In this document: positions 1 to 64,000 of the stretch, piece after piece
How positions within the stretch are numbered: the stretch's first letter is position 1
Layout: each line of letters opens with the position of its first letter
Notes under the pieces: model-generated
Database searches by the model: none
What the model saw: the letters and a program-made list of their open reading frames with translations, nothing else
Told to the model about the DNA's origin: nothing
Assembly (NCBI RefSeq): GCF_001267405.1
Contig: NZ_CP012369.1
Coordinates: 2,336,402-2,400,401, forward strand
Direction: 5' to 3'
Length of the DNA: 64,000 nucleotides
DNA from: Moorella thermoacetica
GTDB taxonomy: Bacteria > Bacillota > DSM-521 > Neomoorellales > Neomoorellaceae
Translations under genes and position numbers: made by a program

Positions 1-1296
1 GCCGATACGGTTGGCATAATTCCCGAGATCATCGCCATCAGGGGGGCCAGAACCTGCGCCCCGGGCAGCCGATGCGTTCAGGGCGTAATTGTTATTCTCA
101 GTCCCCGGACGGGTTTCCCTGGGGTCCATCACCGTGTGCACTGTCTCCCGCAGGTAGAGGATATCGCCGGTCACCGGCCGGCCTGCTGCATCCCGCACCA
201 CCTCGGCCTCTTCGAACCCTTGAAAATGGCGCAAGGCCCGGATGAACTCCGGGTCGTCCAGTAACTGGCGCGCCCGCTGCCAGGCCGTATCCGTGTCCAG
301 GGCCCCTGGCGCCATATCCCCGGGATAGGCATCATGCCCCCGGTCGCGGCCGTTGGCCCGGCCGTCGACGTTAAAGATAAGGAGGGCATTAACCCACCAC
401 TCCGGGCTTCCCGGCCCGTCCTGGGCGGCGTTGAGGGGTTTCAGGGCAAAGCCCAGGGGGCCATATTTATCGTTAAAAGCGGTAACCACCGGGTCGCTTA
501 TGTAAACTTTTTTACCGCCGTAGGCCCCCCATACCCCTTTTGCTCGTTGAAAAACCATATCCGGGTAGCGGCCCGGCCGAACCCCCTTCACCTTAAACAT
601 CAAAGTAGCCGCTTGCTGGCGCGGGCGGAGGTCGCTGCTGCCATTCAGAAAATCTCTGGTCAGGAGTTCGGCCGGCCAGTCCGCCCGGCCCACCGTCACC
701 CCGGCCTGGCTCAGGCGGCTGAGCCTGCCGTCCTCGGAGGCGTCAACAAATATCGGCGCCGCCAGGATTTCTTTCCCGCTACCCCAGGCGATGGTCCCGG
801 TCGCATCACGTTGCAGTTCCCGCAATGCCAGGGCGCGCAGGCGGCCACGCCGGTCCTTCCGGACGGCGGTTATGTCCATAGCCCAGTAAGTTTTGAGGTT
901 CGGCAGCCTTCCCAGGTCCGCGGCAATCCGCGCCGCAAGATCTGCCGTGCGGTAAAAAGGACCTACCGCTTTCAACCAGTGGGCAAATGAGCCCCCCTGG
1001 GCCAGCTTCCCGTCCCGGTCCCAGTAGCGCAGGTCCCAGAAGTTCTGGCCGCCCACCGTAGCCAGGCCGCCGTACTCGCGGCCGGGGTAGGGGACCACCA
1101 GGGCCACCTGCTTGTCCGGCGCCGCGACCGCGGCTTTCCAGGCCGCCGCGCACCCGGCCAGGCCGCCGCCATAGACAACAATATCCGCCTGCACCACCGG
1201 CGCTGTCAGGGGCCAGCCCTCGGGCCTGCTCCCCGTACCGGAGAGAGTTAACATAAAGCAGAAAACGATAAAAAATAACAATAACCGTTTCCCCAT
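1..1296 (-). CDS. Secreted FAD-dependent oxidoreductase, partial (runs off window)
   Basis: An uninterrupted reading frame of 432 codons starts at ATG 1296 and leaves the window at base 1. The N-terminus has a basic start and a hydrophobic stretch (residues about 5-20), suggesting a signal peptide. Then comes a beta strand and GGGLAG (residues 43-48), the dinucleotide-binding motif of the FAD_oxidored family. Downstream segments such as VDASEDGRLSRLSQAG also fit that family, whose members are predicted flavin oxidoreductases of mostly unknown substrate. It is probably exported and anchored or periplasm-like; that is inference. The C-terminus is missing because of the window edge, not decay. 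No neighbouring gene clarifies the substrate. Confidence 0.85.
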   Translation of the reverse strand, partial: MGKRLLLFFIVFCFMLTLSGTGSRPEGWPLTAPVVQADIVVYGGGLAGCAAAWKAAVAAPDKQVALVVPYPGREYGGLATVGGQNFWDLRYWDRDGKLAQGGSFAHWLKAVGPFYRTADLAARIAADLGRLPNLKTYWAMDITAVRKDRRGRLRALALRELQRDATGTIAWGSGKEILAAPIFVDASEDGRLSRLSQAGVTVGRADWPAELLTRDFLNGSSDLRPRQQAATLMFKVKGVRPGRYPDMVFQRAKGVWGAYGGKKVYISDPVVTAFNDKYGPLGFALKPLNAAQDGPGSPEWWVNALLIFNVDGRANGRDRGHDAYPGDMAPGALDTDTAWQRARQLLDDPEFIRALRHFQGFEEAEVVRDAAGRPVTGDILYLRETVHTVMDPRETRPGTENNNYALNASAARGAGSGPPDGDDLGNYANRIG

Positions 1297-1429
1297 CAGT
1301 TAATTCCCAGTCGTTTTTTTATAGTTATCATAAAATGATTCAAATCACCAAGATCGGCCTTTAATCCCGGATGACCTCAGCATCAAGTCGAGCATTATGA
1401 CTTCGGTATCGGCAGCGATTGAGATACTC

Positions 1430-1747
1430 CTATATCCCTAAAAATTTACCAATACCATAAATGAATTCTACCAGGTCGCCCAGGCCGGTTTGTAAGTGTT
1501 TATACACCAGGCGGCGGTCAATGTCCATGTATTCATGGGCAAGGATGTTACGAAAACGTACCGCCCCAGACAGCTTCCGGGCTAGTTCTTGTGAAATGGG
1601 TATGTCGGCATAGGTTTCCGGTTCGGGTAAATCCATGGCGCTGATAATATGATTGCCAATATCCATAATGCAGGTAATGGCCAGTTCCAGATCCCTTTCT
1701 ACCGTAGAATAAATTTGATGGTTATGCAGGAATTCGTCAAGGCTCAC
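1430..1747 (-). CDS. HepT-like RNase toxin (DUF86), N-terminally short, no adjacent MntA
   Basis: This 105-residue protein has the HepT/DUF86 signature: the RNILAHEY segment (Rx4-6H RNase motif plus the tyrosine that MntA AMPylates) near residue 70. HepT proteins are usually about 130-145 residues. Here the frame starts at GTG 1747, is open for only seven codons upstream, then meets TAA, so the first 20-25 family residues are absent. No nucleotidyltransferase partner lies next to it; the nearest MntA is at 3890-4234 with its own HepT. It may be a solitary or partly decayed toxin. The following 180 bases upstream hold no better N-terminus in another frame. Confidence 0.7.
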   Translation of the reverse strand: MSLDEFLHNHQIYSTVERDLELAITCIMDIGNHIISAMDLPEPETYADIPISQELARKLSGAVRFRNILAHEYMDIDRRLVYKHLQTGLGDLVEFIYGIGKFLGI

Positions 1748-1933
1748 GTTTTGATATTCCTTTAACCCTTAATAAGCAACAAAATAGCCAAGGAACCTTG
1801 TCCTGGAATTAACAGGCAGGCTTGTTCCATAAATAGCCCGGGAAGCGCAAAAAATCCTTGCTTTAAGCTGGCAAATGTAGTCTAATTTAATTGATTAACT
1901 TAAATTGCCGGTGTTTCAGGAGGTTTGTCGATA

Positions 1934-3358
1934 ATGATTAATCCCATCGTCTTTCAGCAAGTTTACCAGCGAAACAGCGAATTGTTAATCTACCAGGACC
2001 TGACCCGCGATGGGGTCATTGCCGCCTTTCTTGAAGTGTGCCGGCAGCTGGGCAACCCGGAAGTAAACCGCCAGGCCCTGGCCGCCGCCTGCCGCCACTT
2101 TTTCAAGCTGCTGGCCAATGCTACCGAGCTTTACCGGGGCACCCTTACCGGCGACCCCTGGCAGAACTACCTGCTGGATCGCCTCATTGAAGCTGAAAAT
2201 ACCTTTACCATCAAGGCCGGGGAGCAGGGCTGGAATAGTATGGGCGCCGCCCTTAAGGACGCTGTCCGCCAGGACCTGCGCGCCCTGCAGGCCCTGGCCG
2301 GGCTGGCCCCGGCTGCCTATACGGCCGCTCTTTCGTACCTGGTCGCCCCGTCAGGCAGCAACACAGCGTTTCCAGCAGGTGATACTCCAGGGGCTCTGTC
2401 CAATAAAGACACGGCAAACTCAAGCCCTATTCCCGACTGGGCAGGGCTGCGACCACTGGAACTTCCTGGCCCGGTGCGGCCGGTAGAGGCGGCCCGCCGG
2501 CAGCTAAAGGAGAAATTACTTGCCATACCTGATTGGGGCGCCGAAGGCCTGGAGCTCCTGGCCGATTATTATCACACCCACGGCGCGGGCATCTTCGGCG
2601 CCTGCTGGGCCTTCCGCTGGGACCGCGGCCCCGCAGGCGGCAGGCTCGAATGTATCGACCATCCCGACCCCATTACCCTGGCCGACCTGGTGGGCTACGA
2701 GGCCGAGCGCCAGGAGGTCATTCACAATACCGAGAAATTTCTGCGCGGCCTGCCGGCCGTCAACATCCTCCTCTACGGCGCCCGGGGCACCGGCAAGTCG
2801 TCGACAGTCAAGGCCCTCCTGCACGCCTACGGTTCCCGGGGTCTCAGGCTTATAGAGCTGCCCAAAAAGTACCTGGGCGACTACCAGGAGATACTAAAAA
2901 TCCTCATACCCCGGCCGCAGAAGTTTATCATCTTCATCGACGACCTTTCCTTTGAAGAGGACGAGGTGGAATATAAAGAACTGAAGGGCCTGCTGGAGGG
3001 GAGCCTGCAGGCGCGGCCGGCCAACGTCCTGGTCTACGCAACTTCCAACCGCCGCCACCTGGTGAAGGAACTCTTCGCTGACCGTACACCCAATCCGGCC
3101 GGAGGCGAGGTGCGCCTGCAGGACACCGTCCAGGAGAAACTCTCCCTGGCGGAGCGCTTCGGCCTCACCGTCGTCTTCCCAAGCCCGGACCAGGAACAGT
3201 ACCTGGCTATAGTCAGCGAGCTGGCCAGGAGAGCCGGCCTGGCAATGGAGCCTGCCGAGCTGCGCCGCCGCGCCCTGCAGTGGGCCCTCTACCAGAACGG
3301 CACATCCGGCCGCACCGCCAGGCAGTTCGTCGACTACCTCCGGGGCGAGCAGGAATAA
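1934..3358 (+). CDS. AAA-type ATPase, DUF815 family
   Basis: A protein of about 474 residues with a poorly conserved N-terminal half and a C-terminal P-loop ATPase domain. Walker A is GARGTGKSS (residues about 281-289) and Walker B is FIIFIDDL (about 333-340), followed by a long loop and the sensor-like YATSNRRHL. This is the DUF815 arrangement, a bacterial AAA family of uncharacterised role. ATG 1934 is preferred because the AGGAGG site at 1919-1923 is ten bases upstream. The TTG at 1925 would be only one base from it. It stands alone, convergent with the HepT/MntA pair that follows. Function is unknown. Confidence 0.88.
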   Translation: MINPIVFQQVYQRNSELLIYQDLTRDGVIAAFLEVCRQLGNPEVNRQALAAACRHFFKLLANATELYRGTLTGDPWQNYLLDRLIEAENTFTIKAGEQGWNSMGAALKDAVRQDLRALQALAGLAPAAYTAALSYLVAPSGSNTAFPAGDTPGALSNKDTANSSPIPDWAGLRPLELPGPVRPVEAARRQLKEKLLAIPDWGAEGLELLADYYHTHGAGIFGACWAFRWDRGPAGGRLECIDHPDPITLADLVGYEAERQEVIHNTEKFLRGLPAVNILLYGARGTGKSSTVKALLHAYGSRGLRLIELPKKYLGDYQEILKILIPRPQKFIIFIDDLSFEEDEVEYKELKGLLEGSLQARPANVLVYATSNRRHLVKELFADRTPNPAGGEVRLQDTVQEKLSLAERFGLTVVFPSPDQEQYLAIVSELARRAGLAMEPAELRRRALQWALYQNGTSGRTARQFVDYLRGEQE

Positions 3359-3365
3359 GAATTGG

Positions 3366-3893
3366 TTACACCTCGCTGCTGCTGTTAAGTCCGAGAATCC
3401 GGCGCATTCTAAGGGTAAACAGGTGGAGGTCCTTTTTGCAATCACTGGCCAGCTCCGGCAATCCCTCCAGGAGCTGGCGGATTTTATCCGCGTCCAGGCT
3501 AAAACCATAAATGTTACGGAAAACGTGCCTGAAGGCCCGGAGTTCGTCTAACTTACGGGCCGTTTCATTGTCCAGCAACGCCGGGCGTAAGCCCGGCACT
3601 TCCAGGGTCATTTGATCCAGCAGCTCTTTATGCTGTTGCTCGCCGGTAGGGACGGAACAATCAATATCCCGCGCTATAATTCTAAAAATCTTTTCTATAG
3701 CCGTATAGTAATCGTGCAAGATAGAACCTATTATCCGCAGGGAGGCTTCATCGGTGAGGCTGAAACCTCCCAGGGAATCGGCTTGAATCCTGGGGAATAA
3801 ATTGTACCGCGCCAATTCCCTTTCCAGCCTTTCCAGGTTGGCCACTTCTTTGCGAATACGGGCTTCCAGCAAAAGGTATTTTTCAGGGATCAA
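3366..3893 (-). CDS. hepT: HepT-like toxin of an MntA/HepT pair
   Basis: A mostly helical protein of about 175 residues. It carries an Rx4-6H-type motif (ELRAFRHVFRN, about residue 125), typical of the longer HepT-like HEPN RNases. It follows a nucleotidyltransferase gene, and the two overlap: TTG 3893 shares three bases with the MntA TGA stop (TTGA), which implies translational coupling. Longer starts further up would lie inside mntA. In type VII systems HepT is an RNA-cleaving toxin silenced by AMPylation by its partner. The protein is longer than classic HepT (about 135), but the pairing and motif support the call. Confidence 0.8.
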   Translation of the reverse strand: MIPEKYLLLEARIRKEVANLERLERELARYNLFPRIQADSLGGFSLTDEASLRIIGSILHDYYTAIEKIFRIIARDIDCSVPTGEQQHKELLDQMTLEVPGLRPALLDNETARKLDELRAFRHVFRNIYGFSLDADKIRQLLEGLPELASDCKKDLHLFTLRMRRILGLNSSSEV

Positions 3894-4234
3894 AGTTCCA
3901 CCCCTTCCCGGGCGACTTCTTCCTGTAAAGATGGCAGGGCGTCCTCGGCGCACACGATGCTGACGTCAAAGGGTGCGGCCAGGCGCCCGGCCCGGGCCAG
4001 CATCTGCCAGTAGGGGCCTTCAAAGCCCCTGATATATAGATCTATATCGGACATTTTCTGAAAATCGCCCCGGGCCAGGGAGCCATAGAGGATAACCTGC
4101 TGCACGCCGTAAACGTCCCGCAAAAAGGAGGCCACCTCCCGGGCCTTCTGCCAGGCAAGGGCCCGGCGCTTATCTAACTCTTCTTCGCGTTTTATGTCAA
4201 GAAGCCGCTTTAAGCGGGCAAATTCTTGCGTCAT
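3890..4234 (-). CDS. mntA: MntA-type nucleotidyltransferase antitoxin
   Basis: A 114-residue minimal nucleotidyltransferase. The family motif GSLARGDFQKMSDIDL (GSxARG followed by SDxD) sits at residues about 50-65 and supplies the nucleotide-binding glycine/serine and two metal-binding aspartates. In type VII toxin-antitoxin pairs such proteins transfer AMP to a tyrosine of HepT and so inactivate it. A GAGAGGAT Shine-Dalgarno lies just before ATG 4234. The stop codon overlaps the start of the downstream hepT. All visible motif residues are intact, so this pair is likely functional. Confidence 0.88.
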   Translation of the reverse strand: MTQEFARLKRLLDIKREEELDKRRALAWQKAREVASFLRDVYGVQQVILYGSLARGDFQKMSDIDLYIRGFEGPYWQMLARAGRLAAPFDVSIVCAEDALPSLQEEVAREGVEL

Positions 4235-4354
4235 ACTATCCTCTCCAGGGACACCCTGAAAGATACCAGAATCCCGCTGATAGGCTTAAAATTAACGCCC
4301 ACAGCAGATAACTATACTTCTATCCATGTCTTTTTTAGCTGAGCAATTTTTTAC

Positions 4355-4705
4355 CTAATCACTTATTTGTCTCTTAATGAACATCAATACCGAATTGAGA
4401 TCTATCTCTAATGATGGTTCTACCCTTTCTGATGAACCTATATGCTTATGATGAGGAAAGGTGGTAAGCTGATGCCAGTGAGGAGCATTGTCCCAGCGAA
4501 TAATAAGTTTTCCATATCTATCTGCCCAGTGATACGAATACTTCCGTTCAGAGCTAAAATTATAATCTTTTATGAAAAGCTTGCTCCCATCGATAAAAGT
4601 AATGGTTGCTTTTAAACGCTTACAATTGGTTTCCCGTTCAAAAAGTTCAACGGTATAAGTCTTAACAATGCTCTGGAAGGCTTTAAGGACATTAAGCATC
4701 CTCAA
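4355..4705 (-). CDS. TumE-family toxin (DUF6516)
   Basis: A 116-residue protein resembling the TumE/DUF6516 toxins. It has a beta-rich pattern with FIDGSKLFIKDY, a central YSYHWADRYGKLIIRWDNAPH segment and TFPHHKH, all characteristic of the family. It overlaps the upstream gene by 14 bases, as expected for a coupled toxin-antitoxin operon in which the antitoxin comes first. Biochemical activity of the family is not something the sequence shows. No disruption is visible. Confidence 0.8.
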   Translation of the reverse strand: MRMLNVLKAFQSIVKTYTVELFERETNCKRLKATITFIDGSKLFIKDYNFSSERKYSYHWADRYGKLIIRWDNAPHWHQLTTFPHHKHIGSSERVEPSLEIDLNSVLMFIKRQISD

Positions 4706-5012
4706 TCTCCTTTTTCTGGCGCATTAAATCTTCCAATGTTTCCTTTGCAAACCGCCAGTCCAGGAGATCGTCCTCATGTTCGAAATCCTCACCACCATTT
4801 TCATTAACCATGGCAGCAAACTTTTCAAAAGTCATACCATACTTTTTTTCGTAGTACGAGCATTCGGCTCGATATCGGTTTATCTTGCTTAAAATTAGGA
4901 GTAAAGCCTGCTCCTTAAGTGCTTCCCTCTCATTGGCAAACCCCATACTCCTAAGCACAGGACCTACCTTGCGTAAAAAATCGGCATCAAGATTAGCCTT
5001 TTCCTCATACAT
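4692..5012 (-). CDS. TumA-type antitoxin
   Basis: A protein of about 106 acidic, helical residues immediately upstream of and overlapping the TumE-like gene. Order, size and charge fit the TumA antitoxin partner. ATG 5012 is chosen over TTG 5039 because an AGAGGGGAAGG purine tract lies between the two and can serve as the ribosome site for the ATG. The family assignment rests mainly on context and on the pattern EREALKEQALLLILSKINRY, so it is less certain than the toxin call. Confidence 0.7.
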   Translation of the reverse strand: MYEEKANLDADFLRKVGPVLRSMGFANEREALKEQALLLILSKINRYRAECSYYEKKYGMTFEKFAAMVNENGGEDFEHEDDLLDWRFAKETLEDLMRQKKEIEDA

Positions 5013-5118
5013 GAAATTACCTTCCCCTCTCTTGACCAAAAATGTTTTACCAATAGTATTTCTTTACTTTACATCCTAACATTAGCCCATTATCCAGTCA
5101 ATCCCGTCTGGACTAACA

Positions 5119-6318
5119 TTACTCCACTGTCACTGCCATCTTATCCTGCAGCACGCCTACGTTGGTCACGGCCACCTGCTCGCCGGCCTGCAGCCCCTTA
5201 AGTATCATCACCTGTTCATCGTTTTTCAGGCCCAGAACAACCTGCCGCCGCTCTACCGTGCCGTTCTTAACCACAAAGACATAATCCTGGCCGTTGTCTG
5301 TGCAAACAGCAGCAAGGGGTACAACGACGCCCTCCGGGGCCGCCAGCTTAAATACGGCCCGGGCCGTCATGCCGGCCTTCAGCTCGCCCGGGTTGGGCAG
5401 GCTGATCTCCACCGGGAAACGCTGGCCGGTGGTAGCCGCCACCGGGCCCACCTGGGTCACCGTGCCGGTAAACTCCCGGCCCGGCAGGGCGTCCAGGGTG
5501 ACTGTCACCTTCTGTCCCGTTGACAGCAGGGGGACTGCCTCCTGGCCGACTGTCCCCTGGAGCTTCAGGGTGGAAGTATCGGCGATGGTCAGCAGGGGCT
5601 GGGGGCTCGTGGGTGCGGCCATTTCACCGGGATTTATGTTCCGGTTGGTGACAACACCGGTGATGGGACTGGTGATGCTGGCATTACTCATATTTACTTT
5701 AATAATGTTGACCGCCGCTTCAGCCTGGGCCAAACCGGACCCGGATGCGGTTTCATATTGTTTTTGGGCGGCCTCATACTGTTTGTTGGCAGCCTCATAG
5801 CCATTTTTAGCCTGGTCCAACTTGGTCTGGGCATCGTCCAGCTGGCTCTGGGACGCCGCGCCGGCATCTGCCAGGGCTTTAATACGATCGTAGTACTTCT
5901 GGGCGGCATCCAATGCGACCTTGGCATTGGCTATAGCGACGCGGGCTGAATCCATACCGATGCGCGCCTGTTCCGCCTGATCCTGGACACTGCGAACGGC
6001 AGCCTCGGCCTGCTGGAGCTGGGCCTGGAGCTCCTTGGTATCAATCTCCACCAGGACCTGGCCGGCCCGCACCCGGTCGCCGACATCAGCTTTCACGGCC
6101 GTCACCTGACCGGACAGTTTGCTGACCACATTGGCCGTCCGGGCCGGCACCAGGGCGCCGGTTACCTCTACCGTCGCCGCCATCTTCCCCTTGCTGGCGG
6201 CGACAGCCTTAACAGTCACCTGGTCGCTGGCCCCGGCCCTGGCGCCGCAACCGGCGACACCCAGGGCCAGAACACCTACAAGCAAAAGGGCTACCACCCT
6301 TTTCCCCCACATTGGCAT
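5119..6318 (-). CDS. HlyD/RND-type membrane-fusion adaptor lipoprotein
   Basis: A 399-residue efflux adaptor. The N-terminus has a hydrophobic signal ending in VAGC, a lipobox, so it is probably a lipoprotein. A biotinyl-lipoyl half-domain (GDRVRAGQVLVEID) leads into an Ala/Gln-rich coiled-coil hairpin (about residues 80-200). The second lipoyl half (ITSPITGVVTNRNINPGEM), a beta-barrel (VTLDALPGREFTGTV) and a C-terminal membrane-proximal domain follow. It is the last gene of the marR-emrB-emrA-adaptor series on the minus strand, 56 bases after the EmrA-like gene. It presumably couples a pump to an envelope conduit. Confidence 0.9.
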   Translation of the reverse strand: MPMWGKRVVALLLVGVLALGVAGCGARAGASDQVTVKAVAASKGKMAATVEVTGALVPARTANVVSKLSGQVTAVKADVGDRVRAGQVLVEIDTKELQAQLQQAEAAVRSVQDQAEQARIGMDSARVAIANAKVALDAAQKYYDRIKALADAGAASQSQLDDAQTKLDQAKNGYEAANKQYEAAQKQYETASGSGLAQAEAAVNIIKVNMSNASITSPITGVVTNRNINPGEMAAPTSPQPLLTIADTSTLKLQGTVGQEAVPLLSTGQKVTVTLDALPGREFTGTVTQVGPVAATTGQRFPVEISLPNPGELKAGMTARAVFKLAAPEGVVVPLAAVCTDNGQDYVFVVKNGTVERRQVVLGLKNDEQVMILKGLQAGEQVAVTNVGVLQDKMAVTVE

Positions 6319-6374
6319 AGCTTGCTCCCCTCCACAATGAATAACTTGCCGTTCAACCGCATATTTTCCCGTAA

Positions 6375-7070
6375 TTATCTAATATGAATGCGTACCGTGG
6401 CATTCATCCCCGGCAGCAGCTTAACATCGCTGGCATCCAGGAGCTGGATTTTTACCGGTATGACCTGGGTCACCTTGGTATAATTCCCATTGGAGTTCTG
6501 GGCCGGGAGCAGGGAAAAGACCGAAGTCGTCGCCCGGCCGATACTGGTCACCCGGCCGCTGAAATGACGGTCCGGGAAGGCATCAATAGTAACATCCACT
6601 ACCTGACCGACCTTGACCTTTTCGATGACGGTTTCTTTAATATTAGCGCTGATATACAGGTGTTCAGTATCGGCGATGATAGCCAGGGCCATGCCAGGAG
6701 CCGCCATCTCCCCGACCAGGGCCTTAGACTGGATCACCTGGCCGTCGATGGGAGACTTAATCTCAGCCTTCTGGGCCATGACACCGGCTGCCGTTCCTAG
6801 AGCCTGGGGGTTGACGGCGCTGGAAGTCAGGGAAGATTCCAGGTCCTGGCGGCCCAGGACCTGACCGGCTTTAACCTCATCGCCTTCCTGGACGCGCCAT
6901 TCCAAAAGCTTACCCGCTATTTCCGGGCTCACCGTCACTGTGTCGGCCGCCACCCGGGCGTCGTCGGTACTGGCAAAATTAAGATTTTCGTAGTAGTAAT
7001 AAAAGGCAATGGCACCGGCACCAGCCAGGGCCAAAACGAGTACCAGGATGACTACTAACCTCCTTGACAA
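6375..7070 (-). CDS. Short EmrA-like membrane-fusion adaptor
   Basis: A 231-residue HlyD-family protein with one N-terminal membrane segment (residues about 5-27). Lipoyl halves (WRVQEGDEVKAGQVLGRQD and IKSPIDGQVIQSKALVGEM) and a beta-barrel domain ending in the typical GMNATVRI follow. Only about 25 residues separate the two lipoyl halves, so the long coiled-coil hairpin of Gram-negative EmrA (about 390 residues) is missing. It lies 20 bases after the MFS gene, in the order typical of EmrAB operons reversed. The short form fits a cell without an outer membrane. Confidence 0.88.
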   Translation of the reverse strand: MSRRLVVILVLVLALAGAGAIAFYYYYENLNFASTDDARVAADTVTVSPEIAGKLLEWRVQEGDEVKAGQVLGRQDLESSLTSSAVNPQALGTAAGVMAQKAEIKSPIDGQVIQSKALVGEMAAPGMALAIIADTEHLYISANIKETVIEKVKVGQVVDVTIDAFPDRHFSGRVTSIGRATTSVFSLLPAQNSNGNYTKVTQVIPVKIQLLDASDVKLLPGMNATVRIHIR

Positions 7071-7090
7071 CTACCGCTCACTCCTCTCAT

Positions 7091-8695
7091 TTACTCGCCG
7101 CCGCCAAAGCCCGGCCGGGCGCCGCCAGGCCCTTTTTGGAGGAAAAAGGCCGGGAGGACGCCGGCCAGGGCAAAACCGGTCATCACGACAAAAATGTCGT
7201 CAATACCTCGTATAAAAGCCGCCTGGGACACCAGTCCTGCCAGATAAGTGGTACCCAGGCTCTTCACCTGGGTCGCTGCCGACCCGCTCCCCAGGTAGAG
7301 AGCCACCTGCTGGAAAAAGGCCGTAACGGCCGGGTTGTCCGCTGTGATCTGGCTTGCTAGCTGCGTAGCGTGCAGGGCCGTACGGTGATTTAAAATCGAG
7401 GTCAAGATGGCTATCCCGAAAGAACCCGACACCCGGTTGATAATATTGGTCATGGCCGAAGCCCGGCCTACCAGTTCTGGCGGCAGCCCCGCCAGGGCCG
7501 CCGTCTGGGCCGGCATGGAGGCAAAAGACATGCTAACGCTCCGCAGGATCAGCCAGGTAATGATGACCCTGTCGGGGGTAACGATATCTAAGAAGTGAAA
7601 GAGATAGGTTGTTATCGCCAGCACTACCAGCCCGGTCACCGCCATCAGGCGGGGGCCGATGCGGTCGTAGAGGCGGCCGGTTACCGGCATCATCAGCGCC
7701 GAGGCCAGGGCGCCGGGCATGGACAGCAGACCCGTTTCCATAGCTCCCAGGCCGCGGACGGTCTGGAGAAAAAGGGGGACGTAGAAAATGCCGCCAAAAA
7801 GGCCAATGGTGGTTACCACCACCATGAGATTGGCCAGGGTAAAGGCCGGATAGCGGAATACCCTCAGCTCCAGGAGGGGGTTGGCACAGGTAAGTTCCAG
7901 GTAAATAAAGAGGCCGAGGGAAACCGCGCTGGTGTAAAACAGGAAGACGGTGGCTTCTGAGGTCCAGCCCCAGTCCGCGCCCTTGCTCAGGGCCAGGAGG
8001 AGGGTAAAAAGGCCTACCGCCGCCGTTACGGCCCCCCCGATATCCAGCCTGCCCGCTTCGGCAGCCGGGAAATCTGGCAGGAGGACCAGGGAAAGCAGCA
8101 CCCCCAGCACCCCGATGGGCAGATTAATGGTAAAAATCCAGCGCCAGTCAACATACTCCACCAGGTAGCCGCCCAGGGTCGGCCCGATGGCCGGCGCCAC
8201 AAAGAGGGCAATCCCCAGCACTCCCATGGCGCTGCCAATTCTTTCCCGCGGTACCATACGATAAATCATGGCCATGGTAGTGGGCATGATCAAACCGCCG
8301 CCCAGGGCCTGGACCACCCGGGCCGCGATGAGGGAATCGACGTTCCAGCTCAAGGTGCACAGGAGTGACCCGAAGGTAAATATAACCAGAGCGATGACGT
8401 ATAACTTTTTGAAGCCCAGCTTGTCACCCAGCCAGCCGCTTAAGGGGACAATAACCCCCAGCGCTAGCATGTAAATGGTGACCACCCACTCGACCGTGCT
8501 GGTATCGGTATTAAAAACATGCATGATGGTCGGGATGGCCACATTGACGATGCTGGAGTCCAGGATGGACATAAAAGCCCCGATGAGGGCCACCAGGACG
8601 GGGATAATCCAGGAGCCCTGTACCTCGCCGTCGGCTGCCGGCAGGCCTGCTCCTGCCCCCGATTGTTCCCTTTCATGATCGGCCAAAACTTTCAC
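7091..8695 (-). CDS. EmrB/QacA-type drug:proton antiporter (DHA2 MFS, 14 TM)
   Basis: A 534-residue MFS protein of the DHA2 family. The pattern includes LDSSIVNVAIPTI in the first helix, WVVTIYMLALGVIVPLSGWLGDKLGFKK (motif A region) and a motif C-like GPTLGGYL after helix 4. Length and the number of hydrophobic segments fit 14 helices. Its start (GTG 8695) overlaps the end of the MarR gene by 23 bases, suggesting coupled translation. With the adaptor genes after it, it should form an inner-membrane drug exporter, probably repressed by the adjacent MarR protein. Confidence 0.93.
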   Translation of the reverse strand: MKVLADHEREQSGAGAGLPAADGEVQGSWIIPVLVALIGAFMSILDSSIVNVAIPTIMHVFNTDTSTVEWVVTIYMLALGVIVPLSGWLGDKLGFKKLYVIALVIFTFGSLLCTLSWNVDSLIAARVVQALGGGLIMPTTMAMIYRMVPRERIGSAMGVLGIALFVAPAIGPTLGGYLVEYVDWRWIFTINLPIGVLGVLLSLVLLPDFPAAEAGRLDIGGAVTAAVGLFTLLLALSKGADWGWTSEATVFLFYTSAVSLGLFIYLELTCANPLLELRVFRYPAFTLANLMVVVTTIGLFGGIFYVPLFLQTVRGLGAMETGLLSMPGALASALMMPVTGRLYDRIGPRLMAVTGLVVLAITTYLFHFLDIVTPDRVIITWLILRSVSMSFASMPAQTAALAGLPPELVGRASAMTNIINRVSGSFGIAILTSILNHRTALHATQLASQITADNPAVTAFFQQVALYLGSGSAATQVKSLGTTYLAGLVSQAAFIRGIDDIFVVMTGFALAGVLPAFFLQKGPGGARPGFGGGE

Positions 8696-9128
8696 CTTCT
8701 TCCCGTTCCAGGTATTGATTGAGCACTTCTAGATCAGCCAGCAAACGCCGGCTGCAGTCTTCCGGCAAGGCATTAAAGATATGCCTCAATTCACCTTCGA
8801 TGGCTGCCGTCAGCCGGCCGACCAGCTCCGCCAGGGCAGGCGCACCCCGTACCAGTATGCTCCGACGGTCCCCCGGGTCCGGCACCCGCTCCAGGAGCCC
8901 CCGGGCCACCAGGCGGTCAAGAACGCCGGTAAAGGTGCTGGGCGGTATGCCGATATGCCCGGCCAGCTCCGTTACCCGCAAAGGGCCCCATTTATGTACT
9001 TTCCAGAGAACGAGGATCTCCGTCCCGGAAAACCCTTCCGCCTGGAACAACGGCGTCAGCCGCCGTACCAAACGGCGGTGCACCCGACTGAAAAGTTCTA
9101 GAAGCTGGATCTCCTGCAACCCCGCCAC
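8673..9128 (-). CDS. MarR-family transcriptional regulator
   Basis: A 151-residue winged-helix regulator. The segment LRVTELAGHIGIPPSTFTGVLDRLVARGLLERVPDPGDRRS contains the recognition helix and the DxRS-like wing of MarR proteins. It starts at GTG 9128 with only a weak Shine-Dalgarno. It is the first gene of the efflux operon, overlapping emrB, so it likely represses its own operon and responds to a pump substrate. The 93 bases upstream are AT-rich but I could not define a convincing operator. Confidence 0.92.
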   Translation of the reverse strand: MAGLQEIQLLELFSRVHRRLVRRLTPLFQAEGFSGTEILVLWKVHKWGPLRVTELAGHIGIPPSTFTGVLDRLVARGLLERVPDPGDRRSILVRGAPALAELVGRLTAAIEGELRHIFNALPEDCSRRLLADLEVLNQYLEREEGESFGRS

Positions 9129-9221
9129 CTGCTTTGGAACCGTATAATACGACTTCGAAATAATAACGTAAAAAAATATAGCACCAGTACAGGTGCCTTG
9201 TCAACATTTATGCCTTGCGGG

Positions 9222-9434
9222 CTATATGGTAGCGGCCTTCGATAGCTCTACCTCCACAGTTAAAGGGGGTTTTCCCAATTTTTTAGATGCATTAAGAATC
9301 TCCAGGCCTACCAGCTTGCCTTCTTCATCGATATCCAACAATACACCCTGGGATATTTCTTCAGTTTCACAAATAGAGCTCTCATTAAAACGTATATATA
9401 AGGCGTCGGCATCTGGATCATAACGAAACTTCAT
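9222..9434 (-). CDS. DUF2283 family small protein
   Basis: A 70-residue protein with the DUF2283 signature: YDPDADALYIRF at the N-terminus, ETEEISQGVLLDIDEEGKLVGLEILNAS in the middle. Such proteins often sit beside DUF4258 partners in putative toxin-antitoxin-like modules. Its ATG overlaps the stop of the upstream gene (TAATG at 9434), so the two are co-translated. Function is unknown; a regulatory partner role is inference. Confidence 0.88.
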   Translation of the reverse strand: MKFRYDPDADALYIRFNESSICETEEISQGVLLDIDEEGKLVGLEILNASKKLGKPPLTVEVELSKAATI

Positions 9435-9691
9435 TATTTATCGCCTCCATACTTTTTAATTTTTGACGTTTTGTACGCGGTTAAAACCACGTAAGTGTCT
9501 CCCGATAATTTTATGGCAACCCTAAGCAGGTATTCTTTCCCCACTTCCTTGTAAATCTTCTGGTAGATTAAAACATCCTGTCCTTGCGGTATTACTTGTT
9601 CCGGATTACATACTGTCTCGTTTACCAACTTTTTAACGATTTTCCTTTCTATTAGCTGCTTTTCAGCATGGGCAGTAAATCTAAGTTTCAA
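9434..9691 (-). CDS. DUF4258-like small protein, partner of DUF2283
   Basis: An 85-residue basic protein beginning LRFTAHAEKQLIERKI and ending in a beta pattern with VAIKLSGDTYVVLTAYKTSKIKKY. This fits the DUF4258/RelE-like small folds found next to DUF2283 genes. Only the Shine-Dalgarno GGAGGGAGGA precedes ATG 9691. It is first in a two-gene operon, overlapping the DUF2283 start by one base. A toxin-like role is a guess from the pairing; the catalytic residues are not recognisable to me. Confidence 0.7.
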   Translation of the reverse strand: MKLRFTAHAEKQLIERKIVKKLVNETVCNPEQVIPQGQDVLIYQKIYKEVGKEYLLRVAIKLSGDTYVVLTAYKTSKIKKYGGDK

Positions 9692-9859
9692 GTTCTCCTC
9701 CCTCCGCCCCTATTATACTACAGTTAAAGATGCCAATGAAAAAAAATCACCAGTACCTTTGACTGGCAGCAAATAGCAGCAAGGCCATGTTTAAAGTGCC
9801 CTGATGGTAGAACTTTTAAATTAAGGAAAGCCTCAGGTTCCGGACGGCTTTTTTCGTGT

Positions 9860-9889
9860 TTGACACCCTGGACCCCCAAGCTATATATA
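9860..9889 (+). promoter_or_regulatory. Sigma-A-type promoter of the ABC-2 exporter operon
   Basis: A perfect -35 TTGACA (9860-9865) is followed by an 18-base spacer and TATATA (9884-9889). The start of transcription would fall near 9896, just ahead of the palindromic operator at 9905-9918. The gene start is at 9946. Confidence 0.75.
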
Positions 9890-9904
9890 GGATGTAGATC
9901 GGTA

Positions 9905-9918
9905 ACTAACTAGTTAGT
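9905..9918. promoter_or_regulatory. TetR-type operator (14-bp perfect palindrome)
   Basis: ACTAACTAGTTAGT is self-complementary over 14 bases, with GGTA and TACC forming a flanking inverted pair offset by one base. It lies just downstream of the predicted transcription start. The TetR gene at the end of the same operon (14274-14882) is the obvious candidate to bind it. Binding is inferred. Confidence 0.72.
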
Positions 9919-9945
9919 ATACCAAGCAAACAAAGGGGTGCCGGT

Positions 9946-11142
9946 ATGAACGCTTTAAACCAAATCAAATTCAAAAAAACGGCGGTAACCGTCTTGCTGG
10001 CAGGCATTATCGCCGCAACCGTCTTTATCTTTCATAATTACTTTTACAAACAGCAAGCAGCAATCGCCGAAGAGCGCGACAGCCTCACAGCCACCGGGAC
10101 AATCGAAGCCAGGACCGCCATGGCCGCTTTTAAAGTCCCCGGCAAAATCGAAACCCTGCTTGTCGATGAGGGCGCCAGGGTAGAGCAGGGTCAGGAACTG
10201 GCCCGCCTGGACAGCAGCGAGCTAAATGCCAAGCTGACCCAGGCCGAAGGGGCTTATGCCGCAGCCCAGGGGCAGGAGAGCCAGGCCAGTAACAACGTCA
10301 CCTACCAGAGCCAGCAAATCGAAGCCAAAATCAAACAGGCCGAAGCAGGAGTAGCCGAGGCCCAGGTGGGCGTTAAGGACGCCCAAGATCAGGTGAACGC
10401 AGCCGAGGTGGGCGTTAAAGATGCCAAAGATCAGCTAAACAACGCCAAAGACCTCTACGACCGCCTCCGCCTCCTGCACGACCAGGGCGCCATAGATGAC
10501 CGCAAACTAGAAGAAGCCAAAAACGGCTACGAGCGGGCCCAAAACGCCTACAACGCCGCCCAGATCAGCTACGAGCGGGCCCAGAACGCCTACAACGCCG
10601 CCCAAAAGAAACTCCAGGAAGCCCAGGCTCTCCTCGACCAGGCAATATCAGCCCGCACCGGGGTGGCGGTAGCCCAGGCCCAGCAAGAAGCCGCCGCCGG
10701 CCAGGTCAAGCAAGCCGGCGGGGCGGTAGAGGAAGCAAAAACCTACCTGGCTGACGCCATTTTAAAGGCCCCCATAGCCGGCTTCATCACCCAGAAACTC
10801 CTCGAGCAGGGCGAAATGGTCAACGCTGGAACGCCGGTCTTTGAAATAACCGACCTCCTCCATACCTACGTCAAGGTTTACATAAGCGAAAAGAAGATCG
10901 CCCGCGTCCACCTCGGCCAGGAGGCGGAGATAACGGTAGATGCTTTACCGGGCAAAGTCTTTAAAGGCAAGGTCGTGTGGATCAACGACGCCGGCGAGTT
11001 TGCCGTCAAAAAGGCGATTAACGATCAGTACGAGCATGACATCCGCAGCTTCGAGGTTAAAATCGATGTCCCCAACCCGGACCTGGTCTTAAAAACCGGT
11101 ATGACGGCCAGGGTAAAAATCCTGGAAGGGAAGCAGCAATAA
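9946..11142 (+). CDS. HlyD-family adaptor of ABC-2 exporter
   Basis: A 398-residue adaptor with one N-terminal membrane segment (about residues 14-32). A lipoyl half (VDEGARVEQGQELARLDSSE) is followed by a very long Ala/Gln/Glu-rich coiled coil (about 80-265), the second lipoyl half (LKAPIAGFITQKLLEQGEM) and a beta-barrel domain. It opens a four-gene exporter operon and is followed by the ATPase gene with the stop and start overlapping. The coiled coil contains two tandem 14-residue duplications (see the repeat entries). The gene resembles YbhG of the YbhFSR-type exporters in order and layout. Confidence 0.92.
   Translation: MNALNQIKFKKTAVTVLLAGIIAATVFIFHNYFYKQQAAIAEERDSLTATGTIEARTAMAAFKVPGKIETLLVDEGARVEQGQELARLDSSELNAKLTQAEGAYAAAQGQESQASNNVTYQSQQIEAKIKQAEAGVAEAQVGVKDAQDQVNAAEVGVKDAKDQLNNAKDLYDRLRLLHDQGAIDDRKLEEAKNGYERAQNAYNAAQISYERAQNAYNAAQKKLQEAQALLDQAISARTGVAVAQAQQEAAAGQVKQAGGAVEEAKTYLADAILKAPIAGFITQKLLEQGEMVNAGTPVFEITDLLHTYVKVYISEKKIARVHLGQEAEITVDALPGKVFKGKVVWINDAGEFAVKKAINDQYEHDIRSFEVKIDVPNPDLVLKTGMTARVKILEGKQQ
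10366..10449 (+). repeat. Tandem 42-bp repeat in adaptor coiled coil (first)
   Basis: Two adjacent 42-base units (10366-10407, 10408-10449), each encoding VGVKDAxDQxNxAx. Each unit is 14 residues, exactly two or four heptad halves, so duplication lengthens the coiled coil without breaking its phase. Confidence 0.85.
10528..10611 (+). repeat. Tandem 42-bp repeat in adaptor coiled coil (second)
   Basis: Two adjacent 42-base units (10528-10569, 10570-10611), each encoding YERAQNAYNAAQ plus two residues and nearly identical at the DNA level. Near identity suggests a recent duplication. Confidence 0.88.
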
Positions 11143-11849
11143 TGGAGACAATCGTTGCCGTTAAAGACCTGACGCAGAAAATCGGCAAAAAAACCGTCCT
11201 GGACGGCCTGTCCCTGGAAGTAAGCACCGGCGAGTGCCTGGGTATTTTTGGAATGAAAGGGAGCGGCAAGACGACCCTCCTCCATATCCTCGCCGGCATC
11301 GACAGGTTCACCTCCGAGAAGGTCGAGGTTGCCGGGGTGGATGTCCGGAAGAACGAGGGATTTAAAAAATACCTGGGACTGGTCACCCAGGAACGTAGTC
11401 TCTTCCATGATTTGAGCGCCGCTGAGAATCTAGACTTTATCGCCACGCTGAAAAACGCCGGCCGGGAGAATATCGACCGGCTAATCGAACGGCTGGAACT
11501 GGGCGAGGTGTTAAATCAACCTGCGGGCAGCCTGGAGGCGGGCCTGTACCAGCGGCTGGCCCTGGCCTGCGCCCTCCTCAACAACCCCCGGCTGCTCATC
11601 GCCGACGAACTCATCGGCGCCATCGACCTGGATTCGCGCCGCATCATCTTGCGGGAGTTAGAAACTTTTCTCGCCGGAGGCGGGACCTGTATCTGGGCTT
11701 TCAGCAACGCCGAGTTTCTGCCCCATACCGGGCGGGTAGGGTGGCTGGAAAAGGGCAAAATAGCCTTTTACCAGCCCGAAGAAGCCCTGGCGCAATGGAA
11801 CGATCGCCTCCAGTCCCTGGCCGGGCAGGGCGGTGACGGCGATGCTTAA
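11142..11849 (+). CDS. ABC exporter ATPase with degenerate signature motif
   Basis: A 235-residue ABC ATPase. Walker A is GMKGSGKT (37-44), the Q-loop lies in VTQERSLF (about 81-88), and Walker B is LLIADE (151-156). The LSGGQ signature is replaced by SLEAGLYQR (130-138), and the usual switch histidine appears to be asparagine (AFSN, near 189). The protein starts one base before the adaptor stop ends and overlaps the first permease gene by 17 bases. These changes suggest lowered or partner-dependent ATP hydrolysis, but that is inference. Confidence 0.9.
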   Translation: METIVAVKDLTQKIGKKTVLDGLSLEVSTGECLGIFGMKGSGKTTLLHILAGIDRFTSEKVEVAGVDVRKNEGFKKYLGLVTQERSLFHDLSAAENLDFIATLKNAGRENIDRLIERLELGEVLNQPAGSLEAGLYQRLALACALLNNPRLLIADELIGAIDLDSRRIILRELETFLAGGGTCIWAFSNAEFLPHTGRVGWLEKGKIAFYQPEEALAQWNDRLQSLAGQGGDGDA

Positions 11850-12981
11850 ACAATGCCTGGCAATTATGCGGCGCGAAGTGTTTTACCTCTGGCGCGATAA
11901 GGGTTTGCGCCATATCTTACTTTTCGGCTCTATATTGGGGCTGCTGCTGTTTTACGCCATCTACAGCGCCCAGGTATTAAAGGATATCCCTACTGCAGTC
12001 GTCGACCTGGACAACTCCGGCGCCAGCCGCGAACTGGTGGACAAGATAGGCAAGGCGGAGTATTTAAAGCTGGTCGCCTCGGTCGCGAGTTACGACGACC
12101 TGCAGGAGTTAATCAAGCAGGGAAAAGCCGTCGTGGGCGTCGTCATCCCCGAGAACTTCGCCAGGGACGTGGCCCTCGGCCGGCAGACACGAGTATTGGC
12201 GGTTATTGACGGCAGCAACATGATCTATGCCACCAACGCCTCCGCCGCCTTGCTTACCGTCACCCGCACCATCAGCGCCCAGGCCGGCGTCAGCGCCCTG
12301 GTGGCCCGGGGAGTTCAATTGCAACAAGCTAAAGAAGCCTATCAGGCCATCGATTTCAGCGAGGAACCGTGGTTCAACCCGGCCCTCAACTACGCCTACT
12401 TCCTCGTCCTGGCCCTGGCTTTAAACATCTGGCAGCAGTGCTGCACCCTGGCAGCGTGCCTGAACGTCATCGGCGAACGGGGTATGAAGAGCTGGTTGCA
12501 AATCAAGGCCAGCGGCATTTCCAAATTTCGATTTTTTGCCAGCAAATCGATAGCCCAGGTTTTTATCTTCATGGCCATCGTTTTGCCCTTGTATATCCTG
12601 GCCTTCGGCGTCTTTAAGCTGCCCCTTAACTGTAGCTGGCCGTCCTTTCTCCTCTTCACCCTGGCTTTCGCCATAGCCATTCACAGCATCGGCACCCTGG
12701 CGTCCAGTTTCGCCCGCAACGCCGTGGACGCCGCCAGGTTCGGCATGATTATCGCCCTGCCCTCCTTTGTACTGTCAGGCTACACCTGGCCCCTGGAGGC
12801 CATGCCCTATTACCTTCAGCGGATCGCCAGGATACTGCCCCAGACGTGGTTCTTCCAGGGGTTAAACTACTTCGCCTTCAAAAACGCCGGTTGGAATTTG
12901 ATGTCCCATTATATACTAGCCATGCTGGCCGTAGCCGCCGTATGCTATGGAGCAGCGGCTATCTTTATCGCGCGGAGTTAG
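11833..12981 (+). CDS. ABC-2 type permease, first of two
   Basis: A 382-residue ABC-2 membrane protein. One N-terminal helix (about 30-48) is followed by a large external domain (AVVDLDNSGASRELVDKI, GVVIPENFARDVALG), as in YhiP/YbhS-type permeases. Five C-terminal helices follow, with FVLSGYTWPLEAMP before the last ones. It overlaps the ATPase gene by 17 bases. With the next permease it should form a heterodimeric channel. Confidence 0.92.
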   Translation: MTAMLKQCLAIMRREVFYLWRDKGLRHILLFGSILGLLLFYAIYSAQVLKDIPTAVVDLDNSGASRELVDKIGKAEYLKLVASVASYDDLQELIKQGKAVVGVVIPENFARDVALGRQTRVLAVIDGSNMIYATNASAALLTVTRTISAQAGVSALVARGVQLQQAKEAYQAIDFSEEPWFNPALNYAYFLVLALALNIWQQCCTLAACLNVIGERGMKSWLQIKASGISKFRFFASKSIAQVFIFMAIVLPLYILAFGVFKLPLNCSWPSFLLFTLAFAIAIHSIGTLASSFARNAVDAARFGMIIALPSFVLSGYTWPLEAMPYYLQRIARILPQTWFFQGLNYFAFKNAGWNLMSHYILAMLAVAAVCYGAAAIFIARS

Positions 12982-12994
12982 GGGGAAGAGTCTC

Positions 12995-14194
12995 ATGAGG
13001 CAGCTCCTCAACATCGCCCACTACGAAATGCTCCATATTTTTAAAGAGAAAATCCTTTTTTTAATGGTTTTCCTGGTCCCCCTCGGCTACGCCGCCCTTT
13101 TCGGCGCCGCCTATGTCACCGCCGTCCTTAACAACGTGCCTATAGCCATCGTCGACCTGGATGACTCAAAACTCAGCCGGGAAATCGCATCCGCCTTTGC
13201 CAACAGCCCCCACTTCAAGGTGGTGGACGACATAAAGACCTATCCTGAACTTCAGGAGGGGATGAAAAACGGCAGGGTGCGGGCCGGCGTGGTCATCCCG
13301 GAACACTTTGAGCAGAAGTTGGCCCGGCACGAATTGACCCGGGTACTGACCGTTTACGACGGGTCCAATTTGATCTGGGGTTACAATACCCGCAAATACA
13401 TCCGCGAGGTATTTAACGAGTTCAGCGCCAGCAGCACGGCCTCCTACCTGGCAGGTATGGGCTATACTAAAAACGAGATCCGTTCCATTATGGACACGGT
13501 TTCCCTGAACACCGAGGTCTGGTACAACCCCACTTTCAGCTACACCAATTTTCTCTTCCTGGGACTGATCATGATGATCTTGCACCAGATCGGCCTCCTC
13601 AGCGTCAGCCTGACCGTAACCCGGGAGAAAGAGCGCAAAACCTGGCTGCAGTTTTTGAGCGCGCCCGTACCGGCATGGAAAATCTTTACCGGTAAGGCTA
13701 TCCCGTATTTCACCGCCAACTTCTTTAATTACGCCCTCTTGCTCTGGTTCGCCTCCCGCTTCGTCCACGTGAAGATCGGCGGCTCCCTGGGTCTAATCCT
13801 TGTGCTCGGCCTTCTCTACGATCTAGTCATCACCGGTGCCGGTTTCTTAATTTCCCTCCACGCATCCAACTCCCTGCAGGTTACCAGGTACGTGATGCTT
13901 TTGTCCGTACCCTTCTTTATGATTTCCGGTTATACCTGGCCCGGAACCCATATACCGGTTTTTATCAATTACCTGGCGCGGTTGCTGCCCTCCACCTGGA
14001 TGGTTCTGGGCTTCCGGCAGGTCGCGCTAAAGGAGCTTGATATGAGCTATATGCTGCCCTACATCCGGGCCCTGGGCCTGATGGCCGTCCTGGCGCTATT
14101 GCCGGCCGTAACCTTTGCCAAGCGGCTCAGGCCGCGCCCGCAAGGCGGCCCGGTGATAAACAACGGGCCCTCGTATCCGGCCCGCTGGAAATAA
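12995..14194 (+). CDS. ABC-2 type permease, second of two
   Basis: A permease of about 399 residues, paralogous to the preceding gene. It shares AIVDLDDSKLSREIASAF, VVIPEHFEQKLARHEL and FFMISGYTWPGTHIP. ATG 12995 follows a GGGGGAAGAG purine tract 13 bases after the previous stop. An upstream in-frame start at 12947 would overlap the first permease and is less likely. A weak GC hairpin follows the stop (about 14205-14225) ahead of the TetR gene. It completes the exporter with the adaptor, ATPase and first permease. Confidence 0.92.
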   Translation: MRQLLNIAHYEMLHIFKEKILFLMVFLVPLGYAALFGAAYVTAVLNNVPIAIVDLDDSKLSREIASAFANSPHFKVVDDIKTYPELQEGMKNGRVRAGVVIPEHFEQKLARHELTRVLTVYDGSNLIWGYNTRKYIREVFNEFSASSTASYLAGMGYTKNEIRSIMDTVSLNTEVWYNPTFSYTNFLFLGLIMMILHQIGLLSVSLTVTREKERKTWLQFLSAPVPAWKIFTGKAIPYFTANFFNYALLLWFASRFVHVKIGGSLGLILVLGLLYDLVITGAGFLISLHASNSLQVTRYVMLLSVPFFMISGYTWPGTHIPVFINYLARLLPSTWMVLGFRQVALKELDMSYMLPYIRALGLMAVLALLPAVTFAKRLRPRPQGGPVINNGPSYPARWK

Positions 14195-14273
14195 CACCCC
14201 GCACCCTGGCTAAGCCGGGTAAAATGGGGTAAAATTTATTTTGTAAACCTGACAGATAAGGCGTGAGCAAGGG

Positions 14274-14882
14274 ATGGAAAGGAGCGCGAAAGGCAGCCGG
14301 GAGCGCATCCTGGCTGCCGCCGAAGAGGTCTTCGCCGCCAAAGGCATCGACGGGGCACGGGTAGATGAAATCGCCCACCTGGCGCAGGTAAATAAACGTA
14401 TGCTCTATCACTACTTTAACAGCAAGGAAGACCTATATACTTACGTCCTCAAGGTGAATTTCGAAAAAAGCCTTGCCGCCGGGAAAAAGGCCTTCAGCGA
14501 GAAGGGCGATCTGAAGCAGCAGGTCGCGGAGGCCATCCGCAATTACTTTTATTTCCTGGCAGCCAACCCCAACTACCCCCGGCTAATGGCCTGGGAAGCC
14601 CTCCAGGGGGGCAACTACGCCCGCAAGGTGCTGCCGGAGATCTGGGAAGAAGGGCTGCCCAGCCTCAAGGCCATCCTCGAAGAAGGCGTAGCCCGGGGCG
14701 TATTTCGTCCCGACCTGGACCTCAAACAAGTGCTGGCCAGCATCACCACCCTCTGCTCCGGCTATTTCACCAATAAGGACATCCTGGCCATCCTCTGGGA
14801 AGAGGACCCCTTAAGCCCCGACAATAGGGAAAAAAGGTTAAAACATATTATAGATCTCATTTTACGCAGCATCGTAATATGA
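14274..14882 (+). CDS. TetR-family regulator of the ABC-2 exporter
   Basis: A 202-residue TetR protein. The N-terminal helix-turn-helix is clear: RILAAAEEVFAAKGIDGARVDEIA followed by VNKRMLYHYFNSKEDLYTYVL (residues about 10-55). The ligand-binding C-terminal part is poorly conserved, as usual. It is the last gene of the exporter operon, 80 bases after the second permease. It is likely to repress the operon through the palindrome at 9905-9918; this gives simple autoregulation because the gene lies in the repressed unit. Confidence 0.93.
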   Translation: MERSAKGSRERILAAAEEVFAAKGIDGARVDEIAHLAQVNKRMLYHYFNSKEDLYTYVLKVNFEKSLAAGKKAFSEKGDLKQQVAEAIRNYFYFLAANPNYPRLMAWEALQGGNYARKVLPEIWEEGLPSLKAILEEGVARGVFRPDLDLKQVLASITTLCSGYFTNKDILAILWEEDPLSPDNREKRLKHIIDLILRSIVI

Positions 14883-14921
14883 AGGGGTAGGCTGAGTGTT
14901 CTCCGGTAATTTTCTTTGGGT

Positions 14922-15335
14922 TTAAATATTCCACATTTTACATGCCTCTGAAGCCCTTAAAATTTTTATCTCATTATAGACTCGGAGATCTATTAAATGC
15001 TCATCTCCTGAAATAATGGCATCGGCTTTAGCCGCCAGGGCACAGGCCAGTACTTTATTATCAGCAAGATCTCTGGTTATTACGTTCGGCTCAAATTCGG
15101 GGATGACTATTTGCTCTGGTGAAGCCAACCATGTAAGAATGACTGGCAAATCGGGATGCCCGGCAATAACCTTAAGTTTTGGCCGGGCTAACACTTTGCT
15201 CAATTCTTCCAGCAAAGCAGTGCTGGTATATAGCTTTAACCTGCCGTGCAGGCAGGCTTCTAAAAGTCTATGGGGAGGACCCTCCCATCCGATGGCTGAT
15301 ACCAAAACATTCGTATCAAAAACGATCTTTTTCAA
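14922..15335 (-). CDS. PIN-domain RNase toxin (VapC-like)
   Basis: A 137-residue PIN-domain protein of the PIN_3/COG1569 type. FDTNVLVSAIGW carries the first acidic residue and ELSKVLARPKL the second region; ITRDLADNKVLACALAAKADAIISGDEHL carries the third and fourth acidic residues. The start TTG 15335 overlaps the antitoxin TGA (TTGA), giving coupled translation. PIN toxins are metal-dependent endoribonucleases; the target here is unknown. All the acidic positions look intact. Confidence 0.9.
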   Translation of the reverse strand: MKKIVFDTNVLVSAIGWEGPPHRLLEACLHGRLKLYTSTALLEELSKVLARPKLKVIAGHPDLPVILTWLASPEQIVIPEFEPNVITRDLADNKVLACALAAKADAIISGDEHLIDLRVYNEIKILRASEACKMWNI

Positions 15336-15610
15336 GTGGTACGCACCTCAAGGATGGCGCTCTCGATGACATCCTGTTCCAAGTTTGCTTTTTTTACCGC
15401 TTCCTGGATATTTTTCAACGCCTTACTTACTGTTTGCGCGGCATTGGAAGCCGATAGCTTTTGTAGTTGTTTATATTCTTCGTAGCTCAATAAAACAGCT
15501 TTTTCCTTTGCCTTGTGGATTATGATTATCGGTTCCCTTTTTTGCGCGACCTGAGTAACCAACCTACCTAATTTTCGCCTTGCTTCTTCAACGCCAAGGA
15601 TCTCTTCCAT
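15332..15610 (-). CDS. Phd/YefM-type antitoxin
   Basis: A 92-residue antitoxin. The N-terminal EEARRKLGRLVTQVAQKREPIIIIHKAKEKAVLLSYEEYKQLQKL is the Phd/YefM DNA-binding fold. The C-terminal tail is helical and would wrap the PIN toxin. ATG 15610 has an AGAGGTGA site just upstream; the longer open frame to 15784 has no such signal and would cover the promoter. It is first in the operon, and its own operator is probably the palindrome at 15627-15642. Confidence 0.9.
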   Translation of the reverse strand: MEEILGVEEARRKLGRLVTQVAQKREPIIIIHKAKEKAVLLSYEEYKQLQKLSASNAAQTVSKALKNIQEAVKKANLEQDVIESAILEVRTT

Positions 15611-15626
15611 AAGGTTCACCTCTAGC

Positions 15627-15658
15627 TTAATCTTAAGATTAAAATATATAATTGTCAA
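15627..15658 (-). promoter_or_regulatory. Promoter with overlapping 16-bp operator palindrome for the PIN module
   Basis: Reading the minus strand, -35 TTGACA (15658-15653), a 17-base spacer and -10 TAAGAT (15635-15630) form a near-consensus sigma-A promoter. TTAATCTTAAGATTAA (15627-15642) is a perfect 16-base palindrome that covers the -10 box, the expected place for toxin-antitoxin autorepression. Confidence 0.82.
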
Positions 15659-15671
15659 GAAGGTTTTGGAC

Positions 15672-15722
15672 TCCGGCAGGAGGAAATCGCGCCCGGCAGA
15701 CAAATAGACGTAAAGAATAACT
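15672..15722. repeat. Short dispersed intergenic repeat, copy A
   Basis: The stretch reads like copy B at 17522-17572: CCGGC...GGAAATC...CCC...AAATAGACGTAA, then a loosely matching ATAAC. Copy A contains AAATAGACGTAAAG; copy B contains AAATAGACGTAAGCG, where the last bases coincide with the end of the IS66 element. The gap between the antitoxin and the DUF4127 gene (15611-15852) holds this and the promoter only. Confidence 0.45.
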
Positions 15723-15852
15723 TCTATCCTGAAAATAATGTTCTCTGCCATTTTCATCCTTCTGCTGGTGCCGCGTAGCGGCATGGACGTCTAGTTTCCC
15801 TTTGACCATGGATACAAAACTGAACACCGCGAAAAGCCTGGCCGCCAAACCC

Positions 15853-17409
15853 TCAGCGGATCTTCACGCCGATATTAAAGGCTCGATTCCAGGGGAAAGA
15901 GATATCCAGTGAGTCAATTTTAAAATCGCCTAAATGGGCCCGGGCAAAACGGGCCATACCCTCCCTGATGGCCGTAAAAATACGATCCGCATAGGCTCCC
16001 AGGTTGTTTTTATCCACCCCGTAGGGCCGGATAATCTCCCGGTCGACCTGACCGCGCACATTGGCCTGGTAGCCCCAGTCATCGAGGAGGCGCACGGCCA
16101 GGATGGCCTGCCGATCCTCCGGCTGCATCCGGCGGGCCAGGAGCCCCTGGCAAAGGGCGTAACCGATGGCATTGCCGGCCGTGTTCAGGCCTGCATAAGC
16201 CTGGAGCCGCGACAGCAAGCCGGCCTGCTCCAGGGCCGCCAGCAGGGAATTGTCGGCACCGTTAGCAAAGGCAATATCGGCCAGGGCCACCGGCCGTCCC
16301 CCGGCGATGTACGTTGCTATTTTTTTCGCATAAGTTGCCGTTTCAGGCTTCAAGGCGGCGCTGTTAGCCGGCGAAGTCGCTTCCCTGGTGACGCCGTCCG
16401 GCGGCGTGTTGACCATTAGCACCAGGTCGGCCGCCCGGGGATCGGTTACAATCCGGCCGCCGGCAGCGGCGATGTGGGCGGCCACGCCGACGGTGGTGTC
16501 TTCATAGGCCGGTACGATGGCCGGCCCCGGCCCCGGGGCGTAATCCAGGTAAACCCCGGGCTTTTCCCCCGCCAGCAGGTTGGCCAGGCGCGTTAGCAGG
16601 ACGAGGCCCCCTTCATCAACGCCGGGAAAAGAAATAAATTTGTCCGCCGTCAGGTCCTCTGCCTGCTGCAGCAGGTAGCGGTACTCCCGGCGGGACTGGC
16701 TGGGGGCGGTCGCATCATCCCGGCCCAGGACCAGGTAGTCGATTACCCCCTCCCGCGTCAACTCCAGCAGGCGGGAGGTTACCTCCAAATTTTTCGCCCG
16801 CCGGTCCAGCCAGTCCTGCAGGTACTCCGGGGGTATGGAGGCCTTTAAACCGGCAAGCTCCATGGTTTCGCGGGCATCCAACCCCTGTGTTTCTTTTTTA
16901 TCCTCCAGGGCGGTCAATCTGTAGATGGCCGCGCCGTAGGTGCCGTAGTAGGCCGGTTCCTCAACCGCCGTATTTGTGGCCGGGGTGCGCATGAGAGTGG
17001 TAAAGGCCAGGATCTTCAGCCGCGGATTGAGGGCTTTCAGCCTTTTGAAATTTTCCACCCGGGCCAGGAGCTCTTCCCGGGAAAGCTCGTGGTTCCGGGA
17101 GGGGATCAGGCCGCCGTAGATCAAGGTGTCGGTAGCCAGAACCATGCCTGTTGTGCTCCTGGCGTTTTTAAAGGCCCAATCCCAGAGGCGATCCACCTGG
17201 GCCGGGGTTTTGTGGTCCGGCAATAAAAAATCAGGGGGCGTTACCACATAAAGGGTGTCAGCCGTTGTGGCGACAACATAATCCAGGTTCACCGGCCGCT
17301 CATCCAGGGGTATGTACAGGACCCTGTCCTCGGCCCGGGCTAACCCGCCGAAGCCCAGTAACCCCCAGGCAGCAAATAAAATGACCAGTACCAGGCGTTT
17401 GGTCAACAT
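15853..17409 (-). CDS. DUF4127 family protein with signal peptide
   Basis: A protein of about 518 residues that begins with a hydrophobic signal (residues 2-25) ending near ARAEDR. The family start VLYIPLDERPVNLDYV follows, then motifs such as DTLIYGGLIPSRNHELS and LVLGRDDATAPSQSRREY. DUF4127 proteins are secreted or membrane-associated and uncharacterised. ATG 17409 has GGAGG five bases upstream, so it is chosen over the longer open frame to 17490. It stands as a single gene between the PIN module and the IS66 element. Confidence 0.88.
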   Translation of the reverse strand: MLTKRLVLVILFAAWGLLGFGGLARAEDRVLYIPLDERPVNLDYVVATTADTLYVVTPPDFLLPDHKTPAQVDRLWDWAFKNARSTTGMVLATDTLIYGGLIPSRNHELSREELLARVENFKRLKALNPRLKILAFTTLMRTPATNTAVEEPAYYGTYGAAIYRLTALEDKKETQGLDARETMELAGLKASIPPEYLQDWLDRRAKNLEVTSRLLELTREGVIDYLVLGRDDATAPSQSRREYRYLLQQAEDLTADKFISFPGVDEGGLVLLTRLANLLAGEKPGVYLDYAPGPGPAIVPAYEDTTVGVAAHIAAAGGRIVTDPRAADLVLMVNTPPDGVTREATSPANSAALKPETATYAKKIATYIAGGRPVALADIAFANGADNSLLAALEQAGLLSRLQAYAGLNTAGNAIGYALCQGLLARRMQPEDRQAILAVRLLDDWGYQANVRGQVDREIIRPYGVDKNNLGAYADRIFTAIREGMARFARAHLGDFKIDSLDISFPWNRAFNIGVKIR

Positions 17410-17521
17410 AACGTCCTCCATCCACACAAATCGTTCTGTGCCAAGGCCATTATACCAGAAATTTTCCCCTTTTGCCCCACGTGGCAACAAATTTTGTTGC
17501 CGTAGCTATTGTCCCGGCCCG

Positions 17522-17572
17522 CCGGCGGCAGGAAATCCCACCCAGTTGCCGAAATAGACGTAAGCGTAAAAT
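17522..17572. repeat. Short dispersed intergenic repeat, copy B, abutting IS66 end
   Basis: The sequence resembles copy A at 15672-15722 and runs straight into the GTAAGCG terminus of the insertion sequence at 17560. The element therefore either inserted in this repeat or the two share their final bases by chance. Confidence 0.4.
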
Positions 17573-17611
17573 AACCCCCGCCTTGTATCTGAGGTGGGGG
17601 CTAAAACAAGC

Positions 17612-19185
17612 TTAATTATTCATCCGGCAAAGAGGAGGCAAAGAAGCAGACCACGGCAGGAGTTGATCCAGGGCATCTTTATCCTTGAGGTCCAGGTTGG
17701 GAAGTCTTTCAAAGAGGTAAATGAGGTATTGGAAGGGATTTAACCCGTTATCCTTAGCTGTTTCTATGATGCTGTAGGTAATGGCGCTGGCTTTGGCACC
17801 CCGCGGGGTGTTGGCAAATAACCAGTTCTTGCGGCCGATGACGAAAGGCTTGATGGAGCGCTCGCTGCGGTTATTATCGAGTTCCAGACGCCCATCCTGT
17901 AAAAAGGCGGTGAGTTTATCCCACTGGCCCAGGCAGTAGTTAATCGCCTGCCCAAAGGAGCTTTTGGGCAGCACCCGGGATTTCTGGGTTTTTAGCCACG
18001 CCAAAAAGGCGTCCAGCACGGGTTTGCTGCGCACCTGGCGGAGTTGATAGCGTTCCTCTGGTGTTTTATCTTTCAAGTCGCGTTCAATGGTAAAGAGCCG
18101 GTTACAGAACTCCAGTCCCTCCCGGGCGGCTACCGCTGCATTACGTTTATCTTCCGGCAGGGCTTTTAAGGCTTCGTCGAACTTGCGCCGGGCATGGGCC
18201 CAGCAGCCGACCAGGGTGACATCCGGCAGTTCGTTGTAGCCGGCGTAGCCGTCGACGTGCAAGTAGCCTTTAAAACCCGCCAGGAAGCGGCAGGGGTGTT
18301 TGCTGGCCCGGGTGGTCTGGTAGTCGTAAAGGACGATTGACGGTCCATCCCGCCCGGTACGGTAAAGCCAGAGGAATGACTTGGTGGCAGCTTCCCTTCC
18401 CGGTTCTCTCAGGACCTGTAAGGTCGTCTCGTCGGCATGGAGGATATCTCTTTTAAGCAGGTATTCATGAAGACGGTCGTAAATATGCGTTAACCAGGTG
18501 TTCGCCCCGTGGAGCACCCAGTTGGCCAGGGTCTGACGGGAGAGTTCAAGTCCCAGGCTTTTAAACTGCTGCTCCTGGCGGTAGAGAGGTAAGCCCTCCC
18601 CGTATTTCTGATGCATGACGTAGGCCAGGAGGGAAGGGGATACCGGGCTTCCCGGCAGTACGGGGGCCGGCATCGGCGCCGTGACAACGGGAGTGGTTAG
18701 CTCCTCCCGCTCGCAATGGCGGCAGGCATAGACGTAGCGTATATGTTTAACTACCTTTACCTGGGCCGGGATTATTTTTAGCTCCTGCCGCACCTCAGTG
18801 CTCATTTCGTGTAAAGGACCGCCGTGAGCTTTGGCAAATCCGCTCTTCTTCCGGCAGGCGGTGCTCTACTACTTCTACCGGCAGATCTTCCAGGTTCATC
18901 TCCCGGCGGGTGCGCGTTTTATGGCGCTGGTAGGTAATGGTCTCTAAATCCGGTTCAGGCGCCTCCGGCCGGGCTGCTACTTCCGCCTCATTAAAAAGCC
19001 TCAGTTGCTCTGGTAAAGCTTCAGTCCGTTCGCTGGAAACACCGAATTGCCGCTTCTTGCTTAAACGGAGCTGCTCCATAAACCAGTTTAGCTTGGCGGT
19101 CAGTTCGGCGTTCTCGTTCCAGCTGGATACAACGTTCTCGCAGCTCTTCTATGGTCATGGCGGTGATAGATTGCGAAGTGTTCAT
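17612..19185 (-). pseudogene. tnpC: IS66 transposase tnpC, split by two frameshifts
   Basis: Three frame segments together read as one IS66 transposase. The first starts at ATG 19185 (MNTSQSITAMTIEELRERC). It loses frame at about 19115, where two bases seem lost in a GA run. The second (about 19110-18795) carries KKRQFGVSSERTE. Frame is lost again near 18810, where ten bases replace the nine that should code the second CxxC pair. The third segment restarts at [11 protein letters not shown] and holds the DDE core: [18 protein letters not shown] and [11 protein letters not shown]. The zinc finger is destroyed at the second break. Confidence 0.88.
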
Positions 19186-19265
19186 GCTTTAATGATTCGA
19201 CGAATCGCGTCGAATTCCTCTAGAATCAACCACAAACAGAAAATATTTCTTTCTGGCGATTTCTA

Positions 19266-19622
19266 TTACAAGATGGTACGCGCTTTTACCTCGGGATGGG
19301 CTTGGGGCTGTTTTAAGGGGAGGCCGTCAAGCAGCCAGCGCAGCTCCCGGCGGGTGATGGTGATGGTTGAAGATGTGGTATCTTGAGGCCATACGAATTT
19401 GCCCTTCTCCAGCCGGCGGTAATAAAGCCAGAACCCATTGTGCTCCCAGTGGAGGATCTTTAGTTTGTCCCTATTTCGGTTACAGAAAACGAAAAGGCAA
19501 GAAGAGAAGGGGTCCAGTTCGAACCCTTCCTTGACCAGCACCGCCAGGCCGTCAATGGACTTGCGCAGATCCGTTGCGCCGCAGGCGAGATAAACCCGGT
19601 CGATGCCAGCTTCGTTTAGCAT
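19266..19622 (-). CDS. tnpB: IS66 accessory protein TnpB
   Basis: A 118-residue protein with the TnpB (IS66 Orf2) pattern: VYLACGATDLRKSIDGLA, LFVFCNRNRDKLKILHWEHNG and a C-terminal RRELRWLLDGL. TnpB is needed for IS66 transposition but its biochemical role is unsettled. It overlaps tnpA by seven bases. The frame is intact. Confidence 0.93.
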   Translation of the reverse strand: MLNEAGIDRVYLACGATDLRKSIDGLAVLVKEGFELDPFSSCLFVFCNRNRDKLKILHWEHNGFWLYYRRLEKGKFVWPQDTTSSTITITRRELRWLLDGLPLKQPQAHPEVKARTIL

Positions 19623-19939
19623 AAAGCTACCAGCACCTTAACCACCTGAGAAAGCAAGACCGGGTCAAAACTGGGGCTGACCTCGATAATGGCAGGGCCT
19701 ATCCTGACCAGCAAGGAGTTGCTAACATTAGATGTCTGCTCGCTTATTTCAACCGGCAGCCACCGGGTTGATTGGGCGGAAAGAACGCCATTCTGGTTTT
19801 TATATTTCCGCAGCCAGTACCATAACTGCCGGGGGCTAACGCCTTCATGAGTGGCGCACCATTCTTTAACGCTCTGCCCGCTCATCTTATATTCGGCTAT
19901 CCGGCTTGCCCACAGTTCCTGCAGCTCGGCTTTGGTCAT
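19616..19939 (-). CDS. tnpA: IS66 accessory protein TnpA (helix-turn-helix)
   Basis: A 107-residue protein. The N-terminal half has a helix-turn-helix, with SGQSVKEWCATHEGVSPRQLWYWLRKYK (about residues 20-47), typical of IS66 Orf1. GGGAGG lies upstream of ATG 19939. It precedes tnpB with a short overlap. Intact. Confidence 0.9.
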   Translation of the reverse strand: MTKAELQELWASRIAEYKMSGQSVKEWCATHEGVSPRQLWYWLRKYKNQNGVLSAQSTRWLPVEISEQTSNVSNSLLVRIGPAIIEVSPSFDPVLLSQVVKVLVALC

Positions 19940-20026
19940 ATAAATAATCTCCCTCCTTGGTATTCTTGAGGGAGATTATCCTACAAATCTTGCTTCGGTT
20001 CCAGGTGGGTCGTGTTTGACGCTTAC

Positions 20027-20167
20027 ACTTAAAGAAGTGTTCTACTGCCAGCGGTTACGGTAAATCTCGCTTAATTCTTCCGCCGTTAGTTTAAAATCAT
20101 TGGTGATAATCTTTACCGGTTAACCCCGGGTGTCTTTAATTGTTATCAGCCGCAGGGGATGTTTCAT
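20027..20167 (-). pseudogene. IS4-type transposase C-terminal remnant
   Basis: The minus strand encodes a fragment that includes VKIITNDFKLTAEELSEIYRNRWQ. After one missing base it would continue V-E-H-F-F-K. That matches the Y(2)R(3)E(6)K signature of IS4-type DDE transposases. A stop (TAA) interrupts it upstream, and the IS66 end cuts it after the lysine codon. The rest of the transposase is not found on the far side of the IS66. The remaining 100 bases to the next gene hold a terminator only. Confidence 0.7.
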
Positions 20168-20270
20168 TTTGGTAAGGCCGTCTCTTGACAGGTTGATATT
20201 TTCTTTATGCAAAGCTAGTGGTTGGAAATAAAAATAACGAGCCCGGAGACCAGATAAAGATCGATTAAAC

Positions 20271-20307
20271 AAAAAAGGTGTTGGCAGTGTTTCCAGCGCC
20301 AACATCC
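20271..20307 (-). terminator. Rho-independent terminator after SLH gene
   Basis: On the minus strand, GGATGTTGGC pairs with GCCAACACC (20307-20298 with 20285-20277), followed by TTTTTT (20276-20271). Confidence 0.85.
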
Positions 20308-20325
20308 TTTTCCTTTATTTTTTTC

Positions 20326-21909
20326 CTATCTGTCCAGAGTTTGGATCGCATCAGAAAATCCCTTTAACATTACCATGGCCTGGGCCCGGGTAGCATCGTC
20401 ATGGGGGTGCAAGTTGCCATCTGGTAGAGTCAAATTGATCCCTGCGTCCTGGCAGGAAGCAAAGGCACCCTTGGCCCAATCGGAAATAACTGCATAGTCT
20501 CTGAAGCACTCAAGGCTGCCCACATTACCCGTACCATGGTAGCCCGCAGCCTTTAGAGCCCGGGCCAGCATAACGACCATTTCCTCCCTGGTGATATTAT
20601 CTCGCGGAGCAAAGATATCTTTTTCCTTACCCGAAACCAGTCCCGCCCGGTAAGCGGCTTCAACGGCACCATAAAACCAGTCGCCTGAGTTCACGTCTTT
20701 AAAGGTAGGCGTAGTCGGAGTTATTTCTTTTTTGTTAAGAGATCTTAATAATAAAGCGGTAAATTGGGCCCTGCTAAGGGGTTCATCAGGCATAAATAGA
20801 CTGGTAGTAACCCCTATTGCTATCTGCCTGGCGGCCATGGCTTCAATATCCGCTTTAGCCCAGTGTTTTTGAATGTCTTCAAAGGTCTTTTGATAATCGA
20901 TGACGGCATATATACCTTCATTTTCAAGATGTAATTCAATAATGCCAGCAGTAGCATTAACACCCTTTATATATATCCATCTTTTTTTCGTTTCGTCATA
21001 TCGGAAAGCACCTAAGCGCGCAGGATCGCTGTCTTTACCGAGATCAAATGACAGGGCCATCCGAACGCGCTGGCTAAAATCTGCCGATGACGAAGCCCCG
21101 TTAACTGCCAGCCGATAAGCCTTGACAGCATATATTCTGCTGGCAAAATGGAGAGTCAAGTTCGCGTCAAGGTTAGGGAGGTCCTTGCTCTCCATTTCTT
21201 TGTAGATAATAGCTACTCTAGCAGTTCCGTCACTAAAATCAAAATCTTTTGCAGGCATTAAAAAAGAAATACCATCACCTTGAATTTTTAAATTCAAGTT
21301 CCTGGCAATAAGGTCTTTGGCAACACTTACAGGCACATTTACTTGGATTTCCTTTTTAGCGACCACTTCAGGTATTTTTAAGAGTAAATTGTTATAGGGC
21401 CTGGCGTTTTCTAGGTCTTGCGCCTGTTCCGTTAACCCGAGCTTATCTAGATGTTCTTCCAGCTTTTTAGCGTCATCCATCACTCTTCCTAGGTGGTAGG
21501 GAATAGCGTTTTCAGCTATATCTACCACAGCCTTGCTGCCTGTAAACCAAACCTTTAGAAGAGAATTCGGAAGTAAAGGCATTTCTTGAACGATTAGTGA
21601 CACCGCTTTTTTTACCTCGTCCAGGGTGGCACTTTCAATATCGACTTTGTCAATTTCCTCAAGTGCATCTATCTCGCTAATTAAAAGGCTGATTGCCGTA
21701 CCCGGATCCATCGCACCTTTATCAAGTTGATAACTGATATTCCTGACCTCCGCCGCTACCTCATTATTAATTTTCTCAGGTTCATTTTCTTCATTGTCGT
21801 TAGCTAAGGCATTTCCTGAAAAGGCAAAGCTGCCGGCAAGTATAGTCAAGATGAGGAGCATTAGTAATCTCTTGCTTAGAGGTCCGCGTCTAATTAACCT
21901 TCTTTCCAA
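20326..21909 (-). CDS. S-layer-homology domain surface protein
   Basis: A protein of about 528 residues. A signal peptide (about residues 13-36, ending SGNALAND) is followed by an unrecognised helical domain and a beta-rich middle. Three C-terminal SLH domains (about 355-520) follow; they begin FEDIQKHWAKADIEAM, FKDVNSGDWFYGAVEAA and FRDYAVISDWAKGAF. SLH domains bind pyruvylated wall polysaccharide, so the protein is wall-anchored. TTG 21909 has GGGGAGGG six bases upstream; the longer ATG 21990 has no ribosome site. It follows the TolC-like and stalk genes on the same strand, forming an envelope cluster. Confidence 0.88.
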   Translation of the reverse strand: MERRLIRRGPLSKRLLMLLILTILAGSFAFSGNALANDNEENEPEKINNEVAAEVRNISYQLDKGAMDPGTAISLLISEIDALEEIDKVDIESATLDEVKKAVSLIVQEMPLLPNSLLKVWFTGSKAVVDIAENAIPYHLGRVMDDAKKLEEHLDKLGLTEQAQDLENARPYNNLLLKIPEVVAKKEIQVNVPVSVAKDLIARNLNLKIQGDGISFLMPAKDFDFSDGTARVAIIYKEMESKDLPNLDANLTLHFASRIYAVKAYRLAVNGASSSADFSQRVRMALSFDLGKDSDPARLGAFRYDETKKRWIYIKGVNATAGIIELHLENEGIYAVIDYQKTFEDIQKHWAKADIEAMAARQIAIGVTTSLFMPDEPLSRAQFTALLLRSLNKKEITPTTPTFKDVNSGDWFYGAVEAAYRAGLVSGKEKDIFAPRDNITREEMVVMLARALKAAGYHGTGNVGSLECFRDYAVISDWAKGAFASCQDAGINLTLPDGNLHPHDDATRAQAMVMLKGFSDAIQTLDR

Positions 21910-22096
21910 TCCACACCCTCCCCAAGTAGCCGGTAACCAGCTACATTTTTTATCGATTATTCCACATAGAACCAGATAGGCTTCCCCCATTACTATTTTA
22001 AACCTACATTTTTATCATAAGGGGGTAAAGAGGAGCTGAAAATAAAAACTAGCAGGCAGGTAAGCCGTACTAGCTTATAACCTCTATTGATATCTA

Positions 22097-23224
22097 TTAA
22101 TTGCCGCTAGCCGTCTGCATAGCCCAGGGTTTTTCGAATGCTAGCTTTAAATAAGCATGGTTACGAATTAACTCGTCAACAGCTTCCTGAGCCTGGGCGA
22201 CGTTAACTTCTGCTTCAAAAACTTTAGTTTGAATGCTCATGCCGGCAGCATATTTCGCTTTTTCAACGCGCAGCGCTTCTTCGGCCATACGCAATGCCTC
22301 TAAGGCCGTACCATAGCTTTCCTCCAAACTTTTCGTTTGGTAATACAGAGCGCGTGTCGCTTTCTCCATCGCCGTTTTAGCACTGGCATAATCATATTCG
22401 GCTGCTTCTACTTCAGCTTGCCGCGATTTGTAAGGTATCACATTACCTTGGCTATCATAAATGATGTCAGATGCCCACTTTTTGATATCGATTTGCTGCT
22501 TCGCCGCCCATACGGCAGGTGATTCAGTGAGAACCCTATCAACTTCTGCGTCCAGGCTATTAATGTTCAGCGGCTGATAATCTGGAGTGTCAACTAACAA
22601 CGGTCTCTCTTCTGGGAGGAGACCAACCAAGTTGTTAAAAGTATTGTAAGCGTCATTTAAGTTCTGTCGTGCAGCTTCGTAGTTCTTTTTTGCTTGTTCC
22701 CACTGCGCCTCAGCCATAACTATCTCTGCAGGGGACAAAGTACCAGCTCTCTGCCCTGCACGGGCCTCCTGCAATTTTTTTATGGCCTGCTGCATTAACT
22801 TTTCTTGAAGGGATAGCTTTTCCTGCGCTACCTGAACATCCCAGTAGCTCTTGCAGACTTTTAGAACCAATGTGTCCCGGGTTGCTTCCAGATTTTTTTT
22901 ACTCATGCGCCAAGCTAAATCTGAAGATAAAAGATTTACCCAGGTAGCCTGCACTTTCGTTGCTGTAACTGGGTCAGGAGCTGCCCATCCCTGCGGCGGG
23001 ATGCTTTTTACATTATCGGCTACATTATCGCGAAGGGCCTCTGTACTGCGTACTTCCACTTCAGCCTTTTTAACGCCTTGGTCGTGTTGCAGCGCCATTT
23101 CGACTGCTTCCTGAAGTGTTATCTTTTGAACCTTTCCATCTGCAGCCGTTGCGGCAGCAGGGAAAATCATGCTATAGCTCAGGAAAAGCGCCAAAAGCAA
23201 CAAATTTAGTTTTCGCAACTGCAC
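22097..23224 (-). CDS. TolC-like protein with short barrel segments
   Basis: A 375-residue exported protein (signal about 1-28, ending AATAADG). It begins ITLQEAVEMALQHDQGVKKAEVEV, the classic outer-membrane-efflux start. Two long helical pairs follow, with an internal repeat (SKKNLEATRDTLVLKVCKSY, then TRALYYQTKSLEESYGTAL). The loops where TolC puts its membrane beta-strands are only about 20 residues (PPQGWAAPDPVTATKVQATW) and about 13 (DSQGNVIPYKSRQ). Start GTG 23224 has AGGAGTGA upstream. It sits between the SLH and stalk surface proteins. I infer a periplasm-like or wall-spanning helical conduit without an outer-membrane barrel. Confidence 0.82.
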   Translation of the reverse strand: MQLRKLNLLLLALFLSYSMIFPAAATAADGKVQKITLQEAVEMALQHDQGVKKAEVEVRSTEALRDNVADNVKSIPPQGWAAPDPVTATKVQATWVNLLSSDLAWRMSKKNLEATRDTLVLKVCKSYWDVQVAQEKLSLQEKLMQQAIKKLQEARAGQRAGTLSPAEIVMAEAQWEQAKKNYEAARQNLNDAYNTFNNLVGLLPEERPLLVDTPDYQPLNINSLDAEVDRVLTESPAVWAAKQQIDIKKWASDIIYDSQGNVIPYKSRQAEVEAAEYDYASAKTAMEKATRALYYQTKSLEESYGTALEALRMAEEALRVEKAKYAAGMSIQTKVFEAEVNVAQAQEAVDELIRNHAYLKLAFEKPWAMQTASGN

Positions 23225-23245
23225 GGTACATTCACTCCTAAATTT

Positions 23246-23273
23246 GGAACCCGGACCAAATGATCCGGGTTCC
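23246..23273 (-). terminator. Intercistronic hairpin between stalk gene and TolC-like gene
   Basis: GGAACCCGGA (23246-23255) and TCCGGGTTCC (23264-23273) form a perfect 10-bp stem with an 8-base loop. There is no T-run after it, so it may be an attenuator or an mRNA-stability element rather than a full terminator. Confidence 0.55.
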
Positions 23274-23306
23274 CCATTTACTATTCTAAATTACTCACAT
23301 CGCAAT

Positions 23307-25562
23307 TTATTTGCTAATGGTTACGGTCTGCGTGGCTTCGTCATAGCCAACGTTGTAATATCCAAAAGCGTTAGCTACGTAACGGGCCGGGAGCATGATG
23401 CGACCATTAACCACTTGGGCGGCTACATCCATGGGGATGCTAACGCTGCCCAGTTTCATTATATTGCTGCCAATGGTAAATTCAACTGACGTACCATCTT
23501 TCAGCAAGATGGCGCTTTGTGTGTCGTTGTTGAAGTAGATGTTCTCAGGATTTACGCCTAAGGCGTTGGCCAAGTAGCGAATAGGCACGAAAGTCCTGCC
23601 GCTGTCAACGTAAGGCGCCACGTCCATTGTGTAATTGACGCCATTCACGTTGTAGTTTTTGTCCCCAATAACGAATTTGACAGTCGCCTGGGTTTCGCTC
23701 GGAGCTGGTGTAATGACTTTAGCAACGGAAGCTTTGGCTATCCATTCATTGTCGGGGAAGAAGCCATCCATACTATTCTCGACCAGGGCTGTACCGCCGA
23801 TCTTAAGTTCCAGGTCGCCCACGGGTACGGTACGGTCCACGGTAAGCTTGATGTTACTGATCTTTATAGTGCTAGCTTTAGCGCTCTGGCTCTTAATCTT
23901 AATCTTAACCATGTTATCATCGCTGTACCGTTGGACAGTATCAATCTCCAGATCGCCATCGCTCACGGTAACCGTCGGGGTCACGTCGAAACGTACACCC
24001 TCAGGAGCTTTTATAACCAGGTAACCGGGATCGGCATCTAATTTCTTAGATGCGCCATCAATTAGCATGTCTGAAGCATCCAGGTCTTTCTGGAAAACTT
24101 CGGCAGCGCTCTCGGTAATCATAAGGTCACCAGCAGCCTGGCCACGTTCGCCGATGATCACACTGGGAGTGCTGGAAGCACTTGCGGTCACCGGGGCCTT
24201 AGCTTCAGCAACTACGACCGTTCCGGTAACACCAGCAGAGCCGCCTACAGTCAACTCGATCTTGCCAGTAAAGTCAGCTGCCGCGGTAACCTTGCCGTCC
24301 TTAAAGACGATTTCAGTGGGTTTATTGCCAGAGGTAGCTTGGGTTATTTTAGCCTTAATTGTACGGCCGCTAGTACCCACCGCTTCAAAGTTGTCGATTG
24401 CAAACGACCCTACGTTCTTGGAATCACCGCTGGAAAACTTCGGGTACTGTTCCCACTTGACGTTTTCAGGCAAGGTCAGCTCAATAGTCCTACCAGCTAC
24501 GAGAGAGCCCGGTAGAGCCTCATCGATGGCAAATTTGCCAATCTCCTGGTCAAACTGCCCAGGCTGAATGCTTTTAACCTCTATGGATTTCAGGGAAGCA
24601 CTATAGTCGCCATAGTTGGCCACAACAACGTCACTGGGGGTAACAGTGGATTCGCCGCCCAAGGTAACAGTTACGTCGCCGTACTTGGCCACACTGGTGT
24701 CAACTTTAATCGTACCACTGACTTCGAGGCGGATTTTGGAAGAGGAATCTTTGGCGTAAGAAAACCCTTTTAGCACCTTCACTTGCAGTTCTCTCTCGTC
24801 TTCGTATACCTTGAAGACGGTAGATATATTAGAATCAGTGATGGTAGTGCCACTACTATCTACCAACTGGCCGCTTACCAGCTTCACGCTGCCACTACCA
24901 TCTTCCCAAGTAAACCCGTTGGGCAGCTTAAATTTAACGGTATTCTTCCCTACAGTGTTGTCCAGGCCGTAGAGGGTATTTTCCTGCACGGTAAAAGTAA
25001 CATCACCGCCGCCGTCACCAATGGCGACAACCTTGTCAACAGACACTTCTACACCGGCGCCTTTAGCCACCGCGGCCACAACGGAACCGTTCTCCAGAAT
25101 GCCGCTCGCGTTGGAAAAGCGGACCTGGACATCGCCGGCGGCAGCGTCTTTTGCGTCGACTGCCAATTTAAGGGTGAGCTCGCTCTTAGCTGTCGCACTC
25201 CCTGCTTTAACCTTTAATTTTGCATATTTATCACCTGGATTATACGTTGCATCAGCAACCGAGACATTACTTCCTATCCCCTCGAAATCTACGCTTTTAA
25301 TGTCGAGTTTCGACCCTTCAGAATCTAAAACCTCGACGATGGCCTCGCCCTCCGCATCGGCCAGGGCCGGGTCGATTTTAATGTAAACTGTCGCCAGATT
25401 TAAATTCTTGGCCTCATCTTTGCCGGGATCAAAGCTCGGGATTGCGGTTATAGTCTGGTACTGGGTATTCGCCAGGGCAGGATGGGCGCCGAAAGGCACC
25501 AAGGTGAAGAGAAACATCACTGCAAGGACAATTGAAAGCCATTTCTGCCTCGTTTTTAACAA
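23307..25562 (-). CDS. Large stalk-domain (copper amine oxidase N-like) surface protein
   Basis: A 751-residue secreted protein. Signal residues about 8-31 end at HPALA. A long beta-rich region follows, with repeated TVTLGGESTV- and ELTVGGSAGV-like strands and many Val/Asp/Ser/Lys residues. The C-terminal 125 residues hold two copper-amine-oxidase-N-like stalk modules (VDSGRTFVPIRYLANALGV, VNGRIMLPARYVANAFGY). It starts at TTG 25562 behind AAGGAGGG. It could be an S-layer-type protein: size, low Cys content and neighbours (SLH protein, TolC-like) fit, but it has no SLH domain itself. Confidence 0.85.
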   Translation of the reverse strand: MLKTRQKWLSIVLAVMFLFTLVPFGAHPALANTQYQTITAIPSFDPGKDEAKNLNLATVYIKIDPALADAEGEAIVEVLDSEGSKLDIKSVDFEGIGSNVSVADATYNPGDKYAKLKVKAGSATAKSELTLKLAVDAKDAAAGDVQVRFSNASGILENGSVVAAVAKGAGVEVSVDKVVAIGDGGGDVTFTVQENTLYGLDNTVGKNTVKFKLPNGFTWEDGSGSVKLVSGQLVDSSGTTITDSNISTVFKVYEDERELQVKVLKGFSYAKDSSSKIRLEVSGTIKVDTSVAKYGDVTVTLGGESTVTPSDVVVANYGDYSASLKSIEVKSIQPGQFDQEIGKFAIDEALPGSLVAGRTIELTLPENVKWEQYPKFSSGDSKNVGSFAIDNFEAVGTSGRTIKAKITQATSGNKPTEIVFKDGKVTAAADFTGKIELTVGGSAGVTGTVVVAEAKAPVTASASSTPSVIIGERGQAAGDLMITESAAEVFQKDLDASDMLIDGASKKLDADPGYLVIKAPEGVRFDVTPTVTVSDGDLEIDTVQRYSDDNMVKIKIKSQSAKASTIKISNIKLTVDRTVPVGDLELKIGGTALVENSMDGFFPDNEWIAKASVAKVITPAPSETQATVKFVIGDKNYNVNGVNYTMDVAPYVDSGRTFVPIRYLANALGVNPENIYFNNDTQSAILLKDGTSVEFTIGSNIMKLGSVSIPMDVAAQVVNGRIMLPARYVANAFGYYNVGYDEATQTVTISK

Positions 25563-25857
25563 CTATCTTCCCTCCTTGAGTTTTCGCCCTGTTCATAGGG
25601 CATTCCATGTATTCCTTTCGGCCCGGGAGGCCTTTTTTACCCGGTACATCCCTCCATCCCTTTGGTTTTGCGAATCATGCTGCGTCTTAATGCTGCGGTT
25701 GCTGCTAGTAATGTAAAAACTACTCAGGAGAGGAATATTCTACGCCGCCCTCCAGTTTTCCTGCTGGGATGGACGGCCTTTCCTCACCCAACCAGTTATT
25801 TAGACACCCTCAGGTGCCGAAAAGTTCCCGGGTCAAAAATTTTTTTCCGGCAATTTT

Positions 25858-26135
25858 GGCGGGAAGGCAGGCCATGAAAGAAAAAGTAAGGCAAATGGCG
25901 GAGGAGAAGCCGCCCGCGGCCGGAGCGTCCCCGAGGTGAGAGGTATGGAGCGCCGCGAGGCAAGGGAGTTCTTCTCACCGTGAACGCCGCCGGCCCGGGG
26001 GAAAAGAAAAAACTCGCCCGGGAGGCGAGATCCTGGAGCATCCGCCTCCCGAAACGTGGCCGACAAGAAGCAGGTAATCATCTGGCTAGAGACGCAATGA
26101 GGGATCGCAAGGTCCTTTATTACTTATTCTTTTAG
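25858..26135 (+). pseudogene. Relic of an ECF sigma/anti-sigma gene pair
   Basis: The DNA matches pieces of the intact pair at 44432-46206. 25858-25980 matches the sigma 3' end, the overlap and the anti-sigma start (MKEKVRQMAEEKP, then the MERREAREFFS region). It then jumps to the anti-sigma 3' end (VNAA and following, down to QVII-LETQ) and a decayed copy of the terminator. About 1 kb in the middle is gone and the frame is lost. The surrounding gap 25563-26193 holds nothing else recognisable; a GGCC-cgggA-GGCC hairpin with T6 lies near 25617-25640. Confidence 0.8.
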
Positions 26136-26193
26136 GAAGGCGTGAAATGTAGGATGACAAGCCCTCTGCATGGGTAAAGTTTCCGGCCAAACG

Positions 26194-26497
26194 CTAGCCT
26201 TCAGGGGTATATGTAAAAATTTCTACAGTACCCCCTCCAGGATCGACCAGCCAGTATTCTTTGACGCCGTGCTTCAGGTAAAGACGGCTTTTGCGTGTAC
26301 GATCTCGCGAATTGTAGATGGGGATATCAGGCGGATAATAAACCTGCGAGCTTCCTAACAACATCCTAGTGTTTAAAACCCGGTGATGGTATCAACAATA
26401 GCTCCCCCTCTACCACCTCATAGCGATTATCATCATCAAGACGAATATAGTCATCATAACTATATTTCTGTTTATCATCGGTGGCAACAATCTCCAT
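26194..26497 (-). pseudogene. Uma2-family (DUF820) protein relic
   Basis: From ATG 26497 the frame reads MEIVATDDKQKYSYDDY, then RYEVVEGELLLIPSPGFKH, the Uma2 start, and meets TAG where a glutamine codon is expected. It continues DVVRKLAGLLS. Further down, in another frame, the family's end reads RLYLKHGVKEYWLVDPGGG, finishing at 26194. The central core is deleted. Uma2 proteins are putative PD-(D/E)XK nucleases; this copy is dead. The next 160 bases to the terminator hold nothing. Confidence 0.8.
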
Positions 26498-26657
26498 TCT
26501 CTTCACCTGCCTTTTATCACCGCCCTGAGATATTTCCGCTTTGAGAATCCATAAACACCTTCCGTAGTTTATTTTACCATAGGTGCTTAAGGAAAAGATA
26601 CTCTACCTTTGGAACTGCACTCTATAAACCTAACCTATTGAATATGCCAGGACCTAC

Positions 26658-26705
26658 TCAAAAAAAGCCGGGGTGGCTGTATTGCGCCACCACCGGTTTT
26701 TATAC
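26658..26705. terminator. Bidirectional terminator after UroD-like gene
   Basis: A GC-rich stem (GCCGGGGTGGC with GCCACCACCGG, one bulged base) is flanked by runs of A on the left and T on the right. It can stop transcription of the minus-strand gene that ends at 26713. Confidence 0.78.
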
Positions 26706-26712
26706 TTTAGCA

Positions 26713-27771
26713 TTACAGCGAAGGTGGCAGATATTTTTTAGTACAGTCAATGAGGACCTGCATTTTCTCCACCGGTGTTTCCGGGGCCATACCGCCTCCG
26801 GTTGAAAGCCATAAACCGCCACCTCTTCCTGCAGTTTCAATTATGGTTTTACACTTTGCTTCAATTTCCTCATTTGTACCCAGCAATAATTCCTGGATAG
26901 GATGAACGTTTCCCATTACACATTTTTTTAAAACCCTTTTGCTCTCGACCAGATCGTGTTTGGGGCCGATATGGCAGACGTTGGCCGGGATATCCCGCAT
27001 TAAATCAAGGAGATGGGGGTAATTATTCTCGTTATGGTATATCCTCAGGGTCGCCTTTTCTACATGGGTAAACACCTCTTTCATATAAGGATGGATAAAT
27101 TCATCAAAAAGCTCTCTTGACAACATACCGGGAATATGATCCCATATGATTACCCTTTTAGGTTCCCCAACTATTTCTATTTGGGCATCAATATAGCTTT
27201 TAATAAAATCAGTTACCTTACGCAGCAGAATATGCACGAGCTGCGGATAATCATACATTGCATAAGAAAATTTATCATACCCGAGTAATAACCCTGAGAT
27301 CTCACCAGGTCCACCGCAGAAAATGTGCCCATCTAAGAATCCCCACTTCTTCCTGGGTTCTTCCGGTAAATGCTTACAGAAATACTTAAGGTAATCTAGC
27401 GTCTGAGAGGTATAATCCGCCTTTTTAGGATCGGGGACTTCCCAATTTTCTACTTCCCTGATATCTTCAAAGGCCCCACCCCTGGACTGAGGAGGGGCAT
27501 CATCCGGAAACTCTAACTCTGCTCCTAAAGCCCCCAGTTCCGCCATCAGACCAAGATCCGGCCAAATTCCGGGAATGGTTAATACATCAGGGAAACGTTC
27601 GTAAAACTTCACCTGGGCTTCCAGCATTTTCGCCGGATCGGCATAGTACTCATTATCCGGTATTTTAGCAAAGGGGGCATAAGTCTGCCCTATAGCCCAT
27701 AATACAACGGGAACATGGGGATTTATGGGTCTGAACATTGCTGTTGCTAAAATCTCATGGTAATTTAACAT
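26713..27771 (-). CDS. UroD/MtaA-fold protein lacking the zinc cysteine motif
   Basis: A 352-residue uroporphyrinogen-decarboxylase-fold protein. The family barrel is recognisable (GPGEISGLLLGYDKFSYAMYDYP, KRVIIWDHIPGMLSRELFDEFIHPYMKEVF). Where zinc-dependent MtaA/CmuA methyltransferases have HxC, this protein has HNE (in RIYHNENNY), and near the C-terminus GLWLSTGGGMAPETP has no cysteine at the expected place. The substrate is unknown; it may be a corrinoid-unrelated or metal-free relative. It follows the MFS transporter gene on the same strand, after a 104-base gap. Confidence 0.85.
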   Translation of the reverse strand: MLNYHEILATAMFRPINPHVPVVLWAIGQTYAPFAKIPDNEYYADPAKMLEAQVKFYERFPDVLTIPGIWPDLGLMAELGALGAELEFPDDAPPQSRGGAFEDIREVENWEVPDPKKADYTSQTLDYLKYFCKHLPEEPRKKWGFLDGHIFCGGPGEISGLLLGYDKFSYAMYDYPQLVHILLRKVTDFIKSYIDAQIEIVGEPKRVIIWDHIPGMLSRELFDEFIHPYMKEVFTHVEKATLRIYHNENNYPHLLDLMRDIPANVCHIGPKHDLVESKRVLKKCVMGNVHPIQELLLGTNEEIEAKCKTIIETAGRGGGLWLSTGGGMAPETPVEKMQVLIDCTKKYLPPSL

Positions 27772-27875
27772 AATTATCCCTCTTGAATTTTTTAAGGTCT
27801 TTTAACAACGTAATAAAACCAAATAATTATAGATCGAGGTGACAATTTTACTATCGGATTCTTGCAAAATGCCAA

Positions 27876-29216
27876 CTAATTAGCCTGACTATATTTTTTA
27901 TCCTTTACAAGGCAGGAAGCAATGAATCCGACGAAAGCAGCACAAGCGATAAAAATCCAAGCATAGGTATAGTCGGGGCCAACCTGGCCTACACGGATTA
28001 GGCGGCTCATAATTAAGGGTGCAAATGCTCCTCCGATATATGCCAGCATGTTTACGAAGCCCATGGCAGTACCGTAAACCTCAGGAGAAAAAACGTCCGC
28101 CGGCCAGGAAAGGAAGGGGCCCCAGGCCATATTAGCAAAGAATCCCGCACAAGAGAGCACAAGCAAAATGACAGCATGACTGACTCCTGAATGCAACTGC
28201 GATAATATGACAATAAAAGGAAGGGTGCCTAAAAAGGAAATAACAATCATGGGTTTTCTTTTTGATTTCATCACTTTATCACTGATAATAGAACTCAAAT
28301 AGGCACCCAATACACCCGCAGCAAAATAAATAGAAGCCCAGAAACCCATCCCTGTTATACTAAACTTAAATACGTCTTTAAGATAGGTTGGCGACCAAGA
28401 TACAACTCCCCAGTACATCATCTGGGAGGCAATATTAACAAAAGCTATCGCCCAAAAGCCACGATAAGTAAGTATATTACGGAGGGGGATCTGTGCCTTT
28501 TTGATAGTTTGGGTAGATACTTCTCTCCTATTAATTTCATCACTGGAGATTACGCCCGAGGAAATCTCATCCTCGTAACTTTCCTTTATTTCTGCTAATG
28601 AAAGATGTTTAACCTGTTCTGGACGGTCTTTAATTAGCCAGATTATTAATGCCAAGGGAACTAAGCCAATAATTGCAACCACTATAAATACGGGACGCCA
28701 GCTGCCAAAAAATGAAGCAAGCTGTGTTGCTACAATAGTAGCCCATGCCGGTGTAAGGATCCAAGCCCAGGAAAGACTGCTTTGAGCCCGTGCTCGCTGC
28801 CGTGATGGGAACCACCGTGAAAGAAGGCGGGCACTAGGTATAAATTCAGTTCCAATAAAAATTCCAAAAAGGGCGTTCCGGATGTACCACTCGTCCCTGG
28901 ATTGTAAGAATGCCATCCAAAAAGTTAGAAGGCTCCAGCCAATCAATGAAAAGATAAGTACTTTCTTAGCGCCGTATTTGTCGCATATAATCCCTGAAAT
29001 GAATTGTGACGGTCCATAAAAAATTAGCATTAAGAAAATACCGTTACCTACATCGGCGTGACTAAGATGAATACTATCCATAATCAGGGGAATAAGGGCT
29101 GTTGTTTTAATCCGATCCAGGTACTGGATGCTATATGCAAAAAATAGAATGCTCGCAATAAGGTACCGGTAACGCCACCATGTAATCAGGCTACTGTTAC
29201 TGTTTTCCTTATTCAT
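27876..29216 (-). CDS. MFS transporter, anion:cation symporter-like
   Basis: A 446-residue, 12-helix MFS protein. It opens YSIQYLDRIKTTALIPLI, with FGSWRPVFIVVAIIGLVPLALIIW later and a central cytosolic loop. The pattern fits the ACS family (hexuronate/phthalate-type organic anion:proton symporters). Its stop codon overlaps nothing, but its ATG overlaps the stop of the upstream MtaA-like gene by four bases, so the two are co-translated. It probably brings in the small organic or methylated substrate handled by the two UroD-fold proteins; that is inference. Confidence 0.88.
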   Translation of the reverse strand: MNKENSNSSLITWWRYRYLIASILFFAYSIQYLDRIKTTALIPLIMDSIHLSHADVGNGIFLMLIFYGPSQFISGIICDKYGAKKVLIFSLIGWSLLTFWMAFLQSRDEWYIRNALFGIFIGTEFIPSARLLSRWFPSRQRARAQSSLSWAWILTPAWATIVATQLASFFGSWRPVFIVVAIIGLVPLALIIWLIKDRPEQVKHLSLAEIKESYEDEISSGVISSDEINRREVSTQTIKKAQIPLRNILTYRGFWAIAFVNIASQMMYWGVVSWSPTYLKDVFKFSITGMGFWASIYFAAGVLGAYLSSIISDKVMKSKRKPMIVISFLGTLPFIVILSQLHSGVSHAVILLVLSCAGFFANMAWGPFLSWPADVFSPEVYGTAMGFVNMLAYIGGAFAPLIMSRLIRVGQVGPDYTYAWIFIACAAFVGFIASCLVKDKKYSQAN

Positions 29217-30262
29217 TGTGTCTCCCCTCCTAGTTTTTTATGAATTTGATATTCTTTTGCGGTTTCAGTAATAGCTAAAATGTTTTCAAGGGGCGTTGTC
29301 AAAGGAATAGCACATTCTGGGCCGACTATTTCCACGCCAGCCTCAATTGCGTATAGAGTCTCTTTTTTAACATCTTCAGGTGTGCCGGCGAGCAATGTTA
29401 CAGGATTATTGATGTTTCCAATTAAAGACATCTTATTTCCAGCCAATTCTTTAGCTAGTTTGGCATCGACTTTAGAATCAAAATGAAAAGCATCAAATCC
29501 GGCTTCTACAATATAAGGAATGAATTTGGTAGTATTCCCACAAATATGCAGGATAATAGGAGCTCCGACTTCCCTAGTCACATACTGATGAACTTTCATA
29601 AGAAAATCCCGATAATATTCTGCGCTTACCAGATCACCAGTAGCGTGGTCCCCCCATAAAATAGCATCTGCACCAGCCTTAATTTGTGCCTTGGCGGAAA
29701 GCAAAGAGGCTTCCAATAATACTTCGAGGTATCTTCTTGCCTTGTCCGGATTTAGAATTGTTTCCATTAAAAAATTTTCCGTTCCTACCAGATGATAGGC
29801 TAGAGACCATGGGCCATATGTCTTGCCGATAATTGCCACCCTATCTCCATACTGACTCCTTAGAATCTTTATGGCATCCAAAACAGTACGCATTGATGGC
29901 TCCTCTAGAAAGCTATCTGGTATAACTATCTGCTCCGGATCAGTAATTGGGTGAGAAGTATTTACAGGCCAACTCATCTTATCTCCCCAATCGACAGGTA
30001 CTCCTAAGGCGGCTGATTCTGTATGGGCACTAAACACTGGCATAATAGTATCAAATCCTAATACCTCGTAACTTGTAGCCGCCAATCTAGCCATTTTTTC
30101 CGCATCTAAATGGGCATCTGGAAAATAAGCACCGGTTCGCTCCATTAATTCTACTGTCACCAAAGATGTGGGATTCGCTACCGGTGTACGATCAACTCTT
30201 CCACCGAAAAGCGCAGATAGGAAGCGCCTTTTCGGTGTCATCCATTCTCGTTGCTTTAACAT
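29213..30262 (-). CDS. MtaA/CmuA-type corrinoid methyltransferase (UroD fold)
   Basis: A protein of about 349 residues. The zinc-type methyltransferase ligands are present: HIC in APIILHICGNTTKF (about residue 240) and a later Cys in GPECAIPLTTP (about 324). These match the HxC...C ligands of MtaA, which moves methyl groups from a corrinoid protein to a thiol such as coenzyme M or, in acetogens, to tetrahydrofolate-linked pathways. ATG 30262 has AGGAGG seven bases upstream; the longer open frame lacks that. No corrinoid-protein gene lies in the window, so the partner is unknown. Confidence 0.85.
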   Translation of the reverse strand: MLKQREWMTPKRRFLSALFGGRVDRTPVANPTSLVTVELMERTGAYFPDAHLDAEKMARLAATSYEVLGFDTIMPVFSAHTESAALGVPVDWGDKMSWPVNTSHPITDPEQIVIPDSFLEEPSMRTVLDAIKILRSQYGDRVAIIGKTYGPWSLAYHLVGTENFLMETILNPDKARRYLEVLLEASLLSAKAQIKAGADAILWGDHATGDLVSAEYYRDFLMKVHQYVTREVGAPIILHICGNTTKFIPYIVEAGFDAFHFDSKVDAKLAKELAGNKMSLIGNINNPVTLLAGTPEDVKKETLYAIEAGVEIVGPECAIPLTTPLENILAITETAKEYQIHKKLGGETQ

Positions 30263-30572
30263 AGGTTTTCCTCCTAATCTAATATTTTTTGTAGGATTTT
30301 CATCTGCTCTCACGGTACGGGTTGGAGCAAGTTATTATGCAGCCCTCATACTCCACCCCCCTTTTTGATTTTTGGATTCAATATAATTATTTCTATATCC
30401 TTTGGTAGTAAAGAAAAAATACTCCGAAAATATCCTGGGCCTTTTGTCAATTTAACAAATCGAGTAGACCCTCTATGTCAATATGTAAGGAGTAAATAAT
30501 ATTACCTAAGCCACACGAGCTTGATAAGCCGCCCTAGCATTCAAGAACTTGGTCGGGTTGTGGTATTTTCGC

Positions 30573-30995
30573 TTAACCTAGATAGATACGCCCGGCCTTG
30601 TTTACCCGGCCGGCATCCGCCTTGATAATTTTAAGGTAATCCTGCATTACCGGGTTCTGGCTGTCTTCCACCAGGGCCACATCATGACCCTGCCTGGCTA
30701 AAAAAGCGCTTATGGCCAGGGCGGTATGGCTGCAGCCCAAACCCGGCTCGGCCCCGGCCACGGCAATAGTCATCACCCCAACCGGGCGCTGCTCTATGAC
30801 TACTTTTTCCTTTACTTGTTCTTCGCCGGTTAAACCAGTCATGATAAGCCACCTGGCGGCCTGGGCGTAAGTAGCCGGGACGCGGGTAAAGGCGTGGGCG
30901 ACTAGAGCACCCCAGTCGGCCTCAACCGGGCCGTCTATTATATCATACACCCCCAACCCCACAAGCCATGCCACCGTCCCCTCGCCCGGCTGCAT
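30573..30995 (-). pseudogene. MinD/CpaE-like ATPase fragment
   Basis: A 140-residue frame whose second half reads MTIAVAGAEPGLGCSHTALAISAFLARQGHDVALVEDS, the start of a P-loop MinD/ParA-like domain. The Walker A has Ser-His where the signature lysine belongs, and the domain ends about 25 residues later. The first half resembles a receiver-like lead domain. The frame is open upstream for about 20 codons to a stop with no good start. I read it as a truncated fragment; a live small protein cannot be excluded. The 310 bases to its left (30263-30572) hold two TTGACA boxes that may be promoters for the MtaA operon but no clear -10. Confidence 0.55.
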
Positions 30996-31140
30996 GCCGG
31001 GCGCCAGCAGGAATATATAGGTCCTGGCTATGCTTGGACCGGTAACCTTTTTCTCTCTTGGCTAAAACTCGAGGCCCCTTCTACTTAATCCTGTCCCACA
31101 CTTTTTATTATAGAACCAAAGATACCTTGCATTAACAGGT

Positions 31141-31500
31141 ATGTTGCTTTACAATATCCTTATGATGAAAAAAGACAATGCCATGATTCAAATCAAAAAA
31201 GGAGCGCTGGAATTCTGCGTGCTGGCGGTCATCGCCTGGGAAGAAAGGTACGGCTACGAGATTGTCAAGGTCCTAAACGAGCATGGCCTGACAACCCCTG
31301 AAGGTACCATTTATCCCCTGCTGGCCAGGTTGAAAAAGGAGGGTCTGGTTACGGCCACCTGGCGCGAGACTGCTCAGGGAAACCCACGCAAATACTATCG
31401 GGTTACCGATAAGGGTAAAACCGCTCTGGACGAATTCAAGCGCAGCTGGTCGGAATTCACGGAAACCGTTAACAGCATTCTAAAGGGAGGCCCGGCTTGA
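31141..31500 (+). CDS. PadR-family transcriptional regulator
   Basis: A 119-residue winged-helix protein. LEFCVLAVIAWEERYGYEIVKVLNEHG leads into TPEGTIYPLLARLKKEGLVTATWRE, the PadR helix-turn-helix. Start is uncertain: ATG 31141, 31162 and 31183 all lack a strong ribosome site, and only the last lies close to the family's usual start. It is followed one base later by the membrane-protein gene, and PadR regulators often control such neighbours. Confidence 0.9.
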   Translation: MLLYNILMMKKDNAMIQIKKGALEFCVLAVIAWEERYGYEIVKVLNEHGLTTPEGTIYPLLARLKKEGLVTATWRETAQGNPRKYYRVTDKGKTALDEFKRSWSEFTETVNSILKGGPA

Positions 31501-31501
31501 A

Positions 31502-31984
31502 ATGGAACCTAAACTTAGGAAAATATTAAACAGGTACCTGGGAGAGATTGAAGCCAGGCTGGAGGGAATATCCTGCGCGGCCAGGAAGGAATTCATCACC
31601 GAAATCCGTTCCCACTTGGTTGAAAAGTGGGAAAGCAGCGGAGAAAAAACCGAAGAAAGCCTGCTCCAGGTAATCAATGATTTTGGCGATCCCCGGGAAA
31701 TCGCGGAAGACTATCTTACCAAGGTTGGCGGTGAGGCAAGGGTGAGAAGAACATATCCTTCCACCTGGCTGGTCCTAACGCTGACTGCCCTTATCTGGCC
31801 CGTTGGTATCATACTTGCCTGGGTTTCACCAGCCTGGAAGTTCAGGGATAAGATTATAGCCACTCTCATACCAATAGTAATATTTCTACTTCTCCTGACA
31901 TCCTCGCTCCCGGCAGTAAGAGAAGTCCATAAACTGACTACACAGGTACAGCTTCAGCCTATTGAAACGGAGGTGCAAAGATAA
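31502..31984 (+). CDS. HAAS/DUF1700-type membrane protein
   Basis: A 160-residue protein: a helical, charged N-terminus (YLGEIEARLEGISCAARKEFITEIRSHLVEKW, then VINDFGDPREIAEDYL) resembling the HAAS domain, followed by two transmembrane segments (about 85-105 and 117-135). HAAS/DUF1700 proteins are commonly found next to PadR regulators. It begins one base after the PadR stop. Its own role is unknown. Confidence 0.83.
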   Translation: MEPKLRKILNRYLGEIEARLEGISCAARKEFITEIRSHLVEKWESSGEKTEESLLQVINDFGDPREIAEDYLTKVGGEARVRRTYPSTWLVLTLTALIWPVGIILAWVSPAWKFRDKIIATLIPIVIFLLLLTSSLPAVREVHKLTTQVQLQPIETEVQR

Positions 31985-32100
31985 TGCATGTGGTTGCAGT
32001 GGGGAATGTTTTTATCTTAACGATCCTAAGAGTTTTGTTCCTTATCTCTCCTCTTATTTCAGCGATTTACCTGGCGGTTACGAAAAAGCCGGGATACTAA
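31984..32100 (+). CDS. Small 38-residue membrane protein
   Basis: ATG 31984 overlaps the TAA of the preceding gene (TAATG), giving a frame of 38 codons. It begins MHVVAVGNVFILTILRVL, continues through a single hydrophobic segment, and ends AVTKKPGY. The tail is positive, so the C-terminus would be inside. The coupled start and fitting hydrophobic pattern argue for a real product. A competing 69-codon frame across the same stretch is out of phase and less likely. Confidence 0.6.
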   Translation: MHVVAVGNVFILTILRVLFLISPLISAIYLAVTKKPGY

Positions 32101-32138
32101 ATGGCGGGAAAAAATTGCTAAATATACAACGAAAAACA

Positions 32139-32156
32139 AGGGCGGTACACCGCCCT
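32139..32156 (+). terminator. Weak hairpin after PadR operon
   Basis: AGGGCGGT and ACCGCCCT form an 8-bp inverted repeat with almost no loop; the following T-run is short (TATAT). It may end the PadR operon. Confidence 0.4.
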
Positions 32157-32299
32157 AAGCTATATCTGTAAATCTTTGTATGCCAACTTTATTCGGCATA
32201 TTAGCTGTTCTATTTCTCTCGAACGCCAAACCATTTTTTATTAGGTAAAGTTATGTTGTTCAGCCATTCAGGTATGGGTTATATTTAGGAACCTTTAAA

Positions 32300-32543
32300 C
32301 AGTGTCCCCTCAAGTAAGGCCAGCGCCATTACCTACAGCATCATAGAAACAGCCAAGGAAAACGGGTTGAACCCCTTCCAGTACCTCATTTACCTTTTTG
32401 AACAACTCCCTATACCCAGGATAAAGATGCCCTGGATCAACTTCTGCCGTGGTCTGCTTCTTTGCCTCAACTTTGCCGGGTTAATAATTAAGTTAGTTTA
32501 AGCCCCCACCTAAGCTGCATGGTGGGGGTTATTTTACGCTTAC
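32300..32543 (+). mobile_element. IS66 3'-end relic
   Basis: From about 32316 the plus strand encodes [32 protein letters not shown], then (one frame shift and a small deletion later) [21 protein letters not shown], ending VNN. This closely matches the C-terminus of the IS66 transposase at 17.6 kb. The element's end GTAAGCGTAAAATAACCCCC is present as the reverse complement at 32524-32543. Everything upstream of the relic is gone, so it is a deleted second copy. The gap 32157-32299 holds nothing recognisable. Confidence 0.88.
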
Positions 32544-32648
32544 ATATATTCCTGCACCGGCCGCTGCTTGTTACTCTTAAGGCCGAGCAAAGCGGGACAT
32601 GTAAAATTTTCGCTTCATCGGGGGGATCAATGCTAATTATTTTTGTTC

Positions 32649-32931
32649 ACCAGTGGGTCAATTCTATTGATAAACAACACCTAATTGCCATCTTATCCAT
32701 TACTTTCCGGGCCACCCGGGCCATGAGTATGTCATAATTTACCCGGTCGAAGAATTTCTCGATATTCAGGTCCACGGCCCATTCGTATCCTTCTTCTACG
32801 TATTGACGCGCCTACCTTACCGCGTCGTGGGCTCTCTTTCCGGGTCGAAAACCGAAACTTGCCTCTGAAAACTGCGGTTCGAAGATGGGCGTTAATACTT
32901 GCAGGAGATAATGGTGGAATTCTACTTGCCG
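32649..32931 (-). mobile_element. Group II intron reverse-transcriptase relic
   Basis: On the minus strand one frame reads HHYLLQVLTPIFEPQFSEAS, then FGFRPGKRAHDAV, then a TAG stop, then YVEEGYEWAVDLNIEKFFDRV and DILMARVARKVMDK, followed by a stop. This order is the finger and first palm blocks (RT1-RT3) of a group II intron-encoded protein. The rest of the RT, maturase and intron RNA is absent. The stop and truncation mean it is dead. Confidence 0.82.
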
Positions 32932-34094
32932 TCACATTTATAAAATAGATAGGCCATACCCAGGTGTAACAATTCCCTGAAGCTTCCCCTGGGGTCGTAA
33001 CCGGTACACTCCTTAATTTTTTTCAAGCGGTATATTATGGTATTGCGATGTACATGTAATGCCTTAGCCGTACGCTCGATATCTAGATCGTTTTTAAAAA
33101 AGGCCTCCATGGTTGAATATAATTGCCTATGGTGAAAAGTATCCTCTTCAATTAAAGCACCCAGGATTTCATCTATAAAGTTTTTCCTTTTGGCAGGTGG
33201 TACCTCCCAGATGACACGTTCAACTTTAAGATCGTCATAATTAAATACCTTTAGCTGGGGATAAAATTGCCTGCCAATGGTAACAGCCTTAAGGGCTTCC
33301 TCATAGGATTTTATAACATGAGCCAGGTTAGGACCGAAACTACCTATACCCACGGAAACTGCGAGCTTACTCTCAATGGTTAATTTATCACATAGCGTAT
33401 TTAATTGGGCAAGAAAGGTGGGTATATCTTTAACCCCCTTTTTCAGAAGAATAAACTTTCCCGCTCCCCCGCGGACTAATATCTCCCCATCAGCCATTTT
33501 AAAACTCGCCTGCAATATTGATAAAAATTTATGTTCATTTTGTTCTACCATGTTATTACCATCATTAAGGGGGTACGTAAGGAACAGGCAAACGCTCCGG
33601 GATATGTGATAATCAATGCCGAACAATTCGGCTTTATCTATAATCTCTTCTTCGGAAAGCTTTGTCTCACCGGCTACGAGTTTCTGAATAAAACTCTCCA
33701 GGGCTTGTGTCTCTAAATAAAATTGCTCCCTTAGAACGGCTTCTTCAATCATCATCTCGGCAAAATCCCGGACAAGTTCGACGTAAGACAGAATTTCATC
33801 CGGGTTACCGGTTACGCCTATTACTCCCACAACGGTTCCTTTAAATCTTATAGGCATATTCACACCTTGATATTTCACACCAAACATATTCATATCATTT
33901 TCCCTGACTATGATGGGTTCACCTTTACTTGAAGCTTCGAAGGCAGCCCTGTGTTTTTCTCCTACCCTTCGGGGGTTACCGCTGGCAATGATTCTTCCCT
34001 GGGCGTCCATAATATTAATGTTTTTCCCCAGAGTCCCCATAATCTTCTTTACTATCTTTTGGGCCAAATTGGCAGAAAGCATTAGCTGGCTCAT
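32922..34094 (-). CDS. CdaR-type sugar-diacid/PucR-like regulator
   Basis: A protein of about 390 residues. The N-terminal CdaR diacid-recognition domain (about 1-135) starts LMLSANLAQKIVKKIMGTLG and includes GVIGVTGNPDEI. A GGDEF-like middle follows (ILVRGGAGKFILL). The C-terminal helix-turn-helix is DIERTAKALHVHRNTIIYRLKKI. These regulators respond to sugar diacids or similar ligands. ATG 34094 has GGAGGAG eight bases upstream; the GTG at 34112 would overlap that site. It could control the UroD/MFS operon some 2.6 kb away, but nothing here proves it. Confidence 0.9.
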   Translation of the reverse strand: MSQLMLSANLAQKIVKKIMGTLGKNINIMDAQGRIIASGNPRRVGEKHRAAFEASSKGEPIIVRENDMNMFGVKYQGVNMPIRFKGTVVGVIGVTGNPDEILSYVELVRDFAEMMIEEAVLREQFYLETQALESFIQKLVAGETKLSEEEIIDKAELFGIDYHISRSVCLFLTYPLNDGNNMVEQNEHKFLSILQASFKMADGEILVRGGAGKFILLKKGVKDIPTFLAQLNTLCDKLTIESKLAVSVGIGSFGPNLAHVIKSYEEALKAVTIGRQFYPQLKVFNYDDLKVERVIWEVPPAKRKNFIDEILGALIEEDTFHHRQLYSTMEAFFKNDLDIERTAKALHVHRNTIIYRLKKIKECTGYDPRGSFRELLHLGMAYLFYKCDGK

Positions 34095-34415
34095 ATACAC
34101 GCTCCTCCTCACGGTAGGATTTTTTAAGCTTACTTTACAGTTCGTAGTACCTGCGGGTGGCTGGCTCAGACTCCTCCACGGGTTTTTGGGGGCACCAAGG
34201 AAAAACAGAACCGCTCCATGTTGTAATTTTATATCATCTTAACACTTATTTATATAGAGTAGTAGAGAACTGGTTCGCCTGGAGATCCCTAGCGCCCCCT
34301 CGTCAAACCGAAGGTGAGATTCTCCTGCCTTAATTTTTAAAGAGCGCTGACGGCATTTCTGCCGGTACGTCTCCCGCCTAAGGTCATGATGACCCTGGAA
34401 GGCCAATAAACATAA

Positions 34416-34450
34416 AGCCCCGGACCATGCCTGCTGGCAGGGCCGGGGCT
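34416..34450. other. GC-rich hairpin in a 600-bp gene-free gap
   Basis: AGCCCCGG (34416-34423) pairs with CCGGGGCT (34443-34450); the loop itself has CCTGCTGGCAGG. The T-run is weak on both sides. The gap 34095-34697 otherwise holds the CdaR promoter region and nothing else I can recognise. Confidence 0.5.
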
Positions 34451-34697
34451 ACCCGTCCTTTTAACATACTGCCTACTCTCGACCGGACCTTTTCGGCAGC
34501 CTCTCTTCAGCTATCGACAAACACTTTTTGAGAGCTTACTTCCCGTTCCCGGGGGTTGGAAAACTTAGTTAAATTTGGAACCGCATTCAAGCAACAGCAG
34601 GCTTAACCCCAGCACCTACCTGCTGGATGGTCAGTAAAGCTGATGGTATAATATACCTGTAACGGAAGATAGCAACGGCATGGAAGCGGTGAGCTAA

Positions 34698-35144
34698 ATG
34701 CAAGATACTACCATCTCTCTGGAAGAACGCTTGCTGGAGGCCCTTATAACGAGAGAAGAAATTAAATTTGCTTATCTCTTTGGTTCCCACGCCCGGGGAA
34801 CGCCGAATAAACTGAGCGATCTGGACGTAGCCGTTTTTCTGGATGAATTCCGTTTACCGCCGGTTGGTCCCTATGGCTATAAAAGCGAGCTGCTTGTTAC
34901 CATGAGGCAGAAGTTACGGGAACCGCTGGATTTTGTTATCCTTAACGAAGCTCCTTTGCTCCTGCGTTTTCGCGTCCTGCGGGATGGAAAACTTCTATTC
35001 TGCCGCGATACGCGAGGGCGGATAACTTTCCACGAAAAAACCTTGCGCGATTACCTTGATTTCCGTCCCATGCAAAAAATTCAGGTGCAGTACCTGCACA
35101 AGAGATTGGCCGAAGGACGCTTTGGAGGTGCCGGGGATGGTTGA
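34698..35144 (+). CDS. MntA-like nucleotidyltransferase with decayed HepT partner
   Basis: A 148-residue minimal nucleotidyltransferase. The motif AYLFGSHARGTPNKLSDLDVAVFL (about 27-50) has the GSxARG and DxD residues. It is longer than the copy at 3890-4234 and only distantly similar. Its TGA stop overlaps the ATG of a HepT relic, the usual MntA-HepT coupling. The antitoxin-side gene is intact while the toxin gene is not, so it may now be free to modify other targets or be on its way to loss. Confidence 0.85.
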   Translation: MQDTTISLEERLLEALITREEIKFAYLFGSHARGTPNKLSDLDVAVFLDEFRLPPVGPYGYKSELLVTMRQKLREPLDFVILNEAPLLLRFRVLRDGKLLFCRDTRGRITFHEKTLRDYLDFRPMQKIQVQYLHKRLAEGRFGGAGDG

Positions 35145-35326
35145 TGCAGAAATTATCAATCGTAAATTGCAACAGTATTTCCGGTATGGCAGGCTTTAGA
35201 AATATACTGGTCCATGAATATGGCAAAATAGATCTGAAAAAAGTGGCCGATATAATGAACAACCACCTTAATGATTTTCGTCAGTATGCCCGCTACATCG
35301 TTCAGTACCTTGGTTGGAGCTTTTAG
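35137..35326 (+). pseudogene. HepT toxin relic (internal deletion)
   Basis: ATG 35137 begins MVDAEIINRKLQQ, the family start, then meets TAG within 21 codons. In another frame the rest of the HepT C-terminus continues: GMAGFRNILVHEYGKIDLKK and onwards to YIVQYLGW. The RNxxxHEY motif survives, but about 65-70 central residues and the frame are gone. Confidence 0.83.
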
Positions 35327-35373
35327 CATTCGGCTAACTGGAGTTTTTGCGGCCATCTGCAGGGAATCTTAAC

Positions 35374-36600
35374 TCACTCAAAGCGCAGGGCCTCGATGGG
35401 GTCGGCATTGGCGGCTTTCCGGGCGGGGTAATAACCGAAAAAGATCCCCACCAGGGCGGCAAAGCCCATCGCCAGCAGGATAGCCATGGGGTTGAGGACC
35501 GCCGGCCACTTGGCCAGCATGGCAACAACCTTGCTGCCTATAATACCCCCGGCGACACCGATCAGGCCGCCCACCAGGCTCAAGATCATGGCTTCCACCA
35601 GAAATTGGGTGAGGATGGCGCCCCTGGTGGCTCCCACGGCCATGCGAATGCCGATCTCCCTGGTGCGCTCGGTTACCGACACCAGCATGATATTCATGAT
35701 GCCGATGCCGCCGACCAGGAGGGAGACGGCGGCTATACCGGCCAGCAACAGGGTCATGCTGCCGGTAGCCGCGGCCACGGTGTCCAGGACGGCGGTCATA
35801 TTCTGGATGCGAAAGTCGTCGTCCTGGTTGGCCCCCAGGTGGTGGCGCTGCCGCAGGAGGGAGGTGATCTCCTCCTGGACAGCAGTCAAGCTGGTGGTGT
35901 CCTGGGCCTGGACATTAATCATCCGCACGCTATTGGGTACTACCCCCTGGCCGAGAAAACGCCGCTGGGCCGTCGTGATGGGGATATAGATTATATCGTC
36001 CTGGTCCGCACCGCCGAAGCCGCTTCCCTGGGACGGCAGGATGCCAATGACCGTGAACTGCAAGTTATTTAAAGTAATGGAAGCGCCTATGGGGTTAAAA
36101 CCGGAGGGGAAAAGATTGGCCACTACCGTCGGTCCCAGCACAGCCACCAGGGCGGCGCGGTCTACGTCGTCATTGGAAAAGAAAGCGCCGGCAGTCATCT
36201 GCCAGCCTTTGATAGCCTGCAACCCCGCCGTGGTGCCGTTAACGGTGGTGGTCCAGGTCCTGCTGCCGAAAGAAGCGGTAACCTGGCTCCTGGCCTCGGG
36301 GGCCACGTTTTGCACCAAAGGAAGCTCTCCTATAGCCCTGGCGTCGTCCAGGGTCAGGGAATTGACCTCACCGCCGGCACCCCGGACGGCCCCGAAAGAA
36401 GCTGCCGGCATGACCATGATCAGGTTGGAGCCCATACTGGCTATCCTGCTTGTTACCTGGGCCGAGGCCCCCTGGCCGATGCTGATCATGATGATCACGG
36501 CTGCCACGCCTATGATAATCCCCAGCATGGTTAAAATTGAGCGCATCTTGTTGGCCAGCAACCCCCGCCAGGCGACTGTCAGAGCGGCATAAAGGTCCAC
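35374..36600 (-). CDS. MacB-like ABC permease (FtsX fold)
   Basis: A 408-residue MacB-type permease. One N-terminal helix (KMRSILTMLGIIIGVAAVIIMISIG) is followed by a large extracellular domain (about 45-280) and three C-terminal helices (VSLLVGGIGIMNIMLVSVTERTREIGIRMAVG is the FtsX signature). It lies four bases after its ATPase gene. MacB-type proteins use ATP to drive mechanotransmission through an adaptor rather than transport across the inner membrane. With the upstream genes it makes a three-gene MacAB-like system; no TolC gene is adjacent. Confidence 0.92.
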   Translation of the reverse strand: MDLYAALTVAWRGLLANKMRSILTMLGIIIGVAAVIIMISIGQGASAQVTSRIASMGSNLIMVMPAASFGAVRGAGGEVNSLTLDDARAIGELPLVQNVAPEARSQVTASFGSRTWTTTVNGTTAGLQAIKGWQMTAGAFFSNDDVDRAALVAVLGPTVVANLFPSGFNPIGASITLNNLQFTVIGILPSQGSGFGGADQDDIIYIPITTAQRRFLGQGVVPNSVRMINVQAQDTTSLTAVQEEITSLLRQRHHLGANQDDDFRIQNMTAVLDTVAAATGSMTLLLAGIAAVSLLVGGIGIMNIMLVSVTERTREIGIRMAVGATRGAILTQFLVEAMILSLVGGLIGVAGGIIGSKVVAMLAKWPAVLNPMAILLAMGFAALVGIFFGYYPARKAANADPIEALRFE

Positions 36601-36603
36601 TTT

Positions 36604-37347
36604 CTAATCCTCCTCTACCGGTAATGCTGCCAGTTCCCGGGCGGCCAGGCGCGGCTCCGGCACGGGCCGATCTTCTATTATCTGGCCGTCACGGATACGC
36701 ACCAACCGTTCGCAGTAAGCGGCAATATCGGGTTCGTGGGTGACGATGACAATGGTCAGGCCTTTCTCCTGGTGGAGCTGCTGGAGGAGGGCCATGATCT
36801 CGATACTGGTGCGGGTATCCAGGGCTCCGGTCGGCTCATCGGCCAGGATGATGGAAGGCTCATTTACCAGGGCCCGGGCGATGGCCACCCGCTGCTGCTG
36901 GCCGCCGGATAGCTGGTTGGGTAGGTGTTCCTCCCGCCCCTTAAGGCCGACCCTGGCCAGCATGGCCATGGCCTTCTGGAACATTACCGGTCGCGGGATA
37001 CCGGCGTAAACCATGGGTAAACACACATTTTCCCACGCCGGCGTATGGCTTAAGAGATTGAAGCTCTGGAAGATGAAACCGATCTCCCGGTTGCGCACCC
37101 GGGCGAGTTGATCCGGCGTCATCCTGGTGACGTCCTGGTTGGCGAAGAGGTACTGGCCGCTGCTGGGACGATCCAGGCAGCCGAGAATGTGCATCAACGT
37201 CGATTTGCCTGAACCGGAGGCCCCCATGATGGCCACCATTTCTCCCCGGTTTATTTCCAGATTGATACCCCGTAGCGCCCATACCTGGTTTGACCCCGGG
37301 GAGTAAACCCGCGTTACTTCTTTAAGCTGAATAACGGGGTGGGCCAT
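36604..37347 (-). CDS. MacB/LolD-type ABC ATPase
   Basis: A 247-residue ATPase with a full motif set: Walker A MGASGSGKST (about residues 39-48), LSGGQQQRVAIARA, Walker B IILADEPTG, and the switch histidine in VTHEPD. It lies two bases after the adaptor gene and four before the permease. It should power the permease. Confidence 0.93.
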   Translation of the reverse strand: MAHPVIQLKEVTRVYSPGSNQVWALRGINLEINRGEMVAIMGASGSGKSTLMHILGCLDRPSSGQYLFANQDVTRMTPDQLARVRNREIGFIFQSFNLLSHTPAWENVCLPMVYAGIPRPVMFQKAMAMLARVGLKGREEHLPNQLSGGQQQRVAIARALVNEPSIILADEPTGALDTRTSIEIMALLQQLHQEKGLTIVIVTHEPDIAAYCERLVRIRDGQIIEDRPVPEPRLAARELAALPVEED

Positions 37348-37349
37348 CT

Positions 37350-38879
37350 TTATCTCCCCCCGAGAAAGCCGCCCGGCGGCATGGGACCGCCGGTGTTACG
37401 GTTACTGCCGCTGCTCGACCGGCCCGAGCTACTTGTGCTTCCCGTATTGCCGGTACTCCCTGTACTCGCGCTGCCTGTGCCGACTACGACCTGTTCCCCT
37501 GCCTTTAAGCCGCTGACTACTTCGATATTGCGCTCGTCGCTGGCGCCGGTTACCACCTGGCGCTGCACCGGCCGTCCGCCCTCCAGCACCAGGATTACGG
37601 CCCGGTTTTCCCCGGCGCTGGGAGTTCCGGCGGTAGAAGCGCCCGTCACCGAACTGCCTGCCGAACCTCCCGTTCCCTGGGTACTTCTACTCCGGTTACC
37701 CCCGCCGGAGGTCCCCCCTGACGAGGTTGCCCGGCCGCCGGCGGTCTTGCCGGCCTGGGAGAGGTAGCCTTCGGCATAGGCGATGGCCGCCCGCGGGATG
37801 GTAATGACGTTATCTTTGCGGCTGATAATTATGGTCACGCTGGCCGACTCGCCGGCCTTTAAGGACGCTCCCGCGTCTCCCACGTTTACCAGGACGTCAT
37901 AAAGTTGGATGTTGGAAACGGTTTGGGCTTGAGGCGCAATGGCCGTCACCTTGCCTTTAAAGGTGCGGTCAGGCTGGGCGTTGACCGTAAACTCTACATC
38001 CTGCCCCACCTTGACTTTGTTGATGTCGGCTTCATTGACTTGCACCCGCAGCTGGAGTTCGGGGGAGATTAAAAAAATAAAACTATTTGAAGCGTCGGTG
38101 GCGCTGGTATTGCTGCCCACGCGCTGGCCCACCTGCCCGTTGACGTTGGTGACAATACCGTCCCACGGTGCCCGGATCTCCGTGGCCGCCAGGTTATTCT
38201 GGGCCAGCTGCAGCTGGGCCCGGGCCGCGTCTACCTGGGCCTGGGCGGCGGCTATATCCTCCGGCCGGCTGCCGTTTTTCAGGGCCTCCAGGGCTGCCTG
38301 GGCTTTTTTCAGGTTGGCTGCCGCCGTCGCCTCCGCCTTGCGGGCATTGTTCAGGTCGACTTCCGACAGGGCGCCGGCATCATAAAGGGCCTGATCGCGT
38401 TTTAAAGTATCCTGGGCGTTGTCATATTCAACCTGAGCCTGCTCCACACCCGCCTCGGCCTGGGCCACGTCGGTAGCCAGGGGCCCGGCCTGCAGGCTCT
38501 TTAGCTTGGCCATGGCATTGTCCAGGTTCGCCTGGGCCTCCTTGACCTGAAGCTCCAGATCGGTTGGGTCCTGGAGGGCCAGGAGCTGGCCGGCTTTGAC
38601 GCTCTGCCCTTCCTTGACGTATATCGCCTTGATGGTCCCCGGATTCTTAAAGCTGAGGCCGATGCTATGTAATGCTTCAATTTTCCCGGAGGTGCTTACA
38701 GTCTCCACAATGCTCCCTTTACCGGCAGTAACGGTCAGGAAATTAGGAGCCTTCTGATGCCCCCGGGCCCACCAGTACCACCCGGCGGCGATAATCAAAG
38801 TTAGAAAGACCGCCACCAGCCATATTATTCTTTTGCCGCTAAGGAATCCTCCTTTAGCCGTTACCGTCGCTGTCGCCAT
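37350..38879 (-). CDS. MacA-like adaptor with Ser/Gly-rich tail
   Basis: A 509-residue HlyD/MacA-type adaptor with an N-terminal membrane segment (about 16-32). The first lipoyl half (VKEGQSVKAGQLLALQD) leads into a coiled coil (about 110-220), the second lipoyl half (IRAPWDGIVTNVNGQVGQRVG) and the barrel (VEFTVNAQPDRTFKGKV). A long Gly/Ser/Thr-rich insertion (about 365-410) and a similar tail (about 470-509) follow. The linker and tail could reach through the wall. It heads the MacAB-like operon. Confidence 0.9.
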   Translation of the reverse strand: MATATVTAKGGFLSGKRIIWLVAVFLTLIIAAGWYWWARGHQKAPNFLTVTAGKGSIVETVSTSGKIEALHSIGLSFKNPGTIKAIYVKEGQSVKAGQLLALQDPTDLELQVKEAQANLDNAMAKLKSLQAGPLATDVAQAEAGVEQAQVEYDNAQDTLKRDQALYDAGALSEVDLNNARKAEATAAANLKKAQAALEALKNGSRPEDIAAAQAQVDAARAQLQLAQNNLAATEIRAPWDGIVTNVNGQVGQRVGSNTSATDASNSFIFLISPELQLRVQVNEADINKVKVGQDVEFTVNAQPDRTFKGKVTAIAPQAQTVSNIQLYDVLVNVGDAGASLKAGESASVTIIISRKDNVITIPRAAIAYAEGYLSQAGKTAGGRATSSGGTSGGGNRSRSTQGTGGSAGSSVTGASTAGTPSAGENRAVILVLEGGRPVQRQVVTGASDERNIEVVSGLKAGEQVVVGTGSASTGSTGNTGSTSSSGRSSSGSNRNTGGPMPPGGFLGGR

Positions 38880-39192
38880 AATCTACCTTCTTTCTATGTA
38901 CTGATGCCGGCCTGATAGCTAAGATTATAAATGTTACAGCTCGGCCACAGCTTATTATAGCATCTTTACTGATTCAAAACCTTAAAATTTGCTGAGAATT
39001 AACCAAAAAGCCCTGAAAACTAATCATTTACGCCCAACGCTTTTAGTATCACCGGACAGTGATATTGTCACCCCGTGAGAGGGCTGGGGAAAATATAGCC
39101 ATGGCTTGCAAAAGCTCTTAATAGATGGTATATCTATTAGTCAAAACAGTGCTTTTATAATTAATGACAACCCTGAAGGTGGTAGGTCAGGA

Positions 39193-39964
39193 ATGCAACA
39201 ATTAAAGGGCATTAAAATATTAGTAGTGGACGATGAACAGAGTATACTACAATTTTTAGAGCTGGGTCTGCAAAACGAAGGCTTTGAAGTACAGACCGCC
39301 CAGGATGGCATTACCGCCATTACCCTCCCATGAGCTTCGCACCCCGTTAACCTCTATTCACGGCTTTTTGGAGGTTTTGCTCCGCGGCGCAGCCAATCAA
39401 CCGGATCAACTGCAGAAAGCTTTAAAAAGCATGTATAGCGAATCCGCACGCCTCAATAAACTGGTACATGATCTTCTTCTCCTGGCCAAACTCGACCGAA
39501 TACCTCACTTTGAGCTTACGGAAGGCATGCTGGATACCGTTATCCTGGATATGGAGCCGCAGCTCCGGATTCTGGCCGGCAACAGAAAGCTCAGCCTATG
39601 CCTCGAACCCAACATGAGATGTAAGTATGATACGGATAAGATTAAACAGGTCATTTTGAATCTGTTTCAAAATGCGGTGCAACATACGGATCCTGAAAAG
39701 GGGCATATCCAAATTTCACTATATGGTAAAAACAACGGCGTGCAACTGTCAGTTCAAGACAATGGGCCGGGGATCAGCGCTACCCATCTCCCCCACGTCT
39801 TTGATCGATTTTACCGCAGCGATTCCTCCCGGACACGCAAATATGGCGGAGCCGGTTTAGGCTTATCCATCGCCAAAGCCATTGTAGAAGCTCATGGAGG
39901 AACCATCAGCGTTGTAAGTCAAGAGGGCAAGGGATCTACATTTCATGTATGGCTTCCTGGTTAA
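39193..39964 (+). pseudogene. Response regulator-histidine kinase relic fused by deletion
   Basis: From ATG 39193 the frame begins MQQLKGIKILVVDDEQSIL, a response-regulator start, and runs 46 residues to a stop at about 39331. In another frame, from the H-box SHELRTPLT (about 39326), a histidine kinase continues: the N box LNLFQNAVQHTD, then DNGPGISATHLPHVF and GAGLGLSIAKAIVEAHGG. The receiver's phosphorylation aspartate, output domain and the sensor part are missing. One deletion removed most of both genes. Confidence 0.85.
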
Positions 39965-39988
39965 CCGGAGTGTTTCTTGAACTTAAAC

Positions 39989-40033
39989 AACGGCATTCAT
40001 GCCACGGTTTGACCGTGGATGAATGCCGTTTTT
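39989..40033 (+). terminator. Strong terminator after the kinase relic
   Basis: AACGGCATTCAT-GCCACGG and CCGTGG-ATGAATGCCGTT form a long stem around a five-base loop, followed by TTTTT. The kinase relic ends at 39964. Confidence 0.88.
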
Positions 40034-40199
40034 GCTGTAGGCGCGTCCGGCCGGGCCCATGGCAACTAATATTAAATCAATGTTCAGTTACCATTAAGGT
40101 ACAATTCAGCTAAAGGGGGTATTATTGTAAAGGCAAAAGGCCGGGCATCGCGGGAGCTGCTCATAGTTACATAGAAACACGGGGAATTAAAGGAGAGAT

Positions 40200-42209
40200 A
40201 TGATAATGAGACCGAAATCCGATAAACGTTACGATATGATCCTGGCGGGTATCGCCCTATTATCGGCTTTCCTCAACATCTTCAACATCTGGGAAGATCG
40301 CTACGCCAACGCCTACTACACGGCAGCGGTTACCAGCATGCTGCAGAGCTTCCACAATTTTTTCTACGCTTCTTTTGATCCGGCCGGATATGTTACGGTG
40401 GATAAACCGCCGCTGGCGCTCTGGATCCAGACGATATTCGCCTATTTCTTCGGGGTGCACGGATGGAGCGTAGTTCTCCCCCAGGCCCTGGCCGGCGTCG
40501 GTTCCGTCTTGCTGATATATCACCTGGTCAAGCCGACCTTCGGGAAAACGGCAGCCCGGATCGCGAGCCTGGTTATGGCCTGTACGCCAATCGCCGTAGC
40601 GGTGAGCCGGACGAACAATATTGACAGCTTGCTGGTATTTGCGCTCCTTATAGCAACCTGGATGTTGTTCCGGGCGGTCCGTGATCAGAAGCCGGTCTGG
40701 GTTCTCGGAGCCTTTGCCATGATCGGTGTCGGCTTTAATATAAAGATGCTTCAAGCTTACATGGTGGTACCGGCCTTTTACGTTTTTTACCTGCTAGCCT
40801 TCAAGAACGAATGGAAGAAGAAACTGGCCCTCCTGACGGCGGCCACAGTGATCATGGTAGGAGTTTCTATATCCTGGGCAGCCGTCGTAGATATGACACC
40901 CCAGGAAAACCGGCCGTACATCGGGGGCAGTAAAACGAACTCCGTATTAGAGCTGGCCTTGAGCTATAACGGGATCTCCCGCCTCACGGGAATGAACCGG
41001 GGGGGCATGGGTCCCGGGACAGCGCCAGGCCAGCGACAAATACAGCAGGACCGGGGATCCTGGTCGGTACAACAGCAAATGCTCCAAGATGGCAACAATG
41101 TACCCAACCGGCAGCAAATGCCGCCGGAAGGCTTCGGCCCGGATGGTAATGGAAATCCTGGGCCGGTGCCCGGCCCAGGCGGGGGCGGGCCTCAAGGAAG
41201 AGGGGCCGGCGGTGCCTTCGGTACCGGCCAGCCGGGTCCCCTGCGGCTGTTTCAAAGTGAACTCTCCGGACAGATCAGTTGGTTACTTCCCTTTGTAGCG
41301 TTCGCCTGCATTGGCTTGCTGGCAGGCCTGCGCCCCGGAAAGCCGCTGCCTGATAAACAGAAGGAGGCCCTGTTCTGGCTGGCCTGGTTGCTCCCGGCGA
41401 TGGCGTTTTTCAGCGTAGCGGGCTTCTTCCATCACTATTATCTGATCATGCTCGCCCCCCCGATTGCGGCCCTCACGGGAGCAGGCTGGGTAGAGCTCTG
41501 GAATCAATACCGGGACAAGGAAAGCTGGAAGAGGTGGCTCTTGCCGGCGGGTCTCCTGGCTACTACAGTTTTTGAACTCTATATACTTAAGCCCTACCGG
41601 AACCAAATCGGCATGGGGTGGTCCATTGGCATCGGAGCGGCAGGAATCGGGTTGGCGCTTGTACTGTTCCTTGCGGTAAATAAACAAAAGCTGGCTTCAA
41701 AGGTCGCCATGGCCGGTATGCTGGTATTACTTGTGGCACCATTGTACTGGGCAGCCACCCCTATCCTGTATGGCGAAAATAGCATGCTGCCGCAGGCCGG
41801 TCCTAATCGCCAGGGATTCGGTCCGGGAAGGATTACCCGGGGCGGGATGAACTCCGGTATCAATACAAAATTACTCGAATACCTGACCTTGAACAATACA
41901 GGAGAAAAATACCTTTTTGCCACCACCGATGCCAATACGGCCGCACCGTATATCATTGAAACCGGAAAAGCCGTCATGGCCATGGGCGGGTTCAGTGGTT
42001 CCGACCCTATTCTTACAGTCGAGAAATTAAAGCAGATGGTTGCGAACAAAGAAGTAAAATTCTTCCTGATTCCGTCACGGTCCGGTTTCGGAGGCGGACC
42101 AGGCGGCAATAACGAAGTGCTGGATTGGATCCGCGCCAACAGCACGGAAGTTCCTATAGAAGAGTGGCAGTCCGACGCTCCTCAGACATTATATAAAATC
42201 AACGACTGA
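40200..42209 (+). CDS. GT39-type membrane mannosyl-/glycosyltransferase
   Basis: A 669-residue integral membrane enzyme of the PMT/ArnT group. The N-terminal part has the usual EDRYANAYYTAAVTSML and the DPAGYVTVDKPPLALW motif with an acidic residue in the first loop. Many hydrophobic helices follow. A long Gly/Pro/Gln-rich external loop lies at about 260-350. It transfers sugar from a lipid-phosphate donor to a surface acceptor. AAGGAG precedes either ATG 40200 or ATG 40206; the second has better spacing. It is followed by a GT2 and a GtrA-type gene, which supply the lipid-linked sugar. Confidence 0.9.
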   Translation: MIMRPKSDKRYDMILAGIALLSAFLNIFNIWEDRYANAYYTAAVTSMLQSFHNFFYASFDPAGYVTVDKPPLALWIQTIFAYFFGVHGWSVVLPQALAGVGSVLLIYHLVKPTFGKTAARIASLVMACTPIAVAVSRTNNIDSLLVFALLIATWMLFRAVRDQKPVWVLGAFAMIGVGFNIKMLQAYMVVPAFYVFYLLAFKNEWKKKLALLTAATVIMVGVSISWAAVVDMTPQENRPYIGGSKTNSVLELALSYNGISRLTGMNRGGMGPGTAPGQRQIQQDRGSWSVQQQMLQDGNNVPNRQQMPPEGFGPDGNGNPGPVPGPGGGGPQGRGAGGAFGTGQPGPLRLFQSELSGQISWLLPFVAFACIGLLAGLRPGKPLPDKQKEALFWLAWLLPAMAFFSVAGFFHHYYLIMLAPPIAALTGAGWVELWNQYRDKESWKRWLLPAGLLATTVFELYILKPYRNQIGMGWSIGIGAAGIGLALVLFLAVNKQKLASKVAMAGMLVLLVAPLYWAATPILYGENSMLPQAGPNRQGFGPGRITRGGMNSGINTKLLEYLTLNNTGEKYLFATTDANTAAPYIIETGKAVMAMGGFSGSDPILTVEKLKQMVANKEVKFFLIPSRSGFGGGPGGNNEVLDWIRANSTEVPIEEWQSDAPQTLYKIND

Positions 42210-42237
42210 GCCAAAAACATTCATGAGGATGGGTGTT

Positions 42238-43197
42238 ATGAAAAGTAAAGTGCGTTATACCATTATCATTCCGGTCTATAACGAAGAAGACGTTATTCGT
42301 GAAACCTATCGCCGGCTAACCCTGGTCATGCAATCCCTCGGTGAACCGTATGAATTGCTGTTCGTCAACGACGGTAGCGAGGATCGGACGGCGGAAATAA
42401 TCGAAGTTTTAGCGGAAACGGACGATAGCGTGAGGCTACTGAATTTCTCGCGCAATTTCGGGCATCAAATAGCGATTACCGCGGGCATGGATTATGCCCG
42501 CGGGGACGCCATCGTAATTATCGACGCTGATTTGCAGGACCCGCCCGAGCTAATCCCGCGAATGATTGAGAAATGGCAAGAAGGATACGAAGTCGTCTAT
42601 GCACGGCGCGTTCAGCGGAAGGGGGAGACGTTGTTTAAAAAATGGACCGCTTCTTTGTTCTATCGTACCCTTCGCATGATGACAGAAGTCGATATTCCCC
42701 TGGATACCGGTGACTTCCGTCTGATAGACCGGAAAGTGTGTGATGTCATGCATAGCATCCGGGAGAAAAGCCGCTTTATTCGCGGCCTGATCAGTTGGAT
42801 AGGCTTTCGCCAGGCAGCCATTGAGTACATCCGGGAGGAACGCTTTGCCGGAAAAACAAAATACCCGCTGAAAAAAATGCTGCGCTTAGCAATAGACGGG
42901 ATCACCTCTTTCTCCCATAAACCTTTGAAATTGGCCACATACCTCGGTTTGGCCCTCTCTTTGCCAAGTTTTGCCTATCTGGTTTTCTCTCTGGGGTTAA
43001 AAATATTCACCGCCAGCACAATCTCCGGGGGAAGATGGCTTTTTACCCTCCTGCTGTTGCTAAACGGTGTGAACTTCATCCTATTAGGGATCCTGGGAGA
43101 GTATATCGGCAGAATTTACGATGAAACGAAAGACCGGCCGCTATATATTCTACGCAACAAGCAGGAAGCAGAAAATTTATTAGTTCGAAGGGGGTAA
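42238..43197 (+). CDS. GtrB/DPM-type GT2 family glycosyltransferase
   Basis: A protein of about 319 residues. The GT2 core is clear: TIIIPVYNEEDVIRETY, LFVNDGSEDRTAEI, and DADLQDPPELIPRMI (DXD-type metal site), with a later DTGDFRLIDR and SLLSWIGFRQ-like segment. Two C-terminal transmembrane helices anchor it. Such enzymes make polyprenyl-phosphate sugars. ATG 42238 has a GAGG site nine bases upstream; longer ATGs at 42223 and 42229 are possible. It precedes a GtrA-type flippase gene. Confidence 0.92.
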   Translation: MKSKVRYTIIIPVYNEEDVIRETYRRLTLVMQSLGEPYELLFVNDGSEDRTAEIIEVLAETDDSVRLLNFSRNFGHQIAITAGMDYARGDAIVIIDADLQDPPELIPRMIEKWQEGYEVVYARRVQRKGETLFKKWTASLFYRTLRMMTEVDIPLDTGDFRLIDRKVCDVMHSIREKSRFIRGLISWIGFRQAAIEYIREERFAGKTKYPLKKMLRLAIDGITSFSHKPLKLATYLGLALSLPSFAYLVFSLGLKIFTASTISGGRWLFTLLLLLNGVNFILLGILGEYIGRIYDETKDRPLYILRNKQEAENLLVRRG

Positions 43198-43204
43198 CCC
43201 GCGA

Positions 43205-43597
43205 GTGTTTAACAATAAGCCCGGGGCTGCCCAATTCCTGCGTTTTTGTGCCGTGGGAGTAGGAAATACGGTTGTAGACCTGACCACCTTTTTTGGCCTG
43301 ACCCTGGTCGGGATGCCGTATTTGCTGGCCCAGGTCCTCTCTTACTCGGCCGGTGTAGCGAACAGTTTCTTCTTCAATCAAAAATGGACGTTCCGGGTTA
43401 CCCACAAAGCCAGCGCCCTGGAGGTTATAAAGTTTATCACCGTGAACGGGCTCTCCCTGCTGTTATCATCCGGTTTACTTTTCATCTTACATGATGTTAC
43501 CCATCTGCAACTCTGGCTTAGCAAGTTTTCGGCCACGGGCGGTGGCATAGTTGTAAATTTTCTCGGCAGCCGTCTCTGGGTATTTACAGAAAGCTGA
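43205..43597 (+). CDS. GtrA-family membrane protein
   Basis: A 130-residue, four-helix protein with the GtrA pattern: QFLRFCAVGVGNTVVDLTTFF, YSAGVANSFFFNQKWTF and a final NFLGSRLWVF. GtrA proteins are thought to move lipid-linked sugars across the membrane. GTG 43205 has AAGGGGG upstream. It completes the GT39-GT2-GtrA module, which likely decorates surface glycans or proteins. Confidence 0.92.
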   Translation: MFNNKPGAAQFLRFCAVGVGNTVVDLTTFFGLTLVGMPYLLAQVLSYSAGVANSFFFNQKWTFRVTHKASALEVIKFITVNGLSLLLSSGLLFILHDVTHLQLWLSKFSATGGGIVVNFLGSRLWVFTES

Positions 43598-43738
43598 ACT
43601 ATCAGGTGTAATTCCGGTGGGAGGTCCCAGGCAACCGGAGGTGATACTGCCGATTGCTGATAAGCCAGCTAACTGAGTTGAACCCTGGCTTACTCGCTTA
43701 CCTGGAAGAAGCCTGAACGGGAAGAACTACACTTTATA

Positions 43739-44041
43739 GTGGCTAACGCCCATATTCTTGCTCTGCATGCGCTGGAGCATGGCTTGCAAAGCAGCGTTTT
43801 CAATGTGGGCACAGGTAAAGGGTATTCGGTAATGGAGATTATCAGAAAATCAGAAGCAGTTACCGGGCATACACTTCCCCTGGAATACAAAGAGCGACGA
43901 GCGGGAGATCCGCCCGTCCTGGTAGCTGATAGTGCCCTTATAAAAAGAGTTTTGGGCTGGGAGCCCAGATACAGCGATCTGGAAACCATACTCTCCAGTG
44001 CATGGCGCTGGCATAGCACCCATCCTGACGGTTATCGTTAA
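43739..44041 (+). pseudogene. GalE-type epimerase C-terminal relic
   Basis: The frame encodes ANAHILALHALEHGLQSSVFNVGTGKGYSVME, then RRAGDPPVLVADSALIKRVLGWEPRYSDLE: the C-terminal third of UDP-glucose 4-epimerase. The nucleotide-binding domain and catalytic SxnYxxxK are absent. Upstream bases (ELHFIVANA instead of the expected DYIHVxDLANA) show the break point. No complete epimerase lies nearby. Confidence 0.85.
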
Positions 44042-44087
44042 TATGGGGATTGGGTCCTGAAAGCCGTTTGAGAGGAGCATTCCAAAG

Positions 44088-44303
44088 GTGGTCTTCAAAA
44101 AGCATATCTTTAAAATAAGCCTGGCTCTGATATTGCTTTTAACGGGACTCCTATGTATTTATGCAATTTATAATTATCATGGTGATGTTGCCCCTACCCG
44201 GAGCAGGACCCAGATGGCTGCAGTCAACAGTGGGCTGACCCGCCAGGCGGGAAGATTACTTTATTTGCCAGGTTGCGGGAAGGTCAAGGCTAATATATAC
44301 TAG
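44088..44303 (+). CDS. Small 71-residue membrane protein, origin unclear
   Basis: A GTG-started frame at 44088 with AGAGGAG ten bases upstream. It encodes a basic start and one membrane segment (ISLALILLLTGLLCIYAIYN), then a polar tail ending at 44303. I do not recognise the family. It may be a truncated start of a longer exported protein, because the tail is short and it lies next to a gene relic. Confidence 0.5.
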   Translation: MVFKKHIFKISLALILLLTGLLCIYAIYNYHGDVAPTRSRTQMAAVNSGLTRQAGRLLYLPGCGKVKANIY

Positions 44304-44431
44304 AAGTACGACTAAAAGCTTCGTTGACTTACTAAAAGAGCATTACTCTCACCTATATTTGCCCTGCAGGTAAATTTTTTCCCTGCCGCGCCGGCTGCGG
44401 GAACTTTTTGACCGTTTTATTTGTCTAATAA

Positions 44432-45070
44432 ATGTCCGGGGAATCCGGGCCTCCAGGGGTGTATCTTTTGGACCTTGGTGAAAAAAAGGCGCCGGGGAAA
44501 AAAAACGGCGTCCCTTCCTTTGAGGAATTGGTGGTTAATTATCAAGATAAAGTCTATAACCTCAGCTACCAGTTGACGGGCAATCACGCCGACGCCCAGG
44601 ACCTGGCCCAGGAGGTTTTCGTCCGGGCCTACCAGGGACTGGATAAGTTCCGCAATGAGGCCGACCCTGGCACCTGGCTGCACCGCATCACCGTAAATTT
44701 ATATTTAAACCTGCGGCGAAAAATAACCCGCCACCCGGTGGTCTCCCTGGACGCTCCCCTCAGCACGGCCGAGGGCGAGGTGACCCGGGAGGTGGCGGCT
44801 GCCGGCGGCGATCCGGTGGATCTGGTGGAAGAGATGGAGCTGAAGGGCTTTGTCCGCAGCGCCCTGAACCAGTTACCGCCGGAGTACCGGACCGCCCTGG
44901 TGCTGCGGGAACTCCAGGGCTACAGCTATGAGGAAATCGCGTCCATCCTGGGCTGCTCCCTGGGGACGGTAAAGTTGCGCCTGAACCGGGCGCGGCAGGC
45001 TATGAAAGAAAAAGTATTACGGCAAATGGCGGAGGAGAAGCCGCCCGCGACCAGGGCGGCCCCGAGGTGA
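44432..45070 (+). CDS. ECF-type RNA polymerase sigma factor
   Basis: A 212-residue SigW-like ECF sigma factor. Region 2 reads LVVNYQDKVYNLSYQLTGNHADAQDLAQEVFVRAYQGLDKF, and region 4 has LPPEYRTALVLRELQGYSYEEIASILGCSLGTVKLRLNRARQAMKEKV. Start ATG 44432 has GTCC-rich context with no strong ribosome site; a later start is possible. Its stop (TGA) overlaps the anti-sigma start region. It likely responds to envelope stress and its cognate anti-sigma factor follows. Confidence 0.93.
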   Translation: MSGESGPPGVYLLDLGEKKAPGKKNGVPSFEELVVNYQDKVYNLSYQLTGNHADAQDLAQEVFVRAYQGLDKFRNEADPGTWLHRITVNLYLNLRRKITRHPVVSLDAPLSTAEGEVTREVAAAGGDPVDLVEEMELKGFVRSALNQLPPEYRTALVLRELQGYSYEEIASILGCSLGTVKLRLNRARQAMKEKVLRQMAEEKPPATRAAPR

Positions 45071-45075
45071 GAGGT

Positions 45076-46206
45076 ATGGAGTGCCGCGAGGCAAAGGAGT
45101 TTTTCTCGCCCTACCTGGACGGGGAACTCACAACAGAGGAAAGGGATATAGTGCGGCGGCACCTGGCGGCCTGCCTGGCCTGCCGGGAGGAAATGGCCCG
45201 CTGGGAGGAACTCTCCCGGGCCCTGCGGGAGTTAAAGGCGCCGGTGGCGGCGCCGCCGGGTTTCGCGGCGGCGGTAATGGCGCGGGTCAACCCCGGCCGC
45301 CAGGCGCGGTCCTGGTGGCGGGTGCGGCGCCTGGTGGCCGCAGCGGCGGCGGCGGTCCTGCTGGTCGCCGGCTCCGTCGGCTATGCCGCCCGGGGCTTGT
45401 GGCAGCAGCTGCCGGCCAGCATCGCCGCACTGCACCCGGGCCATGACGGCAACGGGCGCCAGGTTACCGTCGCACCCGGCGACAAAACAACTTCATCGGA
45501 GGCTAGCCAGCCGGGCGCAGGAGCCAACCCCGGCAACCAGCCGGGCGACGGTACGGCAACGGGCGCTAACAGCCCGGCGGGGACAACGAGTAAAGAGTCC
45601 GGGAACGGCGCCACCGCCCCCGGTAACGGCCTGGGGAGCAGCCAGCCCGCCGGCAGCGGGAAAAATAGCAATTCTCCCGGCAGCGCAGGCCGGCAGCCAG
45701 CGGGCGACAGCGGTAACCGGCAACCTGCCATGGTGGCAGGCAGCGAGCCTTACCCGGCCCGGACCTTCCTGAGCGCCGGGCGCCAGGTTACCAGCACCAT
45801 GCTGAAGCTCAAGGTGACCGATATGGCCGCCGCCAGGGCTAAGGCGCTGGGTCTTGGTGGCAGCGCCGGCGCGACCGCCCAGGTCATCGCCGTCCAGGAC
45901 AACGGCCAGGAGAAAAGGTTCATCTGCCAGTTTACCGTGGCGGAAGACCGTGCGGCGGTTCTCCTGGCGGGTCTCAAAGGCCTGGGCCAGGTAATCTCCC
46001 AAAATACCAGCACCCAAGACCTGACCCAGCAGTTCAGCGCCACCCTGGAGCAGTACCAGGTCAAAGTGGCCCAGGTGAACGCCGCCACCGACCCGGCGGA
46101 AAAGGAGAAGCTCACCCGGGAGGCCAAAGCCCTGGAGCAGCAACTGACCTCCTGGGACGATGCCAGCAAGAAGCAGGTAATCATCTTATGGCTGGAGACG
46201 CAATAA
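45076..46206 (+). CDS. Zinc-finger (zf-HC2) anti-sigma factor, membrane anchored
   Basis: A protein of about 376 residues. The N-terminal zf-HC2 is ECREAKEFFSPYLDGELTTEERDIVRRHLAACLACREEM with the Hx3Cx2C motif. A membrane helix lies near 90-110, then a Gly/Ser/Pro-rich linker and an external folded domain with a helical end (TSWDDASKKQVIILWLETQ). GTG 45067 overlaps the sigma stop; ATG 45076 with GAGGTGAGAGGT upstream is the better start. The external part likely senses the signal. Confidence 0.92.
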   Translation: MECREAKEFFSPYLDGELTTEERDIVRRHLAACLACREEMARWEELSRALRELKAPVAAPPGFAAAVMARVNPGRQARSWWRVRRLVAAAAAAVLLVAGSVGYAARGLWQQLPASIAALHPGHDGNGRQVTVAPGDKTTSSEASQPGAGANPGNQPGDGTATGANSPAGTTSKESGNGATAPGNGLGSSQPAGSGKNSNSPGSAGRQPAGDSGNRQPAMVAGSEPYPARTFLSAGRQVTSTMLKLKVTDMAAARAKALGLGGSAGATAQVIAVQDNGQEKRFICQFTVAEDRAAVLLAGLKGLGQVISQNTSTQDLTQQFSATLEQYQVKVAQVNAATDPAEKEKLTREAKALEQQLTSWDDASKKQVIILWLETQ

Positions 46207-46232
46207 GGGACCGCGAGGTCCCTTGTTTTTTT
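46205..46232 (+). terminator. Terminator after sigma/anti-sigma operon
   Basis: AAGGGACC-GCGA-GGTCCCTT stem followed by TTTTTTT. A decayed copy accompanies the relic near 26100-26135. Confidence 0.92.
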
Positions 46233-46330
46233 CTAACCACCGCTATTTTGCAGATAACTTTCTACCGGCCCCTTCTCAGCCCATCCTTCTCGAACATCAT
46301 ACATTCCCTAAAATTGGGATGCAAGTGCGT

Positions 46331-49300
46331 CTACAGCATCCGCGCCATAATGGCGGCGGCCTGGGCGCGGGTGAGGGGGGAAAGGGGGGCGAAGACGCCC
46401 GGGGCCATGCCGCCCATGAGGCCGGCGGCGTAGGCGCGGGCCACGGCCTCCCGGCCCCACACCGGGACGGAGTCCCAGTCGGTAAAGGGCGGGGGCTGGC
46501 TTGACGATAAAGCGCCTGCCGACCGGCTCCCCGGGCCCGCCGTACCCGCGGAGGCACTATTACTTGCCGCCGTTGTGCCCGACGAGGAGGTGGCCGGGCC
46601 TGAAGCTCCCGGCGCGCTGCCGGAGGGTAGCTTGCCCGCGATCTCCAGATAGCGGGTAAAGAAGGCGGCGGCTTCGACCCGGCTGACTACCTGGTCCGGC
46701 CGGAAGCTGCCGTCAGGATACCCGCTCACCAGGCCGCGCTCTAAGGCCACGGCTACCGTCGCCCGGGCCCAGTCAGGGATGATCTGGCGGTCGGTAAAGT
46801 CCGGCTGACTGCCCGCGGGCACCCGCCAGCCGGCCAGGCGTACCAGGAAGGCGATGAGTTCCACGCGGGTGACGGGGTTGTCGGGCCGGAAGCTGCCGTC
46901 TTCATACCCGGCGACCAGGCCCCTGGCGGCCATTTTGTTAATATCATTCTCGGCCCAGTGGCCGCGGGTATCCCAGAAGCCCTCATCCTGAATGCTGGTA
47001 AGGTCGAGCTTCTGGCCGGTCACCCCGCTGGTGGTTCGATCCAGGGCGATCAGGAGGACGTTCTTTTCCCCGGTGGGCACCCGCCACTGAAAGCTGCCGC
47101 CGGTTCCTACCGGCACGACCTCCTGCGCCCCGTTATCGTGCTGCAGGTAGAGACGGTCGGCGCTGGTAGTCCCTTTCAAGACCACCTCACCTGCTGATTG
47201 CAGAACGGAAACCTCCAGGCGGGGCGGCTGGCTGCCTGGGAAGCTGCTGGCCGCCACCCGGGCCAGGATCGGCCTTTCCGGTCCTTCCAGGAGGGTAAGG
47301 CTGACGGGCAGCCAGGCCGGCAGGTCAGCGGCCGCCACCCGGTAGCCGTTCAGAGTCACCAGGGTACGACTGGTGAGGGTATAGGTGCTGCCGTCGGCGG
47401 TACGCAGGAGACCCTTTTCCCCATCGACCCCGGCCAGGACTCTATCCACTTCACCGGCAGGGGAGACGGCGTCCACCCGCCAGGCCGTCGTCTCCCCCGG
47501 CACCGCCGTCAGGCGCACCCAGTCTCCGGGGCTCAGGGTGGCGGCGCTGACGGGCAGCCCCCAGCGGAAGACCCTGGTGCTGTCATCCAGGTTATAGCTC
47601 CGGAACTGGTTGGTGCAGTCCATGAGGTAGAGACTGTGACGGTCGCCGCTGAGGTAAAGGACGCGGCCGTAGGTTACGTTGCTGTAGGCCGTCAGGGCTA
47701 TAATCTGGTGGCTGCCGGGCATCAGGTTCAGGATGACCCAGTCGCCGGGCTGGAGGTCCGCCACGCCGGCCTCCCGGCCGTCCCGCCGGACCGGCGCGCC
47801 GGGAAAGAGGGTATAGTCAGTTCCCGTGGCCAGGGTGAGGGTATCGCCCTTCACCCCGGCGATCGTCCCCAGGGCCAGTTCCCTTTTGACGGCGATATAC
47901 TGGACCTGGCCCGTCTCCGGGTCCAGGACCAGGCGCACAGCCATGCCGGGCACCAGGGTGGAGGGGTCGGCCCGGTCGGCAGCACCGTATGGCAGGTCGG
48001 CCGGGGCGGCCTCCACCAGGCTGTCGGCGAAGGTGACGGCGACCCGGGGGCTAAAGGAATAGGACCTGTCATCCCCCAGGATCCGGAGCTCCCTTTTGGC
48101 CAGGTTGACGTAGGCCAGGAAGCCCTCCTTTTCCTGGTAACCGGCCCGGACCTGCCACAGGGTCCCGGTGGAGGGGTTGATGGTGGCCGCCAGGTCAAAG
48201 CCGGGCTGCAGGTCGGCCACCCCCACCGGCCGGCCGTTGAGGGCCAGGCTGCCCGCGGTATTGAAGTAATAGCCGCCGGTACGGGCCTGGCTGTTTATCT
48301 CCAGGAAGAGGGCCCCCCCGCTGGTGGCCAGGGCCTGAACGCCAGCGGCCTGCCAGCGCCGGGCCACTATGTACAGGGTGCGGGGCCCCAGGTAGGCGTC
48401 GGCACCGGGGAGGATATAGGCAGCGTCGGCCGGGGCTATGGCACCGTCGACGCAGTTTTTTATCCCCCCCGACGGGGCGGTTATGGTCCGGCCGTCGCTC
48501 AAGGTTACGCGGCCATCGGCGGTGGCCCCGGCCACCACTCCCCGCTCCAGGGGCTGGCCGTAGGCCAGGGCGAAGTCCTGGGCGGGGACGGGGTTGCCGG
48601 GAAGGGCGTTTTTCCTGACGGCCGCTGCCTTTACTTTGATGGTGTATGTGCCGGGGGTCGGATTCTTTATGTAAACTTTTTCCAAGTTGTTACGCCGATC
48701 AAGCTGGCCTTCCCCGGCGAAGTCGTTACCGGCGTACGTTCTGCCGTCGGGGGCAATGACCGTGAGATCCAGGTCGTTGACCAAGGCGGTGGTAGCTCCC
48801 GGGGCCGGGGCCGGGTCGGTCCAGGCCAGGGTGGCCCGGAGGGGAGCGCCGCTGTCCGTCACCTGGAACTGGAAGGTCGCCTCCTGCCCCTCGCCCAAGC
48901 CCCGGTTGCCGTCCGCCAGGTGCATGGTCCCTTCCTCCAAGGCCAGGATGGTGCCGGCCAGGTCGAGGATACCGGGAAAGGTGGCCGTGGGACCTTCCTG
49001 TGGGGTCCAGGCAGCGTTGACCAGGGCGGCCTTCATGAAGGCCGCCGGTGGGTCGGGAAAGCCGTTACCCCTCAGGTACTGGCGCAGGACGGCGGCCGCG
49101 CCGCCGGCCACGGCCGCCGCCTGGCTGGTGCCGCCCATGACGGTGTACTGCTGGTTGGCGGGAAAATTGGAATCCACCAGGCGGGAGCGGGTAGAAACCA
49201 GGGCTGAACCCGGAGCCAGGAGGTCGGGCCGGAGGCGGCCGTCCCCGGCCGGGCCGCGGCTGGAGAAATCGGCCTGGCGGTGGGCGTCGTTGGCGTCGGG

Positions 49301-50035
49301 ACTGAAGGCCGGCCGTACCGATTCGCTCGCCCCGATCACCAGGGCGTTTTTGCTGTTTGCCTCGGCGGTGAGGGAGCCCTGGACCGGGCCTCCGTTGCCG
49401 GCGCCAAAGATGGGGAGGAAGTCGGGGTTCTGGCGGACAAAGGCGTCGATCTGGGCGCTCACATCCCGGTAGGCGTTGGGGCCGCCGCCCCAGCCGTCGA
49501 CGTGGATGCGGACGCCGGCATCATAGGCCGCCCGGAAGAGGCTGGCCAGGTCTCCCGGAGGGGACAGTGCCCCCTCTTTATCCAGGAGGCCCTGGAAATA
49601 GATACTGGCCCCTGGGGCGATGCCCCGGTACTGCCCCCCTGAGGCGGCGCCGCTGCCGGCAATGATGCCGGCCAGGTGGGTACCGTGGCCGATGGGGTCG
49701 TCGGCCTTCTCCCGGCCGGCCCAGCTCTTCAGCATGACTACCTTGGGCATCTGGCCAGGGGTACTGTGCAGGTCGGGGTGGATATCGTCCACGCTGCCTG
49801 CGTCCAGGCCGCTGTCGGCCAGGCCGACGATCTCCCCCTTGCCGGTGAGACCCTCCGGGACCACCAGGCCCGGCGCCGCCAGGGGCCGGGCGCCGATGAT
49901 GTCCGCGGCGCGATCGTTTAAAAAGCCCCTTATCCCCAGGGCCGGCGGCCTGCCCGCCAGGATTGGAATTAAGAGCAAAAGGATCAAGATGAGAATCCGG
50001 GTAGCGCTTCTGGTATTATGTAGACTTTTCCCCAT
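46331..50035 (-). CDS. Subtilisin-family protease with SLH domains
   Basis: A 1234-residue secreted S8 peptidase. The signal (about 12-28) is followed by the subtilase domain: Asp in VGLADSGLDAG (D74), His in GHGTHLAGIIAGSG (H117), oxyanion Asn in GAGNGG (N214) and Ser in GGTSQAAAVAGGA (S304). No long propeptide is present. A beta-rich region of roughly 600 residues with CBM/fibronectin-like strands follows. Three C-terminal SLH domains (about 1025-1230; HWAENDINKM, WARATVAVALERGLVSG, WGREAVARAY) anchor it to the wall. It may shave surface proteins or degrade peptides. Confidence 0.93.
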   Translation of the reverse strand: MGKSLHNTRSATRILILILLLLIPILAGRPPALGIRGFLNDRAADIIGARPLAAPGLVVPEGLTGKGEIVGLADSGLDAGSVDDIHPDLHSTPGQMPKVVMLKSWAGREKADDPIGHGTHLAGIIAGSGAASGGQYRGIAPGASIYFQGLLDKEGALSPPGDLASLFRAAYDAGVRIHVDGWGGGPNAYRDVSAQIDAFVRQNPDFLPIFGAGNGGPVQGSLTAEANSKNALVIGASESVRPAFSPDANDAHRQADFSSRGPAGDGRLRPDLLAPGSALVSTRSRLVDSNFPANQQYTVMGGTSQAAAVAGGAAAVLRQYLRGNGFPDPPAAFMKAALVNAAWTPQEGPTATFPGILDLAGTILALEEGTMHLADGNRGLGEGQEATFQFQVTDSGAPLRATLAWTDPAPAPGATTALVNDLDLTVIAPDGRTYAGNDFAGEGQLDRRNNLEKVYIKNPTPGTYTIKVKAAAVRKNALPGNPVPAQDFALAYGQPLERGVVAGATADGRVTLSDGRTITAPSGGIKNCVDGAIAPADAAYILPGADAYLGPRTLYIVARRWQAAGVQALATSGGALFLEINSQARTGGYYFNTAGSLALNGRPVGVADLQPGFDLAATINPSTGTLWQVRAGYQEKEGFLAYVNLAKRELRILGDDRSYSFSPRVAVTFADSLVEAAPADLPYGAADRADPSTLVPGMAVRLVLDPETGQVQYIAVKRELALGTIAGVKGDTLTLATGTDYTLFPGAPVRRDGREAGVADLQPGDWVILNLMPGSHQIIALTAYSNVTYGRVLYLSGDRHSLYLMDCTNQFRSYNLDDSTRVFRWGLPVSAATLSPGDWVRLTAVPGETTAWRVDAVSPAGEVDRVLAGVDGEKGLLRTADGSTYTLTSRTLVTLNGYRVAAADLPAWLPVSLTLLEGPERPILARVAASSFPGSQPPRLEVSVLQSAGEVVLKGTTSADRLYLQHDNGAQEVVPVGTGGSFQWRVPTGEKNVLLIALDRTTSGVTGQKLDLTSIQDEGFWDTRGHWAENDINKMAARGLVAGYEDGSFRPDNPVTRVELIAFLVRLAGWRVPAGSQPDFTDRQIIPDWARATVAVALERGLVSGYPDGSFRPDQVVSRVEAAAFFTRYLEIAGKLPSGSAPGASGPATSSSGTTAASNSASAGTAGPGSRSAGALSSSQPPPFTDWDSVPVWGREAVARAYAAGLMGGMAPGVFAPLSPLTRAQAAAIMARML

Positions 50036-50189
50036 GATTACTCTCCTTTATGTAGACCAAACCGGCCCCGCCACAAACTATGAAAAGATAAAGTCAAGCC
50101 ACCCCTGCCGCTAAAAGCAATTGAACGCCAAACTTCCTAGCCGAAAACCACTGGAGCCCGGAGCCTGTACCCTCCAACCCGGACCACAT

Positions 50190-50921
50190 CTATCTCCGGC
50201 ACCGGGCTTCATGCAGGACTGCTAACATAAACTTCGGGAGGGCCAGAGCCCTTTTGACCCTTTTAGGTTCCTTGACCACCCGGTAGAGCCACTCCAGGTT
50301 TAACCGCTGCACCCAGGCCGGGGCGCGCCGGACCACCCCGGCCAGGACGTCGAAGCTGCCGCCCACCCCCATGGCCACCGGCACCTGGAGCTCCTCCAGG
50401 TGGGTGGCGATCCAGTACTCCTGTTTGGGAGCTCCCAGGCCCACCAGGAGGATGTGGGGCCGCGCCCTTTTAATTTCGGCCAGCAAGGCGGGCATGGCGT
50501 CCGGGCCCAGGTAGCCGTGGGTTGTCCCGGCAATGACGAGGCCCGGATGCTCCTCCTGGAGCTTCGCCGCCGCGGCCGCCGCCACCCCGGGAGCGGCGCC
50601 GTAGAGATAGAAGCGCCACCCCCGCCGGGCTCCTTCCGCCGCCAGGGCCTGGACGAGGTCGATGCCCGTCACCCGCTCCGGCAGGGGGGTGCCGAGCTTC
50701 CTGGCCGCCCAGACGACGCCGGAACCGTCGGCCGTCACCATATGGGCGCGGTTGATAACCGCCTGCAACCCGGGGTCTTTATATGCCAGGTAGGCGATCT
50801 CGGCGTTCATGGTTACAATGTGGTGGGGCGAACCGGCGGCGATAAAACTGGCCACCCTGGCGACGGCAGCCGCCAGGGTGAGGGAGTCGACCCGGTTCCC
50901 CAGGATATAGTTACTTGACAT
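50190..50921 (-). CDS. WecB/TagA/CpsF-family glycosyltransferase (GT26)
   Basis: A 243-residue enzyme with the GT26 pattern: TADGSGVVWAARKLG, ERVTGIDLVQALA, HILLVGLGAPKQEYWI and VGGSFDVLAGVVRRAP. TagA adds N-acetylmannosamine to an undecaprenyl-linked GlcNAc at the start of wall teichoic acid synthesis; the sugar here is unknown. It lies near an LCP gene, which would attach such a polymer to peptidoglycan. Confidence 0.93.
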   Translation of the reverse strand: MSSNYILGNRVDSLTLAAAVARVASFIAAGSPHHIVTMNAEIAYLAYKDPGLQAVINRAHMVTADGSGVVWAARKLGTPLPERVTGIDLVQALAAEGARRGWRFYLYGAAPGVAAAAAAKLQEEHPGLVIAGTTHGYLGPDAMPALLAEIKRARPHILLVGLGAPKQEYWIATHLEELQVPVAMGVGGSFDVLAGVVRRAPAWVQRLNLEWLYRVVKEPKRVKRALALPKFMLAVLHEARCRR

Positions 50922-50994
50922 AAAATAAAAACCTCTGGCTTAAAGTATAATTAGCAGGTCCCGGTTATCAATCTTTGCTGCTGAAGGAACCCGG

Positions 50995-51954
50995 CTAGCG
51001 CAGGTTGGGAATGGACGCTAGAACATCAGTCAGCTTCTGCTGATCGACGATATAGTAACTCACGCCGCCCACGTATTTGCCTTCGCCGGGGATCGTGTAG
51101 GTATTGACGGCGCTACCGTTTAAATCCTTCATGCTCAGGGCCAGGGAGAGCATTTCTTTGACGCTGAGGTTTGTCTTGACGTCCTTGCTGATTTCGCTGA
51201 CCAGTTTGGGTATTTTGGGTATGGTGCTCAGTTTCAAGGTCTGGTCGATGAGGGCTTTCATAAACTTCTGCTGGCGCCCGACCCTGGTGATATCCCCCTC
51301 GGGGTCGTAGCGGTAGCGGACGTAGGCCAGGGCGTCATAGCCGTTCAGGTGCTGGAACCCCGGCTTTAAGTTTATGTTCTCTTCCGGGTAGTACATGCGC
51401 TTGTCGACGTCGATATCGACCCCGCCCAGAATGTCGATGATCTTCTGGAAATCCTGGAAATTGACCTCCACGTACTTGTCCACGTGGCTGCCCAGAAAAT
51501 CGTTGATGGTGTCCATCAATAGCTGGGGGCCGCCGTAGGCGTGGGCGGCGTTAATCTTGTCGTAACCGTGGCCGGGGATCTTGACTCGCGTGTCCCGGGG
51601 AATGGAAAGGAGGTCGACCCCGGGTTTTTGCGGGTCCAGGACGGCCAGCATAATGGTATCCGACCGGGAGGGTTCGCCAGGCACCCGCTGGTCGACGCCG
51701 ATGAGGAGAATGGTCTCCGGGTTGCCTGGAGCCGCTTCGGCGATGCCGCTCCCGTCCTGCTGGCCCTGCCCCGTAGCCAGGTTCCTGGCCAGCCACAGGT
51801 CGGCTACCCGGTAGCCGGCGTAGGCAAAGGCAGCGAAGGTTAAAACAGCCAGGATTAATAAGCCGGTAATCAAGGACAGGGAACTGCGCCGCTTTTGCGC
51901 CCGGGCCGTACCTCCATCCCATATCCCGGTTTGATACTGGTCATGCATGGCCAT
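50995..51954 (-). CDS. LytR-CpsA-Psr family wall-polymer ligase
   Basis: A protein of about 319 residues with an N-terminal membrane helix (about 25-48) and the LCP domain: LLIGVDQRVPGEPSRSDTIM, SIPRDTRVKIPGHGYDKINAAHAYGG, and ALAYVRYRYDPEGDITRVGRQQKF. LCP enzymes link polymers to peptidoglycan. ATG 51954 has a GGGAGAGGAAA site; the longer frame to 51972 does not. It lies next to the WecB/TagA-type gene, consistent with wall-glycan assembly. Confidence 0.93.
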   Translation of the reverse strand: MAMHDQYQTGIWDGGTARAQKRRSSLSLITGLLILAVLTFAAFAYAGYRVADLWLARNLATGQGQQDGSGIAEAAPGNPETILLIGVDQRVPGEPSRSDTIMLAVLDPQKPGVDLLSIPRDTRVKIPGHGYDKINAAHAYGGPQLLMDTINDFLGSHVDKYVEVNFQDFQKIIDILGGVDIDVDKRMYYPEENINLKPGFQHLNGYDALAYVRYRYDPEGDITRVGRQQKFMKALIDQTLKLSTIPKIPKLVSEISKDVKTNLSVKEMLSLALSMKDLNGSAVNTYTIPGEGKYVGGVSYYIVDQQKLTDVLASIPNLR

Positions 51955-52011
51955 GTGCTTTTCCTCTCCCAAAGATAAATTTCGATCCGTGTTCGGCTTC
52001 TTTGGGACCGG

Positions 52012-52186
52012 GGATACAGGCGGAAGGCTCCGGGTGCTTAAGCGGCAGGGGTGGCACAGAACGGGGTGCGGTACTTCTCGTTCCTGAAACTACGTTACGA
52101 ACCCCATCCCGTTCACCGCCGCGAAGCTTTCGGCTTCGCGCAAGGTTTACTTACGCTTCGAACTAAGTCGCCCTCCGCCTGTATCC
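52012..52186. repeat. Inverted-repeat-bounded intergenic element
   Basis: GGATACAGGCGGA (52012-52024) and its exact complement TCCGCCTGTATCC (52174-52186) bound 175 bases. Inside is a perfect hairpin, CGCGAAGC and GCTTCGCG (52120-52127, 52133-52140). The right end shares 19 bases (52165-52183) with 61226-61244. It is the main feature of the gene-free gap 51955-52307 and may be a small non-coding or transposon-derived element. Confidence 0.6.
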
Positions 52187-52307
52187 GCCAGCACCTTGAC
52201 GCAGCTTAAAACTCGAGCCCGCATATAAGGCGGGAGGTAAGCGATGATAACCGGGGTCCGGAGCCGATATAGAGACGGGCGCCCGGAGCGCCTACCCGGA
52301 ACTTTCT

Positions 52308-52937
52308 TTAGAGCCTGATGGTAATGGTCAGGCTGGCCTGGTCCCAGTCCACCATGGCCCCCAGGCCCTGGCTGATGACCCGCAGGGGCACCATGGTAGT
52401 GCCATTGACCAGAGTGGCCGGCATGGGTAGAGTTACCTCCCGGCCGTCAATGGTAGCCGCCGGTGCACCGATTTTTAGTATAACAGAATGGGCCGGTGTT
52501 GTATAGCTGACAGTATTGGTATTGGCGTTATAATCTACTTTAGCCCCCAGGGCCTCGCCGATAAAGCGAAAGGGCACCATGGTGGTACCACCCTGGCCCG
52601 CCTGGTAGGGGGCGATGGGCAGTTCTTTTGTACTGCTGCCTACCCGGGCGATCTTGCTGCCGATGGTGAGTTTGATCACCGGCCGCTGCTCAAGGCCGGC
52701 TATTTCTGCTTCCAGGGCGGCAATCTGTTTATTTATACTATCGATCTGCCCCTGCAATTCCCGGGAACGGCTCTCTACATAGTTGTCGACATAAGATTTG
52801 GTTACCAGGGGGTCCTGGCTGCTCCCCGGTTCCGGGCCGCCGGCCTGGACGGTCCGACCGGCAAAGTAACCGCCCGCCGCTAGCACCAGCCCCAGGATGA
52901 TGATTATTCTCCATTTCTGTAAAAAGGTTTTTTTCAT
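52308..52937 (-). CDS. Secreted stalk-domain (copper amine oxidase N-like) protein
   Basis: A protein of about 209 residues. A membrane segment (about 9-30) is followed by a coiled-coil stretch (ELQGQIDSINKQIAALEAEIAGLEQR) and two stalk modules (GGTTMVPFRFIGEALGAKVDY, NGTTMVPLRVISQGLGAMVDW). ATG 52937 has GGAGG eight bases upstream; the longer frame to 53006 lacks it. It is an orphan surface protein with the same end module as the 23-25 kb protein. Confidence 0.88.
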   Translation of the reverse strand: MKKTFLQKWRIIIILGLVLAAGGYFAGRTVQAGGPEPGSSQDPLVTKSYVDNYVESRSRELQGQIDSINKQIAALEAEIAGLEQRPVIKLTIGSKIARVGSSTKELPIAPYQAGQGGTTMVPFRFIGEALGAKVDYNANTNTVSYTTPAHSVILKIGAPAATIDGREVTLPMPATLVNGTTMVPLRVISQGLGAMVDWDQASLTITIRL

Positions 52938-53147
52938 TGTAAGGACCTCCTCCGACAATGACTTTTTTGGTCCTGGCTTTAGACAAATGCCGGCGGGAAT
53001 TTTCATGCTCTTTGAAGGCAGCGTGTCGCCAACACGGGCAAAAAAGCATATAATTATAATTTACTTCGACACCGACAGCCAGATTCCTTTCGTTTACTTT
53101 TTTGTCATGGCAAGGTCAAATAATTGCAATTTTTTATCAAGATATAA

Positions 53148-53177
53148 TTCACAAAGTAAGGCTTGTTGTGGTATAAT
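53148..53177 (+). promoter_or_regulatory. Promoter of the 61-codon gene
   Basis: -35 TTCACA (53148-53153), 18-base spacer, -10 TATAAT (53172-53177). The leader then runs about 92 bases to the start codon and contains the stem at 53183-53240. Confidence 0.7.
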
Positions 53178-53182
53178 AAAAG

Positions 53183-53240
53183 CGGGGGAAACGAGAGATA
53201 CTATTTCCGAAACGAATCTAGTTTTCCTGTTCTTCCCCCG
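53183..53240 (+). promoter_or_regulatory. Structured 5' leader of the 61-codon gene
   Basis: CGGGGGAA (53183-53190) and TTCCCCCG (53233-53240) form an 8-bp closing stem at the very 5' end of the predicted mRNA. Inside, GGAAA/TTTCC and GAAAC/GTTTTC could form alternative inner stems. It could protect the mRNA end or respond to a ligand; no known riboswitch class is recognised. Confidence 0.5.
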
Positions 53241-53275
53241 TTACTTATAAATACAGAAAGGAGGCAAACAAAAAA

Positions 53276-53461
53276 ATGATGAAGGACATCCAGCGCAATC
53301 TCCTCCGCGAACGCCAGGCGCTTCTGGAACAGTGGGCTTACGCCCCGGAGAGGGACCGGCCCCACCTGCTCGTCAGGCTCATGGATATCGACGAGCAGCT
53401 TGAACTGGGCAAGGTAAAGAGCAAGCCCCGGACCAGGCTTCCCAAGCGAAATGTGGTCTAG
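53276..53461 (+). CDS. Small 61-residue charged protein of unknown function
   Basis: A soluble, highly charged protein: KDIQRNLLRERQALLEQW, then RDRPHLLVRLMDIDEQLELG and a basic tail. It is predicted helical. GAAAGGAGG upstream of ATG 53276 is a strong ribosome site, and a promoter and terminator bracket it, so it should be well expressed. I do not recognise the family. A second ATG (53279) is possible. Confidence 0.75.
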   Translation: MMKDIQRNLLRERQALLEQWAYAPERDRPHLLVRLMDIDEQLELGKVKSKPRTRLPKRNVV

Positions 53462-53471
53462 GAGGAGAAAA

Positions 53472-53506
53472 AGGCGTGGGAATTTATTCCCGCGCCTCTT
53501 TATTTT
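53472..53506 (+). terminator. Terminator of the 61-codon gene
   Basis: AGGCGTGGG and CCCGCGCCT (one G-T pair) form the stem, followed by CTTTATTTTGG. Confidence 0.8.
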
Positions 53507-53614
53507 GGTTGAGATCAGTTTGGTCGGGATCAGTCGACCTGGTCCAGGTAGTAAAGAAACGTCGGCCATGGCTGCCGGATCGGAGCGGTTACCCTGATAT
53601 ATCGCGACGGCCGG

Positions 53615-54208
53615 TCACCCGCCGCTATCCCGGATACCCCGTAAGATGAGATCTGTAACCCCCGTTGACAAAGCCGCCAGGTTCATTTCCTGATTCCTAT
53701 AGAAGAATAACTGGTACCCCAGGGCGGTTATGAAACCAGTGATCATAATAGCCGCCAGGTCCGCCGGCACCGGGCGCATTTCCCCCCGCTCAAGGGCCGC
53801 TTGCAGGTGATTTTGCAGGTGTTGCAGTTTTTCATGCTCCATCCTGAAGAATATCTGCTGGGTGGCGGCATCCACCGGCGGGTGTTCGCTCAAAAGAATT
53901 CTGGTAATTTCCCGGTGAGCCTGGAAGTGTTCCAGGCTTTCGCCGATCAGCCGCCGCAGGAAGCCTTCCAGGCTTGCTTCTTCCCGGCATACCCGGCGCA
54001 GGTGCTCCAGGTAAGTGTGGAAGATATGAACTAGCAATTGCTGGAAGAGTTCCTTTTTGCTGGAGAAATACTCATAGATGGTCCCCTTCCCTACCCCGGC
54101 GGCAGCGGCAATATCGGCGATCCTGGCCTGGTGGAAGCCCCGGTCGGCAAAAACCGACACGGCCGCCGCCAGGATCTGCCGGCGTTTATCCCCGGCTTCG
54201 CGGCTCAT
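53615..54208 (-). CDS. TetR-family regulator of RND operon
   Basis: A 197-residue TetR protein. The DNA-binding domain reads ILAAAVSVFADRGFHQARIADIAAAAGVGKGTIYEYFSSKKELF. Its ligand domain is unremarkable. It lies at the 3' end of the RND operon, beyond a hairpin at 54255-54291. It should bind the palindrome at 58778-58793 in the operon promoter, which includes itself in the repressed unit. Confidence 0.93.
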   Translation of the reverse strand: MSREAGDKRRQILAAAVSVFADRGFHQARIADIAAAAGVGKGTIYEYFSSKKELFQQLLVHIFHTYLEHLRRVCREEASLEGFLRRLIGESLEHFQAHREITRILLSEHPPVDAATQQIFFRMEHEKLQHLQNHLQAALERGEMRPVPADLAAIMITGFITALGYQLFFYRNQEMNLAALSTGVTDLILRGIRDSGG

Positions 54209-54254
54209 CCTCCCTCTCCCCCTCTCTCATGCCGGCCGGGCCGGCTGGCCGGCT

Positions 54255-54291
54255 CCCTTCAGGCGCCGGTTACGTCCGGGCGCCTGAAGGG
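54255..54291. other. 13-bp perfect hairpin between RND pump and TetR genes
   Basis: CCCTTCAGGCGCC (54255-54267) and GGCGCCTGAAGGG (54279-54291) with an 11-base loop. No T-run follows, so it is probably an mRNA-processing or partial-termination element that sets regulator level relative to pump. Confidence 0.65.
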
Positions 54292-54384
54292 CTCCTCCTG
54301 CCGACTTGGTCCGAGCGGTAAAGCAGCCTGATACCTCGCTAAAAAACAAATACTGTTGCCGCGCTAGCAACATAGGTGCCTGCC

Positions 54385-57300
54385 CTAACCTGCTGTGGTT
54401 CCCGTACCGGCGCCGGAAGCGTCCAGCTTCTGCCGGTACCCGGGCAGGCGCAGGAAGCGACCCAGGCGCTGGCCAAGGTCTTCAAAGAGTGTATAGAGAA
54501 CCGGCACCAGGACCAGGGTCAGGATGGTGGACACCGTGAGGCCGCCGATGACGGCGGTGCCCAGGCCGGCGTTCATCTCCGCCCCTTCACCTATACCCAT
54601 GGCCAGGGGCAGCATTGCCAGGATGGTTACCAGGGCGGTCATTAAAATCGGCCGCAGGCGGTTACCGCCGGCGATCAGGATAGCCTCACGGCGCGGTGTG
54701 CCCCGCCGGCGCAGGATGTTGATATAGTCCACCAGGACAATGGCGTTGGAGAGGACAATACCTACCAGCATGATGATTCCCATGAAGACCACCACGTCAA
54801 AGGTACGACCGGTGGCCAGGAGGGCCAGGATAACCCCGGTGATGGCCACCGGGATGGCGAACATGATGACAAAGGGATGGAGCAGGGATTCAAACTGGGC
54901 CGCCATGATCATGTATACCAGGGCAATGGCGAGGATCAAAGCCAGTCCCAGTTGACCGAAGGTTTCCATCATCATTTGGTTCTGGCCGGTATACTCGATG
55001 CTGTAGCCAGGCGGGAGGTTGATCCTGGCAACCTCCCGGCGGATGTCCTGCATAACCGCTCCTAAAGGGCGGTCGCCCAGGTTGGCGGTGATGCTGGCCA
55101 CCCGGTCCTGGTTGTAACGGTTGATGGTGCTGGGGGTGGTATCCATCTGCAGGGTGGCGATTTCTTTCAGGGGCACCTGGGTCCCCCTGGGGGAAGGTAC
55201 CATCAAATTGGCCAGGCTGTTTAAATCCTGGCGCCGGTCCGCCGGCAGCTGGACGCGGATGTCATACTCATCGCCGCCGACCCGGTAACGGCTGGCCACC
55301 TGGCCCCCTACGGCTGTAGAAACGGTGGCGGCTATCTGGGCCGCGCCCAGGTTGTACAGGGCGGCCCTGTCCCGGTCGACCAGGATTTCTACCTGGGGCC
55401 GCCCCCGGGTGATGCTGCTGTCCACGGCCACCGTGCCCGGCACCCGGGCCACTGCTTCCTGGACCTTTTCCGCCAGATCCTGCAGGACCTTCAAATCGTC
55501 ACCGTGAATATCCACCTGGACAGGAGCCTGCCCCGTACTGCCCATAAAAGACGAGGTTGGTGTTACGGTAATCCTCGCCCCGGCAATGCCGGCCACCGAC
55601 CGGCGGATGGCCGCGGCCACCTCCGCGGCGCTCCGCTGCCGCTGCTTTAAGGGCACCAGGGTCAAATTGATACTGGCCATTTCCGGGGTTTCGCCACCCA
55701 GAAAGGAACTCTGCCCGCCGCCACTACCGATTTCCTGGTAGATGCTCTGGATTTCCGGCTGCTGCTGGATCAAATGCACTACCCGGTCGGTCATGGCCGC
55801 TGTGGTTGCCAGCTCCGTTCCCCGGGGCAATTCGATGGTCATGCTGATGCTTCCCTCGTCCGTCTGGGGCATAAATTCAAAGCCCACGGCCGGTGCCAGG
55901 GCCAGGCTGCCCACAAAGACGAGGAGAACGGCAGCCACCACCAGTTTGCGGTGGTTTAAAGCCCAGGCCAGGAAGCGGCGGTAGGAATCGCTCAACCGGG
56001 TCATCCAGTACCCGGTGACCAGGTGCTGCCGGAAGCCCCGGGCCGCCGTGGCCTCCGGCGGCAGGTTGCCCTTAAGGATCCGGGAAGCCAGGGCGGGGGT
56101 AACCGACAGGGAAACCGCCAGGGAGGCTAGAAGGGAGCAGGTCACCGTCAGGGCCAGGGGTCCGAAGATCTGGGCCGCCAGGCCTTCGACAAAGGCAATA
56201 GGTAAAAAGACACCCACCGTCGTCAGGGTGGAAGCCACCACCGCCATGGTCACTTCCTGGGCGCCGCCGGCCGCCGCCGTCATGGCGTCCTGCCCTCCCT
56301 GGCGGTGGCGGTAGATGTTATCAAAAACGACGATGGCATCGTCGACCATCCGGCCTATCCCCAGGGAGAGGCCCCCCAGGGTCATCATGTTCAGGGTCAT
56401 GTGGTTGAAATAGAGCAGGACAAAGGTGGTAATCACCGAGATGGGGATGGTCAAACCGATGATAATGGTGCTGCGAAAGCTGCGCAAAAAGAGAAAAATA
56501 ATCAACATGGCCAGCAGGCCGCCCAGGATCATGTCCCGATAGACGGTGTTAATGGCCGACTCGATATACTTTGACTGGTCGTTGACCGCTTCAATGGTCA
56601 CCCCGGGCGGCAGTTCCTGCTGCAGCTCCTGGAGGGCTTTTTTGACGGCATGGGATATCTGGACGGTATTGCCGTTGGTTTGTTTCTGGATGGACAGGCC
56701 GATGGCCGGTTTACCGTCGAAAAGAGCAAACTGCTTCTGTTCGGCCGTCGTATCCTTGACCGTCGCCACGTCGCCCAGGCGCACCACCGCCCCCCCGGGG
56801 GTGGTCAGGCCCACCTGGCGGATCTGGTCCAGGTTGTTAAACTCCCCGTTAACCCGCACCAGGACTTTCTTGCCGGCGTCGGTCACCTGGCCGCCGGAGG
56901 AGGTTATATTCTCAGTCTGCAGGGCCTGGACCACCTGGCTGATGGAGAGACCGAATGTCTGCAGGCGAGCCGGGTCCACCAGGACCTGGATCTCCCGCTC
57001 CAGGCCGCCGGTGACGTTGACCGCCGCCACCCCGTCCAGGCGTTCCAGGCGGTTCTTGACGGTGTTTTCAGCTATATCTTTCAGCCGCTGCTGGTCCAGG
57101 TCGCCATGCAGGGCCAGGGTCATGACCGGAAACATATTGGGGTCCATTTTCATGACCATGGGCTTATCCACCCCGTCAGGGAGCCTGCTCTCGATCTGGT
57201 CAATCTTTTCGCGCATGTTCAGGGTGGCAAAGTCCATGTCCTGGCCCCAGTTAAACTCCAGGATGATAACGGAGCTCCCGGACATGCTCATGGAACGGAT

Positions 57301-57537
57301 ATTCTTAATCCCCTGGACGGTACCCAGGGCGTCCTCCAGGGGCCTGGTCACCGTCTTTTCGATTTCCTCGGGGCCGGCCCCGCTATAGGAGGTAATCACG
57401 GCCGCGTAGGGCAACTTCATGTCGGGTAAAAGGTCGACCTTCAGGCGGGACAGGGACACCACACCCATGAGGATGACCACCAGGACCACCATAGTTAAAG
57501 CTACCGGGCGTTTGATGACTGCCTGGGACCAGTTCAT
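54385..57537 (-). CDS. RND-family efflux pump (AcrB/HAE1-like)
   Basis: A 1050-residue RND permease. It begins with the standard NWSQAVIKRPVALTMVVL; the fourth helix has GRMVDDAIVVFDNI with the paired aspartates (D399, D400) that carry protons in AcrB. Two large external domains and 12 helices are evident. Four bases of its start overlap the adaptor stop. Many Firmicute HAE1 pumps export lipids or drugs; the substrate here is unknown. Confidence 0.93.
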   Translation of the reverse strand: MNWSQAVIKRPVALTMVVLVVILMGVVSLSRLKVDLLPDMKLPYAAVITSYSGAGPEEIEKTVTRPLEDALGTVQGIKNIRSMSMSGSSVIILEFNWGQDMDFATLNMREKIDQIESRLPDGVDKPMVMKMDPNMFPVMTLALHGDLDQQRLKDIAENTVKNRLERLDGVAAVNVTGGLEREIQVLVDPARLQTFGLSISQVVQALQTENITSSGGQVTDAGKKVLVRVNGEFNNLDQIRQVGLTTPGGAVVRLGDVATVKDTTAEQKQFALFDGKPAIGLSIQKQTNGNTVQISHAVKKALQELQQELPPGVTIEAVNDQSKYIESAINTVYRDMILGGLLAMLIIFLFLRSFRSTIIIGLTIPISVITTFVLLYFNHMTLNMMTLGGLSLGIGRMVDDAIVVFDNIYRHRQGGQDAMTAAAGGAQEVTMAVVASTLTTVGVFLPIAFVEGLAAQIFGPLALTVTCSLLASLAVSLSVTPALASRILKGNLPPEATAARGFRQHLVTGYWMTRLSDSYRRFLAWALNHRKLVVAAVLLVFVGSLALAPAVGFEFMPQTDEGSISMTIELPRGTELATTAAMTDRVVHLIQQQPEIQSIYQEIGSGGGQSSFLGGETPEMASINLTLVPLKQRQRSAAEVAAAIRRSVAGIAGARITVTPTSSFMGSTGQAPVQVDIHGDDLKVLQDLAEKVQEAVARVPGTVAVDSSITRGRPQVEILVDRDRAALYNLGAAQIAATVSTAVGGQVASRYRVGGDEYDIRVQLPADRRQDLNSLANLMVPSPRGTQVPLKEIATLQMDTTPSTINRYNQDRVASITANLGDRPLGAVMQDIRREVARINLPPGYSIEYTGQNQMMMETFGQLGLALILAIALVYMIMAAQFESLLHPFVIMFAIPVAITGVILALLATGRTFDVVVFMGIIMLVGIVLSNAIVLVDYINILRRRGTPRREAILIAGGNRLRPILMTALVTILAMLPLAMGIGEGAEMNAGLGTAVIGGLTVSTILTLVLVPVLYTLFEDLGQRLGRFLRLPGYRQKLDASGAGTGTTAG

Positions 57538-58751
57538 GCTTGCGGCCCCCCATTCACTATTTGCACCGGCTGGCTCTCATTGACAAAGTCCTGGCCCTTG
57601 ACGATAATGGTCGTTCCTTCGTTCAGGCCCTTCAAGATCTCGATATTCCGGCCGTCGTCGATGCCGGTGGTAACCACCTGGCCCATGGCCTTGCCGTCGA
57701 CGACCGTGTAGACGATGCTCTGGCCGCTGCGGTTGACCACGGCATTTTTCGGCACCAGAAGGGCATTCTGCACCTCCCGGGTCTGGAAGACCACCGTGGC
57801 GGCCATACCCGGTTTTACTTCCGCCGGGGCGTCAGGAATAGCCACCTTAACGCTGTACAGGCGCGTGCTCTTATCGGCAGCCGGGCTGCTGCTGGCGACG
57901 CTGCCCTCCAGGGCTTTATTCCCCGCCGCCGGCACTTCTACGCTTACCTTCTTTCCTACCTGGAGGTAATTGATGTCCTCCTCGGTTACGTTGATCTCCA
58001 CCTGGAGGTCGCCGGTGGTTACCAGGGTGACCACCGCTCCCTGGGCCGTCTCCCCGGGTTCCAGGAGGCGTGCGGCCACTACCCCGTCAACAGGAGCCTT
58101 TATGTAACAATTATCCAGGGCCACTTGCGCCTGGCGTACGGCCGCCTCCGCCGTGGCGATTTGGGCCTGGGAGGATGCCAGGCTGGCCCGGGCGGCCTCC
58201 AGGGCGCCGCGAAGTATTTCCAGGTTTTCCTTGCTGGCTGCGGCAGCCGTCCGGGCGGCGTCCAGTTGCTGCTGGGAGGCGGCTCCCGAGTCAAAAAGGG
58301 CCTGGGTCCGCTGGAGATTGGCTTCATCTAGCTGAGCCTGGACTTCGGCCTGCTTCAGCCTGGCTTCGGCCTGCTTGATCCCGGCCTCGGCCTGGGCCGG
58401 GGCGGTGCGGGCCTGGTCTAAGCCGGCCTGGGCCTGGGCCAGGCGGGCTGCGGCATCGTCATCCTCCAGCTCGGCGATGATCTGGCCCCGGCTGACCCTG
58501 TCGCCGACGTGTACCAGTACGGACTTCAGCTTGCCCGGCGTGGCGGCGGTGACGTTAACCGTTGTCCCCGCCTGGACCGTCCCCGTTACCCGGGCGGGCT
58601 GGGCGATATTGCCCCGGGTAACTCTGGCCACTTCCACCGCCACCTTTGCCGCTGCCGCCTCCTGATCGGCCGGCTTTTTACCGCAGCCGCCTACCGCCGT
58701 GGCGGCGAGGAAAAAGGCCAGGGTGAAAACGGCAAAGCTCCTCTTCCTCAC
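57534..58751 (-). CDS. RND adaptor lipoprotein
   Basis: A protein of about 405 residues with a lipobox (VGGCGKKP) after a short hydrophobic signal. The lipoyl halves (VHVGDRVSRGQIIAELED and IKAPVDGVVAARLLEPGE), an Ala-rich coiled coil and the barrel follow. GTG 58751 has GGGGGGAG nine bases upstream. The longer frame to 58805 would put the operator inside coding sequence and is rejected. Confidence 0.93.
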   Translation of the reverse strand: MRKRSFAVFTLAFFLAATAVGGCGKKPADQEAAAAKVAVEVARVTRGNIAQPARVTGTVQAGTTVNVTAATPGKLKSVLVHVGDRVSRGQIIAELEDDDAAARLAQAQAGLDQARTAPAQAEAGIKQAEARLKQAEVQAQLDEANLQRTQALFDSGAASQQQLDAARTAAAASKENLEILRGALEAARASLASSQAQIATAEAAVRQAQVALDNCYIKAPVDGVVAARLLEPGETAQGAVVTLVTTGDLQVEINVTEEDINYLQVGKKVSVEVPAAGNKALEGSVASSSPAADKSTRLYSVKVAIPDAPAEVKPGMAATVVFQTREVQNALLVPKNAVVNRSGQSIVYTVVDGKAMGQVVTTGIDDGRNIEILKGLNEGTTIIVKGQDFVNESQPVQIVNGGPQA

Positions 58752-58777
58752 GGTTACTACTCCCCCCGTATTAAATC

Positions 58778-58833
58778 GACCGAACGGTCGGTCAACAGAA
58801 ATCATCTTACCATATTTCTGACAAGGGGTTCAA
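58778..58833 (-). promoter_or_regulatory. RND operon promoter with TetR-type operator
   Basis: Minus-strand -35 TTGAAC (58833-58828), 18-base spacer, -10 TAAGAT (58809-58804), then GACCGA-CCGT-TCGGTC (58793-58778) as a 16-base inverted repeat right after the likely start. This is the classic place and form for a TetR operator. Confidence 0.78.
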
Positions 58834-58865
58834 TGTTATTAATTTAAAATGGCGTCAAGTTTTTT

Positions 58866-58910
58866 TAAAAAATTAAAGGGTACCCTCCCCGTACAGGGGA
58901 AAGTACCCTT
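58866..58910 (-). terminator. Terminator after mbl
   Basis: On the minus strand AAGGGTAC...GTACCCTT with inner CCCC/GGGG forms a stem, followed by a T-rich tail. Confidence 0.82.
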
Positions 58911-58920
58911 CTAATCGAAC

Positions 58921-59958
58921 TTAACGTTTCAGGACCGGGCGCCGTCCCTCCGAAGGATTGCTCTGCTTTAACACCCCCAGCATGGTCAGGGCTTTGCCGG
59001 TACCCAGGGCGACGCAGGAGATGGGGTCGTCGGCGATATAGACCGGCAGGCCAGTCTCCTCGCTCAGGAGGACGTCAATGCCACGGATCAGGCTGCCGCC
59101 CCCGGTCATGACGATCCCCTTGTTGACCAGATCGGCGGCCAGCTCCGGTGGCGTCTGCTCCAGGACCTCCTTCACCGCCCCGACAATCTGCTGGACTGGT
59201 TCCTGGAGGGCGGTAAAGATCTCCAGGGAGGTGATATTCACCGTCTTCGGCAGGCCGGTCACCAGGTCGCGCCCGCGGATGTCCATACTCTCACCTTCGC
59301 CGACGGAGCGGTGGACCGTGCCGATTTTCATTTTTAATTCTTCGGCGCTGCGCTCGCCGATCATCAGGTTGTGCTCGCGCCGGATATAGCGGACGATGGC
59401 TTCATCCATTTTGTCCCCGGCGACCCGCAGAGAATTGCTACAGACGATGCCCCCCAGGGAAAGGACGGCAATGTCGGTGGTGCCGCCGCCGATGTCCACC
59501 ACCATGGAACCGCTGGGCTCGGCGATATCCAGGCCGGCGCCCAGGGCCGCCGCCAGGGGCTCTTCAATGACAAAGGCCTGCTTGGCCCCGGCCTGCAGGG
59601 CCGCCTGGCGCACGGCCCGCTCCTCCACCCCGGTGACCCCGGAGGGTATGCAGACCATGACCCTTGGCCGGAGGAAGCCCTGGCGGCCGCAGGCTTTATC
59701 AATAAAGTAGCGTAGCATCTTTTCGGTGCTGTCGTAGTCGGCTATAACCCCGTCCCGTAAAGGGCGCAGGGCGATAATATTTCCCGGCGTCCTCCCCAGC
59801 ATGCGCCGGGCTTCTTCCCCCACGGCAAATATCTGGCCGCTGTCCCGGTCCAGGGCCACCACCGAAGGTTCCCGGAGGACAATCCCTTTACCCTGGAGGT
59901 AGACCAGGACGCTGGCCGTCCCTAAATCAATACCTATATCCTGACCGAAGCCAAACAT
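58921..59958 (-). CDS. mbl: MreB/Mbl cell-shape actin
   Basis: A 345-residue bacterial actin. The phosphate loops are clear: [22 protein letters not shown] and [41 protein letters not shown] is the adenosine motif. It follows spoIIID, as mbl does in Bacillus. MreB proteins guide side-wall synthesis and are needed for rod shape. I call it mbl by position; it could equally be a third MreB paralogue. Confidence 0.9.
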
Positions 59959-60035
59959 TTGCAGCTGATCCCTTCCTCTTCCATGGCAATACTGTTATTT
60001 ATTCTCCAGGAGAGGAAGAAATTCCTGTCGGTTTC

Positions 60036-60293
60036 TCAGGAAACTTGCGCTTCTTTATATTTTTTCCTGGTGGCCTCTCCGCCCCGCAGGTGGCGCTCTG
60101 CCTTATTGGTGTTGAGGACGGCCCGCACCTCCCGGGCCAGGGCCATATTTATCTTCGGCAGGCGTTCAGCCACGTCCTTGTGCACCGTACTCTTACTGAC
60201 ACTAAAAGCAGTAGCCGCCTGCCGTACAGTACAGCGGTACTCTACGATGTAGGCGGCTATCTGCAATACCCTTTCCCGGATATAGTCCTGCAT
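60036..60293 (-). CDS. spoIIID: Sporulation regulator SpoIIID
   Basis: An 85-residue DNA-binding protein with the SpoIIID sequence: IRERVLQIAAYIVEYRCTVRQAATAFSVSKSTVHKDVAERL. It is a mother-cell transcription factor acting with sigma-E. The C-terminal basic tail (RHLRGGEATRKKYKE) is typical. Its position between the SpoIIQ-like and Mbl genes is conserved. Confidence 0.95.
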   Translation of the reverse strand: MQDYIRERVLQIAAYIVEYRCTVRQAATAFSVSKSTVHKDVAERLPKINMALAREVRAVLNTNKAERHLRGGEATRKKYKEAQVS

Positions 60294-60354
60294 GGGGGCA
60301 GCCTCCCAATTTCAAGTCGTTATAATTTTATTGACAGGCTGCCGAAAAAAGAAC

Positions 60355-61104
60355 TTACTGCATGGCGGGGACAGGGTCTACGGTCTTACCGTTTTTTAGC
60401 AGTTCCAGGTGCAGGTGGGGTTGGGTGCCGGCCTCGGCCGTTCCCGGTTCACCCAGCTCACCAAGGACGGTGCCCGGCTGAACTTTGTCCCCTTTGGCGA
60501 CCTTGATACTGGCCAGGTTGGCGTAGACCACCTGGTAGCCACTGCCGTTGTCGATAGTCAGGCGGTAACGCCAGGCGTCGCTGTACTCCACCTGTTTAAC
60601 CTCCCCGGCGCTGGCGGCTTTAACCTGGCTGTTGGTAGGGGCTGCCAGGTCTACCCCGCCGTGGAAGCGGTAATCGCCAAAAGCCGGAGCATAGGCAAAA
60701 CCATACCTGACGGCGATCTGGCCGTTTACCGGCGCCGCCAGGGCGGGCTGGCCGGCGTCTTTCCCGGCCGGGGCCGTCTCTGGTGTCGTGGCCGGGGCTA
60801 CCCGGGCCCCGGATTGCCCCTGCAAGTCGGGGGGTACCGTCGTCGCACCAGATAGGGGCTCTCTGGGCCGCGGTTCAGCCTGGGGAGTCGCTGTCCCGGA
60901 CGTTTGGAAAGTGGCCCGGACACCGGTATTGTGAAAGACGGCCTTATTGGTTACCAGGTAGTAGCTGCCGCTGAACAAGAGGGCCAGCAGTACCAGGTAC
61001 AGGCCGCGGCGGCGCAGGACCCTTTGCAGCCGGGCCAGGCCCTCGCGCCCGGGCAGGGTTCCTGCCGGTAACAGTTTTTTCCATGAGGCCAAAATCTTCA
61101 GCAT
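60355..61104 (-). CDS. spoIIQ: SpoIIQ-like M23 peptidase (LytM), motif intact
   Basis: A 249-residue protein with an N-terminal membrane helix (about 34-52) and a linker. The LytM domain has H148-x3-D152 (FHGGVDLAAP) and H230-x-H232 (HLHLE), so the zinc ligands are all present. B. subtilis SpoIIQ is degenerate at one ligand; clostridial SpoIIQ proteins often keep all. In engulfment the protein pairs with SpoIIIAH across the septum. It precedes spoIIID as expected. The role is inferred from position and domain. Confidence 0.85.
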   Translation of the reverse strand: MLKILASWKKLLPAGTLPGREGLARLQRVLRRRGLYLVLLALLFSGSYYLVTNKAVFHNTGVRATFQTSGTATPQAEPRPREPLSGATTVPPDLQGQSGARVAPATTPETAPAGKDAGQPALAAPVNGQIAVRYGFAYAPAFGDYRFHGGVDLAAPTNSQVKAASAGEVKQVEYSDAWRYRLTIDNGSGYQVVYANLASIKVAKGDKVQPGTVLGELGEPGTAEAGTQPHLHLELLKNGKTVDPVPAMQ

Positions 61105-61225
61105 CTGGCTCTATCACCTCAGCTGGATTCTGCCCCATAATTCACCATTTAATACATATATTGGCTGCGGTCGCTCCTCCAAAAATAGGGTTCTGGTAAA
61201 GATAATGTTGATGTAGCCTCAAACC

Positions 61226-61244
61226 AAGTCGCCCTCCGCCTGTA
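61226..61244. repeat. 19-bp motif shared with the 52-kb intergenic element
   Basis: AAGTCGCCCTCCGCCTGTA is identical to 52165-52183. It lies in the 200-base gap between the SpoIIQ-like and spoIID genes, which otherwise holds nothing I can name. Confidence 0.7.
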
Positions 61245-61307
61245 CCCTTAAGTCCCTCCCTTTAGCCAACATTTTCGTGGGTTCGCCGTCGGGGGTCTTC
61301 GCCCTCT

Positions 61308-62288
61308 CTATCTGTTCTCAATCTTCGTACCGCGATAGTAGTAAGCCAGAATCTCGGCGAAGTTTTTGCCCTCCCGGGCCATACCGTTGGCTCCGTACTG
61401 GCTCATGCCGACGCCGTGGCCGTAGCCGATGGTATGAAAGGTTATCCGGTCCCCCTGGACCTCCCAGGTGAAATCCGTCGAGGATAATCCCAGTAGTTTT
61501 CGTAAATCGGTGGCGGCAAAGGTTTTGCCGCCGATTTTGATGGTTTTGACTCGACCGGTGGGGGTTTTCTCCAGGACCCTGATAGCTGTGCCCCCGGGCG
61601 CGGCCAGGGCTGCCGCCGGTACGGCCTCCAGGTTGACGCCCAGTTTGCTATCCAGATACCGGAGGCTGAAGGTCCGGCTGTCGCTATAACGGGGTGACGT
61701 TTTATCCCAGGGTGACGGCACGCTCTGGAGGTAGGGTACGTCCCGGCCCCAGACGGCAGCCGCGCTTTCGGTCCGACCACCGCCGTTGGCATGATAGACG
61801 GGGTCAATGAGCTGTCCCTGGTAGGTCAGGACCATACCGCTGGTGGCCTGGACTGCGGACTGGATTTTGTTTTTGTAACGCCAGAAGCCTATCAGGCCCC
61901 AACGCTGGCGCAGGACATCATCCCCGGCCCAGGCCTGGCAGTGGGCCGGGTCGGTACAGATGTCGGCGTTGGGATGGCTGGCATCGGGCTTGATCTTTGC
62001 TTCTTCGATTTTTTTCAAGGTGTAGGTGCGGGCGGCAATGGCCTGGGCCTTCAGGGCCTCAGGCTCGAAGTTGGCCGGCATCTCCCCGGCGACCACCCCG
62101 GCTATATATTCCTCCAGGGGCATGATTTTAGTGATACCTGCCTGGTGAAAGTAGACCCTTACCAGTTGTTTGCCGGTCTGGACCTGGACGGGCGGCTGAA
62201 ACAGGCGGATGCCTTCGATAATTACAACCGGCGTAATTATGACCGCGGCAAATACCAGGATAATGAAAATCCCCATGAGCTTGCGCAT
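61308..62288 (-). CDS. spoIID: Stage II sporulation protein D (lytic transglycosylase)
   Basis: A protein of about 326 residues. After an N-terminal membrane anchor, IMPLEEYIAGVVAGEMPANFEPEALKAQAIAARTYTL holds the catalytic Glu (about E69). The zinc-related cysteines are in ADICTDPAHCQAW (C111, C117), and the C-terminus has GYGHGVGMSQYGANGMAREGKNF. SpoIID degrades septal peptidoglycan during engulfment. ATG 62288 follows a GGGGGGAGAAAG site. It is separated from murA by a terminator, so it has its own promoter. Confidence 0.95.
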   Translation of the reverse strand: MRKLMGIFIILVFAAVIITPVVIIEGIRLFQPPVQVQTGKQLVRVYFHQAGITKIMPLEEYIAGVVAGEMPANFEPEALKAQAIAARTYTLKKIEEAKIKPDASHPNADICTDPAHCQAWAGDDVLRQRWGLIGFWRYKNKIQSAVQATSGMVLTYQGQLIDPVYHANGGGRTESAAAVWGRDVPYLQSVPSPWDKTSPRYSDSRTFSLRYLDSKLGVNLEAVPAAALAAPGGTAIRVLEKTPTGRVKTIKIGGKTFAATDLRKLLGLSSTDFTWEVQGDRITFHTIGYGHGVGMSQYGANGMAREGKNFAEILAYYYRGTKIENR

Positions 62289-62357
62289 CTTTCTCCCCCC
62301 CGGCTGGCCGGTAGTTTTCACCAACTGTCATGTCCATATATATATGAAGGCTTGGCC

Positions 62358-62385
62358 AAAAAAAGACCGCCCCGGGCGAGGCGGT
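62358..62385 (-). terminator. Terminator after murA
   Basis: On the minus strand ACCGCC...GGCGGT forms the stem (62385-62380 with 62371-62366) with a GC loop, followed by TTTTTTT. It separates murA from spoIID. Confidence 0.85.
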
Positions 62386-62424
62386 AGAATACGAAAACTG
62401 ACAGGCTGACCCATGAGAGGCTCT

Positions 62425-63684
62425 CTAAATTTCTGTTCTGATAACTTCAGCGCCCAGGGCCTGGAGCTTGCCGACCAGGTTTTCGTAGCCGCGGTCAATA
62501 TGGTGGACGCAGGAGATGGTTGTTTCTCCCTCAGCCATGAGGCCGGCAATGACCAGGGCCGCCCCGGCCCGCAGGTCGGTAGCCTTGACGGGCGCCCCGA
62601 TGAGCTTGCTCTTGCCTTTAATCACGGCGCAATGGCCTTCTATGACTATATCGGCCCCCATGCGTTTCAGCTCGTTGACGTGCATAAAGCGGTTTTCAAA
62701 GACGGTCTCTGTGACCATGCTGCTCCCCCGGGCGGTGGTCAGGAGGGCCATGAACTGGGCCTGCATGTCCGTCGGGAAGCCGGGATAGGGCATGGTCTTG
62801 ATGTCAACTGCCTTTAAGGGTAGATCGGCCCGCACCCGAATGCCGCCCTCTTCCTCTTCCAGCCGGGCGCCGGTTTCGGCCAGTTTGGCCATGACCGCCT
62901 TCAGGTGGGTGGGGATTACATTTTCCACCAAAACATCCCCGCCGGTGGCGGCGGCGGCAATCATAAAGGTGCCGGCTTCAACCCGGTCGGGGATAACGGC
63001 ATGACGGCTGCCGTGGAGTTCCTTTACCCCCTCGATTTTGATAACCCTGGTCCCGGCGCCTGTGACCCGGCCGCCCATGGCGTTGATGAAGTTGGCCAGG
63101 TCAACGATCTCCGGTTCGCCGGCGGCGTTTTCGATGGTGGTAGTCCCCTCGGCCAGGGCGGCGGCCATCATGATATTCTCCGTCGCTCCGACACTGGGGA
63201 AATCCAGGTATACCTGGGCTCCCTTCAGGCGGCTGCCAGCCTCGGCCTCAACGTTACCTTTATTAACAGTAATCTTGGCCCCCAGGGCGGCCATACCCTT
63301 CAGGTGCAGGTCAATGGGTCGGGCACCGATGGCGCACCCTCCCGGCAGAGAAACCTTTACCCGCCCAAAACGGGCCAAGAGGGGGCCCATGACCAGAAAG
63401 GAGGCCCGCATGCGGCGGACGTATTCGTAGGGGGGTTCCACCTTTTCTAAAAAGCCGGAACTGATGCGCAGGCCATTTATCCCCTCAGGATAAACCCTGG
63501 CGCCCAGTTCACCGATGACTCCGCACATGGTATCAACATCAGCCAGCCGGGGGATATCTTCCAGATAGCACTCGTCACCAGTCAGCAGGCAGGCCGCAAT
63601 AATCGGCAGGACGGCATTCTTGGAGCCGCTGATGGCCACTCGGCCACGCAACCGCGCCCGGCCCTGAATAGCTATAGCCTCCAA
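62425..63684 (-). CDS. murA: UDP-GlcNAc enolpyruvyl transferase MurA
   Basis: A 419-residue enolpyruvyl transferase, the first committed step of peptidoglycan synthesis. Lys22 ([11 protein letters not shown]) and the catalytic Cys117 ([10 protein letters not shown]) are present, so it should be fosfomycin-sensitive. Length fits the family. It lies downstream of ywmB, as in Bacillus, where this copy is murAA. Confidence 0.96.
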
Positions 63685-63745
63685 TTTCCCTAGCCCCTTT
63701 TAATTTTTCGTCTCTATAGTCAAGGTTTATTATAACATGGTTTTT

Positions 63746-64000
63746 TTAGTACTCGCCACCTAAAAGGGGTGAGCCGAGGTGTAAATATGTGTTCCCATCG
63801 GTAGCATGAAAGCGCAGGGCAACATTGACGTTTACTTCGAGGCCGCCGGCAACAGCCAGGGAACGGGGCAGGCGGGCCGAGTAGGCGCTGATGCTCAGGA
63901 GTTCCTCATCCTCGACTCCTTCTACTTTTTTAGCTTCCAGGGCCGCCAGGACGGCCCCGGCCCGCTGCTCCCGCTCTGTTCTGGTAAGCTTGCCGGGAAT
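63746..64000 (-). CDS. ywmB: YwmB-type TATA-box-binding-like protein, C-terminal part
   Basis: The reading frame enters from the right window edge and ends at TAA 63746. Visible residues include ISAYSARLPRSL, VNVALRFHATDGNTYLHLG and a final SPLLGGEY, which match the C-terminus of YwmB proteins. YwmB is a secreted or membrane protein of unknown role next to murA in many Firmicutes. The rest lies outside the window. Confidence 0.85.
   Translation of the reverse strand: MPGKLTRTEREQRAGAVLAALEAKKVEGVEDEELLSISAYSARLPRSLAVAGGLEVNVNVALRFHATDGNTYLHLGSPLLGGEY

Follow-up and report, generated by a model that had tools for sequence, protein, structure and literature searches.

A TolC-like protein without barrel strands, a probable helical exit duct, in Moorella thermoacetica

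In a 64,000-nucleotide stretch of the Moorella thermoacetica genome (hereafter the window), we analyzed an outer membrane factor of the TolC family whose four barrel strands have all been lost; it probably serves as an exit duct built of helices only. Three TolC-like chains would form the usual 12-helix tube, and docking to the HlyD/MacA-type adaptors of nearby RND, MFS and ABC exporters would take place tip to tip, between the hairpins of the two partners. The distal end, where two short loops replace the barrel, would open inside the wall or S-layer or on its far side, and the tube would be anchored by wall and surface proteins from the same gene cluster. The four exporter systems of the window might share this duct.

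Results

The TolC-like protein is encoded in a minus-strand run of three genes, which reads stalk (25562-23307), TolC-like (23224-22097) and SLH (21990-20326), with intergenic gaps of 82 and 106 bases. The products are a 751-aa surface protein with a C-terminal Cu_amine_oxidN1 stalk domain (E = 3e-29), the 375-aa TolC-like protein with two repeats of the OEP family (PF02321, E = 4.7e-23) and a 554-aa SLH-anchored protein (SLH, E = 1e-26). The family matches and the shared strand thus bear out the three co-directional genes described in the original prediction. Besides the stalk domain, the 751-aa protein carries about four Ig/cohesin-like domains; its structural matches were weak (best Z 10.2 or less), and no binding function is claimed for it. 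In all 19 cases from the protein's own family, a stalk gene was located no more than 300 bases from the TolC-like gene, and an SLH homologue followed the TolC-like gene in 4 of the 19, a count that contig ends may have lowered; an SLH gene also lies 3′ of the TolC-like gene at loci L065, L074 and L075. In genomes G089 and G048 the TolC-like protein carries the stalk domain as a C-terminal fusion, and in G026 apparently as an N-terminal one.

The TolC-like protein scored 82.4 bits over two OEP stretches (Pfam cut-off 22). Across the 2.53 Mb genome, PF02321 gave four matches, two being the repeats of this protein and two lying in adaptors, so that the 375-aa protein was the only TolC-type protein found by this search. 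PF02321 was its only match, and the lipoyl and beta-barrel domains that mark HlyD/MacA adaptors were not found in it. The AlphaFold2 model (pLDDT 91.6, pTM 0.85) is all helical, with helices at residues 49-71, 85-159, 165-200, 236-252, 265-326 and 332-364; it retains the two long helical pairs expected from the first reading of the sequence, and neither a normal-size beta-barrel nor the four membrane strands per chain typical of outer membrane factors appeared in it. Loop 1 (residues 72-84, 13 aa; 22973-23011, minus strand) replaces TolC strands S1-S2 and loop 2 (residues 253-264, 12 aa; 22433-22468, minus strand) replaces S4-S5, so the claim that both strand-bearing loops of TolC are short here stood, with sizes of 13 and 12 residues in the model near the claimed 20 and 13. 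At E ≤ 0.001 there were 44 PDB matches, every one a TolC/OprM/CusC-type channel, including TolC 9tg4 (Z 26.7, rmsd 3.6, 323 residues aligned) and TolC 1ek9 (Z 23.8, rmsd 4.6, 322 residues aligned over TolC 1-411). The protein therefore shares with TolC/OprM outer membrane factors the duplicated OEP repeat, the full-length helical stave fold and the hairpin-turn glycines, as well as, in its relatives, gene linkage with HlyD/MacA/AcrA-type adaptors; it differs from them in that all four barrel strands are gone and that its host has neither outer-membrane marker searched for.

The missing strands can also be traced through the family. The PF02321 match of this protein starts at position 92 of 187, omitting the strand half, unlike those of TolC/OprM, and in ten short forms scanned the best Pfam stretch starts at 72-92; the short form of G095 is an exception, with a match over 1-187. 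The loop spans are 83 and 58 in the TolC-like protein, whereas those of long forms reach at least 99 and at least 88, apart from a single exception that aligned weakly. In every Omp85-negative genome the second span is short; the first is not always so, and long acidic inserts replace the first loop in G054 (L196), in two proteins of G072 and in G026. Barrel loss is complete and family-wide. Among 55 aligned family members, G161 is the sole invariant column and G328 is kept in at least 90%, both residues being placed in hairpin turns of the AlphaFold2 model. The N-terminus is a hydrophobic signal-like segment without a lipobox, and a pattern search found a lipobox in none of the 55 members. 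The gene is under purifying selection, with dN/dS of 0.106 against its 98%-identical relative and 0.08-0.11 in three gene pairs.

Regarding the envelope of the host, neither Omp85 nor LpxC was found in its own genome or in the 21 nearest relatives compared; in 14 control genomes the Omp85 search was positive in 7 and the LpxC search in 4. These absences support the monoderm host that had been proposed, and the close relatives gave no sign of an outer membrane by the same two markers. Judged indirectly from the absent markers, the TolC-like protein is not expected to reside in an outer membrane. SLH proteins are encoded within the window of this Omp85-negative genome, giving the combination of S-layer genes without BamA, and the sporulation block could be verified as SpoIID (61308-62324) and an M23 peptidase (60355-61104). 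PMC11448272 lists as monoderm Thermanaeromonas toyohensis, a member of the same NCBI family (Neomoorellaceae) as Moorella.

Adaptors are present at all four places named at the outset. The first (5119-6318, minus strand), of RND_mfp type with an RLS motif at 5851-5886, adjoins an MFS exporter (7091-8695, minus strand; PF07690, 4.9e-58), as does a second, hairpin-less HlyD-type adaptor (6375-7070, minus strand), the fifth adaptor in the window. The adaptor at 9946-11142 (plus strand), which has R-x3-L-x6-D in place of the RLS motif, lies with two ABC permease genes (11833-12981, labelled by NCBIfam similarity; 12947-14194, of ABC-2 type by Pfam). A MacA-like adaptor (37350-38879, minus strand; RLS motif at 38364-38399) is grouped with genes at 36604-37347 and 35374-36600, whose homologues occur in MacAB-like clusters of relatives and which are labelled by similarity and order. 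The last adaptor (minus strand; RLS motif at 58275-58310), which reads 57534-58805 from its first start codon and not 57534-58751, adjoins an AcrB-family RND pump of 1050 aa (54385-57537, minus strand; PF00873, 4.5e-277). The window thus holds five of the six adaptor genes of the genome, and three of its four full-length adaptors carry the TolC-binding RLS motif, the fourth having no serine at that motif. An RLS motif anywhere in the protein was found in 22 of 28 adaptors from Omp85-negative loci with the TolC-like gene versus 6 of 28 taken from genomes that lack PF02321, a difference favored by the way in which the two samples were gathered (by similarity to the window adaptors and by Pfam, respectively). 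The exporter genes of the window lie outside the TolC-like operon, the nearest about 8 and 12 kb away.

Linkage to exporters was followed in a comparison sample of 101 genomes. In Omp85-negative relatives, 23 of 38 short-class genes have an adaptor, RND or MacB gene on their own strand no more than 6 kb away; the window operon contains no such part. Over the same distance, 29 of the 38 have a stalk gene, and every one of the 38 has an exporter part or a stalk gene. The exporter clusters holding the TolC-like gene are of RND, MacAB or ABC type; the order is adaptor-RND-TolC-TetR at L114 and L120, and at L209 homologues of the 9946-14194 ABC system of the window come after the TolC-like gene. 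This gene content and order (adaptor, transporter, TolC-like) is shared with MacAB-TolC and AcrAB-TolC pumps. The Omp85-negative relatives examined had only short-type genes, one probable contaminant aside. That case, in G021 (L046/L191), is a barrel-type PF02321 protein of 483 aa beside an RND fragment, which by its look we take to be a NodT-type lipoprotein; its contig measures 8.5 kb, in an assembly that counts about 590 of them, and the case was judged probable contamination.

Omp85-positive relatives showed a different arrangement. All 22 short genes examined there are clustered with a longer TolC-family gene, 19 of them within 60 bases, and none of 21 has a stalk gene within 6 kb. Many of these clusters carry two TolC-family genes, short and long, unlike MacAB-TolC and AcrAB-TolC; adaptor lengths overlap between tandem and single clusters. 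The barrel-less form is thus carried by monoderms, as expected for a single-membrane trait, but it is not confined to them. Short forms may represent a single, old lineage.

Discussion

The helical conduit through wall or S-layer proposed in the original prediction is favored by the missing barrel, the absence of both outer-membrane markers, the TolC fold, the docking tips, the RLS motif in three of four adaptors and the exporter operons of relatives, but not as a novelty, since the idea was published in 2022. Stubenrauch 2022 (PMC8809574) described tripartite operons of monoderm Firmicutes that encode TolC-like proteins, proposed an S-layer seat for these proteins and noted that the C. difficile one has an "omission" in its barrel. 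Phylum, exporter operons, S-layer genes, lack of BAM and barrel omission are common to those proteins and the Moorella protein, and they are very likely of the same kind. On the other hand, one protein was modelled there, by Phyre2, and a modelled hydrophilic barrel domain was still named, so that complete and family-wide barrel loss is new relative to that paper. Also new relative to it are the possible single lineage of short forms and the clustering of short with long genes: its sections 8 and 9 are silent on the stalk partner, the RLS motif and any diderm pairing of a short form with a long TolC, and a legend in its supplement refers to one L. gingivalis operon with two putative TolC-like proteins. 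For diderm Firmicutes, no short and long pair is described in the titles or abstract openings of the literature matches listed. In addition, surface extracts of Desulfotomaculum reducens, a Gram-positive relative, contained a PF02321 protein (Dred_3141) together with two HlyD proteins (PMC4137172), a likeness by family description, in passages that say nothing of a barrel.

An alternative that we regard as unlikely, although it is the strongest of the rivals, is that the protein forms no duct and serves as a soluble coiled-coil scaffold, capping or aligning adaptor hexamers, or as a chaperone-like substrate cage under the wall, with exported material diffusing through the porous wall. A one-membrane cell needs no tube across a second membrane, and the distal end, being two short loops, offers no evident seal. 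Hairpin adaptors occur in Gram-positives generally and are ascribed there to roles beyond bridging (PMC4446572), so that a docking motif is no proof of a duct. However, a scaffold would not readily explain why the helical staves of TolC persist at full length, both hairpin turns included, nor why a similar protein sits beside a longer TolC-family gene in Omp85-positive genomes.

Less probable still is a duct that, as proposed in 2022, has its distal end set in the S-layer lattice, with SLH and stalk proteins as its sockets, instead of a simple wall-crossing tube. The SLH and stalk genes of the same run, the stalk fusions in three genomes and the restriction of such proteins in the 2022 survey to species with S-layer genes (PMC8809574) all point toward such a seat, but an SLH homologue rarely follows the gene even within its own family, as far as contig ends allow, and stalk genes are not found near the Omp85-positive short genes.

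That the protein is a decaying relic of the TolC of a diderm ancestor is very improbable and already disfavored: the barrel is indeed absent where outer-membrane markers are absent, but the low dN/dS speaks against recent decay, the helical core is kept and Omp85-positive relatives also carry the short form. A cryptic outer membrane with the loops as a minimal barrel is the least credible reading and already largely refuted, since, although several deep-branching Bacillota stain Gram-negative (PMC11448272), both markers are absent from the host and its nearest relatives, the model has no strands and T. toyohensis of the same family is listed as monoderm.

Returning to the helical exit duct, the short and long clusters of Omp85-positive relatives suggest a four-part exporter in diderm Bacillota, of which the monoderm pump would be a remnant. 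As a tentative proposal, such an exporter would consist of transporter, adaptor, barrel-less TolC and barrelled TolC, the barrel-less trimer being a tube segment between the adaptor and the outer-membrane TolC that spans a wide periplasm and the wall. This arrangement would predate outer-membrane loss; in Moorella-like lineages the loss of the membrane would have taken the barrelled part with it, leaving the extension piece to become the exit duct in association with stalk and SLH proteins.

If the duct reading is right, an export tube can do without an outer membrane, since passage through wall or S-layer would take no more than the helical half of TolC, and this would help to account for the TolC-type hairpins kept in some Gram-positive adaptors. 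If the four-part proposal is also true, the short and long arrangement seen in the diderm relatives would count as a new pump architecture, the question of how export persisted when the ancestors of one-membrane Firmicutes shed their outer membrane would become testable, and the Moorella-type duct would preserve, in living cells, a trace of the diderm-to-monoderm transition.

A TolC fold without the barrel in Moorella

Three genes on the minus strand of the window encode an SLH (S-layer-anchoring) protein of 554 amino acids (20326-21990), a TolC-like protein of 375 amino acids (22097-23224) and a 751-amino-acid protein with a Cu_amine_oxidN1 (stalk) domain (23307-25562). No second TolC-like protein was found in the genome of Moorella (Neomoorella in NCBI naming), a single contig of 2.53 Mb. 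The protein had been predicted to lack barrel strands, and its AlphaFold2 model (55 sequences, pLDDT 91.6, pTM 0.85) agreed, being helical with 13- and 12-residue loops at the sites of the TolC strand pairs. All 44 PDB matches at E ≤ 0.001 in Foldseek were TolC/OprM/CusC-type channels, and a second structural alignment placed 322 residues over residues 1-411 of TolC 1ek9 (Z 23.8). The tube part is thus retained and the membrane part lost; both the TolC fold and the loss of the barrel are firmly supported. The gene is under purifying selection (dN/dS = 0.106, 0.082 and 0.100 for three pairs).

The original prediction also described the organism as monoderm in appearance. Among 101 genomes, namely its own and 100 relatives in the phylum (G001-G100, numbered from the nearest), the outer-membrane marker Omp85 was present in 20 and LpxC in 16, all of them Omp85-positive; neither was found in the own genome or in G001-G021, which cover the genus, family and order. 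By these two markers, the absence of an outer membrane from the Moorella host is well supported. Thermanaeromonas, of the same NCBI family, is given as monoderm in PMC11448272.

Short and long forms across relatives

PF02321, the TolC-family repeat (OEP), matched in 78 of the 101 genomes, though the matches are partly adaptors (two of four in the own genome). To compare forms, the residue spans bracketing each of the two strand pairs were measured. In 46 of 48 rows from Omp85-negative genomes the first span was 72-92 and the second 49-61, the other two rows being a fragment (second span 52) and a G021 row without measurable spans. In 17 rows added later from 12 Omp85-negative genomes, some of them already sampled, the second span was always 54-63 and the first was 76-104 in 13; two G072 proteins reached 174 and 190 there, and one protein each of G054 and G026 gave no reliable value. 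These four proteins carry long charged inserts at the first-span site, which by eye look helical or acidic, not strand-like (inserts replacing the first strand pair: L207:4588-6162, L207:13613-15211 and L196:4426-5829, where L numbers denote DNA stretches around relatives' loci). The 41 rows from Omp85-positive genomes comprised 14 short forms (spans 62-66 and 58-59), two fragments of short genes and 25 long forms, whose spans, where measurable (several rows gave one or none), were at least 99 and at least 88, except for L103:6290-7618 (58, from a 42-bit alignment). The second span divides short from long cleanly apart from this row, and the first nearly does. The best OEP stretch in Pfam started at 72-92 in the ten short forms scanned and at 1-22 in the long forms scanned; the G095 short form matched OEP 1-187, yet its spans were 91 and 59.

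Adaptors and a putative exit duct

The window holds five of the six adaptor genes of the genome, and three of its four full-length adaptors have R-x3-L-x6-S at the hairpin, the published motif for TolC binding (PMC3391258). Counted anywhere in the protein, the motif occurred in 22 of 28 adaptors at Omp85-negative loci with a TolC-like gene, 15 of 22 at Omp85-positive loci and 6 of 28 from genomes without PF02321 (22, 6 and 3 in a stricter form adding glycine), a comparison biased because the first two sets were picked by similarity to the window adaptors; the third covered 20 of 23 such genomes, 15 with adaptors, and 30 of 34 match rows. Gene orders were adaptor-RND-TolC-TetR (L114, L120), stalk-TolC-adaptor-ATPase-MacB (L067), TolC-adaptor-ATPase-MacB (L108) and TolC-adaptor-ATPase-permeases (L209, close homologues of the window system at 9946-14194). 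MFS homologues lay within 6 kb of 3 of 38 Omp85-negative short genes. Within window 5119-8695 the MFS exporter has two adjoining adaptors, one with a hairpin, the motif and a lipobox-like N-terminus (5119-6318) and one hairpin-less and HlyD-type (6375-7070); L071 and L080 share this order.

The protein had been proposed to form a helical conduit, as a new arrangement. A helical exit duct seems to us the likely role, and its novelty does not stand: an S-layer seat for monoderm TolC-like proteins was proposed by Stubenrauch et al. 2022 (PMC8809574), so that the central idea is already in print as a hypothesis. That paper describes 12 such proteins spread over five monoderm Firmicutes families; they occurred only where the species has S-layer genes, and many are encoded in an operon together with the two remaining pump components. 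One of its models shows an omission within the barrel that is called intriguing, and its supplement notes a single operon holding two putative TolC-like proteins. The Desulfotomaculum reducens surfaceome was found to include a PF02321 protein as well as HlyD proteins (PMC4137172).

Surface partners

A stalk gene lay within 300 bases of the short gene in all 19 own-family cases. The TolC-like proteins of G089 and G048 bear a C-terminal stalk domain of their own (L105:6437-8080, L109:6416-8038; Pfam confirmation for G089), and a 653-amino-acid G026 protein (L206:4217-6178) has a stalk-type match, apparently N-terminal by eye. The 751-amino-acid protein was modelled with about four Ig/cohesin-like domains and a C-terminal stalk domain (pLDDT 81, pTM 0.49); it weakly resembles cohesins, pilins and adhesins of Gram-positive bacteria in structure (Z ≤ 10.2) and reads as a putative extended wall-side surface protein. 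Between the window and G009, dS was 0.016 for the SLH gene (dN/dS = 0.71) and 0.086 and 0.098 for its two neighbours; the SLH gene may possibly have been exchanged recently. Three ORFs adjoin it (17612-19939), which we take to resemble an IS66-type transposon. Elsewhere, window 46331-51972 is a wall-polymer and surface-protease neighbourhood, with a 1234-amino-acid SLH subtilase adjoining WecG/TagA and LytR-CpsA-Psr genes.

Short genes with and without an outer membrane

A script classed 38 short genes in 30 Omp85-negative genomes; four more (G043, G055, G067, G070) escaped its length rule and are short by span measurement. No long TolC gene lies within 6 kb of any of these 42; three neighbours that the script flagged are adaptors. 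Two short-type genes adjoin each other in G061 (L204:4822-7125) and G024 (L205:3358-5890), which shows that short-type pairs can persist without an outer membrane and is neutral to the idea of a barrel-less TolC extending the tube between adaptor and barrelled TolC in diderm Bacillota. In several own-family relatives the stalk-TolC pair occurs twice, in diverged versions separated by 10-50 kb (L078, L070/L071, L066/L067, L068/L069, L072/L073). The Omp85-negative draft genome G021 has one isolated gene for a barrel-type outer membrane lipoprotein (L191:1256-2707), which looks like contamination.

In an 82-row tree, which does not include the 17 later rows, the 44 short proteins from genomes lacking Omp85 formed one clade (SH-aLRT 95), adjoined by 12 of 14 Omp85-positive short proteins, with two elsewhere; a fifteenth "short" Omp85-positive row, L093_63_1184, is a cut-off long gene. 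With this row and two long-branch rows (that of G021 and L102_8131_9753) left out, a tree uniting all 58 short proteins was 7 likelihood units better than the free search and was not rejected (AU p = 0.61). Because of long branches this grouping is suggestive only; it fits a short form that may have arisen once, in cells still with an outer membrane.

We examined 22 short genes in 16 Omp85-positive genomes, in stretches with short-type PF02321 matches among the matches listed. Of the 21 script-classed genes, 20 had a longer TolC-family gene on their own strand no more than 6 kb away, and reading by eye found partners in L175 and for an extra L094 short gene, both matching PF02321, giving 22 of 22. 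In 19 pairs the genes overlap or lie at most 60 bases apart (start codons taken as first possible); in L088 and L093 the long partner is truncated where the contig or stretch ends. The L179 short gene scores 20.4 against a Pfam cut-off of 22; this very diverged gene (L179:6552-7682) adjoins a long one in G056, which is Omp85-positive and LpxC-negative. Within 6 kb of the 21 classed genes, 15 had a MacB homologue and 3 an RND homologue. Fourteen long genes of Omp85-positive genomes had no short neighbour within 6 kb (a 121-amino-acid fragment at a contig start was outside this tally), and no short gene was present in the stretches taken from G049, G090, G093 and G100. The titles and abstract openings found by literature search describe no short-plus-long pair in diderm relatives, and it is this pair that we would take forward.

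Follow-up and report, generated by a model that had tools for sequence, protein, structure and literature searches.

A small-gene transcription unit with a conserved promoter region and a predicted leader hairpin in Moorella

The window, by which we mean the whole 64,000-nucleotide stretch of Moorella thermoacetica DNA that was analyzed, holds a one-gene transcription unit at 53148-53507, made up of promoter, leader, strong ribosome site, 61-codon ORF and terminator (Table 1). The small gene diverges from genes for a CuAO_N1-domain protein, LCP and WecG/TagA, and faces those for Mbl, SpoIIID, an M23 peptidase and a SpoID-type SpoIID, both in Moorellaceae and in many other families; this CuAO_N1-LCP-TagA / Mbl-SpoIIID-M23-SpoIID arrangement is deeply conserved. 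Genes for a TetR protein, an RND transporter and an HlyD protein intervene in the window between the small gene and the Mbl-SpoIIID side. Profile search found the small gene in all 22 genomes of the order and in 73 of the 299 genomes sampled from the phylum, compared with 243 of the 299 for SpoIIID. Because it is absent from about three-quarters of the phylum genomes, most of which have SpoIIID, it must be considered an accessory gene and not a core sporulation gene.

Table 1. Features of the small-gene transcription unit, in window coordinates
Feature	Position	Strand	Basis or remark
A/T-rich block AAATAATTGCAATTTTTTATCAAG	53118-53141	+	UP-element position; nearly invariant in Moorella
AATTCACAAAGT, including the -35 TTCACA	53146-53157	+	kept in 15/18 Moorellaceae
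Promoter of the transcription unit	53148-53177	+	sequence scan
-35 TTCACA	53148-53153	+	within AATTCACAAAGT
Extended -10 TGGTATAAT	53169-53177	+	promoter scan, alignment
-10 TATAAT	53172-53177	+	promoter scan
Leader	53178-53275	+	between -10 and ORF
Leader stem, 5′ arm CGGGGGAA	53183-53190	+	folding, relatives' leaders
ATACT motif, 20 nt after TATAAT	53198-53202	+	fixed position in 17/18 Moorellaceae
Leader stem, 3′ arm TTCCCCCG	53233-53240	+	folding, relatives' leaders
Post-stem motif TTACTTAT	53241-53248	+	TACTTA invariant in 12 aligned leaders
Ribosome binding site GAAAGGAGG	53256-53264	+	sequence; 11 nt before ATG
61-codon gene, helical-hairpin protein with basic tail	53276-53461	+	conservation, purifying selection, predicted structure
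Intrinsic terminator and T-rich tail	53472-53507	+	stem 53472-53497, 11 bp, then CTTTATTTTG

Two short sequences were noted in the upstream regions of this locus and its relatives. TTCGACA, at 53065-53071 in the divergent intergenic region, is the Spo0A box TGTCGAA read on the other strand. Of the 18 Moorellaceae 15 conserve it in one orientation, as do roughly half of the distant loci; the CuAO_N1-LCP-TagA operon may be under Spo0A. The other, WTGYRCYnnnnTTCAC, is found in the 240 nt preceding the small ORF at six loci (L110, L113, L121, L122, L123 and L125), in one to three same-strand copies, two in most cases, with no copy elsewhere in those 12-kb loci. It is missing upstream of the Moorella small gene, and looks like the regulator site of another clade. 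A regulon of the distant loci based on TTGYRCYnnnnTTCAC was rejected, as its other copies there share no gene.

On its conservation and substitution pattern, the 61-codon ORF is a real gene. Protein search found it in 27 of 61 genomes, the named matches being to a Moorella MAG and M. thermoacetica DSM 21394. Its Ka/Ks is 0.03-0.29; Moorella copies differ from the window copy by Ka of 0.007-0.081 and Ks of 0.024-0.453. In 27 sequences, residues R13 and L16 never vary, and L9, W20, D37 and E40 hardly do. The protein is predicted to form a two-helix hairpin followed by a disordered basic tail: AlphaFold places helices at residues 2-22 and 25-46/47, mostly with pLDDT above 90 and alike with or without an alignment, and the C-terminal basic tail is predicted to be poorly ordered. 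An earlier note, made from the sequence alone, had described a charged, helical protein of no recognized family. Structure prediction agrees with the helical description, and searches of the window protein against Pfam, NCBIfam and PHROG models gave no match. A profile search of PDB with the small protein gave nothing significant, fold comparison led no further than generic helical hairpins, with a best Z of 7.1 and the fold too common to name a relative, and literature searches found no paper on the gene. A second branch of the family adjoins ylxM-ffh at four loci (L130, L133, L135 and L136), and some genomes have two or three family members (G005, G053 and G129).

The size of the protein, its two-helix hairpin, its sporulation neighbors and the Spo0A-box-like site in the intergenic region that the divergent genes share would fit a remote Sda- or Spo0E-type inhibitor of the sporulation phosphorelay, placed under a strong promoter. 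We think this quite unlikely. So common a fold cannot discriminate, neither Sda (PF08970) nor Spo0E-like (PF09388) gave a profile match, and their hhalign scores were reached by 41 and 19 of 200 shuffles respectively, so that homology to either is not supported.

The promoter, with TTCACA and TATAAT spaced by 18 nt and an extended -10 TG, makes 11 of 12 matches. The window has only four sites scoring at least 11/12 on its two strands, two of them with the TG, and the TATAAT promoter proposed in the earlier note is thus confirmed. It appears to be a strong promoter of the sigma-A or housekeeping type, and the 61-codon gene is probably highly expressed, a reading of the sequence signals only. 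Upstream is a T-tract at the usual location of UP elements, and the A/T block AAATAATTGCAATTTTTTATCAAG probably has that role. Alignment is gapless from about -75 to +34 around TATAAT in most of 18 Moorellaceae sequences; the order AAATAATTGCAAT, T-tract, TCAAG, AATTCACAAAGT and TGnTATAATA is kept in Moorella.

Two elements of this region that the earlier note does not mention are the most conserved, and extend more widely than the leader stem described below: the -35 block AATTCACAAAGT, and ATACT with its fixed 20 nt to the -10. Exactly 20 nt downstream of TATAAT, 16 of 18 Moorellaceae have ATACT (L004 has it at the same place as the others) and one more has ATACA; the spacing is constant even where the intervening bases differ. 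Of six genomes searched, five have AATTCACAAAGT as a single copy at the small-gene locus and the sixth has two copies. TATAAT-N20-ATACT is present once per genome, always at the small gene, in five of the six, with one extra copy in the sixth. Together AATTCACAAAGT and the fixed-distance ATACT would constitute a promoter-proximal element specific to this gene. Moorella leaders carry a second motif, TTACTTAT, downstream of the stem.

The 8-bp stem that had been seen at the 5′ end of the leader stands as a prediction. Folded from 53178, the leader reaches -24.1 kcal/mol (z = -2.64, equaled by none of 200 shuffles), and the location of the stem fits the transcript start as inferred from the -10. 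The alternative inner stems also claimed fared less well: an imperfect inner hairpin is predicted, but the inner pairings are weak and differ between species. The leaders of all 11 Moorella genomes are predicted to form the hairpin, and genome G015, of a sister genus, has at the same place (L014) a stem of different sequence, pairing AAGUGUGA and GGAAAU with UCAUACUU and AUUUCC; in other sister genera the hairpin is not predicted. Arm duplexes were better than those of shuffled arms for L003-L006, L008, L009 and L011 (p 0.004-0.045) and for L014 (p = 0.002), and not for L007, L010, L012, L013 and L015-L019; L019 has a weak stem, and for L015-L018 there is no support for one. Upstream of its ribosome site, the leader of L015 (G012) has instead a long hairpin rich in GC, GCGCCGGTGTCGAAAGA...TCTTTCGGCGC.

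Covariation, the check proposed in the earlier note, did not clear its control. Over 12 rows 81.6% of cells were paired versus 80.9% in shuffles, with no excess, and a hand-aligned stem was likewise not above shuffles; even so, sliding the stem partners lowered pairing to 41-56%, which counts in favor of the stem. Moreover, the stem is absent from two genomes (G014 and G017) that retain promoter and ATACT in register, and so is not essential across the family. The suggestion of a selected leader RNA therefore has the genus-wide stem and the differing L014 stem on its side, and the covariation result and the loss of the stem elsewhere against it. We regard the stem as a solid genus-wide prediction, with selection on it at the RNA level not proven. 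The same results bear on the possibility that the stem is incidental, selection acting on DNA, where promoter, start region and ATACT would bind RNA polymerase and a putative regulator, and the pairing of a G-run with a C-run being a by-product of common descent. Covariation no higher than in shuffles, the two stemless genomes still in register and the fixed distance from -10 to ATACT are all as expected under it; however, the sister-genus stem of different sequence, and the prediction of a stem in every Moorella despite variable surrounding sequence, are not, and we hold it to be a serious though rather doubtful alternative.

Further tests addressed regulation through the leader. Rfam scanning of the window gave no family above gathering threshold, and lax settings gave only chance-level matches; a riboswitch or known leader was rejected on this basis. 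Sequestration of the ribosome site was rejected as well, GAAAGGAGG being predicted mostly unpaired (0.92), and the leader showed no alternative fold by which translation could be switched. With the ribosome site free and no switching fold, a riboswitch-like reading is without support. When 22 genomes were searched with a covariance model, each Moorella genome and G015 had one strong match and none of the 22 had a second strong copy, so a regulon sharing the leader was also rejected. Weak second matches appeared in four Moorella genomes (L090-L093), apparently at one orthologous place; in G000, the genome of the window (C1:2336402-2400401), this place reads as a feoA-like upstream region with Fur-box-like sequence (both named from sequence), and the match rests mainly on the ribosome site. 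The ribosome site and terminator of the earlier note both hold up, the former as a strong site and the latter as an 11-bp stem followed by its T-rich tail. An SD-like sequence, TAGGAGGAG, begins at the stop codon (53459-53467) and is shared by all 11 Moorella loci, in which no conserved ORF was seen downstream of it.

A regulatory RNA can still be envisaged, in which a protein or small RNA acting in trans would bind ATACT and TTACTTAT as displayed by the hairpin, and so control translation or decay. Within the leader, conservation is highest in the loop and post-stem motifs, which are retained where the stem is lost and would suit such a binder. Lack of an Rfam match, a ribosome site predicted to be free, and a leader carried by no second gene count against it, and we judge it unlikely.

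The explanation we favor, at about even odds of being right, combines a strong housekeeping-type promoter, a stabilizing hairpin at the 5′ terminus and the gene-specific promoter-proximal element. The sigma-A-type promoter, with its UP-like A/T block, TTCACA and extended -10, would start RNA at about 53182-53185, as placed from the -10. The 5′ end of the Moorella transcript would then fold, the stem beginning at the start site or one or two bases away, and the hairpin could shield that end from 5′-end-dependent decay and still leave the ribosome site accessible. The AATTCACAAAGT block and ATACT may tune the small gene, acting as DNA or as nascent RNA, and the terminator would end the transcript. 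The mRNA stabilizer suggested in the earlier note would thus agree with the anatomy, but the conservation of loop and motif sequences is unexpected for a pure stabilizer. For the protein, its neighbors point, with low confidence, to a small adaptor or inhibitor in sporulation onset or envelope assembly. Autoregulation, with the basic-tailed protein binding ATACT/TACTTAT in its own leader, combined with an Sda-like sporulation or envelope checkpoint in a clade with no recognizable Sda, is a bolder proposal that we consider very improbable.

These results add an unnamed small-protein family beside the spoIIID-mbl-spoIID genes and the LCP-TagA operon in several families of the phylum, and describe a small gene whose promoter and start region are held in register across a whole bacterial family. 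Its strong promoter, near-single-copy control elements and spore-gene neighborhood make it a good candidate for deletion in Moorella. If the leader truly stabilizes, it could also serve as a 5′ tag when genes are expressed in a thermophilic acetogen.

Several known systems resemble parts of this unit. A distant homolog of the small protein (G058) matches FliT (PF05400) weakly, with E 0.0013, below the curated cut-off; however, the window protein has no match, and the syntenic loci are not flagellar. With Sda the protein described here shares small size, two helices in a hairpin, an aromatic residue ahead of the turn and a sporulation context, but it has an extra basic C-terminal tail and no detectable sequence or profile relationship. 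Spo0E-like phosphatases share small size, a predicted helical hairpin and spore-forming hosts, but the small-gene locus gives no Spo0E match and several relatives have separate Spo0E-like genes. For the leader, the closest comparison is with the aprE and ermC type of 5′-terminal stem-loops, which stabilize mRNA in Firmicutes. Both have a GC-rich stem close to or at the 5′ end, here an inferred end, together with a free, strong ribosome site; the stem here is limited to the genus plus one sister genus, its stabilizing effect is putative, and, unlike that type, this leader has conserved loop and flank sequences.
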